This document shows positions 1-35,709 of a stretch of DNA of 35,709 nt, in pieces (position 1 is the stretch's first letter; the number at the start of each line of letters is the position of its first letter). The stretch is taken from NCBI GenBank assembly GCA_018648225.1, contig JABGRQ010000157.1, forward strand, positions 1 to 35,709, given 5' to 3'. The notes under the pieces were generated by a model. That model was given only the letters and a program-made list of their open reading frames with translations, had not been told where the DNA came from and did no database searches. This stretch comes from Chloroflexota bacterium. GTDB taxonomy: Bacteria; Chloroflexota; Anaerolineae; Anaerolineales; UBA11858. Both the position numbers and the translations under genes were made by a program.

Positions 1-75
1 CTAAGACACGAAGTCACCAAGATAAACCAAAATTTATCCATTCGAGTCTTTGAGGCTTGGTGGTAATTTTTCTTT
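1..75. repeat. Palindromic intergenic repeat (dust-like, copy 1)
   Basis: The sequence resembles the repeat at 1734-1796: a left half with 'gacacgaagtcaccaag' and a right half with 'gagtctttgaggcttggtgg', so the two ends are roughly complementary around an AT-rich middle. It sits directly upstream of the first gene and may extend beyond the window. Short imperfect palindromes built on 'accacaaagacacgaag' are common between genes in many environmental bacterial genomes. No coding potential is seen. Confidence 0.5.
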
Positions 76-101
76 GTGCAGCAGGCACTTTAGGAGTCAC
101 C

Positions 102-875
102 ATGTCCTACGAAACTATCCTCATCGAAACTCGCGAACGCGTTGGCCTCATCCGCCTGAACCGGCCCAAAGCCCTGAACGCCCTCAATAAAACCCTGCTC
201 ATCGAGCTAATATCCGCGTTGGAAGTTTTCGACGCCGACGAAAATATCGGCGCAATGGTCATCACAGGCAGCGAAAAAGCCTTTGCCGCGGGAGCCGACA
301 TCAAAGAGATGGCCAATGCCTCGGCGGTGGAAATGCTTAACAGCAATTTTATTCCCACGTTTGACCGCATCCGGGCGATCAAAAAACCAGTTATCGCCGC
401 GGTGGCGGGCTGGGCGTTGGGCGGGGGCAGCGAACTTGCACTTTCATGCGATATGATTATCGCCGCCGAAAACGCCAAGTTCGGGCAGCCAGAAATTAAT
501 ATCGGCGTGATCCCCGGGGCCGGGGGCACACAGCGCCTGGCAAAAGCCGTTGGGAAAGCGCTGGCGATGGAAATGGTACTCAATAACCGTACACTCAGCG
601 CCGCCGAAGCTTTGCACTATGGTATTGTCAACCACGTGGTACCGCCCGAACGCTGCTTGGAAGAAGCTCTGCAACTGGCCGCCGAAATTGCCGCCCGCGC
701 CCCGCTGGCTGTACAACTCGGTAAAGAAGCCGTCAATCAGGCTTTTGAAACCTCACTCACTGAAGGGCTGGCGGATGAACGCCGCGCCTTCACGCTGCTC
801 TTCGCCACTGCAGACCAGAAAGAAGGCATGGCTGCCTTCATCGAAAAACGCCCGCCAGAGTGGACAGGGCAGTAA
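102..875 (+). CDS. Enoyl-CoA hydratase/isomerase (crotonase) family protein
   Basis: A 257-residue crotonase-fold protein, the usual length for short-chain enoyl-CoA hydratases, which hydrate trans-2-enoyl-CoA in beta-oxidation or butanoate metabolism. The oxyanion-hole region (residues 61-66, FAAGAD) and GWALGGGSELA (103-113) are present. Both glutamates matching rat hydratase Glu144 and Glu164 are there: Glu111 in GGSELA and Glu131 in QPEINIG. Together they favour true hydratase activity over an isomerase. I start at 102 rather than at the in-frame GTG at 57, because AGGAG lies at 92-96 and the family begins near MSYETI. The stop codon is directly followed by the ATG of the acetyltransferase gene, so the two are probably cotranscribed. 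Substrate chain length cannot be read from sequence. Confidence 0.93.
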   Translation: MSYETILIETRERVGLIRLNRPKALNALNKTLLIELISALEVFDADENIGAMVITGSEKAFAAGADIKEMANASAVEMLNSNFIPTFDRIRAIKKPVIAAVAGWALGGGSELALSCDMIIAAENAKFGQPEINIGVIPGAGGTQRLAKAVGKALAMEMVLNNRTLSAAEALHYGIVNHVVPPERCLEEALQLAAEIAARAPLAVQLGKEAVNQAFETSLTEGLADERRAFTLLFATADQKEGMAAFIEKRPPEWTGQ

Positions 876-1667
876 ATGATTACTTTTCGAGAATTCGTCA
901 CTGCTCTACGCCAACTGGGTTTGAATGGCACTCAACCCATCATCGCGCACGCCTCGCTTTCGGCGTTTGGACCCGTGAAAGGCGGCGCGGATACGTTAGT
1001 CGGAGCGATGCTAGCAACCAGCGCGGGGGTGATGATGCCGACCTTCACCTATAAAACCATGCTGACTCCCCCCGATGGGCCGCCGAATAATGGCATCACC
1101 TATGGCAGCGAGGGCGACCAAAATCAGATGGCAGAATTCTTCCACCCAGAGATGCCCGCCGATACGCTGATGGGCGTTGTGGCTGAAACCCTGCGCCAAC
1201 ATCCCCAGGCGCAACGCTCAATTCACCCAATTTATTCCTTTGCGGGGATTCATCTCGAGGAGGCCATCCACACCCAAACATTGGCCGACCCCTTCGCACC
1301 GATCGAGTGGCTGACTGATTCTCAGGGCGTGGTGCTGCTCCTGGGGGTAGATCACACTGCCAATACGAGTATCCACTTTGCAGAACAACGCGCCGGGCGC
1401 AGACAATTCCTCCGTTGGGCACTCACCTCACAGGGCATCGTCGAATGTCCTGCCTGGCCGGGGTGTTCCTTCGGATTCAATGCCATCACCCCCTGGCTGG
1501 AATCCTATACCCGCGAAACTAACCTGGGAAATGCACTCATCCAGTTGATTCCCCTGTCCATGCTGGTTCGAACAACGGAGCGCATCATCGCCACTGATCC
1601 AAACGCATTGCTCTGCGAACTCGAAGATTGTGAACGCTGTCAGGCTGTGCGCGCAAACCACGTCTAA
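876..1667 (+). CDS. AAC(3)-family N-acetyltransferase
   Basis: A 263-residue protein of the aminoglycoside 3-N-acetyltransferase family (PF02522 type). N-terminal features match: HASLSAFGPVKGGADT (about residues 25-40) corresponds to the usual 'HSSLSSLG.V.GGA' stretch, followed by GVMMPTFTY (51-59). The later LLGVDHTANTSIHFAEQ (153-169) is the second conserved block. Known members acetylate an amino group from acetyl-CoA; many chromosomal homologues (YokD-like) have no shown role in antibiotic resistance. The gene starts immediately after the hydratase stop, which suggests a shared transcript and perhaps an acyl-CoA-linked metabolic role rather than resistance. The C-terminus ends with a CELEDCERC cysteine cluster that may bind a metal or be fortuitous. 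Substrate unknown. Confidence 0.85.
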   Translation: MITFREFVTALRQLGLNGTQPIIAHASLSAFGPVKGGADTLVGAMLATSAGVMMPTFTYKTMLTPPDGPPNNGITYGSEGDQNQMAEFFHPEMPADTLMGVVAETLRQHPQAQRSIHPIYSFAGIHLEEAIHTQTLADPFAPIEWLTDSQGVVLLLGVDHTANTSIHFAEQRAGRRQFLRWALTSQGIVECPAWPGCSFGFNAITPWLESYTRETNLGNALIQLIPLSMLVRTTERIIATDPNALLCELEDCERCQAVRANHV

Positions 1668-1733
1668 TAGATTTCATACACATTTCTAATGCCGGGCTGA
1701 GATTTGGAATGCCGCCGAATGTTATAATTTTTT

Positions 1734-1796
1734 CACCACAAAGGCACCAAGCCACAAAGAACAACTCTTTTAAATTCTTCGTGTCTTCGTGGTAAG
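1734..1796. repeat. Palindromic intergenic repeat (dust-like, copy 2)
   Basis: Imperfect inverted repeat: left arm 'accacaaaggcac' (1735-1747) pairs 11 of 13 with right arm 'gtgtcttcgtggt' (1781-1793), with an AT-rich middle. It is the same family as the element at 1-75. It lies just before clpC and would form a hairpin in its leader. Apart from this repeat and a possible -10 box (TATAAT at 1723-1728) I see nothing else in 1668-1836. Confidence 0.7.
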
Positions 1797-1836
1797 TTTC
1801 CCTGCTATTTACAGAAGTACCCCAAAGGAACTCACC

Positions 1837-4326
1837 ATGATGCGATTTGATCGCTTTACCGAGCGGGCACAAGAAGCTGCTCAACGAGCCGCCGAAATCA
1901 TCCAGCGCTACGGACATAACCAGATTGACACCGAACACATTTTGCTGGCGCTGATCGAGCAGCCAGAGGGTCTGGTGCCCCAAATTCTTGAGATTCTCAA
2001 AATTGATTCACCACAACTCACCGACCGGCTGGATTATGTGCTGCGCACCAGTCCCAAAGCCAATATTTTTGGCGGCGGCGCGGGGCAAATTTTCATCACA
2101 CCGCGCGTCAAACGCATTGTGGATCTCGCCAATCAGGAAGCCAATCGCCTGAAAGACGAATATATTTCCACCGAACATCTCTTTTTAGCGATTCTGAGCG
2201 AACGCAACACCCCCGCGGGGCGCATGCTCGATGGCGCGGGGGTTACCAAAGAACGCACCATGGAAGCTATTCAACAGATGCGCGGCGGTCAGCGGGTAAC
2301 CGATCCGAAATCCGAACAGCGCTACAAAGTATTGGAAAAATATTCCCGCGATTTAACGACCATGGCCCGCGAGGGCAAACTCGACCCGGTTATTGGGCGC
2401 GACAACGAGATTATGCGCGTGATCCAGATTCTCTCGCGGCGCACAAAAAACAACCCGGTGCTGATCGGCGAAGCCGGCGTCGGCAAAACTGCTATCGTTG
2501 AAGGGCTGGCTCAAAAAATTGCTACAAATGATGTGCCTGAAATTCTTTCGGGCAAAAAAGTGGTCTCGCTCGATTTGGGCGCGATGGTGGCCGGATCGCG
2601 CTTCCGCGGCGAATTCGAAGAACGCCTCAAGGCCGCCATCGAAGATATTCAGCGCGCCGAGGGGGAAATCATCCTGTTCATTGACGAGTTGCACACCGTA
2701 GTCGGCGCGGGATCGGCTGGCGGCACGCTGGATGCCTCCAACATGCTCAAACCAGCGCTGGCGCGCGGCGAGTTGCAATGTGTCGGTGCGACCACCCTGG
2801 ATGAATATCACAAATATATCGAAAAAGATTCGGCCCTTGAGCGGCGTTTTGCCCCCGTTTATGTGGACGAACCCAGCGTTGAAGATACCATTCTGATGCT
2901 ACATGGCCTGCGCGACCGCTATGAAGCGCATCACAAAGTCAGCTTTTCCGATGAAGCCCTGGTCGCCGCGGCGCGCCTCTCAACGCGCTACGTCGCCGAC
3001 CGTCGCCTCCCCGACAAAGCTATCGACCTGATGGATGAAGCCGCCGCCAAACTGCGCGTGGCGCTCTACTCTCTGCCACCTGAACTCAAGGCCAAGAAAA
3101 CTGAAATTGACCGTCTAATGGTCGAAGAAGAACAAGCCGGGCTCGAACGCGATTACGAGCGCGCCGCTGAAAAGAAAACCGAGCGCGCCCGGTTAGAAGA
3201 AGAATTCAAAACCGAGCGTGAACAATGGGAGAGCGAGCACGAGCTTGACGAAGTCGTTGACGAAGATGATGTCGCCGAAGTTGTCTCCCAATGGACGGGC
3301 ATCCCGGTTAATCAAATGCTCGAAACCGAATCCGAGCGCCTGCTCGAAATGGAAGTACGTTTGCACGAACGTGTCATCGGGCAAAAAGACGCCATTCATG
3401 CCATCTCCGACGCCATCCGGCGGGCGCGCTCCGGGATGAAAGACCCCAAACGCCCCATCGGTTCGTTCATTTTTATTGGGCCTTCGGGTGTGGGCAAAAC
3501 CGAACTTGCCAAAGCCCTGGCCGAATTTATGTTCGACGACGAAGAAGCCTTGGTGCGCATTGATATGAGCGAATACCGTGAACAACACACCGTCTCGCGG
3601 CTCTTTGGCGCGCCTCCCGGCTATGTGGGCTACGAAGAAGGCGGCCAGCTCACCGAGGCCGTGCGCCGCCGCCCCTACCGCGTGATACTCTTTGACGAAA
3701 TCGAAAAAGCGCACCCCGAGGTCTGGAATGCGCTGTTACAAATTTTCGATGATGGTCGCCTCACCGATGGGCAGGGCAACCTGGTTGATTTCCGCAACAC
3801 TGTCCTCATCATGACCAGCAACCTGGGCACCGAATACGTGCGCTCGTCGGGCAGTCTGGGCTTCTTACGCGATGCAGGCGATTCGCGCGAGCGCGAGTCG
3901 CACGCCAAAATCCAGTCGGAACTCAAGAAAACCTTCCGCCCCGAATTTCTTAACCGCATCGATGAAATCATCACCTTCTCACCGCTTTCGCTGGAAGAAA
4001 TGGTAGAAATTGTGGGACTGCAAATGAATGAGGTCGAGGAACGCCTGAGTGAACTGGGCATCAAAGTGGAACTGACGGACGCGGCCCGCAGGTGGCTCGC
4101 CGAAATTGGCTTTGATCCCGATTTTGGGGCGCGCCCGTTAAAACGTGCCCTGCAGAAATTTATCGAAAGCCCACTCTCGGTAAAGCTACTCGGCAACGAA
4201 ATCGCAAAAGGCTGCACCGTGAAAGTAGATGTGAATCCTGAGGATAAACAAAGCCTAAGCTTCGAGATCGACAACCCCCCCATAGCTCCTGAAGCTATCG
4301 AAAAAGAAGAAAATATCAGCGCCTAG
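1837..4326 (+). CDS. clpC: ATP-dependent Clp protease ATP-binding subunit ClpC
   Basis: An 829-residue class I Hsp100 unfoldase that feeds proteins to the ClpP protease. Order: double Clp-N repeat (about 1-145), AAA1 with Walker A GEAGVGKT (near 211) and Walker B IILFIDE, a middle domain with a UVR-like helical segment (about 415-465), then AAA2 with GPSGVGKT (near 547), VILFDE and the LNRIDEI sensor region. The tripeptide LGF in [10 protein letters not shown] of AAA2 matches the ClpP-docking loop, so this is a protease partner rather than ClpB; the short middle domain agrees. Start at 1837 (ATG ATG) has AAAGGA at 1824-1829. It stands alone between a repeat-bearing leader and a strong terminator. 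No CtsR or McsB partners are nearby. Confidence 0.96.
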
Positions 4327-4362
4327 TCTGCCCTCTCCCAATGGGTTAGGGTCAGCCAAACA

Positions 4363-4406
4363 AAAACAGGGTGCGAGTCGGCATGAGCCAACTCGCACCC
4401 TGTTTT
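4363..4406. terminator. Bidirectional rho-independent terminator
   Basis: Perfect 16-bp inverted repeat (4363-4378 and 4391-4406) with a 12-nt loop. The arms begin with AAAA and end with TTTT, so a U-run follows the stem on both strands. It lies between the convergent ends of clpC and the ABC-transporter lipoprotein gene and can serve both. Confidence 0.93.
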
Positions 4407-4426
4407 CTATTTCGGAAAAATACTCT

Positions 4427-5350
4427 TTAGGGCAGCCAAGCCTTCCAGACATCTTCGTGGGCGTCCACCCAGGCCTGAGCGGCTTCTTCCACAGTCTTAC
4501 CATCGTTGAGCATAGCCAGCATCTCAATTTGGGCATCACTGCCGTAGCTCATATTGGCAAGGAAGGTATACACAGCGGCGTCTTTGTCTTTTAACCCTGC
4601 GCTGAAGATTTTCATCAAATTATCTTTGGGGTAAGCGCAATCCACCATCGCCGGATCAGCGTAGCACTCATCGCTATACGCGGGCAATTCTACCTGAGTC
4701 AGGTCAAACTGCTGGAAGATAGCGTGCGGCGAATAGAAGTAGAACAATACTGGTTCTTCGCGGCTATACGCAGAAGAAACTTCGGCCAGCAATGCATCTT
4801 CGGAGCCTGTCCACACGACCTGGAAGGGTAAACCCAGGTTGGCAATGATCTGCTCATCGTACTGCACCCAGCTCGGGTCTGCGCCCAGGAAGCGCCCCAA
4901 ATCACCGGTTTCAGCCGAAGCAAAATCAGCCGCTGCGTCAGCATAGCCTTCCCAGGTCGCCAAAGCCGGATTAGCTTCGATCACGTAGGAGGGCACGAAC
5001 CAGCCAATCTCGCCGACTGGGCCAAGCAGACCGCCATTCTCTACGGTGCCGAGGTTGTCAATATACTCGGCGATGCGCTCACCATGACCCGAAGGCCATA
5101 CTTCGAGATTGGCATCGGCATCACCAGCGGAGAGCGCGTCCCATTGGGCGTTCTCGTCCAGAGCAATGATTTCTACCGGGTTGCCAAGCTCTTTCTCAAC
5201 GATAATCTTGGCGACAGCTGCGTTCAGCTCTGAAGCAGGCCACGGATTTTCGATCATCGTGATGGTTGCTTTTTCTCCACCGCTGCTACAAGCAACAGCA
5301 AATACAGCCACCAGGAGGAGCAAGAAAACTACGGTTAACTTTCGAAACAT
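4427..5350 (-). CDS. Glycine betaine/choline ABC transporter substrate-binding lipoprotein
   Basis: A 307-residue OpuAC/ProX-family binding protein. It has a signal peptide with lipobox FAVAC (Cys21), so it is likely membrane-anchored outside the cell. The mature part carries the family pattern: MIENPWPASELNAAVAK near the start, LSAGDADANLEVWPSGHG, later PVLFYFYSPHAIF and a C-terminal helix around VEEAAQAWVDAHEDVWKAWL. Aromatic residues (several Trp and Tyr) could form the cage for a quaternary ammonium group. It is the last gene of the minus-strand importer operon, 132 nt after the permease, with AAAGGAG just before its ATG. Which ligand it prefers (betaine, choline or proline betaine) cannot be settled, but the divergent choline dehydrogenase makes choline plausible. 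Confidence 0.9.
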   Translation of the reverse strand: MFRKLTVVFLLLLVAVFAVACSSGGEKATITMIENPWPASELNAAVAKIIVEKELGNPVEIIALDENAQWDALSAGDADANLEVWPSGHGERIAEYIDNLGTVENGGLLGPVGEIGWFVPSYVIEANPALATWEGYADAAADFASAETGDLGRFLGADPSWVQYDEQIIANLGLPFQVVWTGSEDALLAEVSSAYSREEPVLFYFYSPHAIFQQFDLTQVELPAYSDECYADPAMVDCAYPKDNLMKIFSAGLKDKDAAVYTFLANMSYGSDAQIEMLAMLNDGKTVEEAAQAWVDAHEDVWKAWLP

Positions 5351-5482
5351 GTTTTTTCTCCTTTAGATTGATAACAGGGCTTGCGCATTTTATTGAAAAA
5401 GTACGCAGTCCTGCTTATAAATCGAGAAAGCTTTCGGCCTAAGCGTTCTTCACGCCCAGGCAGGCGCATCCTCGATGACCAC

Positions 5483-7594
5483 CTAATTTAAATTCGCGGC
5501 CTGGCTGGCCTTACGCGCAAACTGCTGCGTAATCCGGTCAATCACAATCGCACAGAGCACAATTGCCAGGCCAGCTTCCACGCTGCGTCCGAGGTTATCG
5601 TTGGCAAAACCCTGATAGACCTCCAAACCCAGGCCGGTTGCCCCCACCAAACCGGCAATAATCACCATCGCCAGCACCATCATAATGGTTTGGTTGATCC
5701 CCAGCATAATGGCCGGCAGCGCCAGTGGAATTTCGATCTTCAACAGGGTTTGCAGCCAGGTTGAGCCAAAGGCCTGCGCCGACTCTTTGAGCGCCACATC
5801 CACGCTGCGGATTCCGGCATTTGTCAGGCGGATGACCGGCACAGCGGCATATAACACCGAAGCAATCAGCCCGGCCACGCTGCCCGTGCCAAAGAGCATA
5901 ATCACCGGGACGAGATAGACAAAAATGGGGATGGTTTGCAGAAAATCCAGCACCGGACGAATCATCTGATCGGCGCGATCGCTCTTGGATGACCAGATTC
6001 CCAAAGGAATTCCCAACCCTACGCAGATTACCCCGGCAACCAGCGTTTGCCCCAGCGTGTCCATAGTAAACGGCCACATTCCGATCAACCCGATGGATAA
6101 AACCAACACCAGGACAGAGAGCATCAGCCGCCATCCGCTGGCCGCAAAAGCCGCATACACAAATACAAAAGCCACAACCGTCCAGGGCACCTGATCAGTG
6201 AGGAATGTGCGCAGCGGCTTGAAAACATAGATAATTAGAAAATCGCGCAACGGGCCGGTGCCAATGCCGGAATCACCAATATTATACAAATTAACCTGCA
6301 TCCACTGCACCATCGCATCAACGGGCTGACTAATATCAAAATGCAACGCTTTGGGAAAAGACTGCACTCCCGCCAACAAAAAGAGCGCGGTTGCCAACAC
6401 AAAGAAAAACAGAATAGTGATCCATTCGGCGCGGCCAGACAGCCAACGGACTTTCGGGCCAAAGGTTTTTTCCAGGCGTTTTTCCAAACTCGCCGCCACC
6501 GCAGCACCCAGCGCATATACTCGTTGAATACCTGCTTCGATCCATACAACAAGTTTGTTCCCGCGTAATTTTTCGCTAAACAAGCGAAAACCGCGGAACT
6601 GCTCTACGCTGTGGCGTTCAATTTGCGCCAGAGCCGCGCTCAGGCGGTCGAGCAGCACAGCCATAAAGACAATCGCCAATCCGGCTTCCAATGCCGAACC
6701 CACCCGCAGGCGGCGCAACGCTTTCAGCACAACTTCGCCCAAGCCACCCGCGCCAATCAACGCCGCGATCACCACAATACTCAATGCCATCATGATTGTT
6801 TGATTCACGCCGACCATAATTGTGGGCAACGCCAGAGGGAGTTGGACCTTGCGCAGCACTTGTTTTTCAGTGGAACCGAAAGCATCGGCGGCCTCAATCA
6901 TCTCATCAGATACCGAACGCAGCCCGAGGCTGGTGAGGCGGATCGCGGGGGGCAGCGCATAAATAACGGTGGCGATAATACTGGGCACGCGCGCCACCCC
7001 GAAGAACAGCAACACCGGAATGAGATAAACAAACGCTGGCATGGTTTGCATGGCATCCAGAATGGGGCGAAAAATTTTCTCCACCAGATCGTTGCGCGCC
7101 GACCAAATTCCCAAAGGAATTCCTAACGCCAAAGAGAAGATGACTGCCGTGACCATCAGCGCCAGCGTTTGCAGGCTCTCTTCCCACAAACCGAACATGC
7201 CCATCGGCAACAGGCAGGCCACCATGAGGAATGCCAAGCGTAAACCACGAATACGCTCGGCAAAAATGAAAACGGCGAAAATCACTACCGGCCAGGGCAG
7301 CCATAAAAGAAAATTTTCAATGCGGCGCAGGGTGAAATCGATCACTGCGCTCAACGGTTCAAAGAAAAATGCAAACATCCAGTGGCTATTGCGATTGACA
7401 ACCACCCAACGCTTGAACTCATTGAGCACCTCACGCAGACCGAAATTCCAGTGTTCGGGGAAAATATCCAGTGCGCTGAGTTTTTGACTCAGCAACAACA
7501 AAACCACAATCCCCCCAGCGAACAAACCCCAACTCAGGAGTGAGTGAAGACGTGCTGGCAATCGATTGTGCTGCGAGAGCGTTGTTTGCGCCAT
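5483..7594 (-). CDS. Glycine betaine/choline ABC transporter permease, two permease modules in one chain
   Basis: A 703-residue protein about twice the size of an OpuAB/ProW permease. Both halves contain a complete binding-protein-dependent permease domain: the ATPase-contact (EAA-type) loop appears as LPLALPTIMVGVNQTIMM in the first half and IPLALPAIMLGINQTIMM in the second. Each is preceded by matching stretches such as LALGIPLGIWSARNDL and VGLGIPLGIWSSKSDR, and by MQTMPAFVYLIPVLLFFG and LQTIPIFVYLVPVIMLFG. This is an internal duplication, so one chain can supply both transmembrane halves of the transporter. A charged linker of about 50 residues joins the halves. It begins 2 nt after the ATPase gene ends, so the two are surely cotranscribed. 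Confidence 0.93.
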   Translation of the reverse strand: MAQTTLSQHNRLPARLHSLLSWGLFAGGIVVLLLLSQKLSALDIFPEHWNFGLREVLNEFKRWVVVNRNSHWMFAFFFEPLSAVIDFTLRRIENFLLWLPWPVVIFAVFIFAERIRGLRLAFLMVACLLPMGMFGLWEESLQTLALMVTAVIFSLALGIPLGIWSARNDLVEKIFRPILDAMQTMPAFVYLIPVLLFFGVARVPSIIATVIYALPPAIRLTSLGLRSVSDEMIEAADAFGSTEKQVLRKVQLPLALPTIMVGVNQTIMMALSIVVIAALIGAGGLGEVVLKALRRLRVGSALEAGLAIVFMAVLLDRLSAALAQIERHSVEQFRGFRLFSEKLRGNKLVVWIEAGIQRVYALGAAVAASLEKRLEKTFGPKVRWLSGRAEWITILFFFVLATALFLLAGVQSFPKALHFDISQPVDAMVQWMQVNLYNIGDSGIGTGPLRDFLIIYVFKPLRTFLTDQVPWTVVAFVFVYAAFAASGWRLMLSVLVLVLSIGLIGMWPFTMDTLGQTLVAGVICVGLGIPLGIWSSKSDRADQMIRPVLDFLQTIPIFVYLVPVIMLFGTGSVAGLIASVLYAAVPVIRLTNAGIRSVDVALKESAQAFGSTWLQTLLKIEIPLALPAIMLGINQTIMMVLAMVIIAGLVGATGLGLEVYQGFANDNLGRSVEAGLAIVLCAIVIDRITQQFARKASQAANLN

Positions 7595-7596
7595 AA

Positions 7597-8613
7597 TCAG
7601 GACTCTGCCAGAGCCATCAACACCGTGTGCCGATCCAGCACACCGATGATTTCGTCGGCAGCATTGACCACCGGGAAAAGTGCATCCGTGGCGCTGATGC
7701 GCGGGATTAAGGCTTCAATGGTGGTATTGTATAAAACCGCCTCGCCAGAAAGGGCATTTTTGCCATCATGCGACAGCATAATCGTTTCGGCGGTGAGTAC
7801 TTTCGTGCGCGGCACATCTTGAGTAAACTCGCGCACATATTCATCCACAGGATGAGCCACAATTTGCTGCGCGGTGCCCACCTGAACGATAGCGCCGTCT
7901 TTCATAATCGCAATCCGGTCGCCCAATTTAATGGCTTCATGAAAATCATGCGTGATGAACAGAATCGTTTTGTGGAGTTCTTGCTGCAAGTTGAGGAGTT
8001 CATCTTGCATATCGCGGCGAATCAACGGATCGAGGGCGCTAAAGGGTTCGTCACACAGCATAATTTCAGGGTCCACCGCCAGGGCGCGCGCCAACCCCAC
8101 CCTTTGCTGCATCCCCCCGCTGAGTTCGTGCGGATAACGATCTTCCCAGCCATCCAGCCCGACAAGTTGCAAAATCTCATAGGCTTTCAAGCGCCGCTCA
8201 CTGACAGCCATTCCACGCACTTCAAGCCCGTAGGCCACATTATCCACCACCCGCCGGTGCGGAAACAGACCAAAACGCTGAAAGACCATGCTGACCGTAT
8301 GCCGCCGCAACTGGCGCAGGTCGTCCGCGTTCATGGCGGTGACATCCACATCGTCGATCAGCACCTGGCCCACGGTTGGCTCGATCAGACGCGAGAGGCA
8401 GCGCACCAAAGTCGATTTGCCGCTGCCCGACAACCCCATAACAACAAAAATTTCGCCCCTGGCAACCTCCAGCGAAACATCGCGCACAGCGACAACATGC
8501 CCGGTTTGGCTGAGTATCTCGCTGCGCGAGGCAGCCTGATCCATTGTATCGTACACATATTTTGGATTCGGGCCAAAGATTTTCCAAATATTACGAAGTT
8601 GAACAGTGCTCAT
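7597..8613 (-). CDS. Glycine betaine/choline ABC transporter ATP-binding protein (OpuAA/ProV type)
   Basis: A 338-residue ATPase that powers the importer. Walker A GLSGSGKST, signature LSGGMQQRVGLARAL, Walker B IMLCDEPFSALD and switch His in FITHDFHEA are all present. The N-terminal extension before the ATPase core (IFGPNPKYVYDTMDQAASRSEIL) is typical of ProV/OpuAA, where it helps build the first strands. The C-terminal part (about 270-338) looks like a single short CBS-like segment, ending GVLDRHTVLMALAES; longer homologues have two CBS modules that sense ionic strength. First gene of the transporter trio; only a weak AGGA precedes its ATG. It lies 141 nt downstream of the repressor gene on the same strand and could be read through from it or have its own promoter. 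Confidence 0.94.
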   Translation of the reverse strand: MSTVQLRNIWKIFGPNPKYVYDTMDQAASRSEILSQTGHVVAVRDVSLEVARGEIFVVMGLSGSGKSTLVRCLSRLIEPTVGQVLIDDVDVTAMNADDLRQLRRHTVSMVFQRFGLFPHRRVVDNVAYGLEVRGMAVSERRLKAYEILQLVGLDGWEDRYPHELSGGMQQRVGLARALAVDPEIMLCDEPFSALDPLIRRDMQDELLNLQQELHKTILFITHDFHEAIKLGDRIAIMKDGAIVQVGTAQQIVAHPVDEYVREFTQDVPRTKVLTAETIMLSHDGKNALSGEAVLYNTTIEALIPRISATDALFPVVNAADEIIGVLDRHTVLMALAES

Positions 8614-8653
8614 AAGCTGGTAATCCTAATTCGTAACGGCTCAGGCTAACACC

Positions 8654-8669
8654 CCTGTAGGGGTACAGG
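8654..8669. promoter_or_regulatory. Short perfect palindrome upstream of importer operon
   Basis: CCTGTA-GGGG-TACAGG, a perfect 6-bp inverted repeat with a 4-nt centre, lies about 41 nt before the ATPase start codon in the 141-nt gap between the repressor gene and the importer. It could be an operator or a leader hairpin. It differs from the palindrome before the choline dehydrogenase gene. No convincing promoter was recognised in the gap. Confidence 0.4.
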
Positions 8670-8754
8670 CGCCTTCACAGAGAGAATTCCGAAAAAAAGG
8701 TGGGGAGTCACGATTTATCATTCAATCAGGTTTGCAGGTACGAAAGTTGTGATA

Positions 8755-9336
8755 CTAATCGGGAATATTTTCCTTATGGGTTAAATCGAGAATCATGGCA
8801 ACAATTTTGTCGCGCCGTTCAACATCCGGCGGCGCATAGCGGTGCATTTCGGCAAACCACAGGCCATCGACAGCAAAGCGCACCAACATTGCCCAATCCG
8901 AATCCAGGCGGCAGGCGTCGATGCGCTTTTGCCAGGAAATATATTTATCACGCATAAGCCTGTGGGCGCTGGCATAGCGTTCTTCGGCAGCAAACAGGCT
9001 GGCATACAGGCTGACATTATCGGGATCGGACATTTGCTCAATCGAGGCTTTGGCATAGGCGCGCAGCCAGGCCCCGGGTTTGTCGCCTTCTTGTTCGGCT
9101 AATTCTTGTAAACGTTCTTCAAATTCATTATTATGGTATTCAAAAAGTCCTTCGACAAGGGCGGTCTTTGTGGGGAAATGGTACAGCAAGCCCCCTTTGC
9201 TCAAACCGGCCTCATCAGCGACAGCTTCCAGCGTCAAGTTTGCAAGACCTTCGTGTTGCAAGATACGGCTGCAAGCCTTGAAAATTTTCCGGCGGGTCTG
9301 AGATGCGGTCCGGTTTCTACGCACAAGTAACTCCAA
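8755..9336 (-). CDS. TetR/AcrR-family transcriptional repressor (BetI-like role)
   Basis: A 193-residue regulator with an N-terminal TetR helix-turn-helix: TRRKIFKACSRILQHEG, then LTLEAVADEAGLSKGGLLYHF (about residues 14-56), the classical recognition-helix pattern. The rest is an all-helical ligand domain with no membrane segments. It lies between the importer (same strand, downstream) and the choline dehydrogenase (divergent), which is the position of BetI in other bacteria, where it represses bet genes until choline is present. The C-terminal domain is not obviously close to BetI of proteobacteria, so the role rests mainly on context. Its likely operator is the perfect inverted repeat at 9510-9533, and it may also control itself through repeats at 9363-9425. 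Confidence 0.88.
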   Translation of the reverse strand: MELLVRRNRTASQTRRKIFKACSRILQHEGLANLTLEAVADEAGLSKGGLLYHFPTKTALVEGLFEYHNNEFEERLQELAEQEGDKPGAWLRAYAKASIEQMSDPDNVSLYASLFAAEERYASAHRLMRDKYISWQKRIDACRLDSDWAMLVRFAVDGLWFAEMHRYAPPDVERRDKIVAMILDLTHKENIPD

Positions 9337-9362
9337 TCAACTTCTGCCGATCTGGAATATAT

Positions 9363-9425
9363 TTTTAGCGATATTTTCCATAATCATAACAGCTTTCACC
9401 GCTAAACTATAGGAAATCGCTAAAA
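9363..9425. promoter_or_regulatory. Long-spaced inverted repeat in the repressor's own promoter region
   Basis: TTTTAGCGAT at 9363-9372 is repeated as its exact complement ATCGCTAAAA at 9416-9425, with 43 bp between them. A third related copy, CGCTAAA, is near 9399-9405. The block lies 27-90 bp upstream of the repressor gene in the divergent region, where its promoter must be. It is a candidate binding region for a regulator, unrelated in sequence to the operator at 9510-9533. Confidence 0.4.
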
Positions 9426-9475
9426 GAATTCCACGAAAACCCCAATAGTTTGTGAAATTTTCTACGATATGGGCA

Positions 9476-9505
9476 TTGACTTAACTAAATAATTGCGTCT
9501 ACAAT
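9476..9505 (+). promoter_or_regulatory. Sigma70-type promoter of the choline dehydrogenase gene
   Basis: -35 TTGACT (9476-9481) and -10 TACAAT (9500-9505) with 18-bp spacing. The expected start site, about 9511-9513, falls inside the adjacent operator. The start site is inferred, not measured. Confidence 0.75.
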
Positions 9506-9509
9506 AGAC

Positions 9510-9533
9510 ACTATACCATCTGGACGGTATAGT
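9510..9533. promoter_or_regulatory. Probable TetR-family operator overlapping the transcription start
   Basis: Perfect 8-bp inverted repeat ACTATACC / GGTATAGT around an 8-bp centre (ATCTGGAC). Outside it GACA and TGTC extend the symmetry with a one-base offset. Size and symmetry fit a TetR dimer site, and its place right after the -10 box fits repression by blocking polymerase. The neighbouring repressor is the obvious candidate ligand. Confidence 0.75.
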
Positions 9534-9739
9534 TGTCAATTCTAGTAGGCTTATGCAATCCGCTGAAAATTCCCACGCGGTGAAAGCCTTACTCATGAAG
9601 AGGCAAAACCCTGAAAATTCCGTAATTCCTCAGCGGGGGTAGGAATTTCCCCCTTCGAGGCGGGTTTTGCTACATCACGGAACCCACGCAACGATCTGCG
9701 GGGTATTCTGCAAAGCAGAATAAAGAGAGGCAGGCACAA
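9534..9739 (+). promoter_or_regulatory. Long structured 5' leader of the choline dehydrogenase gene
   Basis: About 205 nt lie between the likely transcript start and the ATG, with nested complementarity. Domain 1: AGGCTT (9547-9552) pairs with AAGCCT (9584-9589), enclosing CCGC (9560-9563)/GCGG (9577-9580). Domain 2: GCAAAACCC (9603-9611) pairs with GGGTTTTGC (9662-9670). Inside domain 2, AATTCCT (9624-9630)/AGGAATT (9641-9647) and GGGGG (9635-9639)/CCCCC (9649-9653) exclude each other. Domain 3: ATTCTGC/GCAGAAT (9705-9721) with an AAA loop, ending 2 nt before the AGAGAGG ribosome-binding site (9724-9730). CTGAAAATTCC occurs twice. I do not recognise a known riboswitch class. Confidence 0.5.
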
Positions 9740-11392
9740 ATGACAAATTCGAAGCAATATGACACCATTATTGTCGGCGGTGGTTCGGCGGGGTGTGTTT
9801 TAGCCAATCGCCTGAGTGCAGACAAAAACAACGCTGTACTGGTATTGGAGGCCGGACGCCCTGATTCCTGGTGGGATCTTTTTATTCAGATGCCCGCAGC
9901 GCTGACCTACCCCATCGGCAGCAAGCATTACGACTGGTGTTACGAATCGGAGCCGGAACCGTTTATGCACAACCGGCGCATTTATCAGGGACGCGGCAAA
10001 ATTCTGGGGGGATCCAGCAGCATTAACGGGATGATCTTCCAGCGCGCCAACCCGATGGATTACGAACGCTGGGCAGCTGATCCGGGTATGGAGGGGTGGG
10101 ACTATGCCCATTGTTTGCCTTATTTCCAGCGCATGGAAAATTCGCTGGCTGGGGGCGATGAGAAATTCCGCGGTTTCGATGGCCCATTGGTGCTGGAACG
10201 CGGCCCGGCGACCAACCCGCTCTTTACGGCTTTCTTCGAAGCTGTGCAACAGGCCGGGTATCCGCTGACCGATGATGTCAACGGGTATAAACAGGAAGGC
10301 TTTGCACCCTTTGACCGCAATATCCGCAAGGGACGCCGCATGAGCGCCTCGCGGACCTATTTGCACCCCGTTATGGATCGCCCCAACCTGGAGGTGCGCA
10401 CGCGCACCCTGGTGACCAGGATTCTCTTTGAGGGTAAACGTGCCGTCGGGGTGGAGGTATCCACACGGGGCAAGAAATCCGAAAAAATCTACGGGAAAGA
10501 TATTATTCTCAGCGGCGGGGCAATCAATTCGCCGCAACTGCTGCAACTCTCCGGGGTGGGCAATGCCGCCGAGTTGGCAGCTCTGGGAATTCCAGTCGTG
10601 CATGATCTACCGGGCGTGGGCGAAAATTTACAGGATCACTTGGAAGTATATGTGCAGTTTTCCTGCAAACAGCCCGTTTCGGTGTATCCGGCGCTGAAGT
10701 GGTATAACAAACCCTGGGTGGGTTTGCAATGGCTGCTTTTCAAGAAAGGCCCGGCGGCCAGCAACCACTTTGAAGGCGGTGGATTTGCGCGCAGCAATGA
10801 AGCTGTGGAGTATCCCAATTTGATGTTCCACTTCTTGCCGGTGGCGATCCGTTATGATGGCACATCGCCCAGCGGCGGACACGGGTATCAGGTGCATGTG
10901 GGCCCCATGTATTCGGATGCGCGCGGCTCGATCAAGATCAAATCGACAGACCCAACCGAGTATCCAGCGTTGCGGTTCAATTATCTTTCTACAGATCAGG
11001 ATCGGCGCGAGTGGGTTGAAGCCATTCATGTAGCGCGTAATATTCTCAACCAGCCTGCTTTCGAGCCTTATAACGCCGGCGAAGTTTCCCCCGGCCCATC
11101 GGTGAAAACGGATGAAGAGATTCTGGCCTGGGTCGGCCGCGATGGCGAGACGGCTTATCACCCCTCCTGTACCTGCAAAATGGGTACGGACGCGATGGCG
11201 GTGGTAGACCCGAATACGATGCGCGTGCATGGCGTGGAGGGGTTACGCGTGGTGGATTCTTCGGTGCTGCCTTACGTGCCCAATGCCAACAACTACGCCC
11301 CTACAATGATGCTGGCGGAGAAAGCCGCCGATCTGATTTTGGAAAATACGCCGCTGGTCGCCGATGTAGATTTTTACCGGCATAAGAAGTAA
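9740..11392 (+). CDS. betA: Choline dehydrogenase (GMC oxidoreductase)
   Basis: A 550-residue flavoprotein, close to the usual BetA length. N-terminal FAD site [17 protein letters not shown] (10-26) followed by VLEAGRP. GMC signature 1 is [20 protein letters not shown] (about 84-103), signature 2 is [15 protein letters not shown] (about 257-271). The C-terminal catalytic block has the conserved His in [11 protein letters not shown] and the Asn-rich [17 protein letters not shown]. BetA oxidises choline to betaine aldehyde and can often continue to betaine; no betaine-aldehyde dehydrogenase is seen here. It is transcribed alone, divergent from the repressor and importer, with a strong promoter, operator and terminator. 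Choline specificity over other alcohols is inferred from similarity and neighbourhood. Confidence 0.92.
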
Positions 11393-11426
11393 CCGCAGCT
11401 TCCGCTCCGAAAAGATCGATATTTTG

Positions 11427-11465
11427 AAGTGTGCAGGCCAAGACCCCTGCGCACTTCTTTTTTTA
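11427..11465 (+). terminator. Rho-independent terminator after betA
   Basis: Stem 11427-11437 (AAGTGTGCAGG) with 11446-11456 (CCTGCGCACTT), one G-T pair, 8-nt loop, followed by a T-rich run (CTTTTTTTT) at 11457-11465. Confidence 0.92.
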
Positions 11466-11548
11466 TCGGCACTCGGGTTTCCCACTGGTATAAAGACCTT
11501 ATGCGCCCCGGATACTGGATTAAACCCCTCCGAATTAGAGAGCGCTTA

Positions 11549-11557
11549 TGATATACT
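11549..11557 (+). promoter_or_regulatory. Possible extended -10 promoter before the SelW-like gene
   Basis: TG-A-TATACT, the extended -10 pattern, lies 54 nt before the ATG at 11611 and after the betA terminator. No good -35 box is seen, which is typical of extended -10 promoters. The rest of 11466-11610 shows no other feature. Confidence 0.4.
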
Positions 11558-11610
11558 CAAGCGCACTTGTTCGTTCCCAATCGATAAACCCAGTGAGTCT
11601 ACTCGTCCAA

Positions 11611-11835
11611 ATGGAAATCAAAATTATCTATTGCGCCGTTTGACAATATACACCCAGAGCCATCAGTCTGATGGCCGCGCTCTTGCGACAATTTGAAGCG
11701 GATATTCAGGCGATTACGCTTGTGCCGTCCGATTCGGGGAAATTTGAGGTCAGCGTAGATGGACGTTTGATTTTCTCGAAACTAAAAAACGGACGGCACA
11801 CCGATCCGGATGAAATTATCGCAATGATTAAATAG
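11611..11835 (+). CDS. SelW/SelT/SelH-family (Rdx) selenoprotein with in-frame UGA
   Basis: Reading through the TGA at 11641-11643 as selenocysteine gives a 74-residue protein that fits the SelW-like Rdx family from end to end. It starts MEIKIIYCAVU, so the redox motif is CxxU (Cys8, Sec11), then QYTPRAISLMAALLRQF with the family's Y-x-PRA, then SGKFEVSVDGRLIFSK and a C-terminal GRHTDPDEIIAMIK. These thioredoxin-fold proteins are small thiol/selenol redox proteins. With TGA as stop only 10 residues remain, yet coding continues for 63 conserved codons. A hairpin suited to Sec insertion follows the UGA, and the same window holds selD. No clear Shine-Dalgarno precedes the ATG. It lies 78 nt before trpS and may share its transcript. 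Ordinary gene finders will miss it. Confidence 0.88.
11641..11675 (+). promoter_or_regulatory. Candidate bacterial SECIS element of the SelW-like gene
   Basis: GCCATCA (11659-11665) pairs perfectly with TGATGGC (11669-11675) around the loop GTC. The loop begins 22 nt after the UGA, inside the range usual for bacterial SECIS hairpins, and its first base is G, as SelB recognition generally needs. It is inside the coding region. Confidence 0.7.
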
Positions 11836-11913
11836 AAATATACTACTCAGGCTATTTCGCATTTTTCGGCATCCCTCATGAGTTGTACACAAAAATCTGA
11901 TTAAGGAGTTTGA

Positions 11914-12915
11914 ATGACAGCAGCAAAGAAACACAAAGGGCGCGTATTTTCTGGCGCGCGCCCAACGGGACGACAGCATTTGGGGAATTATCTTGGCGCG
12001 ATCAAGAATTATGTCGCCCTGCAAGATTTATATGAAGAAGCCATCTACTGCATTGTGGATATTCACGCGCTAACAACAGTCGAAACCACTCAAAATCTGA
12101 AGCAGAATACCTACGAAATGGCGCTCGACTGGCTGGCCGCAGGGCTGTCGCCAGAAAAGAGCATGATCTTTGTGCAATCGCATATCCCCGAAGTCGTTGA
12201 ACTGAGTACATTCTTTTCAATGGTCACACCCCTGGGCAAGTTGACCGATCTACCCACCTTCAAGGAGAAAATCCGCCAGCAGCCGCATAATATCAACTAT
12301 GGGCTGGTTGGGTATCCGGTTTTAATGGCCGCAGATATTGCATTATACAAAGCGGTGGCTGTCCCCGTGGGGATTGATCAAGCCCCCCATATCGAGTTCA
12401 CGCGCGAGGTCGTGCGCTCGTTCAATTACCGTTACCAGACGAAGGTGCTGGTTGAGCCGCAAATGAAGGCTACCCAAATCCCCAAGGTCATGGGCATTGA
12501 CGGCCTGAACAAGATGAGCAAGAGTCTCGATAACCATATCGAGTTGGCGGCCACCCCCGAAGAAACACAAAAACGCGTCATGCAAATGGTCACCGATCCG
12601 CAACGGGCGCGCCGCACTGACCCCGGCAACCCGGATATATGCAATGTTTTCACCATGCACAAAATTTTCTCTACCGATGAAGACGTGCAGATGATCAATA
12701 CCGAGTGCCGTCAGGCTGGAATTGGCTGCGTGGATTGCAAAAAGATTTTCGCCAAAAATCTAAACGAACATCTGGAGCCTTTCCGCACTCGCAGGGCCGA
12801 ACTTGACCAGACTCCCGATCAGGTTTGGGAGGTTCTGCTGGATGGCGGTCAGCGTGCGCGAAAGATTGCCCAACAAACCATTGCCGAAGTGAAAGAGGCG
12901 ATCGGCCTGCCATAA
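11914..12915 (+). CDS. trpS: Tryptophanyl-tRNA synthetase, probably iron-sulfur type
   Basis: A 333-residue class I synthetase that charges tRNA-Trp. The HIGH-like signature is PTGRQHLGNYLGA (14-26) and the KMSKS motif is in GLNKMSKSLDN (about residues 202-212). Start has AAGGAG (11902-11907) at proper distance. Near the C-terminus there are four cysteines arranged C-x21-C-x6-C-x2-C (DICNVF ... TECRQAGIGCVDC). The Thermotoga-type TrpRS binds a [4Fe-4S] cluster at nearly the same spacing, next to the anticodon site. So a cluster is likely here, which would fit an oxygen-limited cell. Downstream genes follow within 40 nt each, suggesting one transcript with dtd, another tRNA-quality gene. Confidence 0.95.
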   Translation: MTAAKKHKGRVFSGARPTGRQHLGNYLGAIKNYVALQDLYEEAIYCIVDIHALTTVETTQNLKQNTYEMALDWLAAGLSPEKSMIFVQSHIPEVVELSTFFSMVTPLGKLTDLPTFKEKIRQQPHNINYGLVGYPVLMAADIALYKAVAVPVGIDQAPHIEFTREVVRSFNYRYQTKVLVEPQMKATQIPKVMGIDGLNKMSKSLDNHIELAATPEETQKRVMQMVTDPQRARRTDPGNPDICNVFTMHKIFSTDEDVQMINTECRQAGIGCVDCKKIFAKNLNEHLEPFRTRRAELDQTPDQVWEVLLDGGQRARKIAQQTIAEVKEAIGLP

Positions 12916-12955
12916 AATTTTCTCTCCCTATTTACTTCCCAAATTGGAGGCACAG

Positions 12956-13585
12956 ATGGAACCTTTTACCAACTTTCTCACGATTTTAGCCCAGGCGCTG
13001 CTCGTTATTGCCATTCCCATTCTGGTTGCGGCTGCATTCCAGTGGACGCGCGAAAGAACCGCCATGATCCGGCAAAATCTCTCCGATGAGCACTTATCGC
13101 TGATCGAAAAGGGCATTACCCTGGCTGTGAAAGCCGCCGAACAGGCTGGTTTTTCCGGCATTCTCAAAAGTGGCTCGGAGAAGAAACAATACGCCATTGA
13201 TGCAGTACAACGCTATTTAGACCGCGCCGGTGTGGAGATTGAGGTGGACGAAATTGCTACGCTGATCGAATCTGAGGTCAATTCACAATTCTCAAACTAT
13301 GCTCCACCGGTGGATACCCCCGAAACTCGCAGCGCGTTAATTGACAAAGCCGTTGAGACGGCGGTGCTGGCTGCCGAACAAAGCGGCGCCAAGAATGCGG
13401 CCATTGATATCGCCACCGGCGCAGCGCTCTCGAAGAAAGACTATGCCACAGATATAGCCGCAAAATATCTCGCAGAACACGGCCTGAAGGTTGATCCAAG
13501 CCTGGTGGATGGCATGATCGAAGCCCAGATCATGAAATTGAAACTCAAAGCGCTGGAGTGGAAAGCAACCGGCGGCAACCCGTAG
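12956..13585 (+). CDS. Membrane-anchored protein with tandem holin-LLH-like repeats
   Basis: A 209-residue protein with one N-terminal membrane segment (about residues 5-28, FLTILAQALLVIAIPILVAAAF) and a helical, charged remainder. The remainder contains two related units: LIEKGITLAVKAAEQAG ... YAIDAVQRYLDRAGVEIEVDEIATLIESEV (about 45-108) and LIDKAVETAVLAAEQSG ... YATDIAAKYLAEHGLKVDPSLVDGMIEAQI (about 125-193). The unit resembles the soluble part of LLH-type phage holins, where it occurs once. No lysin or phage gene is near, so a lysis role is doubtful; a chromosomal membrane protein is likelier. GGAGG lies just before the ATG at 12956, preferred over the TTG at 12944. It sits between trpS and dtd with 40-nt gaps. 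Confidence 0.75.
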   Translation: MEPFTNFLTILAQALLVIAIPILVAAAFQWTRERTAMIRQNLSDEHLSLIEKGITLAVKAAEQAGFSGILKSGSEKKQYAIDAVQRYLDRAGVEIEVDEIATLIESEVNSQFSNYAPPVDTPETRSALIDKAVETAVLAAEQSGAKNAAIDIATGAALSKKDYATDIAAKYLAEHGLKVDPSLVDGMIEAQIMKLKLKALEWKATGGNP

Positions 13586-13625
13586 TCAGTATCCGTTAAT
13601 CTGCAAAAAATATTAGGAACGGACC

Positions 13626-14063
13626 ATGCGAGTTTTATTGCAGCGCGTCAATCACGGACGGGTGTCTGTGGAGGGGCGCGTGATTGCTGAAATCAAATCT
13701 GGACTGGTGCTCTTGTTGGGCATCAGTCCGGATGATGGGGATGAACAGATAAACTATCTCACCCGGAAAATTGCCAATTTGCGCATCTTTGAAGATGAAG
13801 ATGGAAAGCTGAACCGCTCGATCCTGGAAATGGGTGGGGAAGCGTTGGTCATCTCTCAGTTTACGCTCTATGCGGATACCCGCAAAGGGCGCAGGCCATC
13901 CTTCACAGATGCAGCCCGCCCCGAGGACGCGCACCCGTTGGTGGCGCGCTTCGTCGAGCGTCTCACTGCCGAGGGCGTTCCGACCCAAACCGGCGAGTTC
14001 GGCGCACACATGCTGGTCGAAATTCACAACGACGGCCCCGTAACCATCTGGATGGAAAAATAA
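13626..14063 (+). CDS. dtd: D-aminoacyl-tRNA deacylase
   Basis: A 145-residue DTD, the normal size. It removes D-amino acids (and glycine from tRNA-Ala) from mischarged tRNA. The hallmark motif SQFTLYADTRKGRRPSF (about residues 78-94) and the C-terminal NDGPVTIWME, holding the Gly-cisPro that rejects L-aminoacyl-tRNA, are intact. The N-terminus MRVLLQRVNHGRVSV is canonical. It shares a plus-strand run with trpS, and the next gene starts 5 nt after its stop. Confidence 0.97.
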   Translation: MRVLLQRVNHGRVSVEGRVIAEIKSGLVLLLGISPDDGDEQINYLTRKIANLRIFEDEDGKLNRSILEMGGEALVISQFTLYADTRKGRRPSFTDAARPEDAHPLVARFVERLTAEGVPTQTGEFGAHMLVEIHNDGPVTIWMEK

Positions 14064-14068
14064 AAAAT

Positions 14069-15424
14069 ATGGAAACGCATACCAAAAACGCAGCTACTGC
14101 CAGCCCCGAAGAAAAACTGGATTTCAAGAAAATCCTGCCCGTTTTCGTCATTGTACTGATCGACCTGCTGGGCTTGACGATTATCATCCCCCTATTGCCG
14201 CTTTACGCGGCTTCGTACGGCGCCAATGCTTTTGTGATTGGGGCGCTGGGAGCAGCCTACCCGGTGATGCAGTTTCTCGGCGCGCCGCTGTTGGGCCGTC
14301 TCTCCGACCGCTTTGGCCGCCGCCCGGTGCTGATTGTCAGCCAGATCGGCACATTGATCGGCTTCATCGTGTTGGGTATTGCCAACACGCTCTGGCTGCT
14401 GTTTATCTCCCGGATTATCGATGGCATCTCGGGCGCCAATATCGCCACCGCACAAGCCGTCATCACAGACAACACCACCGAAAAAACGCGCACCCAGGGT
14501 CTGGGGCTGATCGGCGCCGCCTTTGGGTTGGGATTTATCGTAGGGCCAATCATCGCCTTTTTAACCCTGGCGTTCAGCGATAATAACTACCATCTCGTAG
14601 CTTATGTGGCCGCGGGGTTTTCGTTGATTTCCATCTTGCTGACCTACTTCTGGTTGGAAGAATCGTATCCTCCGGAAAAACGCGGGCAAAAGGACGCCAA
14701 AACCGGTGTCGGTTTAAAGGCCATGCTCAATGCTCTGAAAAAACCGCAAATCGGCCTGCTGCTAGCCTTGATGTTTTTCCAACAATTCGCCTTTGGCGGT
14801 TTCGAACAACTGCTTTCGCTCTTTACACTCAACCGCCTGGGCATGAACGCCTCCAGCAATGCCGGGTTATTTGTGTATGTGGGGATCATCGTTGTGGCCG
14901 TGCAAGGTTATTTTGTCGGCAAGTGGAGCCGCAAATTTGGCGACCGTTGGCTGGTGCGGATGGGATTGCTGGCGCTCGGGATCGGGTTATTATTTGCCGC
15001 GCTGACCCCCGCTCGGCCTGTGCCCTGGTATTCCCGCGCTGATGTAACCGCCGAACTCAGTGGGGAAGTCGCACATCCGGGTGAAACGCCGCCTGTAGAA
15101 GATATTCAAATTGACCTCCCTGATGACACTAACACAGGCTGGATCGGGTTGGTCTGGCTGGGCGCGGCAATGATTCCGGCAGCGATTGGTGGTGGTATTT
15201 TACAGCCATCCATCAATAGCATGATTACACAGCATGTTGCCCCGAATGAAATCGGCGGCACGCTGGGGATCTCGGCGGCCTTTCTCAGCGGAGCCAATGC
15301 TATCACGCCGCTGGTCATGGGCGCATTCTTCGAGTGGATGGGGTCGTCGGCGCCATTTTTAATTGGCAGCGCGATCCTTTTGGTTTTATGGATGATTGCC
15401 CAAAGAACCATCGTAAAAGAGTAA
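14069..15424 (+). CDS. MFS transporter, TetA-like drug/H+ antiporter family
   Basis: A 451-residue permease with about 12 membrane helices after a hydrophilic N-terminus. Between helices 2 and 3 is GRLSDRFGRRPVL, the classical MFS motif A, and the first helix ends DLLGLTIIIPLLPLYA, as in TetA-type exporters. An unusually long polar segment (about residues 320-350, rich in Glu, Asp and Pro) separates two helices in the second half and probably lies outside the membrane. The gene begins 5 nt after dtd. Substrate unknown; tetracycline resistance is not implied by family alone. Confidence 0.9.
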   Translation: METHTKNAATASPEEKLDFKKILPVFVIVLIDLLGLTIIIPLLPLYAASYGANAFVIGALGAAYPVMQFLGAPLLGRLSDRFGRRPVLIVSQIGTLIGFIVLGIANTLWLLFISRIIDGISGANIATAQAVITDNTTEKTRTQGLGLIGAAFGLGFIVGPIIAFLTLAFSDNNYHLVAYVAAGFSLISILLTYFWLEESYPPEKRGQKDAKTGVGLKAMLNALKKPQIGLLLALMFFQQFAFGGFEQLLSLFTLNRLGMNASSNAGLFVYVGIIVVAVQGYFVGKWSRKFGDRWLVRMGLLALGIGLLFAALTPARPVPWYSRADVTAELSGEVAHPGETPPVEDIQIDLPDDTNTGWIGLVWLGAAMIPAAIGGGILQPSINSMITQHVAPNEIGGTLGISAAFLSGANAITPLVMGAFFEWMGSSAPFLIGSAILLVLWMIAQRTIVKE

Positions 15425-15429
15425 TCGTA

Positions 15430-15470
15430 AAGGAGATTCCTCGCTGCGCTCGCTACGCTCGGAATGACAA
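15430..15470. repeat. Short dispersed repeat (GC-rich, 'ttcctcgctgcgctcgctacgctcggaatgac')
   Basis: A compact inverted-repeat type sequence: ATTCC near the left end and GGAAT near the right end surround CGCTGCGCTCGCTACGCTC. Near-identical strings are found between genes in many environmental bacterial genomes. It begins a few bases after the MFS stop codon. The remaining intergenic sequence to 15548 shows no other feature. Confidence 0.7.
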
Positions 15471-15548
15471 GGTTGCCTATACGGTTCAAACTTCAACTGA
15501 CGACTACACTATTTCTTGTTTTTTGATCTTTTATGACCTTTTAATTCT

Positions 15549-16205
15549 TCATTCACGCCCCAAGATCCCGCGTTGCATGGCTGCGGATACGGCGGCAGCG
15601 CGGGAATCAACCCCCAATTTGCTATAAATATTGGATAGGTGCGCCTTGACGGTGCGCTCGGTAATCCCCAAAGCATAGGCAATTTCCTTGCTGCGATCGC
15701 CCCGCGCCACCGCGTTGAGTACTTCCAATTCGCGGTCGGTTAGATCATTCATATCCGCAACGGGTGGCTGTTGGGCGGGAGCTTTGGGCGGGGAAAGCAA
15801 TTGCTCCAAAATCTCTGGTTGTAATAGGGTTTCGCCGCGCGCCGCCGCCCGGATGGTGTTGAAGAGAGTTTGGCGGTCGGTGTCTTTGAGCAAATAACCG
15901 CGCGCGCCAGCTTTCAGTCCGCGGCGCATGAGGTCATCTTCCTTGAAGGTCGTCAGGATCACAATCGCAATCTGGAGCTGCTGCCGGTGCAAAATTTCGA
16001 TAGCAGTCAGGCCATCCATGCGGGGCATACGCAAATCCATCAGAATCACATCGGGTCGCAGTTCGGCGGCCAATTCTACGGCCTGGGCACCATCACTGGC
16101 CTCACCGACCAACTCGAAGCCGTCTTCGGTTTCCAGGATCAGGCGCAGGCCCTCGCGTACAATCAGATGGTCGTCGGCAATTAATATGCGGATGGCTTCA
16201 GTCAT
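15549..16205 (-). CDS. NarL/LuxR-family response regulator
   Basis: A 218-residue two-component regulator. The receiver domain has the acidic pair (ADD, 10-12), phospho-acceptor Asp57 in VILMDLRMP, then Thr in ILTTF and Lys in YLLKDTD. The C-terminal LuxR-type helix-turn-helix is LTDRELEVLNAVARG ... KEIAYALGITERTVKAHLSNIYSKLGV. The start codon overlaps the end of the kinase gene by 8 bp, so both are translated from one message. The pair is divergent from an ABC exporter, which it may control, as in LiaRS-like and DesKR-like loci. Confidence 0.95.
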   Translation of the reverse strand: MTEAIRILIADDHLIVREGLRLILETEDGFELVGEASDGAQAVELAAELRPDVILMDLRMPRMDGLTAIEILHRQQLQIAIVILTTFKEDDLMRRGLKAGARGYLLKDTDRQTLFNTIRAAARGETLLQPEILEQLLSPPKAPAQQPPVADMNDLTDRELEVLNAVARGDRSKEIAYALGITERTVKAHLSNIYSKLGVDSRAAAVSAAMQRGILGRE

Positions 16206-17454
16206 CGGCAGGTCTCAGGGGTAATGTGAGTCGCAGGGTTGTCCCCCGGGCTGGGAAACTCTCAATGTTCAACACGCCTCCCGAAATCCGCGCCCGTTCA
16301 CGCATCCCCAACAGGCCGTAATGCCCCGCTTGACCAAGCGCATCTTCGGGATTGAATCCAGCCCCATTATCGCGAATTAAAATATCCAAATGCTGCTCGT
16401 CACAAGTCAGGGTGACTTCTACATGCGTGGCCGCGGCATGACGGGCAATATTGGTCAGCCCTTCGGAAATGGCACGCCGCGCGTTTTCAGCAGTTTGTGG
16501 TGAGAGTGCGTCAGGCTCACAAAGTTCCAGTGAGCAATCGATATTCGTGGAAGCGGTGAAACGCTCGATTTCTTCTCGCACAGCCTGGCCAAGATCGGCG
16601 GGGTTTTGGGTGGCGCGCAAATTATCAATTGCCCCCCGGGCATCGGTGAGCGTGATGCGCGCCCGGCTCATGGCCTGCTGTACAATGTCATGCGCTTTTT
16701 CGGCGCGCCCGCGGTCCAAATGCGAATCGGCGGCTTCAAGCTGCAAAATCAGGCCCGCCAACCCCTGGGCGAGGGTATCGTGTAATTCGCGGGCCATGCG
16801 CTGGCGCTCGGTGGTGAGGGTAAGCGATTCGACCTGTGCCGCGTATTCGGCAAGCCGCTGATGAGCTTCTTCCAACTCGGTCAATAAAGTTTGTGCCTGC
16901 TCGCGTGCCTGAACCTGCCCGGTAAACATGAATACATATAACCAGACAAAAACAGCAATCGGCAGCGCGGTGACCATCCATTCCCAGGCCTGCGTCATGT
17001 TATTCACAATCAGATAGCTCAAAAAAGAAGCCAGTAAAAAGATCAGGCCATATAAAATAGATTGTTTTGAACGCCGGAACATACCCAAGATTTCACCCAA
17101 CAACGGGGCAAATAAACCATAGGATAAACCAATACTATCGGCAACAAGCACCAATGCGAAAGCAATGCCGCTTTGAATAAGTACATAGGGCAGCGTGAGC
17201 ACTACTTTGTAGGTGAGATGTGGGGAAAGCCAGTGTAAAATGCCGTGCAAAAGCATCAAACCTGTGAAAAGCGCCAATCGCCCGGGTTTATGCAATTCGG
17301 GAGAATAATACACCGTGAAGATATATTGGATGATGATTCCCCCAAGCAAAAACCAATAAAAGGGGCGGACTTCTCGCATGGCTTGCTGGTATTCATCAGG
17401 GGGTGCGGCAGACAAGCTGGCACGGAATTGGTCGAGCAGTTGGGCGCGTTTCAT
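16198..17454 (-). CDS. NarL-type sensor histidine kinase, polytopic membrane sensor
   Basis: A 418-residue kinase with an N-terminal region of about six hydrophobic segments (up to about residue 180), no large extracytoplasmic domain, a coiled-coil linker (about 183-215), then HisKA_3 dimerisation with phospho-acceptor His225 in MARELHDTLAQGLAG. The ATPase domain follows: GLTNIARHAAA (N box), IRDNGAGF (G1), HYGLLGMRERA (G2). The architecture suits sensing within the membrane, as in DesK-like kinases that react to membrane state or membrane-active compounds. I use the ATG at 17454; a GTG at 17472 would add six residues. No good ribosome-binding site is seen for the ATG. Confidence 0.93.
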   Translation of the reverse strand: MKRAQLLDQFRASLSAAPPDEYQQAMREVRPFYWFLLGGIIIQYIFTVYYSPELHKPGRLALFTGLMLLHGILHWLSPHLTYKVVLTLPYVLIQSGIAFALVLVADSIGLSYGLFAPLLGEILGMFRRSKQSILYGLIFLLASFLSYLIVNNMTQAWEWMVTALPIAVFVWLYVFMFTGQVQAREQAQTLLTELEEAHQRLAEYAAQVESLTLTTERQRMARELHDTLAQGLAGLILQLEAADSHLDRGRAEKAHDIVQQAMSRARITLTDARGAIDNLRATQNPADLGQAVREEIERFTASTNIDCSLELCEPDALSPQTAENARRAISEGLTNIARHAAATHVEVTLTCDEQHLDILIRDNGAGFNPEDALGQAGHYGLLGMRERARISGGVLNIESFPARGTTLRLTLPLRPADD

Positions 17455-17464
17455 AGTAATGGAA

Positions 17465-17512
17465 TTGTACACTATCCTGGCTGTCGGGCTATTGTACAGG
17501 CGTACATTGTAC
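17465..17512. promoter_or_regulatory. TGTAC repeat cluster in the kinase/exporter divergent region
   Basis: TGTAC-AGGC-GTACA (17493-17506) is a perfect palindrome, followed by TTGTAC (17507-17512) and preceded by TTGTAC (17465-17470). The spacing of half-sites and location just upstream of the kinase gene suggest binding sites for the adjacent LuxR-type regulator. The rest of the 17473-17660 gap shows an AT-rich stretch near 17570-17582 that may hold the exporter promoter. Confidence 0.5.
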
Positions 17513-17660
17513 GAAAAGACAGGCTGAAAGAATAGAAACGTCCGATGTCGGAATGCAATCGCTGCGCTAAACTATTTATATACGCCAAGGCAGCACGGAG
17601 CACACAGAGAAATTAGAGAAAGTAGCAATGAAACTCGGCGCAGCCATAAAAGGAGTCATC

Positions 17661-18605
17661 ATGACCAAGTCCATCGCCATCCACACCCACGACCTTCACA
17701 AAGATTTCGGTGAAGTCTATGCCGTCAAGGGTGTAGAACTTGAAATCCAACGAGGGGAAGTTTTTAGTTTACTAGGCCCCAACGGAGCCGGAAAAAGCAC
17801 TACAATCTCGATGATCTCCGGGCTGCTCAAACCCACCCGGGGCGACGCGACGATCCTGGGAAATTCGATCACCAAAAATCCGCAGGCCGCCAAAGCGTTG
17901 ATCGGCGTTGTGCCGCAGGAAATTGCTCTCTACGGCGATCTGACGGCGCGCGAAAATCTGCTCTTTTGGGGCAAGATGTACGGTCTGCGCGGTACGGCGC
18001 TCAAGCAACGCGTGGATGAAATCCTTGAGATCATCGGCTTGACGGATCGCCAAAAAAGCCGCGTCGAGAAGTTCTCTGGCGGGATGAAGCGCCGCCTGAA
18101 TATTGGCATTGCCCTGCTGCACAAACCCGATATTGTGATCATGGACGAACCGACCGTGGGCATTGACCCCCAAAGCCGCCGCAATATTCTCGAATCGGTG
18201 CTGGAACTCAACCGCCTGGGCATGACCGTACTCTACACCACCCACTATATGGAAGAAGCCCAGGAGCTTTCGGACCATATTGCCATCATGGATCACGGCG
18301 AGATTATCGCCAGCGGCACGCATGACGAGTTAGTGCGGATTGTGGGCGAATTGGATCGCATTGAACTGTCGATCAACGCCGAAGCCGCCCGCGTCATGGA
18401 TGCCTGGCAGCGCATTCCTGGTGTGGAGAATATCGCCCCCGAAAATGGGCAACTGCACCTGCTGGTGGATGATTCGAATACGGTACTCCCATTACTGTTT
18501 GAAACCGCAGCAAAAGCCAATGTGCGCATCACATCCGTGGAAGTTCAGGAGCCCAATCTGGAGACAATGTTTCTACATCTAACGGGCAGGGCGTTGAGAG
18601 ACTGA
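17661..18605 (+). CDS. ABC-2 type exporter, ATP-binding subunit
   Basis: A 314-residue ATPase of the DrrA/CcmA group. Walker A GPNGAGKST, signature FSGGMKRRLNIGIAL, Walker B DIVIMDEPTVGIDP and switch His in TTHYMEEA are intact. A C-terminal domain of about 85 residues follows, as in drug and lipid exporters. The start at 17661 has AGGAG 5 nt upstream; an in-frame ATG at 17628 would add 11 residues without family support. First gene of a three-gene unit with two different permeases, divergent from the two-component pair. Substrate unknown; hydrophobic drugs, peptides or lipids are typical. Confidence 0.95.
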   Translation: MTKSIAIHTHDLHKDFGEVYAVKGVELEIQRGEVFSLLGPNGAGKSTTISMISGLLKPTRGDATILGNSITKNPQAAKALIGVVPQEIALYGDLTARENLLFWGKMYGLRGTALKQRVDEILEIIGLTDRQKSRVEKFSGGMKRRLNIGIALLHKPDIVIMDEPTVGIDPQSRRNILESVLELNRLGMTVLYTTHYMEEAQELSDHIAIMDHGEIIASGTHDELVRIVGELDRIELSINAEAARVMDAWQRIPGVENIAPENGQLHLLVDDSNTVLPLLFETAAKANVRITSVEVQEPNLETMFLHLTGRALRD

Positions 18606-18626
18606 CGCGATACAAGGAGATTCTCA

Positions 18627-19940
18627 ATGATAAAAGTGCTCGATATCGCCCTCAAAGATATGACTCAATCCTTTCGCAGCCTGATCGCGATTTTATTTAT
18701 GTTCGGCGTACCCCTGCTGATGACGGCCATGTTCTCGCTGATGTTTGGCAATGCCAATGCGGAAGATGAGGCCTTCGTACTGCCGATTACGCAGGTGATT
18801 CTGGTTAATCAGGATCGCGGCAACTTTGGGGGTTTTGCCGAAATAGGCGCGCCAGAAGGAAATTCAGTTTCGTCGATGGGCGGCCTGCTAACCATGCTGC
18901 TGGAGTCGGAGAATTTTACTGATCTGCTGCAAATTGCCCACATGAATGATCCCCAGGCTGCCCGCGCCGCGGTAGATGCGCAAGAAGCCGGCCTGGCTAT
19001 TATCCTGCCCGCCGATTTAACGGACACCTACATGGCCGCCAGTGGCAGCGCGGAGGTTGAAATCTATCAGGACCCGGCGCTGACGGTTGGCCCGGCGATC
19101 ATCCGCGGCATCGTCAGCCAAATGCTGGATAATTTCTCGGCTTCCAAAATCGGCCTGAACGTCGCCATCGAGCAGTATGCGCGGACCAACGGCGGGGTGG
19201 ATGAAGCCCAAATCCAGGCACTCATCGGGCAATATTTCGAGAGCGCAGCCGCCCATGAAAATTCAGCAACCAACAATCTCGACGCCTATCTCGAAATTCG
19301 TGCCCCGCAAAGTGAAACTGCTACCGATACGCAGTCGGTTAGCATGATTGCCATGTTGATGACTGGTATGACGATCTTCTACGTCTTCTTTACCGGCCCC
19401 AGCACAACCCAATCGATTCTGCGCGAAGAAGAACGCGGCACACTGCAACGTCTGTTCGTCACACCGACCCCCACAACCACCATCTTGAGCGGAAAATTTC
19501 TAGCCACGCTCCTGACAATTGCCGTGCAATTCACGGTTTTATTGCTCTCCGGCTATCTGATCTTCAAGATTCAATGGGGCGATCTTCTCTCGGTCATTTT
19601 GCTGTGCGCGGGCATTACGCTGGCGGCTTCGGCCTTTGGCGTTTTCCTGATCTCATGGATGAAAAGCGAACGTCAGGCCGGGTTCATGCTCGGCGGGTTA
19701 GTAACCATCACCGGCATGGCGGGCATGATGCCGATTTTCGTACTGGGAATTCCCAATCCACCCGCCTTCATCAAAATCGTTTCGCTGTGTACGCCCCAGG
19801 GTTGGGCCGTGGATGGCTTGCAAAACCTGATGAACGGCAGCTCCCTTGCAGCCGTACTGCCCAATATCCTGGTGCTGCTGATCTGGGCTGTTGTATTTTT
19901 CTTCATCGGAAGTATCCGTTTCCGCAACCGTTACAGCTAG
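18627..19940 (+). CDS. ABC-2 type exporter permease (first)
   Basis: A 437-residue permease with an N-terminal membrane helix (about 15-38), a long extracytoplasmic domain (about 50-240) and a C-terminal bundle of about five helices. The stretch LREEERGTLQRLFVTPT (about 270-286) before the bundle is the cytoplasmic coupling element common to ABC2_membrane_3 permeases. It starts 21 nt after the ATPase with AAGGAG ahead. It is similar in plan to the next gene, and the two likely form a heterodimer. The helix ending MKSERQAGFMLGGLV is typical of the family. Confidence 0.92.
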   Translation: MIKVLDIALKDMTQSFRSLIAILFMFGVPLLMTAMFSLMFGNANAEDEAFVLPITQVILVNQDRGNFGGFAEIGAPEGNSVSSMGGLLTMLLESENFTDLLQIAHMNDPQAARAAVDAQEAGLAIILPADLTDTYMAASGSAEVEIYQDPALTVGPAIIRGIVSQMLDNFSASKIGLNVAIEQYARTNGGVDEAQIQALIGQYFESAAAHENSATNNLDAYLEIRAPQSETATDTQSVSMIAMLMTGMTIFYVFFTGPSTTQSILREEERGTLQRLFVTPTPTTTILSGKFLATLLTIAVQFTVLLLSGYLIFKIQWGDLLSVILLCAGITLAASAFGVFLISWMKSERQAGFMLGGLVTITGMAGMMPIFVLGIPNPPAFIKIVSLCTPQGWAVDGLQNLMNGSSLAAVLPNILVLLIWAVVFFFIGSIRFRNRYS

Positions 19941-19949
19941 GAGTACACC

Positions 19950-21173
19950 ATGCGTATTTTATATCTCGCTCTCAAGGACTTGCTTCAAATTTTTCGGGAC
20001 TGGAAATCTTTCCTGTTCCTGTTAATCATGCCCATGCTCTTTACGCTGGTGTTCGGCTTTGCCTTTGGCGGTTTTGGCGGCGGCGAATCAGAAAGCGACC
20101 CGCGCCTGCCGGTCGGCATCATCGATAACGACCAACAATTTATCAGTCAGGCGCTGATCGACCTGCTCGATACGTCATCGGAAATCCGCCCCATTGGTAT
20201 TGATGATGCCACCCTTGCAGAAATCGAAATAATGGTCACAGATGACGAACTCGCCGCGGCGATCATCATTCCAAGCGGGTACAGTGAAACCCTCACAGCG
20301 GGGGAAAAAATCCACCTGACGACCATCCTAAAAACCGAGACCACCGGCGGGATTACTGCTCAAAATGGGATTCAGACCGCGGTCAATCGTCTCATGGCTG
20401 CCATCCAGGCCGCCGAATTCAGCGCCAGCGTTCAGAATCAGGCCGCCGTATTCGAAAATGATTCTCAACGGCTAATGTTTTTCAAGCAAAGTTTCGAGCA
20501 GGCGCTGGCACAATGGGAGCAGCCTCCCTTCTCGGTAATTGCCACGCAGCCTAGCACACCAACTGACCAAGCCGAATCCGAAAACGCCTTCACGCATTCA
20601 TCACCGGGCATGATGGTGCAATTCGCCATCGCCGGGCTGATCGGTGCTGCCGAAGTTTTAGTGCTGGAACGAAAATCGGGCGCGCTGCAACGCTTGCTAA
20701 CTACGGCCATCTCTAAAACCGAGATTTTGCTGGGGCATTTTCTCGCCATGTTTATGATGATCTTTGCTCAATTTGCGATACTGATTAGTTTTGCACAAAT
20801 TTTTCTGGATGTTCCCTACTTCAAAGCTCCCCTGGCCACATTGCTCGTCACGCTGGCTACCACGCTGTTTGCCGCCAGCATGGGGTTGTTGATCGGCACT
20901 ATCGCCAAAACGCCCGAGCAGGCGGTGGTTTACTCGCTGATCCCCATGTTCATTCTTTCCGGGTTGGGCGGCGCCTGGGTTCCGTTAGAGTTCACCAGTG
21001 AAGCCTTCCAAACTATCGGGCATTTCACCCCCGTTGCCTGGGCGCTGGATGGCTTTCAGAATATTATTATGCGCGGCCTGGGGCTGGAATCGGTGCTGTT
21101 GCCTGCAACCGTCTTGTTGGGCTTCGCTGGGATGTGTTTTGGGCTGGCGGCGTGGCGATTTAATTTTGAGTAG
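19950..21173 (+). CDS. ABC-2 type exporter permease (second)
   Basis: A 407-residue permease with the same plan: N-terminal helix after LKDLLQIFRDWKSF, which is followed by a Gly-rich end (FGGFGGGES), an external domain (about 45-220), coupling element LERKSGALQRLLTTAIS (about 235-251), and a hydrophobic bundle with GTIAKTPEQAVVYSLI. The gene starts 10 nt after the first permease with AGGAG ahead. ABC units with one ATPase and two unlike permeases of this type are usually exporters. The unit ends without a clear terminator; 21174-21230 holds only C-rich sequence (CCCCACCCCTAACCCC) that looks like a scrap of the palindromic repeat found at 28213-28262. Confidence 0.92.
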   Translation: MRILYLALKDLLQIFRDWKSFLFLLIMPMLFTLVFGFAFGGFGGGESESDPRLPVGIIDNDQQFISQALIDLLDTSSEIRPIGIDDATLAEIEIMVTDDELAAAIIIPSGYSETLTAGEKIHLTTILKTETTGGITAQNGIQTAVNRLMAAIQAAEFSASVQNQAAVFENDSQRLMFFKQSFEQALAQWEQPPFSVIATQPSTPTDQAESENAFTHSSPGMMVQFAIAGLIGAAEVLVLERKSGALQRLLTTAISKTEILLGHFLAMFMMIFAQFAILISFAQIFLDVPYFKAPLATLLVTLATTLFAASMGLLIGTIAKTPEQAVVYSLIPMFILSGLGGAWVPLEFTSEAFQTIGHFTPVAWALDGFQNIIMRGLGLESVLLPATVLLGFAGMCFGLAAWRFNFE

Positions 21174-21230
21174 CCCCCACCCCTAACCCCACCCCCAAAT
21201 TGTTTGCGGCGGCTTCACTGTTTTTTACAA

Positions 21231-24200
21231 TTAGCCATTCTCGCCAGCCAGTCGGGCAATTTGAAGCGTGCAGTAGCGCACCATATCTTGCTTCTCTGGG
21301 GGGAGGGCGCTCTCTTCAATCTGGGCGATGCGTTCAACATCGTTCATCGCCCGGATGATGCTGACGGGTACTTCGATATCCCCTTCGGTGAATGAACTCA
21401 AGTATTCAATAGCGCCAATCAGGAAGTGGCGCATGTCGTCGTCGGCGCGCGCTGTGCGGAAGAATCCTGCCAGGGCTGGAGAAAGTTTGGTGTCACGCGC
21501 CAACATAAGGGGCGCATCCAATGCTCGTGATGTTGAGAAGGCATACAACGCGGTCGCCAATTCCGCAAAGCTTTGCACCCATTGATAGATCGATTCGCCC
21601 ATCACATCCCAAATCATCGAACGCCAGTGTGCAATCTGCGTAGGTTGATCGAGCAATTGGGCCACTTCAGCCTGCCATGTATCCGAAACGCGCCCGGAGA
21701 TGGGCTGCATGAAGGTGTCCAGATCAGTATTGAAGAGATTTTCCTGCAATAGCACTGCCAGGTCGGGTCGCAGGGTGGGCAGCAGATGCGGAATAAAGAC
21801 ATCATTGACAAAGAAATCGTTGACATCTACGCCGTGCCGTCGCAAAAGTTCCTGTTGGAACAAGGGTAAATAGTGATTCATTGCATCGCTATCTTCACGC
21901 AACGCCACAAAAGCCGAATTGCCCGCTGGGAAAGCAGTTTCAATATGACTAAGGTACTCACCACGCCAGTCCTGGTAAATGCGCAGGGTATTCAAAATTT
22001 CGTAAACCGGCAAATAAGGCAACAACCGTTCAGCAACCATGCGCTCACGCTCGGCTTCGGCAAAGTTCTTGCGAGCAAAGCGTTCTAATGAGCGAAATAG
22101 GCCGGTGGTGAGTTGGTTGATGCCCAGCACAACGGTTTGCGATTTATTATGCGAAATGGCGCGCAACAAACTGCCTTTTTTCGCCAAGGGGATGATCTCG
22201 GCGATATTTGCCAAAATCTGCTGTCCGCGATCTGTCCCCGTTCCGGATTTTCTTCTGGAAGTCGGACGGTCGCGCAGTTGCGGCATGGAACGGCCGATGA
22301 AATATGAAATGACGTGAATCCCAATCACGTCCTCATCGCGGCCGTAAGAGATATGGCGGAAATTCTCTGTTAATTCTGTCAGGAAACCTTCCATCAGGGC
22401 TTCCCTCATCCCAATGGTCAGACGTTCCAACTCGTGCAAGCTACGGCTTTGCGCTCCCAGGCGGCTTTCCGCAATCGTTTCCGCGGCGCGGATCAAATTT
22501 TCACGGTGACGGTGCTGTGCTTCCCGAATGTGATATTGCAAACCGACAAAATCGCGCACCCGCAAAAAACGTAGATGCTCAGAGATATTGCTCTGATACG
22601 TGCGTAAATCACCGCCCAGGAAAACGCCCTGCAACGGCGTAACGGCATACGCCGTGCTTTTACGTGCTGCTGCAGGTAAATTTGCCGCAAAACGACGGCG
22701 ATCATTTTCAGTATTGCCAAAAGCAAGTTTACCGGCAACACTTGAATAATAGCCGCCCTGACGCTGCATTGACTCACCACTGCCCAATTTGATGCGCACC
22801 GCATCTACTACGCCGTGTTCGGCCAGCCATGAATGTGTATCGTACTTGGCCTGACGATATAAATGCGCGGCATTGGCCTGGCTGACCTGCTGACTTAAAT
22901 CCGAACCCGCAATGAAAACTTCAGAAATAATTTCTTTAAAGCGCGCTTGTGATGCCTGCCCCGTATGTCGGCTCTGGGTCGCATAGTCCCACACCCGGTC
23001 GAGATACGAGCGAATATTGCTGACCGTATCAATATCTTCAAATAAAGGGATCAACCAAACGGGCGGAAGCTCCGCTGGGGAAAGATCGCGGCGCATTTGT
23101 TCGGCTTGAATGCGCATCTTGCGGTCAAGCGAAATTAACGCTTCTGGCTTTGACGACAAACTGATTTGCAATCCCAGCGTCATCCCAGGGTTGCCGTATT
23201 TCCCGGCGATGGTATTGATTTCGTAGATATTATAGGCCGTGGTATCAATAGCAAACGGATCGCGCGCCGTAATCAACCCCTGATTGATGCGCGGCGTCAG
23301 TACCATGCGCTGCAAAATATCGCGATAGCCCAACACTTCACGGAGCAACGGTTCCGCGGCACGGTTGTTCTGAATTTCAGGGATCAGGGCGTATAACTGC
23401 TTGCGCAGCGCTTTATTGAGTGAAAAATAAAACTCCATTGTTTCGCGGCGCTGCTGGCGCAGTTCAAACATTTTATGCTCGTAACGGTCATTATGCTGCC
23501 AAAGTACACGCGCCGGATCGCGGCGGAGATGCAGACGCGTTGCCCAGCGCTGCAAGGTTGTTGATTCCACCGAAAACGGCAAAATACCACGATAACGCTG
23601 TTCCAATTGATGCGTCAGGGTTGTAATTTCGTTTAGGAGCCTGGTAAAACGCTGGTTATGTTGTGACAAATCGGCAAGTTCGGCTTTTAGTGCGGGTTTG
23701 ATCCGCACATGTGGATCGGCCTGTTGCAGCGTATTCAGGATGCGCATCATGCGGCGCACATTTTCCATGACGACGGCCGACACCAGGCGATGTCCTTGCC
23801 CAGATGGACGGTTGCTGCCATCCCAATCGCTCCAAAATGACAAGAATGGGGACAAAGCCACATCGGAAAACAACCCGGCAAATTCTTCGCCGACAATCAG
23901 CGTGTTGAGATCGAGCAAGATTTCATCTACTTCTTGCTGCGAGTTAATAGCTACGTTCAGCCCGATATATTCCTTGAGCAATTCCTGTGCGGCTTGTTCA
24001 ATCTGTGCATTTGTGATCGGCCTCCCGGCGATCAGGGCGTTGACGACCGCATCCAGCGCCATTTCAGCCTGTAACGAATAGGATTGCGTAGGGTGAACAG
24101 TGCGATCATAGGTACGCAACCTGAATTGTTCTTGCCGCCGCTGAAGCGAATCTTTCATAAATTCCCGCTCCAGACGCTCGACCAGCCACCGGCCACTATC

Positions 24201-26846
24201 ACTTGCTTTACGCATTAGTTCGTCATAGATTGCCACACGATCCAATAAACGGTTCCCGAACACGTCCAGACGTTCGGGAATATACGATTGCAAAAACTCC
24301 CTTTGCAACTGTTGGGTATCTAACGGGCGCAGGGTCATCAACCGCTGAGACGAGCGGCTATTTTCGCAAGTTTGGAACAGGCGTTTCCCAAAGGCTTCCC
24401 ATGCTCGTGAAAGATCGAGTGAACGGCTGCGACCGCGCGCAGAAACCTTGAAGATCACTTGCTTGCGGTTATAACGCGCGTCTTCTTCGGCAATCAGGCG
24501 ATTGAGATCAATTAACAAACGACGGGTTTTACCGAGCAATACATCGGCATTATCTTTGCCCCCCAGCGTCAGGCGGAAGGTTGCCCGGCCCGTTTCAAAG
24601 CCCTTTTCGGTACGAGCAAATGTAGAGAGTGGCAACATCCCGATGCCGCTACGCGCCAAAGATGAAGCCAACCAAGATAGAGATAGCCCCGCAGGTAAGC
24701 GATTTACCCGTAAGAGGGGATACAAACTCCCCGTGGGGGGGATGATTTTCAGCCCAAAGGGGTTACGGTCCGAGGGTAAGTTCTTCGCAGCTCGAAGAAG
24801 AGCCTGCGTCCGCTCGTAGAGAATCGAGTTGCGCAGATGCCAAAAAGCGCGCGTGGCCTGCGTTGAACTGCGATAAAACAAATAGCTGATGAAAATAGCG
24901 GCAATATTGGGCCGGATGTGGGAATTGAGCGCGTTAAAACGCTCGCGGATCTGCCGGTCACGAATTTCGACGACCGCTAGTCTGGCCCCGGCGTAACTAT
25001 CCGTCTTCGACATGGAATGCACCGAGATCACGCGATCAGCCTGCGCTGCTGTGATCGCCCCATGTCGTACCAGTTCGGCAGCAATCTGGCGAACGGTCTT
25101 AATTTCCGGCAATTCGCACACCGGAGCAACATTCTGGTAGGCCAGATCATCAACCACATAGATATTATTTCGCAGGCAATACGTGACCAATCGGCGGGTG
25201 TCAGTATCATCGAAGATTTGGCCGGTGGCGTTATGCGGATTATTAACCGCTACCGCGCCGCGCTGCAGCCAGGATGCATCTTCCTGACAGAGTTGCTCTA
25301 TTTTTTGGATGATGCCGTCTACATCCAACCCCAAAGATTCCGACAATGGCACGGGGTAGGTTTTGACAAAGCACTGTTCGTAAGACCAACTCAGGTCGGG
25401 AATTACCACTTCTGAGACACCACAATGAAAGCCCAGAATGCTCAAAGCGGTGCGCGATGATCCGCTAACCACGGAGCAGGCTTCGGGCTGATATTGCGGC
25501 TGATGTTTGATAAAGGCGGCCAAAAAACTACGCTGCAAGGCATTGATCCATGCGGGGTGGTGTGCGTTGAGAACGAGTGCATCGAGCAGTTCATCAGTTT
25601 TTAGTTCGGTGAACTCATCGAAGATGTACCCCTTCCACGCATGCTGAATCCTGCCAGCCAGTACAGCCGCTTTTTCTTCTACCGCCCTCAGGGATTTGGC
25701 TAATGTTTGGGCACGCCGATCCACTAATTTTTCCAGGCGCTGTTCCGCCCGTTCCGCCAAATCGGGTAAAACCGTCTCCGCTGTAATTCCTAATCCTAAT
25801 CCTTCAAAAGCTGGTTTTGCATAAGGTACATCATCTGGAATTTTTGCCTGAAGTGTTGCCAGATTTTGTGTGAGCAAAAAGTCGAGAAATTCGGCTTCAG
25901 CCGCGGAGGGGGTGCCCTTAAGATTGAAATGCACGTTTTCGATGACACTCAGAAAATCGGCGTTCCCAACGATGAATACAGTAGGCAAACTGTGCAACCG
26001 TTTCGCAAATACGGCAGGGGTCAGCAGGCGGATAACTCGCTGCACAAGTTTGGCTTCACGCGCCAAAGAGAGATGGTTGGGCGCGTTGTTGGCCTCGATA
26101 AAAAACAGAAGCTTTTCAATGCTCAGCAGGCGCAACTTGCGCCGCGTAACTTCATCGAGCAGGCCGCCAATCAGCATAAAGGTCGGCATGTTGAGCTGAT
26201 CGTTAAAGGACTGCTCGATTTGCACCAGGGCTGTTTGCTCGTCGTCGGCCAGATCATCAAAAAGCAGATTGGGGATCGTCTTTAGCTGGGGCTGGAGTTC
26301 GCACTGATAGCTGATGATACGCGCCGGGGTGAACTCCAAATAAGACGACAAGGCAAACAAGATGATGCGCAGCATTTCGTGATTGCCGCCCATGCCAATA
26401 ATAATTTCACGTTTGCCCGATTTTTCGCCCGTGTCGTAATCGATCGGCTCCTGCTGATTTTCCAGCCAGGCGCGGAAGGCGTCAATGAGGGCGTGGGGCT
26501 TCTTGCGCGAATATCCACCCCGGGGCATATATGGCGCACTTTTCTGAATTGTGCGAATCAAAAATTCAAGTTTTGGCTTGTCTTCGGCCTTCCAACCAAG
26601 ATATTCTAAAATTGCGTCGGGGTCGGCGTCGTGCAGCTCTTCGCGATGAATATCGATGCCCAGTGCCGTGCGCAAATAAGCCGATGATATGCTCACATCC
26701 TGCACCGGGTTCCCGATGTGGAAATTAACGCGCTCTTCATCGGGAACTGGCGCCGCGGCAGTAGATTCGCTGATCTCCGAAACGCGTGCCACGCGGATCG
26801 GCTTGAGGCGAAAACTGGCCTGAGGGTCAAATGGATGGGCTTTCAT
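21231..26846 (-). CDS. Giant fusion: PLP aminotransferase-like region plus divergent PEP carboxylase-like region
   Basis: An 1871-residue protein, by far the largest here. Residues about 35-430 look like a first, degenerate aminotransferase unit (FHIGNPVQD near 42, KREIIIGMGGNHEMLRIIL near 145). Residues about 430-790 hold an active-looking fold-type I aminotransferase: NNPHNATG (535-542), VVDDLAYQ (564-571) and the PLP Lys614 in SVHSMSKTDSYAGAR. From about 870 the chain resembles phosphoenolpyruvate carboxylase over its length: TVHPTQS (His918), WSDWDGSNRPSG (near 1000), IPLFEDIDT (near 1265), FIAGSD (near 1312) and GSGESMQRQGG (near 1352). By hand alignment the usual catalytic Arg of DIRQES, Lys of SDSxKD, and His and first Arg of FHGRGG are replaced. 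Start is the ATG at 26846 (GGAAG ahead); a GTG at 26870 lies inside a repeat. Stands alone, convergent with the exporter. Confidence 0.8.
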   Translation of the reverse strand: MKAHPFDPQASFRLKPIRVARVSEISESTAAAPVPDEERVNFHIGNPVQDVSISSAYLRTALGIDIHREELHDADPDAILEYLGWKAEDKPKLEFLIRTIQKSAPYMPRGGYSRKKPHALIDAFRAWLENQQEPIDYDTGEKSGKREIIIGMGGNHEMLRIILFALSSYLEFTPARIISYQCELQPQLKTIPNLLFDDLADDEQTALVQIEQSFNDQLNMPTFMLIGGLLDEVTRRKLRLLSIEKLLFFIEANNAPNHLSLAREAKLVQRVIRLLTPAVFAKRLHSLPTVFIVGNADFLSVIENVHFNLKGTPSAAEAEFLDFLLTQNLATLQAKIPDDVPYAKPAFEGLGLGITAETVLPDLAERAEQRLEKLVDRRAQTLAKSLRAVEEKAAVLAGRIQHAWKGYIFDEFTELKTDELLDALVLNAHHPAWINALQRSFLAAFIKHQPQYQPEACSVVSGSSRTALSILGFHCGVSEVVIPDLSWSYEQCFVKTYPVPLSESLGLDVDGIIQKIEQLCQEDASWLQRGAVAVNNPHNATGQIFDDTDTRRLVTYCLRNNIYVVDDLAYQNVAPVCELPEIKTVRQIAAELVRHGAITAAQADRVISVHSMSKTDSYAGARLAVVEIRDRQIRERFNALNSHIRPNIAAIFISYLFYRSSTQATRAFWHLRNSILYERTQALLRAAKNLPSDRNPFGLKIIPPTGSLYPLLRVNRLPAGLSLSWLASSLARSGIGMLPLSTFARTEKGFETGRATFRLTLGGKDNADVLLGKTRRLLIDLNRLIAEEDARYNRKQVIFKVSARGRSRSLDLSRAWEAFGKRLFQTCENSRSSQRLMTLRPLDTQQLQREFLQSYIPERLDVFGNRLLDRVAIYDELMRKASDSGRWLVERLEREFMKDSLQRRQEQFRLRTYDRTVHPTQSYSLQAEMALDAVVNALIAGRPITNAQIEQAAQELLKEYIGLNVAINSQQEVDEILLDLNTLIVGEEFAGLFSDVALSPFLSFWSDWDGSNRPSGQGHRLVSAVVMENVRRMMRILNTLQQADPHVRIKPALKAELADLSQHNQRFTRLLNEITTLTHQLEQRYRGILPFSVESTTLQRWATRLHLRRDPARVLWQHNDRYEHKMFELRQQRRETMEFYFSLNKALRKQLYALIPEIQNNRAAEPLLREVLGYRDILQRMVLTPRINQGLITARDPFAIDTTAYNIYEINTIAGKYGNPGMTLGLQISLSSKPEALISLDRKMRIQAEQMRRDLSPAELPPVWLIPLFEDIDTVSNIRSYLDRVWDYATQSRHTGQASQARFKEIISEVFIAGSDLSQQVSQANAAHLYRQAKYDTHSWLAEHGVVDAVRIKLGSGESMQRQGGYYSSVAGKLAFGNTENDRRRFAANLPAAARKSTAYAVTPLQGVFLGGDLRTYQSNISEHLRFLRVRDFVGLQYHIREAQHRHRENLIRAAETIAESRLGAQSRSLHELERLTIGMREALMEGFLTELTENFRHISYGRDEDVIGIHVISYFIGRSMPQLRDRPTSRRKSGTGTDRGQQILANIAEIIPLAKKGSLLRAISHNKSQTVVLGINQLTTGLFRSLERFARKNFAEAERERMVAERLLPYLPVYEILNTLRIYQDWRGEYLSHIETAFPAGNSAFVALREDSDAMNHYLPLFQQELLRRHGVDVNDFFVNDVFIPHLLPTLRPDLAVLLQENLFNTDLDTFMQPISGRVSDTWQAEVAQLLDQPTQIAHWRSMIWDVMGESIYQWVQSFAELATALYAFSTSRALDAPLMLARDTKLSPALAGFFRTARADDDMRHFLIGAIEYLSSFTEGDIEVPVSIIRAMNDVERIAQIEESALPPEKQDMVRYCTLQIARLAGENG

Positions 26847-26864
26847 TACAATGGGCTTCCAAGG

Positions 26865-26940
26865 GGACACGGATGACGCGGCTTAGGCGGATTTTTTAAT
26901 TATTTATCCGCGCTAATCTGTTAAATCCGCGTCATCGGCG
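26865..26940. repeat. Palindromic intergenic repeat ('acggatgacgcgg' type)
   Basis: Outer arms ACGGATGACGCGG (26869-26881) and CCGCGTCATCGGCGT (right end) are near-complementary, with inner ATCCGC/GCGGAT copies and an AT-rich centre. It fills nearly the whole gap between the SPFH gene and the giant gene, and is a different family from those at 1-75 and 1734-1796. Confidence 0.8.
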
Positions 26941-26942
26941 TT

Positions 26943-27923
26943 CTATTTATCTTTGGAATCGCTCTTTGCTTCCAGGGCGCGTTGCATCAAAGTTTGGAAA
27001 ACACTCAATAACTCAGACCCATGCGCCAGTTCTTGCGGTGTAAATGAGACAATGGTGCGGGCATTCTTCAAGTTTTGGCTGGCTTCGGCCAGACGGGCGG
27101 CCTGTGGCGTCAGCATCAGCAGTTCAGGGCTGCTCTTGAGTACGTCAAGTTCTTCCTTCTCAAAAGCGAGACGCATCCGGTTGCGCTCCAATTCATCTTC
27201 AAGACCTTTCTGAGCCAGCACTGACTCTTTTCCGAGCAGAGTCCCCTTCAAAACCAGATTTTTCATCTCAAGCTCGTGTTCCATTTGCGAAATTTCTTCA
27301 TCAGCCTGAATTTTCGCTTTAGCAGCGGCCGAGCGCGCCTGATGACTCAAACGTTCGGTTTGCTCTAGCAAGCGCGCCTGTTCTTGCTGGCGCAGCGCTT
27401 CGCCAATCTCCGGGTCGGTCGGTTCCAGCGACTGAATGGCCAGCGAAATCAACTCGACGCCGAATTTTTCTTCGATAAGCGTCGAGCGCGCGTTCAAATA
27501 GCTCAAAATTTCGGTCGATGAAAGCGCGTGAATCTCACATTTTTCGATATATTCTTTAACCAGCCCCTGAAGCAGAACTTGCACTTCATCGGCAACGCGC
27601 GCGACGGCTTCCGTGTTCCACCCGCCGATGCGGATCAACGCGGGAATATGCTCAAGCGAGGGTGCAACCGAACCCACCAGTTTAATGCGCACTTCCAGAT
27701 TGCCAACGGCGGCCGCTTCTAACGTCAAACGAATCGGGCTGGTGGTGCGTTCAAGCGGCAAACTAAGATGCCGCGGGTAAACCAATCCTTTGCGAATTTG
27801 GATCTGCCCATTGGCTTCATAAAGAAATAAATAATCAGGCTTCCGTATGCGATATTCAAATAAAACCAGCAATACCAAAACACCGACAACCACCCCGGTA
27901 AGAATTCCAATTGTGTTATCCAT
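26943..27923 (-). CDS. SPFH/Band 7 domain membrane protein
   Basis: A 326-residue protein: one N-terminal membrane helix (about 7-25, GILTGVVVGVLVLLVLF), an SPFH/prohibitin-like domain (about 30-180) containing VELISLAIQSLEP, then a long charged coiled coil (about 183-260, rich in Glu, Gln, Arg and Lys) and a tail with repeated Leu and Ala. SPFH proteins form ring-like assemblies on membranes and often regulate proteases or stabilise membrane domains. It lies upstream of the giant gene on the same strand; only a palindromic repeat separates them, so they may share a transcript. No NfeD-type partner is adjacent. Confidence 0.82.
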   Translation of the reverse strand: MDNTIGILTGVVVGVLVLLVLFEYRIRKPDYLFLYEANGQIQIRKGLVYPRHLSLPLERTTSPIRLTLEAAAVGNLEVRIKLVGSVAPSLEHIPALIRIGGWNTEAVARVADEVQVLLQGLVKEYIEKCEIHALSSTEILSYLNARSTLIEEKFGVELISLAIQSLEPTDPEIGEALRQQEQARLLEQTERLSHQARSAAAKAKIQADEEISQMEHELEMKNLVLKGTLLGKESVLAQKGLEDELERNRMRLAFEKEELDVLKSSPELLMLTPQAARLAEASQNLKNARTIVSFTPQELAHGSELLSVFQTLMQRALEAKSDSKDK

Positions 27924-28001
27924 AATCTATAACTCCTCGAATAATACTTAAACAGCGCAGATTATACTCAATCTGGCAAAATGCTTCAGAGGGAAAACGC
28001 T

Positions 28002-28790
28002 CTAAATTTGGATAGTGGATTCAACACCTGGAATATATCCACTTTTCCAAAGGGAGGTTCCAATTTGCACGGCGCTGGCTCCCGCCTTCAGCATGATTTC
28101 TACCTCCGAGGCGGATCGCACACCCCCGGCCCCAATCACAGGGAGTCCAGCCCGCGCGAGTTGTTCCACCGCCCGCAGCGCCAGCGGAAAAATCGCCGGG
28201 CCATTAAGCCGTCCACTAACCCTCACCCCCGACCCCTCTCCCTCATAGGGAGAGGGGAGCAAGCCGCGTGGCGCGCCCAAACTGACCGCGCTGGCTCCAG
28301 CATCCACGGCCGCTTGCGCCAATATCAGGCTGCCATCCAGGGGTACACGCACCAACACCGGAAGTTCACCCAGCGCTGCTTGTGCAAATTGCGCCGCGAG
28401 GCTGGCATCCGCATCAGGGGGCAGGCCCACTTCAATTCCCATCACGCTCCCCGCGCCTTCAATCCGCTCAACCATCCAGCCCAATTCATCCGGATTCTGC
28501 GCCAAGAGATGCACAATCACCGGCAAAGAAGCTGAAGCCCAATAGCGTCCATAGCGCCGGAGGGCTTGCGACAAACCGGGGTTGGGCAAACCCGTATGCA
28601 GCAAGAATCCACCCGGAAAGGGTATATAACGCGTGCCTTTGGCTGGCGTGCGCGGCAAACGGCTGATGGGATTCGTGACAAAAGCGCCAAAGCGCGAGAA
28701 ATCCAGCGGGCTGTGCGGATCGGGGAAAAAGCCCAGCATCCCGGCGGCATTCATGAGGGGTTGAGCGAAAAAGAAATCTGTTTTGGGCAT
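28002..28790 (-). CDS. Dihydroorotate dehydrogenase-like FMN barrel protein, key residues changed
   Basis: A 262-residue TIM-barrel protein with the general order of class 1 dihydroorotate dehydrogenase: NAAGMLGF near the start, a middle strand PVLVRVP, GASAVSLGAPRG, GRLNGPAIFPLALRAVEQL, then the FMN-phosphate site PVIGAGGVRSASEVEIMLKAGASAVQIGTSLW. The usual N-x-S-C-P-N loop with catalytic Cys is replaced by IEVGLPPDAD, and the Lys of 'iKl' reads VRV, so true dihydroorotate oxidation is doubtful. A palindromic repeat is inserted in frame (28213-28262). I use the ATG at 28790; a GTG at 28802 is also open. It is the last gene of a minus-strand group that begins with a PyrK-like protein, which suggests an enzyme/electron-transfer pair. 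Confidence 0.75.
   Translation of the reverse strand: MPKTDFFFAQPLMNAAGMLGFFPDPHSPLDFSRFGAFVTNPISRLPRTPAKGTRYIPFPGGFLLHTGLPNPGLSQALRRYGRYWASASLPVIVHLLAQNPDELGWMVERIEGAGSVMGIEVGLPPDADASLAAQFAQAALGELPVLVRVPLDGSLILAQAAVDAGASAVSLGAPRGLLPSPYEGEGSGVRVSGRLNGPAIFPLALRAVEQLARAGLPVIGAGGVRSASEVEIMLKAGASAVQIGTSLWKSGYIPGVESTIQI
28213..28262. repeat. Palindromic repeat inserted in frame inside the DHOD-like gene
   Basis: CCCCTCTCCC (28233-28242) pairs perfectly with GGGAGAGGGG (28248-28257) around TCATA, preceded by CCCTCACCCCCGAC. On the gene's strand it reads LLPSPYEGEGSGVRV, a translation often seen where this repeat family enters coding sequence. The insert lies in the loop after SLGAPRG and before the conserved GRLNGPAI block, without breaking the frame. 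Confidence 0.8.
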
Positions 28791-28810
28791 CGTAATAAAC
28801 ACAGTGATAA

Positions 28811-28860
28811 GTTACAAGTTGAAGGTTACACGTTGAACTTTCAACCTGCAACCTTCAACC
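28811..28860. repeat. Palindromic repeat ('gttacaagttgaaggtt' type, copy 1)
   Basis: GTTGAAGGTT (28818-28827) and AACCTTCAAC (28850-28859) are exactly complementary; an inner GTTGAA/TTCAAC pair lies between them. It fills the gap between the deacetylase and DHOD-like genes and overlaps the last codons of the deacetylase gene. The element at 32481-32562 is of a related type. Confidence 0.8.
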
Positions 28861-29581
28861 GATAAATTTCAAGAACATCTACCAGCCTATCATCCAGCAA
28901 TCCTATCACCCGATGCAGCCCCTCCACCTTCATCAACACTTCCGGGACACTCAACTGCCGCCCGGCACGTTTCGATGAACGGCGCACGAAAAGCGCATTC
29001 TGAGTGCGATGGCAATAAGCCGCGGCGGCTTTTTGCTCGAAGGCTGCGCTAATGTCAAGAATCAAGTCGGCAGGATCATCGGTATTGGCGAGACGCGGGC
29101 GCGGGTGTTCGGGGAAACTCGGCGAGAAGGTGTAGAGCGAGATGCCATCTGGCATGGCCGCGATCACCGCCCGATGCGTAAGCACATGCGCCGGATGACC
29201 GTACTCGCCATTCGAGCCGTGAGTAATCACCGCATCAGGGCAAAGTTGCTGGATATAGTCACGCAGGCGTTGCATCAGTTCGTCAAAATCGTCGGTGTAG
29301 GGGTGCAGTTCTTCATTCTCGCCGACGGTAGGGTCAATATAATCAAGAAACTCAACACTTGTGCCGCCCAGAGCTTGCGCGGCGCAGCGCATCTCCTGTT
29401 CGCGCACGCGGCCTAATTCGGGGCGTTCACAAAGCGGGGGTTCGCCCAACTCGCCGCCTTCGCCCCGCGTAGCACAAAGAACATGCACATTGGCTCCGGC
29501 ACGCGCCAGCAAAGCCAGTGTTCCGCCACAAAGGATGGTTTCATCATCAGGATGAGCGACAACAGCCAAAATCTTATTCAT
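28841..29581 (-). CDS. PIG-L/LmbE-family deacetylase
   Basis: A 246-residue zinc-dependent N-deacetylase. The N-terminal metal motif AHPDDE (residues 9-14) is preceded by MNKILAVV and followed by GGTLALLARAG. The later HGSNGEYGHPAHVLTHRAV carries the third ligand His in GHPAH. Family members deacetylate N-acetylglucosamine-linked substrates, for example in mycothiol or bacillithiol biosynthesis or glycolipid maturation; which applies is unknown. It overlaps the CAP-domain gene by 8 bp. Its last codons (ending RLKVAG) lie inside a palindromic repeat, so the native C-terminus has probably been replaced by repeat sequence. Confidence 0.9.
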   Translation of the reverse strand: MNKILAVVAHPDDETILCGGTLALLARAGANVHVLCATRGEGGELGEPPLCERPELGRVREQEMRCAAQALGGTSVEFLDYIDPTVGENEELHPYTDDFDELMQRLRDYIQQLCPDAVITHGSNGEYGHPAHVLTHRAVIAAMPDGISLYTFSPSFPEHPRPRLANTDDPADLILDISAAFEQKAAAAYCHRTQNALFVRRSSKRAGRQLSVPEVLMKVEGLHRVIGLLDDRLVDVLEIYRLKVAG

Positions 29582-30587
29582 CAGAAACCAGCATCATCAC
29601 CAGATCACTGGCGGGGATATTTTCGCCATTCAGGACAACCCAAATGCGAAGATGATAATACCCCGACTGTGCGTTGCCCGGCAGAATCATGCGCAGCTTA
29701 TAATCGCCATTCCAGTCCAATGTCGCAGGGATTTGATCCACAAACTCAGCAGGAGATGTATAAGTGGATGTGTCGTTTAACGCCGAAATGCTCATTGGAG
29801 ATGGCAGCGGCTCAAATGCCAGATTGATGAGGGGTTGACTCACCCCAGGAAGTAATTCAAATTTGATAATAATCAACTCGCCGGGATGCGCTGTAAAAAC
29901 ATTTCCATCAGCATCGGTATGAAGCACCAAATACTGATTGGTAAACTCCTGCGCCACGCGGAATTCACCGCTCAGGGGATCATAGGCCATCCCCACGCCA
30001 ACATGCGTATGTTCCGGTGTAAGAATATTCGCCCGATGGCCGGGGCTGTTCATTAAGGCTTCCTGGGCTTCACGTACACGCGCAGCCCAATTTGCTTCCC
30101 AAACCGGGCTGCCATCATCATAGCGGCTATAGTATGAATACACATTTTCCATAACGACAGCCTGCCCACCGGACAGGCCATAGCGAATATCTGGGCCCAG
30201 CCCGGCCAGGTTCCAATGCGACATATAGCCAGCATTCGCCATTTCTTGCGCATGTTGGCGGCCAACTTCAGCCGCGTGTGCATCCCACTGAACTGGCTCT
30301 AAACCTTCAGCAACCCTGTCTACATTAATAAGTTCAAGCATATAAGCCGCAAGGGCATCAAGATCGGGGGTGTCACCCACTATGACAGGTGCAACCGGCG
30401 TGGGGTAAGGTGTGGGTGTGAAATTAGGGGGTGGCGGAGTGTCTACGAATAAATCTAACACTTCTGGCTTCGTTTTGATGCCAAAATAGGCCAGCGCCAA
30501 TCCCCCGGCAAGCCAAAATAACCAGCCGATGCGTATTTTACGGCTTCTTGCTCGTCGCTTCTTTCGTCGTTTTTGTTTACGTGCCAT
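29574..30587 (-). CDS. Membrane-anchored CAP/SCP-domain protein
   Basis: A 337-residue protein. The very basic N-terminus (MARKQKRRKKRRARSRK) precedes a membrane helix (about 20-40), then a Pro/Thr-rich linker (PPPPNFTPTPYPTPVAP). The CAP domain (about 75-220) has the family marks: MLELINVDRVAEGLEPVQWD, a His in VGRQHAQEMA, GYMSHWNLAG, ENVY, and NSPGHRANILTPEHTHVGVGMAY. A C-terminal beta-type domain of about 110 residues follows. CAP proteins act outside the cell; their bacterial function is mostly unknown. Second gene of the minus-strand group, 6 nt after the PyrK-like gene. Confidence 0.9.
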   Translation of the reverse strand: MARKQKRRKKRRARSRKIRIGWLFWLAGGLALAYFGIKTKPEVLDLFVDTPPPPNFTPTPYPTPVAPVIVGDTPDLDALAAYMLELINVDRVAEGLEPVQWDAHAAEVGRQHAQEMANAGYMSHWNLAGLGPDIRYGLSGGQAVVMENVYSYYSRYDDGSPVWEANWAARVREAQEALMNSPGHRANILTPEHTHVGVGMAYDPLSGEFRVAQEFTNQYLVLHTDADGNVFTAHPGELIIIKFELLPGVSQPLINLAFEPLPSPMSISALNDTSTYTSPAEFVDQIPATLDWNGDYKLRMILPGNAQSGYYHLRIWVVLNGENIPASDLVMMLVSDE

Positions 30588-30593
30588 ATTTGA

Positions 30594-31277
30594 TTACCAT
30601 TGTAATTGCTTCAAATCCAACACTGGGCCATCTTTGCAAGCCAATTTATAGCTTTTGCGGGCGGGAACAGCGCATACGCCGCACTCGGCCAGCGCGCCGC
30701 AAGGCATGGGGGAGATAATTAATGTCTGGGCTGTGCAGGCCGGGCGTTCGTGCGGGGCCAATCCCAGGATCGTACGCAACTTGGGCAATATTTCAATTGT
30801 CAGTTCGAGAGCCAAGAAATCGGCCCAGGGTATGGCTTCGGGCAAATCCGCGAGGCGGCGAACTTCAACGGAGACGGGGAGATCGGGCAAGGCCGCATCT
30901 GTAAAAATGGCAATATCGGCTTGCGGGTTTTGGTGGATCAGGGGCAGCAGACGTGCCAACCCGCCGCCGAGGGAGGCCAAAGCGATATGACTGGTCTCCG
31001 CCGGGAGGTTGAATCCGTGCCCGAGGGGTCCGCGTAGATCAAGCTCTAGCCCAGGGAGCCAGTGTTTCGGTGGGAGCGTTGGGCTTTGCAGAATCACCTC
31101 AGGGGCAGAACCCACCCGAAAAAGAGGAACCGCCAAAACGGAGTCCGCTGTACCATCATCGGCGAGCAGATATTGCCCTGGAGCGGGGGTCAACGCTGAA
31201 GAACAATCCACGCGTAGCAACAAATTGTCATCAAATCCGTATATGATCTCAGAGATGCGTCCTTTGCCGTTTTGCAT
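30594..31277 (-). CDS. PyrK-like [2Fe-2S] electron-transfer subunit
   Basis: A 227-residue protein of the ferredoxin-reductase type used by class 1B dihydroorotate dehydrogenase. The C-terminal cluster motif is clear: MPCGALAECGVCAVPARKSYKLACKDG-like cysteines in C-x6-C-x2-C-x11-C order, followed by GPVLDL as in PyrK. A flavodomain-like LRGPLGHGFNL and an NAD-site-like LGGGLARLLPLI are present, but the usual RP[FI]S FAD motif is not seen (the segment reads VLAVPLFRVG). First gene of the minus-strand group whose last gene is a DHOD-like barrel, so they may form a complex with a modified function. No other pyrimidine genes are close. Confidence 0.82.
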   Translation of the reverse strand: MQNGKGRISEIIYGFDDNLLLRVDCSSALTPAPGQYLLADDGTADSVLAVPLFRVGSAPEVILQSPTLPPKHWLPGLELDLRGPLGHGFNLPAETSHIALASLGGGLARLLPLIHQNPQADIAIFTDAALPDLPVSVEVRRLADLPEAIPWADFLALELTIEILPKLRTILGLAPHERPACTAQTLIISPMPCGALAECGVCAVPARKSYKLACKDGPVLDLKQLQW

Positions 31278-31324
31278 ACAGGCATGGTATCATGTTTGGG
31301 TTGTATTGTGAAATACTTATAAAT

Positions 31325-31354
31325 AGGGCTTTTCCCTTACAGGCGCAAAGCCCT
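31325..31354 (+). other. Hairpin in the leader of the second SPFH gene
   Basis: AGGGCTTT (31325-31332) and AAAGCCCT (31347-31354) are exact complements around 14 nt, ending 26 nt before the ATG at 31381. No T-run follows, so it is not a standard terminator. The rest of 31278-31380 is AT-rich and must hold divergent promoters, which I cannot place with confidence. Confidence 0.5.
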
Positions 31355-31380
31355 AATCAATATACAAGGAGTTTGAAAAG

Positions 31381-32478
31381 ATGAATGTTACTGTTGCTAT
31401 TTCTGCAATTGCTGGTCTGGCCTGGTTGGCCGTTGTTGGCCTGCTCGCTTTTATTGTAATGCGTGCGTCCCGACAAAAACCAGTCAAAGGTATGGTTACT
31501 ACGCTCATTGTTATCTTGCTACTGGCAGTAATTTTAAATACGGCCAGCGCCGGGTTGATTTTCATAGAGCCACAGGAACGCGGTGTGGTGATCTCGGCTA
31601 TTCAAGATGGTATCCGCCCGGAGGCTTTGCAGCCTGGTTTGCGCTGGGTGGTACCTTATTTCGAAAGTGTCATCACGTACCCGATTTCGCGCCAAACCTA
31701 TACCATGTCGATCGCTTCCGAGGAGGGTCAAATACAAGGTGATGACTCGGTTGAAGCGCGCACATCGGATGGGCAGGTTGTCCTAATTGATGCTTCGATC
31801 ATCTTCGTCATTGACCCCGCCGAGGTTGTCGATGTGCATGTCAAGTGGCAAGATCAATATATCAACAACCTGGTGCGCCCGCAATCGCGCGGTGTGATCC
31901 GAGATGCGGTTTCACAGTTCGGCATCGAAGAAGTTTACAGCTCCCAACGCCTGGTGTTGACCGAGATGATGACCACCCAAATGGCCGAAACAATGGAAGA
32001 AGGCGGCCTGATATTGGTAGACTTCATCTTGCGCAATATCACTTTTTCGGACGAATATGCCGCTTCGGTTGAACAAAAACAGATCGCTGAGCAATTAGCG
32101 CAACAAGCTTTCTTTGTTGTTGAACAGCGTAAACAAGAAGCTGAACAGGCCCGTCAAACCGCAGAAGGCAGCGCCGATGCCGCGGTGATTCGCGCCCAGG
32201 GTGAAGCCGACTCGCTGTTGATTAACGCCCAGGCTCTGGCTGATGCGCGCATCATCCAGGCGCAGGCTGAGGCAGAAGCCTTGCAATTGATCGCCGATGT
32301 GATAAAAAATAGCCCGGATTTGCTGACGTACCGCTATATCGAGGAATTAACCCCCAGCATTGATGTGATGCTGCTGCCCAGCGACAATCCGTTCTTATTC
32401 CCGTTGCCGGAAATGAATAACACCCAACCAGCCACTGTGCTACCGGTCACGCCGGATACTGGAACCGAAAGCCCGTAG
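31381..32478 (+). CDS. Prohibitin-like SPFH/Band 7 family membrane protein
   Basis: A 365-residue protein with two N-terminal hydrophobic segments (about 5-27 and 38-60), followed by a full SPFH domain (about 60-240). IEPQERGVVIS begins it, with GLRWVVPYFESVITYPISRQ and the prohibitin-like region VRPQSRGVIRDAVSQFGIEEVYSSQR. A coiled coil follows (about 235-300, alternating Ala, Gln and Glu), and the tail is Pro/Thr-rich. It resembles bacterial prohibitin/HflK/HflC proteins, which form large rings around membrane proteases such as FtsH. Start has AAGGAG (31366-31371). It is followed by selD after a palindromic repeat. A second SPFH gene lies 3.5 kb upstream on the other strand, of a different subfamily. 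Confidence 0.9.
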   Translation: MNVTVAISAIAGLAWLAVVGLLAFIVMRASRQKPVKGMVTTLIVILLLAVILNTASAGLIFIEPQERGVVISAIQDGIRPEALQPGLRWVVPYFESVITYPISRQTYTMSIASEEGQIQGDDSVEARTSDGQVVLIDASIIFVIDPAEVVDVHVKWQDQYINNLVRPQSRGVIRDAVSQFGIEEVYSSQRLVLTEMMTTQMAETMEEGGLILVDFILRNITFSDEYAASVEQKQIAEQLAQQAFFVVEQRKQEAEQARQTAEGSADAAVIRAQGEADSLLINAQALADARIIQAQAEAEALQLIADVIKNSPDLLTYRYIEELTPSIDVMLLPSDNPFLFPLPEMNNTQPATVLPVTPDTGTESP

Positions 32479-32480
32479 GT

Positions 32481-32562
32481 TACAAACTACAAACACCAAG
32501 CCACAAGTCGCAAGTTTCAGATGATGATCTCTGCTTGCGACTTGCAGCTTGTAGCTTGCAAA
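32481..32562. repeat. Palindromic repeat (copy 2 of the 'caagttgcaag' type) before selD
   Basis: CAAGTCGCAAG (32504-32514) and CTTGCGACTTG (32534-32544) are perfect complements; outer ACAAAC/GTAGCTTG-like parts add to the symmetry. It ends 9 nt before the selD start and takes up almost the whole intergenic region, so selD has no visible Shine-Dalgarno and would be translated from a message beginning in or crossing the repeat. Confidence 0.8.
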
Positions 32563-32570
32563 TCAAAAAA

Positions 32571-33641
32571 ATGAGCGAACAAAACGCCGAAACTTCCTCC
32601 GAAAAGAAAATTCGCCTGACAACGCTGTCAAGCTGTTCGGGTTGAGCGTCAAAATTAAGCGCAGAAGCGCTGGCGCAGGTGCTGCGTCCAATTGAAAATA
32701 TATTTGACAACCGCGATTATCCTGATCTTTTAGTGGGGCTTGGCGATCCCGATGATGCCGCGGTCTGGCGGCTCGACGGTGAACGCGCCTTGGTGGTGAC
32801 AACCGATTTTTTCACCCCTGTCGTGGATACACCCTATGAATACGGAGCCATCGCCGCGGCAAATAGTCTCTCGGATGTGTATGCGATGGGCGGCACACCA
32901 TTTTTGGCGCTGAATATAGCCGCTTTCCCCCCTGAATTGCCACCCGATTTCCTCGGCGAAATTTTACGCGGCGGGGCAGAGAAGGCGTGCGAGGCCAAAG
33001 TGGTCGTCGTCGGGGGGCATACCATTCAGGATAAAGAACCAAAATACGGCCTGATTGTGCTGGGTTTCGCACATCCCGATAAAATGATGACCAAAGGTGG
33101 TGCGCGTCCCGGCGATGTGCTGCTGCTCAGCAAGCCGCTGGGCTTTGGCACAACGACCACAGCCATCAAGGGTCAAAAAGCATCTCCAGCAGATTTGAAC
33201 GAAGTCATCGAGTGGATGTCACGTCTGAACCGCGAGGCGGCTTCCCTGGGGGTGGAGTTTGGCACCCGGGGAGCGACGGACATCACCGGATTTAGCTTGC
33301 TCGGCCACGCCTGGGAGATGGCATCTGCCTCGGGGGTTGGCTTGCGCTTCGAGTGGAATAAAATCCCCTTCACCTCAGGGGCGATGCGTTATGCCAAAGA
33401 TTTTATTTTCCCCGGCGGAGCATCCGACAATCGCCTGTATTTTTCTAAAAATGTGCGTTTCATCCGCGAGATGGAAGAGTACGAAGAACTGCTGCTCTTT
33501 GATCCGCAAACCAGCGGTGGTTTGCTGCTGGCCGTACCGCCCAAAAATGTCGAAGCCATGCTGCAACGCGCCGAAGCCATTCATCAGCCACTCTGGGTGA
33601 TGGGTGAAGTCACCGAAGGAAACTATATCGAGATTGTCTAA
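32571..33641 (+). CDS. selD: Selenide, water dikinase (selenophosphate synthetase), selenocysteine-containing
   Basis: Reading TGA at 32643-32645 as selenocysteine gives a 356-residue SelD. Before the UGA: MSEQ ... IRLTTLSSCSG, as in the canonical N-terminus; after it ASKLSAEALAQVL. Sec25 takes the place of E. coli Cys17 and Lys28 that of Lys20, the catalytic pair. The ATP-binding parts follow: GLGDPDDAAVW, TDFFTPVVD, NSLSDVYAMGG, VVGGHTIQD, TDITGFSLLGHAWEMA, DPQTSGGLL. The enzyme makes monoselenophosphate from selenide and ATP for Sec-tRNA or selenouridine. A downstream GTG start (32679) would lose the catalytic segment, so the extended reading is preferred. Sec-containing SelD is known from several bacteria and archaea; it makes the enzyme dependent on its own product. 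Confidence 0.92.
32643..32671 (+). promoter_or_regulatory. Candidate bacterial SECIS element of selD
   Basis: AGCGC (32658-32662) and GCGCT (32667-32671) pair around the loop AGAA, whose second base is G. The loop begins 17 nt after the UGA, near the lower end of the normal range. The stem is only 5 bp, so this call is weaker than the SelW-like one. Confidence 0.55.
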
Positions 33642-33718
33642 ACCAAACTCGGATTTTTACCCCTGATAGATACGCAACCTGGGGACGCACTTTGCGTATA
33701 CACTGGTAGTCAGTTAAT

Positions 33719-33796
33719 TCTAAACCTGCCAGGTTAACCCAAATGACCGACCGCAAACAAGCATCGCACAAAAACCTGGCAGATCTTTACCTACAA
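33719..33796. repeat. Palindromic repeat ('aacctgccaggtt' type)
   Basis: AACCTG-C-CAGGTT (33723-33735) is a perfect palindrome, and AAACCTGGCAGATC about 40 bp on repeats the core in the other orientation. Such 'cctgccagg' pairs are common intergenic repeats. It fills most of the gap between selD and the next small gene; 33642-33718 shows nothing else. Confidence 0.65.
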
Positions 33797-33813
33797 CTTT
33801 AAAGGAGAATGCT

Positions 33814-34017
33814 GTGAACAATCGTCCAGGCTGTTTATCGGGGCTATTAAAACTATTCTTGCTTGATACGCTTTTTGACTGGTTGCAAGATCGCTTCGGC
33901 TTCGGGCGCGGGCCATCCTGCATAGGCTGTGGTTGCGGCTTCATTTTGCTAATCGTCTTCATAGCCCTGAGTTGCTCGATTGTCACGGGGACCGACTGGT
34001 TCAGTTTTAGTTTTTAG
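33814..34017 (+). CDS. Small Cys/Gly-rich membrane protein
   Basis: A 67-residue protein with AAAGGAG (33801-33807) ahead of its ATG. An N-terminal amphipathic part (NNRPGCLSGLLKLFLLDTLFDWLQDRFGFGRGPS) is followed by CIGCGCG and one hydrophobic segment (about 42-57, FILLIVFIALSCSIV). I do not recognise a family. The ribosome-binding site, the clean start and the compact design argue for a real gene. Confidence 0.6.
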   Translation: MNNRPGCLSGLLKLFLLDTLFDWLQDRFGFGRGPSCIGCGCGFILLIVFIALSCSIVTGTDWFSFSF

Positions 34018-34032
34018 AAACCCGAATTTTTT

Positions 34033-34071
34033 ACCGGAGATGAGTGAGGGAAGGCAACATTCATCTCCGGT
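34033..34071. other. Hairpin between small membrane-protein genes
   Basis: ACCGGAGATGA (34033-34043) and TCATCTCCGGT (34061-34071) are perfect 11-bp complements around 17 nt, lying between convergent genes. No T-run follows on either strand, so it is a possible weak or Rho-assisted terminator or an RNA-end stabiliser. Confidence 0.5.
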
Positions 34072-34114
34072 TGTACAAACCCCGCAGGTTATCTGAAAAA
34101 TACTACTCAAGACA

Positions 34115-34480
34115 TCAGCCGCCAATTTGAAAAAGCATCGGGCTGAAATATGGTATCAACCAAATCACCCAAACTGCAACGCTAAATCTGTGAAAATTCT
34201 GGATCGCTTGCTCATCTTTTCGAAGCAGCACAATCCCTGCCCATACAGCGTGGATGAGCATCAGCAATATTGCGATCAGCCCGCTGATACCGTGAACGTC
34301 GAAGGTCAGGCCGCCTGCAAATTCGAGCATTAACCCCGTTCCCCAGGTATCACAGATCAGCCCCAACACAAAGAAGGCCAAATGCCAGAGTTTCAAGCGG
34401 CCTGCGAAGCGCTCACTCCAAACCCCAATCGAATAAAACACTAGTGCGGCTGCCATAATCATGCTTGCTGCTGGATCCAT
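34115..34480 (-). CDS. HsmA-like (TIGR03987-type) four-helix membrane protein
   Basis: A 121-residue polytopic protein with four predicted helices (about 5-21, 33-52, 62-85 and 97-116). The pattern FYSIGVWSERFAGRLKLWHLAFFVLGLICDTWGT and later HGISGLIAILLMLIHAVWA, HRFSVAVWVIWLIPY resembles the HsmA family of small bacterial membrane proteins. Conserved His residues in HLAFF, HGISG and HAVWA might bind a heme or metal, but this is inference. The function is not established. Upstream on the minus strand, AAGGAG-type sequence (complement of CTCCTT at 34489-34494) precedes the ATG. Confidence 0.75.
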   Translation of the reverse strand: MDPAASMIMAAALVFYSIGVWSERFAGRLKLWHLAFFVLGLICDTWGTGLMLEFAGGLTFDVHGISGLIAILLMLIHAVWAGIVLLRKDEQAIQNFHRFSVAVWVIWLIPYFSPMLFQIGG

Positions 34481-34866
34481 AGTAAGCTCCTTGTGGAATA
34501 GGGTTTAGGATTTTCACATCGCCATAAGAATTTGTCGAAGAAATGGGAGAAGCAAGATGTTTCGTGCCTTACATACCCCAATTACCCGTTTTCGATCGCG
34601 AGAGTTTCAAGATTATAAATCGAAAAAGCCATCCTTTACAGGATGGCTTTTTCGCGTGTGACCCTAACCAGGTGAGTTCCAAACCGCACCCTTCCCCGAT
34701 TCTGGGAAAAAATTGGTTGCGGAGGGAATAAGTCACGTCAGAATTACTTATCAGAATGAAAATTCTCGTCACGGAATTCGTAAAGGAACGCGGGCGTTAC
34801 CTAAAAATTCGAGTGAGATATAATCATTACGGAGCCGTGTCTCGATAAACCTAAGGTAATTGGTGA
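34481..34866. other. Intergenic region without a recognisable gene
   Basis: About 390 bp. I find only short open frames with no family resemblance, a terminator-like hairpin at 34622-34653, and a possible -10 box (TATAAT at 34818-34823) with no good -35. The base composition is more AT-rich than the coding regions to the left, and it begins the decayed stretch that reaches to 35330. Confidence 0.5.
34622..34653. terminator. Terminator-like hairpin
   Basis: GAAAAAGCCATCCT (34622-34635) and AGGATGGCTTTTTC (34640-34653) are perfect 14-bp complements around TTAC. A-run and T-run at the stem ends allow function on both strands. No intact gene is seen directly upstream on the plus strand, so it may be left from a lost gene. 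Confidence 0.8.
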
Positions 34867-35100
34867 AACAGAACTCCCCCAAAAGAGCAACCATCTCCCC
34901 CTCAACAGGCCACAGATAGGCCAGCCTCGGCGACCAAAATATCACCGAGGCAGCATCTTCAGTTTGAACACATCTCCCTGGAACAGGGGCTTTCTCAAAG
35001 CACCATATTCACTATGATCCAGGACAATTTGGGTTTCTTATGGTTTGGGACCGAGGATGGGTTGAACAAATACGATGGCTACACCTTTACCGTCTACGAA
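34867..35100 (+). pseudogene. N-terminal fragment of a two-component-regulator propeller sensor
   Basis: The frame 34867-35100 has no start codon at its beginning and reads FEHISLEQGLSQSTIFTMIQ followed by DNLGFLWFGTEDGLNKYDGY and TFTVYE. This is the first blade region of the Reg_prop propeller proteins that open large hybrid sensor kinases, normally over 1000 residues long. Here the sequence stops matching after TFTVYE and runs straight into unrelated coding sequence. The upstream end lacks a signal peptide in frame. So this is a remnant of a large gene, cut on both sides. Confidence 0.75.
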
Positions 35101-35329
35101 CAGGTGAAAGATAAGCTACTTGTGCTAATCCTGTTCTTGGGAACATCCATCCTTCCTCTGATTTCGATACTGTCTCCCTTACTGGATGCATTTGATTTCC
35201 GCATCTGGAAATCAAGGATGATCATAGATTGATAACAAGATGAAACATTTTGGGAAGCAATATCAAGATTATATGAAAGCCACTCCCTGCCTGTTTCCTG
35301 CCTTGGGAAAGAAAAGAACTTTAATGTAA
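35101..35329 (+). pseudogene. Remnant of an isoprenylcysteine carboxyl methyltransferase-like gene
   Basis: Directly after the sensor fragment, KDKLLVLILFLGTSILPLIS and ILSPLLDAFDF (35107-35199) read like the first part of an ICMT-family membrane methyltransferase. The frame ends at 35230-35232. In another frame 35240-35329 reads MKHFGKQYQDYMKATPCLFP ending in GKKRTLM, like the C-terminal end of the same family (F-x3-Y-x2-Y). The middle, with the SAM-binding part, is missing. I read this as an internally deleted gene. The family call rests on short segments and is moderate. Confidence 0.55.
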
Positions 35330-35364
35330 GTAGGAAGCTTATAATTTATTTCTGGAGAAAGAAA

Positions 35365-35709
35365 ATGACTACTTATAGGAACCGCCTCTCTCTAATTTTT
35401 CAATTCATCAGCATGATCATGGTCTTGACCATGTTGTTCGGATGCGGCCCTTCTACGGCCGAACTTGCTGCCGAAAATTATACGCCGCTCTCCCAGGGCG
35501 ACTGGCCTGTTTCGACGCCCGAAGAACAGGGGCTGGATCCGAACCTACTTAAGGATTTTTACAGGAATGCGAGCAAGCTGGACACGATCTACAGTTTGTT
35601 GGTCATCAAAAATGGCTCCATAGTGGCGGAGCAGTACTTTAACGAAGGTTCTCCCGAGCAGAAGGCTTTTATCCAATCGATATCCAAGAGTTATATCTCG
35701 GCCTTGGTC
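35365..35709 (+). CDS. Beta-lactamase-family serine hydrolase lipoprotein, 5' part
   Basis: The open frame runs to the window edge; 115 residues are visible. An N-terminal signal peptide ends in the lipobox LFGC (Cys27). After a short linker come WPVSTPEEQGLDPNLLKDFY and IYSLLVIKNGSIVAEQYF, the standard opening of class C beta-lactamase-like (PF00144) hydrolases, then QSISKSYISALV with the catalytic SxxK (Ser105, Lys108). GGAG (35354-35357) precedes the ATG. Members include esterases, peptidases and true beta-lactamases; the Tyr-x-Asn motif that would help is outside the window. It lies beyond a decayed stretch, so it may be part of a different local island. Confidence 0.88.
   Translation, partial: MTTYRNRLSLIFQFISMIMVLTMLFGCGPSTAELAAENYTPLSQGDWPVSTPEEQGLDPNLLKDFYRNASKLDTIYSLLVIKNGSIVAEQYFNEGSPEQKAFIQSISKSYISALV

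Follow-up and report, generated by a model that had tools for sequence, protein, structure and literature searches.

A predicted SelW-like selenoprotein gene with an in-frame UGA and a covarying SECIS hairpin in an order of Anaerolineae

SelW-like selenoproteins have been known as a family in bacteria since at least 2005. They are the most abundant selenoproteins in the Sargasso Sea data, and in the GOS data they belong to the most widespread ones (PMC1088965, PMC2398784). They are also present in Geobacter, Desulfotalea and Symbiobacterium, among others (PMC1794560). Their genes are often missed in annotation (PMC4607533). For SelW of Campylobacter jejuni, translation past the UGA has been shown by Ribo-seq and proteomics (PMC11955535).

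We analyzed a stretch of 35,709 nucleotides from a Chloroflexota bacterium (contig C157, here called the window). The genome is a draft of 4.02 Mb in 226 contigs and is 97% complete. In a named genome collection the nearest relatives were Anaerolineae MAGs, and on this similarity we assign the organism to the Anaerolineae. The gene described here, which we call selW, shares with the marine SelW-like selenoproteins and those of Geobacter, Desulfotalea and Symbiobacterium the CxxU motif, membership in the SelW/Rdx family, an in-frame UGA and a bacterial SECIS element right after it. It differs from them in its lineage, an order of Anaerolineae (Chloroflexota), and in usually adjoining trpS. The C. 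jejuni gene (CJnc60) is likewise SelW-like, has a UGA-encoded selenocysteine (Sec) and was missed in annotation. Campylobacter matches to the SelW-like query were about 40% identical, and the protein from the window scored 82.5 with the Campylobacter-type model NF041051, slightly below its cut-off of 88. Unlike selW of the window, the Campylobacter loci that we fetched have no adjoining trpS gene. We found no report in the literature of a SelW-like selenoprotein in this Anaerolineae order.

The gene and its internal UGA are:

11611–11835, + strand: SelW-like (Rdx family) gene, predicted selenoprotein of 74 amino acids with Sec at residue 11; stop codon TAG
11641–11643, + strand: in-frame UGA, predicted Sec codon (C8-A-V-U11); TGA in all listed copies from the order, Cys codon in distant Chloroflexota homologues

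The reading frame extends from an ATG at 11611 to the TAG at 11833–11835, and the TGA at 11641–11643 is its sole interruption. Read through, it specifies MEIKIIYCAVUQYTPRAISLMAALLRQFEADIQAITLVPSDSGKFEVSVDGRLIFSKLKNGRHTDPDEIIAMIK. The original prediction, made from the window alone, proposed that this frame holds conserved family sequence on both sides of the TGA, that the UGA occupies the Cys/Sec place of a CxxC/CxxU motif, that the product would belong to PF10262, and that standard gene calling would give nothing here or a spurious open reading frame. These proposals held. The Pfam Rdx profile (PF10262) matched residues 2–73 with an E-value of 4.1e-20 (72.2 bits; cut-off 22.6), and the NCBIfam model TIGR02174 (CXXU_selWTH) gave 60.3 bits against a cut-off of 34.2, placing the protein in the Rdx, or SelT/SelW/SelH, group above curated cut-offs and over nearly its whole length. 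Relatives were similar throughout. Residue 11 aligned with the second Cys of the CxxC motif in solved SelW-related proteins, and the Cys-type relatives agreed. A plain listing of open reading frames of at least 80 amino acids did not contain selW; the only overlapping frames were at 11424–11696 (+ strand, another frame) and 11782–12024 (− strand). Ordinary gene finders miss the gene because the internal "stop" codon hides its frame.

The predicted structure is that expected of the family. An AlphaFold2 model of the protein had a pLDDT of 97.4, and its best Foldseek matches, 2fa8 and 2obk, are crystal structures of SelW-related proteins (TM 0.92). In the model, a strand at residues 2–8 leads into the motif at 8–11 and is followed by a helix at 14–31, giving a predicted thioredoxin-like fold with the CxxC/CxxU motif after the first strand (TM 0.92 to 2fa8). 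The Cys-type Rdx proteins 2fa8, 2obk, 3dex and 2p0g have the same fold and the same CxxC position (TM 0.90–0.93). They differ in having Cys where the SelW-like protein has Sec, and identity to them is about 26–35%.

We found that the in-frame UGA is a lasting feature of the gene. In a sample of 301 genomes from the order, selW was found in 175, and every copy listed (more than 150, the weakest matches not among them) had exactly one in-frame TGA. The aligned proteins have a YC-x-x-U-x-Y motif and are similar along their whole length, on both sides of the TGA. Among 400 Chloroflexota genomes both forms were present, with one TGA in many families and no stop in others. The stop-free members that we fetched have a Cys codon (TGC or TGT) at the place of the UGA, and these Cys-type versions are found in more distant Chloroflexota. 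A UGA at the place of a conserved redox Cys, kept in relatives and having Cys homologues, is the pattern by which selenoprotein genes are recognized. Comparison of the codons after the UGA with those of the nearest relative (locus L020) gave 17 synonymous differences and nine residue changes, with third positions changing most, and 44–45 of 60 bases differed in each flank when compared without gaps. Judged from these substitutions, the segment after the UGA is under coding-type conservation.

Downstream of the UGA lies a candidate RNA element:

11659–11675, + strand: predicted bacterial SECIS hairpin, 7-bp stem GCCATCA/TGATGGC with loop GUC at 11666–11668, identified by its fold, bSECIS fit and compensatory changes

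The original prediction described a perfect 7-bp hairpin with a G-first loop beginning 22 nt after the UGA. The stem and loop stood as described, and the position needed correction: the perfect stem starts at 11659, 15 nt past the UGA, and 22 nt is the distance to the apical loop. The published bSECIS model calls for a loop of 3–9 nt with a G in its first two bases, located 16–37 nt after the UGA, and a stem of 4–16 bp with an energy of at most −7.5 kcal/mol (PMC13188914). With a GUC loop at 22 nt, 7 bp and −13.1 kcal/mol, the selW hairpin fits this model, and it covaries across relatives. The single-sequence folding energy was unremarkable (z = −1.21; 23 of 200 shuffles folded as well), and we therefore applied family-level tests. 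The weight of the hairpin comes from comparison across relatives, not from its energy in one sequence. An Rfam scan of the window gave no match.

Two comparisons across relatives support the hairpin. The bSECIS fit was judged on the minimum-energy fold, and the null was the same amino acids recoded with family codon usage. There were 58 fits among 67 distinct Sec genes versus 24.9 expected under this synonymous recoding, and three among 19 Cys genes versus 5.2 expected. Pairing was determined in the 43 genes, selW of the window among them, whose codon 18 does not end in G. The seven stem pairs were standard in 94% of cells versus 17–58% when the pairing was slid by 1–3 bases. Exchanges of A-U for G-C and of C-G for U-A occurred at pairs 18–30, 19–29, 21–27 and 22–26 in these genes. 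Double changes were found in 45 cells versus 13.8 in shuffles, and none of 1000 shuffles reached 45. In this covariation test, the numbers of paired cells and of cells with double changes exceeded the shuffles; the number of pairs with double changes and the number of pair types were not above them. Because the shuffles leave relatedness in, the weight lies on the null from synonymous recoding and on the controls with slid pairing.

Most of the other 24 genes, which have GTG at residue 18, have the hairpin in a second register, 4–5 bases nearer the UGA. Its loop is CGUGA or GUG, still inside the bSECIS model. This register was seen at loci L022, L032, L042, L055–L063 and L065–L068, among others. 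The 43 first-register genes also pair partly in the second register (69% of cells).

The genome contains the machinery for Sec. Profile searches detected selA (543 bits; cut-off 268) and the EF-Tu-like part of selB (299 bits; cut-off 242), and the C-terminal part of selB lies within the same 641-amino-acid reading frame. A tRNA-Sec gene (selC) was found at the extreme end of contig C42 (53 bits; gathering score 47). Its sequence reads CTTCAAA, which gives TCA as the anticodon. The contig end seems to have cut a few bases from the start of its acceptor stem. This loss is probably why ARAGORN called no tRNA at the truncated selC; it called none in the window either. The fourth gene is in the window itself:

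32571–33641, + strand: selD, selenophosphate synthetase (TIGR00476), with an in-frame TGA at 32643–32645 (SGU-ASK)

The TGA of selD stands at the Sec/Cys place, and selD is itself predicted to be a selenoprotein gene with TGA at the Sec position. Plain open reading frame calling begins selD too late, at 32679, and a hairpin with a G-first loop (GUG) lies about 33 nt after its UGA. All of selA, selB, selC and selD are thus present in the genome, selC being short by a few bases at the contig end. Across the sample of the order, selA was found in 167 of 175 selW carriers versus 79 of 126 non-carriers (Fisher p = 3e-13, uncorrected for relatedness). At least some of the eight carrier genomes with no visible selA are incomplete drafts.

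The surroundings of selW include:

11426–11457, + strand: terminator-like (intrinsic) hairpin of 12 pairs followed by T7, after an upstream choline-dehydrogenase-like gene
11914–12915, + strand: trpS, tryptophan–tRNA ligase (TIGR00233, 303 bits; cut-off 177), directly downstream of selW

The upstream hairpin is strong, lies between selW and the choline-dehydrogenase-like gene, and suggests that selW begins a transcription unit; a simple sigma-70 scan found no consensus promoter for it. Downstream on the same strand are trpS, a small holin-LLH-like gene and dtd. The middle gene (12944–13585, + strand) encodes a small protein that carries a domain of phage holin (LLH) superfamily 6, and the close relatives L020 and L038 have it too. 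Elsewhere in the window, a 1879-amino-acid open frame occupies 21231–26870 on the − strand.

The neighbourhood is conserved within the order. At 45 of the 48 order loci with room downstream, trpS lies directly 3' of selW on the same strand (44 of 47 distinct loci, since L020 and L026 seem to represent one place), and at the remaining three dtd directly follows selW. Outside the order, trpS was near selW at none of 20 loci, in fetched stretches that reached at most about 3 kb to each side. The selW-trpS(-dtd) gene order is seen at 11611–14063 of the window and in loci L020–L071, and is absent from the 20 loci that belong to other orders and classes in the phylum. We found no mention of this linkage in the open-access literature. 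The pairing could be functional, with Sec decoding at a UGA close to the start of a selW-trpS transcript tying expression of TrpRS to redox state or selenium supply (polarity upon termination at the selW UGA would be one way), or with the SelW-like protein serving thiols of TrpRS. We regard such a role as unlikely.

Taken together, we conclude with a probability of about 97% that 11611–11835 is a functional SelW-like selenoprotein gene in which the UGA at 11641–11643 is read as Sec through SelB and the hairpin. The computational basis is family membership, the conserved UGA, the machinery genes, the covarying hairpin and the predicted fold. The TGA is one base away from TGC or TGT, and Cys homologues with these codons exist in the phylum, so it could in principle be a nonsense mutation or a miscalled Cys codon in a Cys-type Rdx gene. 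Such a pseudogene or assembly error is extremely improbable. All listed copies from the order share this TGA, as do many other Chloroflexota, the frame is conserved past it, and the covarying hairpin is absent from Cys genes. Conservation of the TGA across independent assemblies already refutes this explanation. The original prediction would likewise have failed had selB and selC been missing, or had similarity among close relatives ended at a plain stop; similarity was instead kept around a conserved TGA, and selA, selB and selC, which it expected elsewhere in the genome, were found together with selD. Every check that it proposed and that we ran supported its overall reading.

The conserved position of selW directly upstream of trpS in the order raises a different explanation, in which a near-cognate tRNA (e.g., Trp) reads through the UGA, or the UGA serves as a regulatory stop; the hairpin would then have nothing to do with Sec, and termination or read-through at the UGA would regulate the adjacent trpS. 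However, the UGA coincides precisely with the Cys position of the CxxC motif, where relatives have Cys and not Trp; it travels with selA; and it is also found in distant lineages without a neighbouring trpS. We consider this explanation very improbable.

If selW is a selenoprotein gene, SelA would make Sec-tRNA from selenophosphate supplied by SelD. SelB loaded with Sec-tRNA would bind the hairpin 15–32 nt downstream of the UGA and deliver Sec, so that Sec is most likely inserted at residue 11. The product, 74 amino acids long, would be thioredoxin-like and carry a C-x-x-U redox pair, and it is probably a thiol/selenol oxidoreductase.

As far as literature searches go, three points are possibly new: the conservation of the gene in a little-studied order of Chloroflexota, the existence of two hairpin registers, and the linkage to trpS. 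The analysis adds an order-wide, easily missed set of Chloroflexota selenoprotein genes with an RNA element backed by compensatory changes. Linkage to the translation-related genes trpS and dtd is specific to the order and provides a lead on the function of the SelW-like protein.

Follow-up and report, generated by a model that had tools for sequence, protein, structure and literature searches.

The window (the whole stretch of 35,709 nucleotides analysed here) carries, on its minus strand, a very large gene in which an intact PLP aminotransferase is fused to a region with the fold of phosphoenolpyruvate carboxylase (PEPC). This fusion is real and conserved. A preliminary description of the same DNA had reported the uninterrupted frame of 1871 residues, which our analysis bears out and places on the minus strand (the strand had been left unstated), and had missed the gene immediately upstream, which encodes an SPFH-type protein and is the obligate partner of the fusion. 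The coordinates of the genes, domains and key residues are collected in Table 1.

Gene content of the window

The frame of the fusion can be extended to an alternative GTG start at 26870 (21231..26870, minus strand, 1879 aa), and all residue numbers given here are counted from this GTG, so that the lysine formerly described as Lys614 becomes K622. Since the alignments with homologues start near residue 9-15 in this numbering, the ATG at 26846 is the likelier start. A Pfam scan of the window protein recognised the aminotransferase family PF00155 alone, the remainder of the fusion having no naming match in Pfam, NCBIfam or PADLOC.

Elsewhere in the window, an apparent glycine-betaine/choline cluster can be read from the sequence (4427-11392), with a substrate-binding protein, an ATPase, a TetR-type regulator, a choline-dehydrogenase-like GMC oxidoreductase and a 703-aa protein with the appearance of two ABC permeases joined in one chain. 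At 28002-31277, a PIG-L deacetylase and a CAP-like protein lie between a dihydroorotate-dehydrogenase-like gene and a gene resembling the DHODH-B Fe-S subunit, an order which is the same at locus L033 and which recurs at L024 without the CAP-like gene. Additionally, an ordinary Band_7/SPFH protein (31381-32478, PF01145 E=2.9e-31) is encoded a few genes away from the divergent partner of the fusion.

Table 1. Features of the fusion gene and its partner (window positions; residues counted from the GTG).
Feature	Position	Strand	Basis and remarks
Partner, 326-aa SPFH/Band-7-like protein	26943..27923	-	Immediately upstream of fusion, same strand
Intergenic spacer (partner to fusion) with stable hairpin in window genome	26871..26942	-	MFE -26.6 kcal/mol, z=-5.2
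Fusion gene	21231..26846	-	1871 aa from ATG at 26846; open uninterrupted frame
Domain 1, predicted degenerate aminotransferase-like unit without PLP lysine	25821..26828	-	Residues 15-350; model topology, weak profile match
Long helix joining domains 1 and 2	25635..25769	-	About residues 368-412; model secondary structure
Domain 2, PLP fold-type-I aminotransferase, complete active site	24471..25613	-	Residues 420-800; PF00155, hhalign, Foldseek, invariance
Codon of PLP lysine K622	25005..25007	-	39/39
PEPC-fold region (low-confidence model)	21234..24338	-	Residues 845-1879; Foldseek, weak Pfam matches, motif order
DRTVHPTQ, H926 = catalytic His138 of E. coli PEPC	24084..24107	-	Most alignments; 39/39
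E1278 = metal ligand E506	23037..23039	-	All alignments; 39/39
D1324 = metal ligand D543	22899..22901	-	All alignments; 39/39
GSGESMQRQGG loop; R1370 = R587 kept, R581 replaced by S1364, H579 by L1362 just before the loop	22752..22784	-	Alignments; conservation
LRAI (R1570), probable R713 equivalent	22155..22166	-	3/5 alignments; archaeal-type PEPC has PRAI
C-terminal ENG tail, cf. NTG tail of PEPC	21234..21242	-	Aligned; terminal Gly 39/39

Conservation and distribution of the fusion

The genome scan returned 30 loci, nearly all in Anaerolineae/Chloroflexota MAGs together with one MAG labelled Bacteroidetes (L032), many of these loci being full-length and 58-89% identical. Overall, fusion homologues are 48-89% identical, and 39 sequences (the window protein and 38 further ones) could be aligned end to end. 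All homologues of sufficient length to show both halves have both, and 350 columns, covering both active sites, are invariant across the 39 sequences and two deep clades; the fusion is therefore not due to chance. An assembly artefact, or a fusion private to the window genome, is ruled out for practical purposes by the 38 further end-to-end homologues, which come from independent assemblies (several of their contigs exceed 100 kb), so that the two parts are not joined in the window assembly only. In three loci (L124, L125 and L029) the gene is split into at least two frames, by an assembly frameshift or by true breakage.

The tree of the 39 sequences separates a second clade (support 1.0) from the Chloroflexota-type clade, within which the L032 copy is the deepest branch. 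L032 belongs to Bacteroidetes bacterium SKW296, among whose relatives the second clade is found instead; its placement is due either to transfer from one phylum to another or to a wrong label on the MAG. Within the sampled part of the genome collection, the fusion occurs in 7 of the 151 genomes of the order and in 3 of the 400 genomes of the phylum sample, and matches to it, nearly all of the more divergent form, were found in 25 of 100 relatives of the L032 genome (G538). The literature searched held no paper on such a fusion, nor on its pairing with the partner protein.

The aminotransferase domains

The preliminary description had read a PLP-aminotransferase core with its lysine in the window sequence, and this is borne out for domain 2, both by PF00155 (residues 449-770, E=2.5e-19, 70.1 bits against a cut-off of 19.7) and by the invariance of N547, D575, Y578, K622, R630 and R766 in 39/39 homologues. 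The domain also matches aminotransferases in the hhalign comparison (p=4e-23), and its model matches solved aminotransferases in Foldseek with an E-value of about 1e-13; no equivalog model reached its cut-off for the aminotransferase part.

Domain 1 has no sequence match in Pfam or the PDB, and we assign it as a putative degenerate aminotransferase-like unit mainly by its predicted topology: the order of strands and helices in its model is that of the aminotransferase large domain, and its profile similarity to aminotransferases is weak (p=0.022, against 0.18 for the reversed control). In aminotransferases, the segment around Tyr70 is donated to the neighbouring subunit. Domain 1 contains an invariant PYMPRGG motif (Y114 in 39/39) resembling this segment, and may supply it to domain 2, which shows no obvious segment of its own. 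Because the Tyr70-like segment is found only in the domain that lacks the lysine, and is absent from the active one, this arrangement suggests that the two domains form an active/degenerate pair within the same chain.

The PEPC-fold region

The template-free AlphaFold2 model of the C-terminal region, which predates the second clade, is of low confidence (pLDDT 56.1, pTM 0.53). Compared with the PDB by Foldseek, this model nevertheless has PEPC structures, and these only, at ranks 1-15 (E from 7e-5 to 2e-3, over 1003-1103 alignment columns), the following rank being an unrelated protein with E=1.1. The TM-scores of the PEPC matches are low (0.16-0.21), as expected for a poorly packed model, and so the support for the fold lies in local structure and its order, and not in a global superposition.

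At the sequence level the similarity is marginal. When 29 homologues were scanned with Pfam, the lowest E-values were 0.0014 for PEPcase_2 (PF14010) and 0.0093 for PEPcase (PF00311); PF14010 matched two of the 29, and the window protein matched neither PF14010 (curated cut-off 25 bits) nor PF00311 (curated cut-off 22.4 bits). A PF00311 search of the genomes gave matches inside the fusion frame of two of them (G571 and G581), at PEPC positions 465-604 and with 17.6-18.7 bits, which is below the cut-off. The top entry of the PDB profile search was a PEPC (3odm), aligned at the PLFE metal-ligand motif with a non-significant E=0.71. The hhalign comparison with bacterial PEPC gave p=0.073 with 23 sequences and p=0.023 with 39 (in the latter case the reversed profile gave 0.17, and a higher score was reached by one of 30 column-permuted controls), and that with a single archaeal-type PEPC was non-significant (p=0.2). 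From the sequence of the window protein alone, homology to PEPC could thus not be proved, given that this protein has no Pfam PEPC match and that the profile scores are marginal. The PEPC motifs previously picked out by eye (TVHPT, WDG..RP, PLFED, AGSD and GSG...R.GG) do occur in order and are conserved. Taken with the ranking of the low-confidence model, this points to a full-length and very divergent PEPC fold, in line with the PEPC-like sequence noted in the preliminary description.

Active-site residues of the PEPC-fold region

Residues were mapped onto E. coli PEPC with five MAFFT variants and hhalign, and later with a three-way alignment. All of the former agree on H138=H926, E506=E1278, D543=D1324 and R587=R1370, and on the replacement of K546 by Q1327, H579 by L1362 and R581 by S1364; R699 corresponds to R1535 in four of five alignments and R713 to R1570 in three of five. 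The three-way alignment agrees in the central block, with H138 misplaced in one of its three variants. H926, E1278, D1324, R1370, R1570 and G1879 are invariant in 39/39 sequences, and the replacements are family-wide as well (K546 by Q in 39/39, H579 by L, M, F or I, and R581 by S or C). The pattern reported earlier for the window alone, in which the Lys of SDSxKD and the His and first Arg of FHGRGG are substituted and the His of TAHPT is kept, consequently holds across the 39 homologues. For the position of R396 (DIRQES) the alignments disagree, giving no stable equivalent.

The preliminary description had weighed these substitutions against an ordinary carboxylase function, and it is here that its interpretation has to be revised: the true fusion and the PEPC fold stand, and the view that the substitutions mark a lost or changed activity is not supported, as K546, H579 and R581 are also replaced in archaeal-type PEPC (by Met, Leu and Ala/Cys, in ORF L077 and in the solved chain 3odm). 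Three elements are regarded as crucial for PEPC (PMC3894211): a catalytic His, an Arg that binds PEP, and the catalytic peptide at the C-terminus. The fusion retains the first two and, of the third, the terminal Gly. The metal ligands of PEPC are one Glu and one Asp (PMC10176493), both kept in the fusion. The Arg of the archaeal ARSD motif is a Gly in the fusion. Since archaeal-type PEPC shares the substitutions and the crucial residues are kept, the substitutions are a weak argument against PEPC activity, albeit no proof of activity; judged from the alignments, the case for an altered active site appears weaker than it did at first.

The SPFH-type partner

The partner protein has an N-terminal hydrophobic (putative membrane) segment and a coiled-coil-like region. 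Its gene lies directly upstream of the fusion in all 41 checkable loci, i.e. in 23/23 of the first set (22 plus L044) and in 18/18 of the second clade (those with upstream sequence), and is the only conserved neighbour in the neighbourhoods compared. Within the order, it was also found in exactly the 7 of 151 genomes that have the fusion. Around the second clade, four apparent exceptions to co-occurrence (G556, G572, G619 and G646) were discarded: in three of them the missing gene would lie past the end of the contig, and both genes are present in G646.

By its own sequence, the window partner is not a clear Band_7 member (12.2 bits with PF01145, below the cut-off of 23.6), and the assignment is settled only through the second clade, three of whose partners (L119, L122 and L111) score above this cut-off with 26.0-26.6 bits. 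Additionally, the partner profile compared with four SPFH references gave p-values of 0.003-0.03 (0.15-0.27 for the reversed controls). The most conserved stretch of the partner, SPELLxLTPQAxRLAEASQxLKxART, is C-terminal (residues 265-290) and might serve as the docking site of the fusion. Proteins of the SPFH family assemble into rings or cages, for the most part on membranes (PMC12624060), and in bacteria many of them are paired in operons with a dedicated partner, such as NfeD or ClpP-NfeD (PMC2636767); in the literature searched, there was no SPFH protein with a metabolic enzyme as operon partner.

As for the hairpin in the spacer between the two genes, its 22-base left end occurs once in the genome, so by this test it is not an abundant repeat. 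An Rfam search gave no match.

Standard PEPC in the carrier genomes

The window genome has no PF00311 or PF14010 match, and therefore no separate standard ppc, though many other carriers have one. In particular, a standard PEPC is present in 18 of the 31 Chloroflexota-type carriers (a set which includes the genome of L032), in 28 of the 151 genomes of the order overall and in two of the 22 genomes tested around the second clade. As those 18 carriers have both proteins, replacement of the standard PEPC by the fusion was rejected as a general rule; the fusion is not simply the anaplerotic PEPC of the cell, and a second PEPC alongside a standard one needs a special reason.

Possible functions

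The fusion, the fold, the kept and lost residues, the operon and the co-occurrence are computed results. From them we infer, tentatively and at somewhat less than an even chance, a membrane-tethered carboxylase-transaminase, with the conversion of PEP to oxaloacetate and then to aspartate as the simplest case; activity, substrates, domain pairing and tethering all belong to this proposal. The fusion would be the enzyme of a conserved operon of two genes, and its active domain 2 would probably pair with the degenerate domain 1 within one chain. The PEPC-fold region would most likely make a 2-oxo acid (in the simplest case oxaloacetate, from PEP and bicarbonate), which the aminotransferase would immediately turn into the corresponding amino acid (aspartate). 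The SPFH-type protein would anchor or scaffold the fusion at the membrane, presumably by binding it physically. Counted against this proposal are the low confidence of the C-terminal model, the marginal or non-significant profile p-values, the Gly in place of the ARSD Arg, the lack of a stable R396 equivalent, the coexisting PEPC and the dependence of the domain 1 assignment mainly on predicted topology. In its most far-reaching form, which we consider unlikely, the carboxylase-transaminase would represent a third PEPC lineage, bacterial-type in size but archaeal-type in several residues of the active site, joined to a transaminase of its own (itself an in-chain active/degenerate pair) and held at the membrane by the SPFH protein. 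It would then be a synthase making aspartate from PEP, and the first known case of a metabolic enzyme as obligate SPFH operon partner.

The same active site can be read in other ways. A PEPC-fold enzyme with changed chemistry, acting on a non-phosphorylated keto acid (for instance as a decarboxylase, a hydrolase or in an aldolase-like manner) and coupled to an aminotransferase that makes or consumes this acid, is possible if still on the unlikely side: the three replacements are fixed family-wide, the archaeal ARSD Arg is absent too, family-specific invariant motifs (SDWDG..RPSGQGH, LW.HNDR.E and GDLRT.Q) suggest a remodelled pocket, and a normal PEPC coexists in many genomes. The fact that archaeal-type PEPC has the same three positions substituted, and that the PEP-binding Arg, the catalytic His and the C-terminal Gly are kept, nevertheless speaks against this reading. 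If the replacement of K546, H579 and R581, as compared with bacterial-type PEPC, were instead a sign of lost catalysis, the region could be a regulatory pseudo-carboxylase, binding PEP, aspartate or another metabolite and controlling the aminotransferase or SPFH assembly, in keeping with the frequent presence of a standard PEPC and with the obligate membrane-scaffold partner; we hold this to be improbable, given that two deep clades show no variation at all in the catalytic His, in either metal ligand, in R1370 or in the C-terminal Gly, which is unusual for a dead site.

Less probable again is a stress, signalling or phage-conflict cassette, whose enzymatic product would be an effector and not a part of housekeeping metabolism. 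The patchy distribution in the order and in the phylum sample and the partner gene as sole conserved neighbour would fit such a cassette, but PADLOC has no match for either protein and the viral contigs searched contain no relative.

The fusion adds to the PEPC-fold proteins a form outside the bacterial/plant and archaeal types. Its active site combines features of the two, and is therefore informative as to which residues of PEPC are truly required for carboxylation. If the proposed carboxylase-transaminase is correct, carbon fixation chemistry would be coupled to transamination in one chain, and an SPFH protein would gain a defined enzymatic partner, making the function of bacterial SPFH assemblies testable in a two-gene system.

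Comparison with known systems

With bacterial/plant-type PEPC (PF00311), the C-terminal region has in common the fold (as far as the low-confidence model indicates), the length of about 1000 residues, the motif order, the equivalents of H138, E506, D543 and R587, probably those of R699 and R713, and the C-terminal Gly tail; it differs in the replacement of K546, H579 and R581, in its sub-cut-off Pfam score, in the aminotransferase ahead of it and in the SPFH partner. Archaeal-type PEPC (PF14010; 3odm) is likewise non-bacterial at the three replaced positions, and its motifs TPR, PLFE, ARSD, GxG....R and PRAIS correspond, in the same order, to TPR, PLFE, AGSD, GSG....R and LRAIS in the fusion. 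Nevertheless, archaeal-type PEPC is about 490-560 aa long (55-60 kDa; PMC8100219), a size which the PEPC region of the fusion exceeds, with about 1035 residues.

Concerning the aminotransferase part, domain 2 has the complete fold-type-I active site of class I/II PLP aminotransferases (PF00155). In serine palmitoyltransferase, the lysine-less subunit LCB1 and the active PLP subunit LCB2 form one active site (PMC3794620), which is a possible analogy for domains 1 and 2, with the difference that LCB1 and LCB2 are two chains and the fusion is one. Finally, the operons of SPFH proteins with NfeD or ClpP-NfeD likewise join an SPFH/Band-7-like protein to a conserved operon partner, whereas here this partner is a giant metabolic enzyme.
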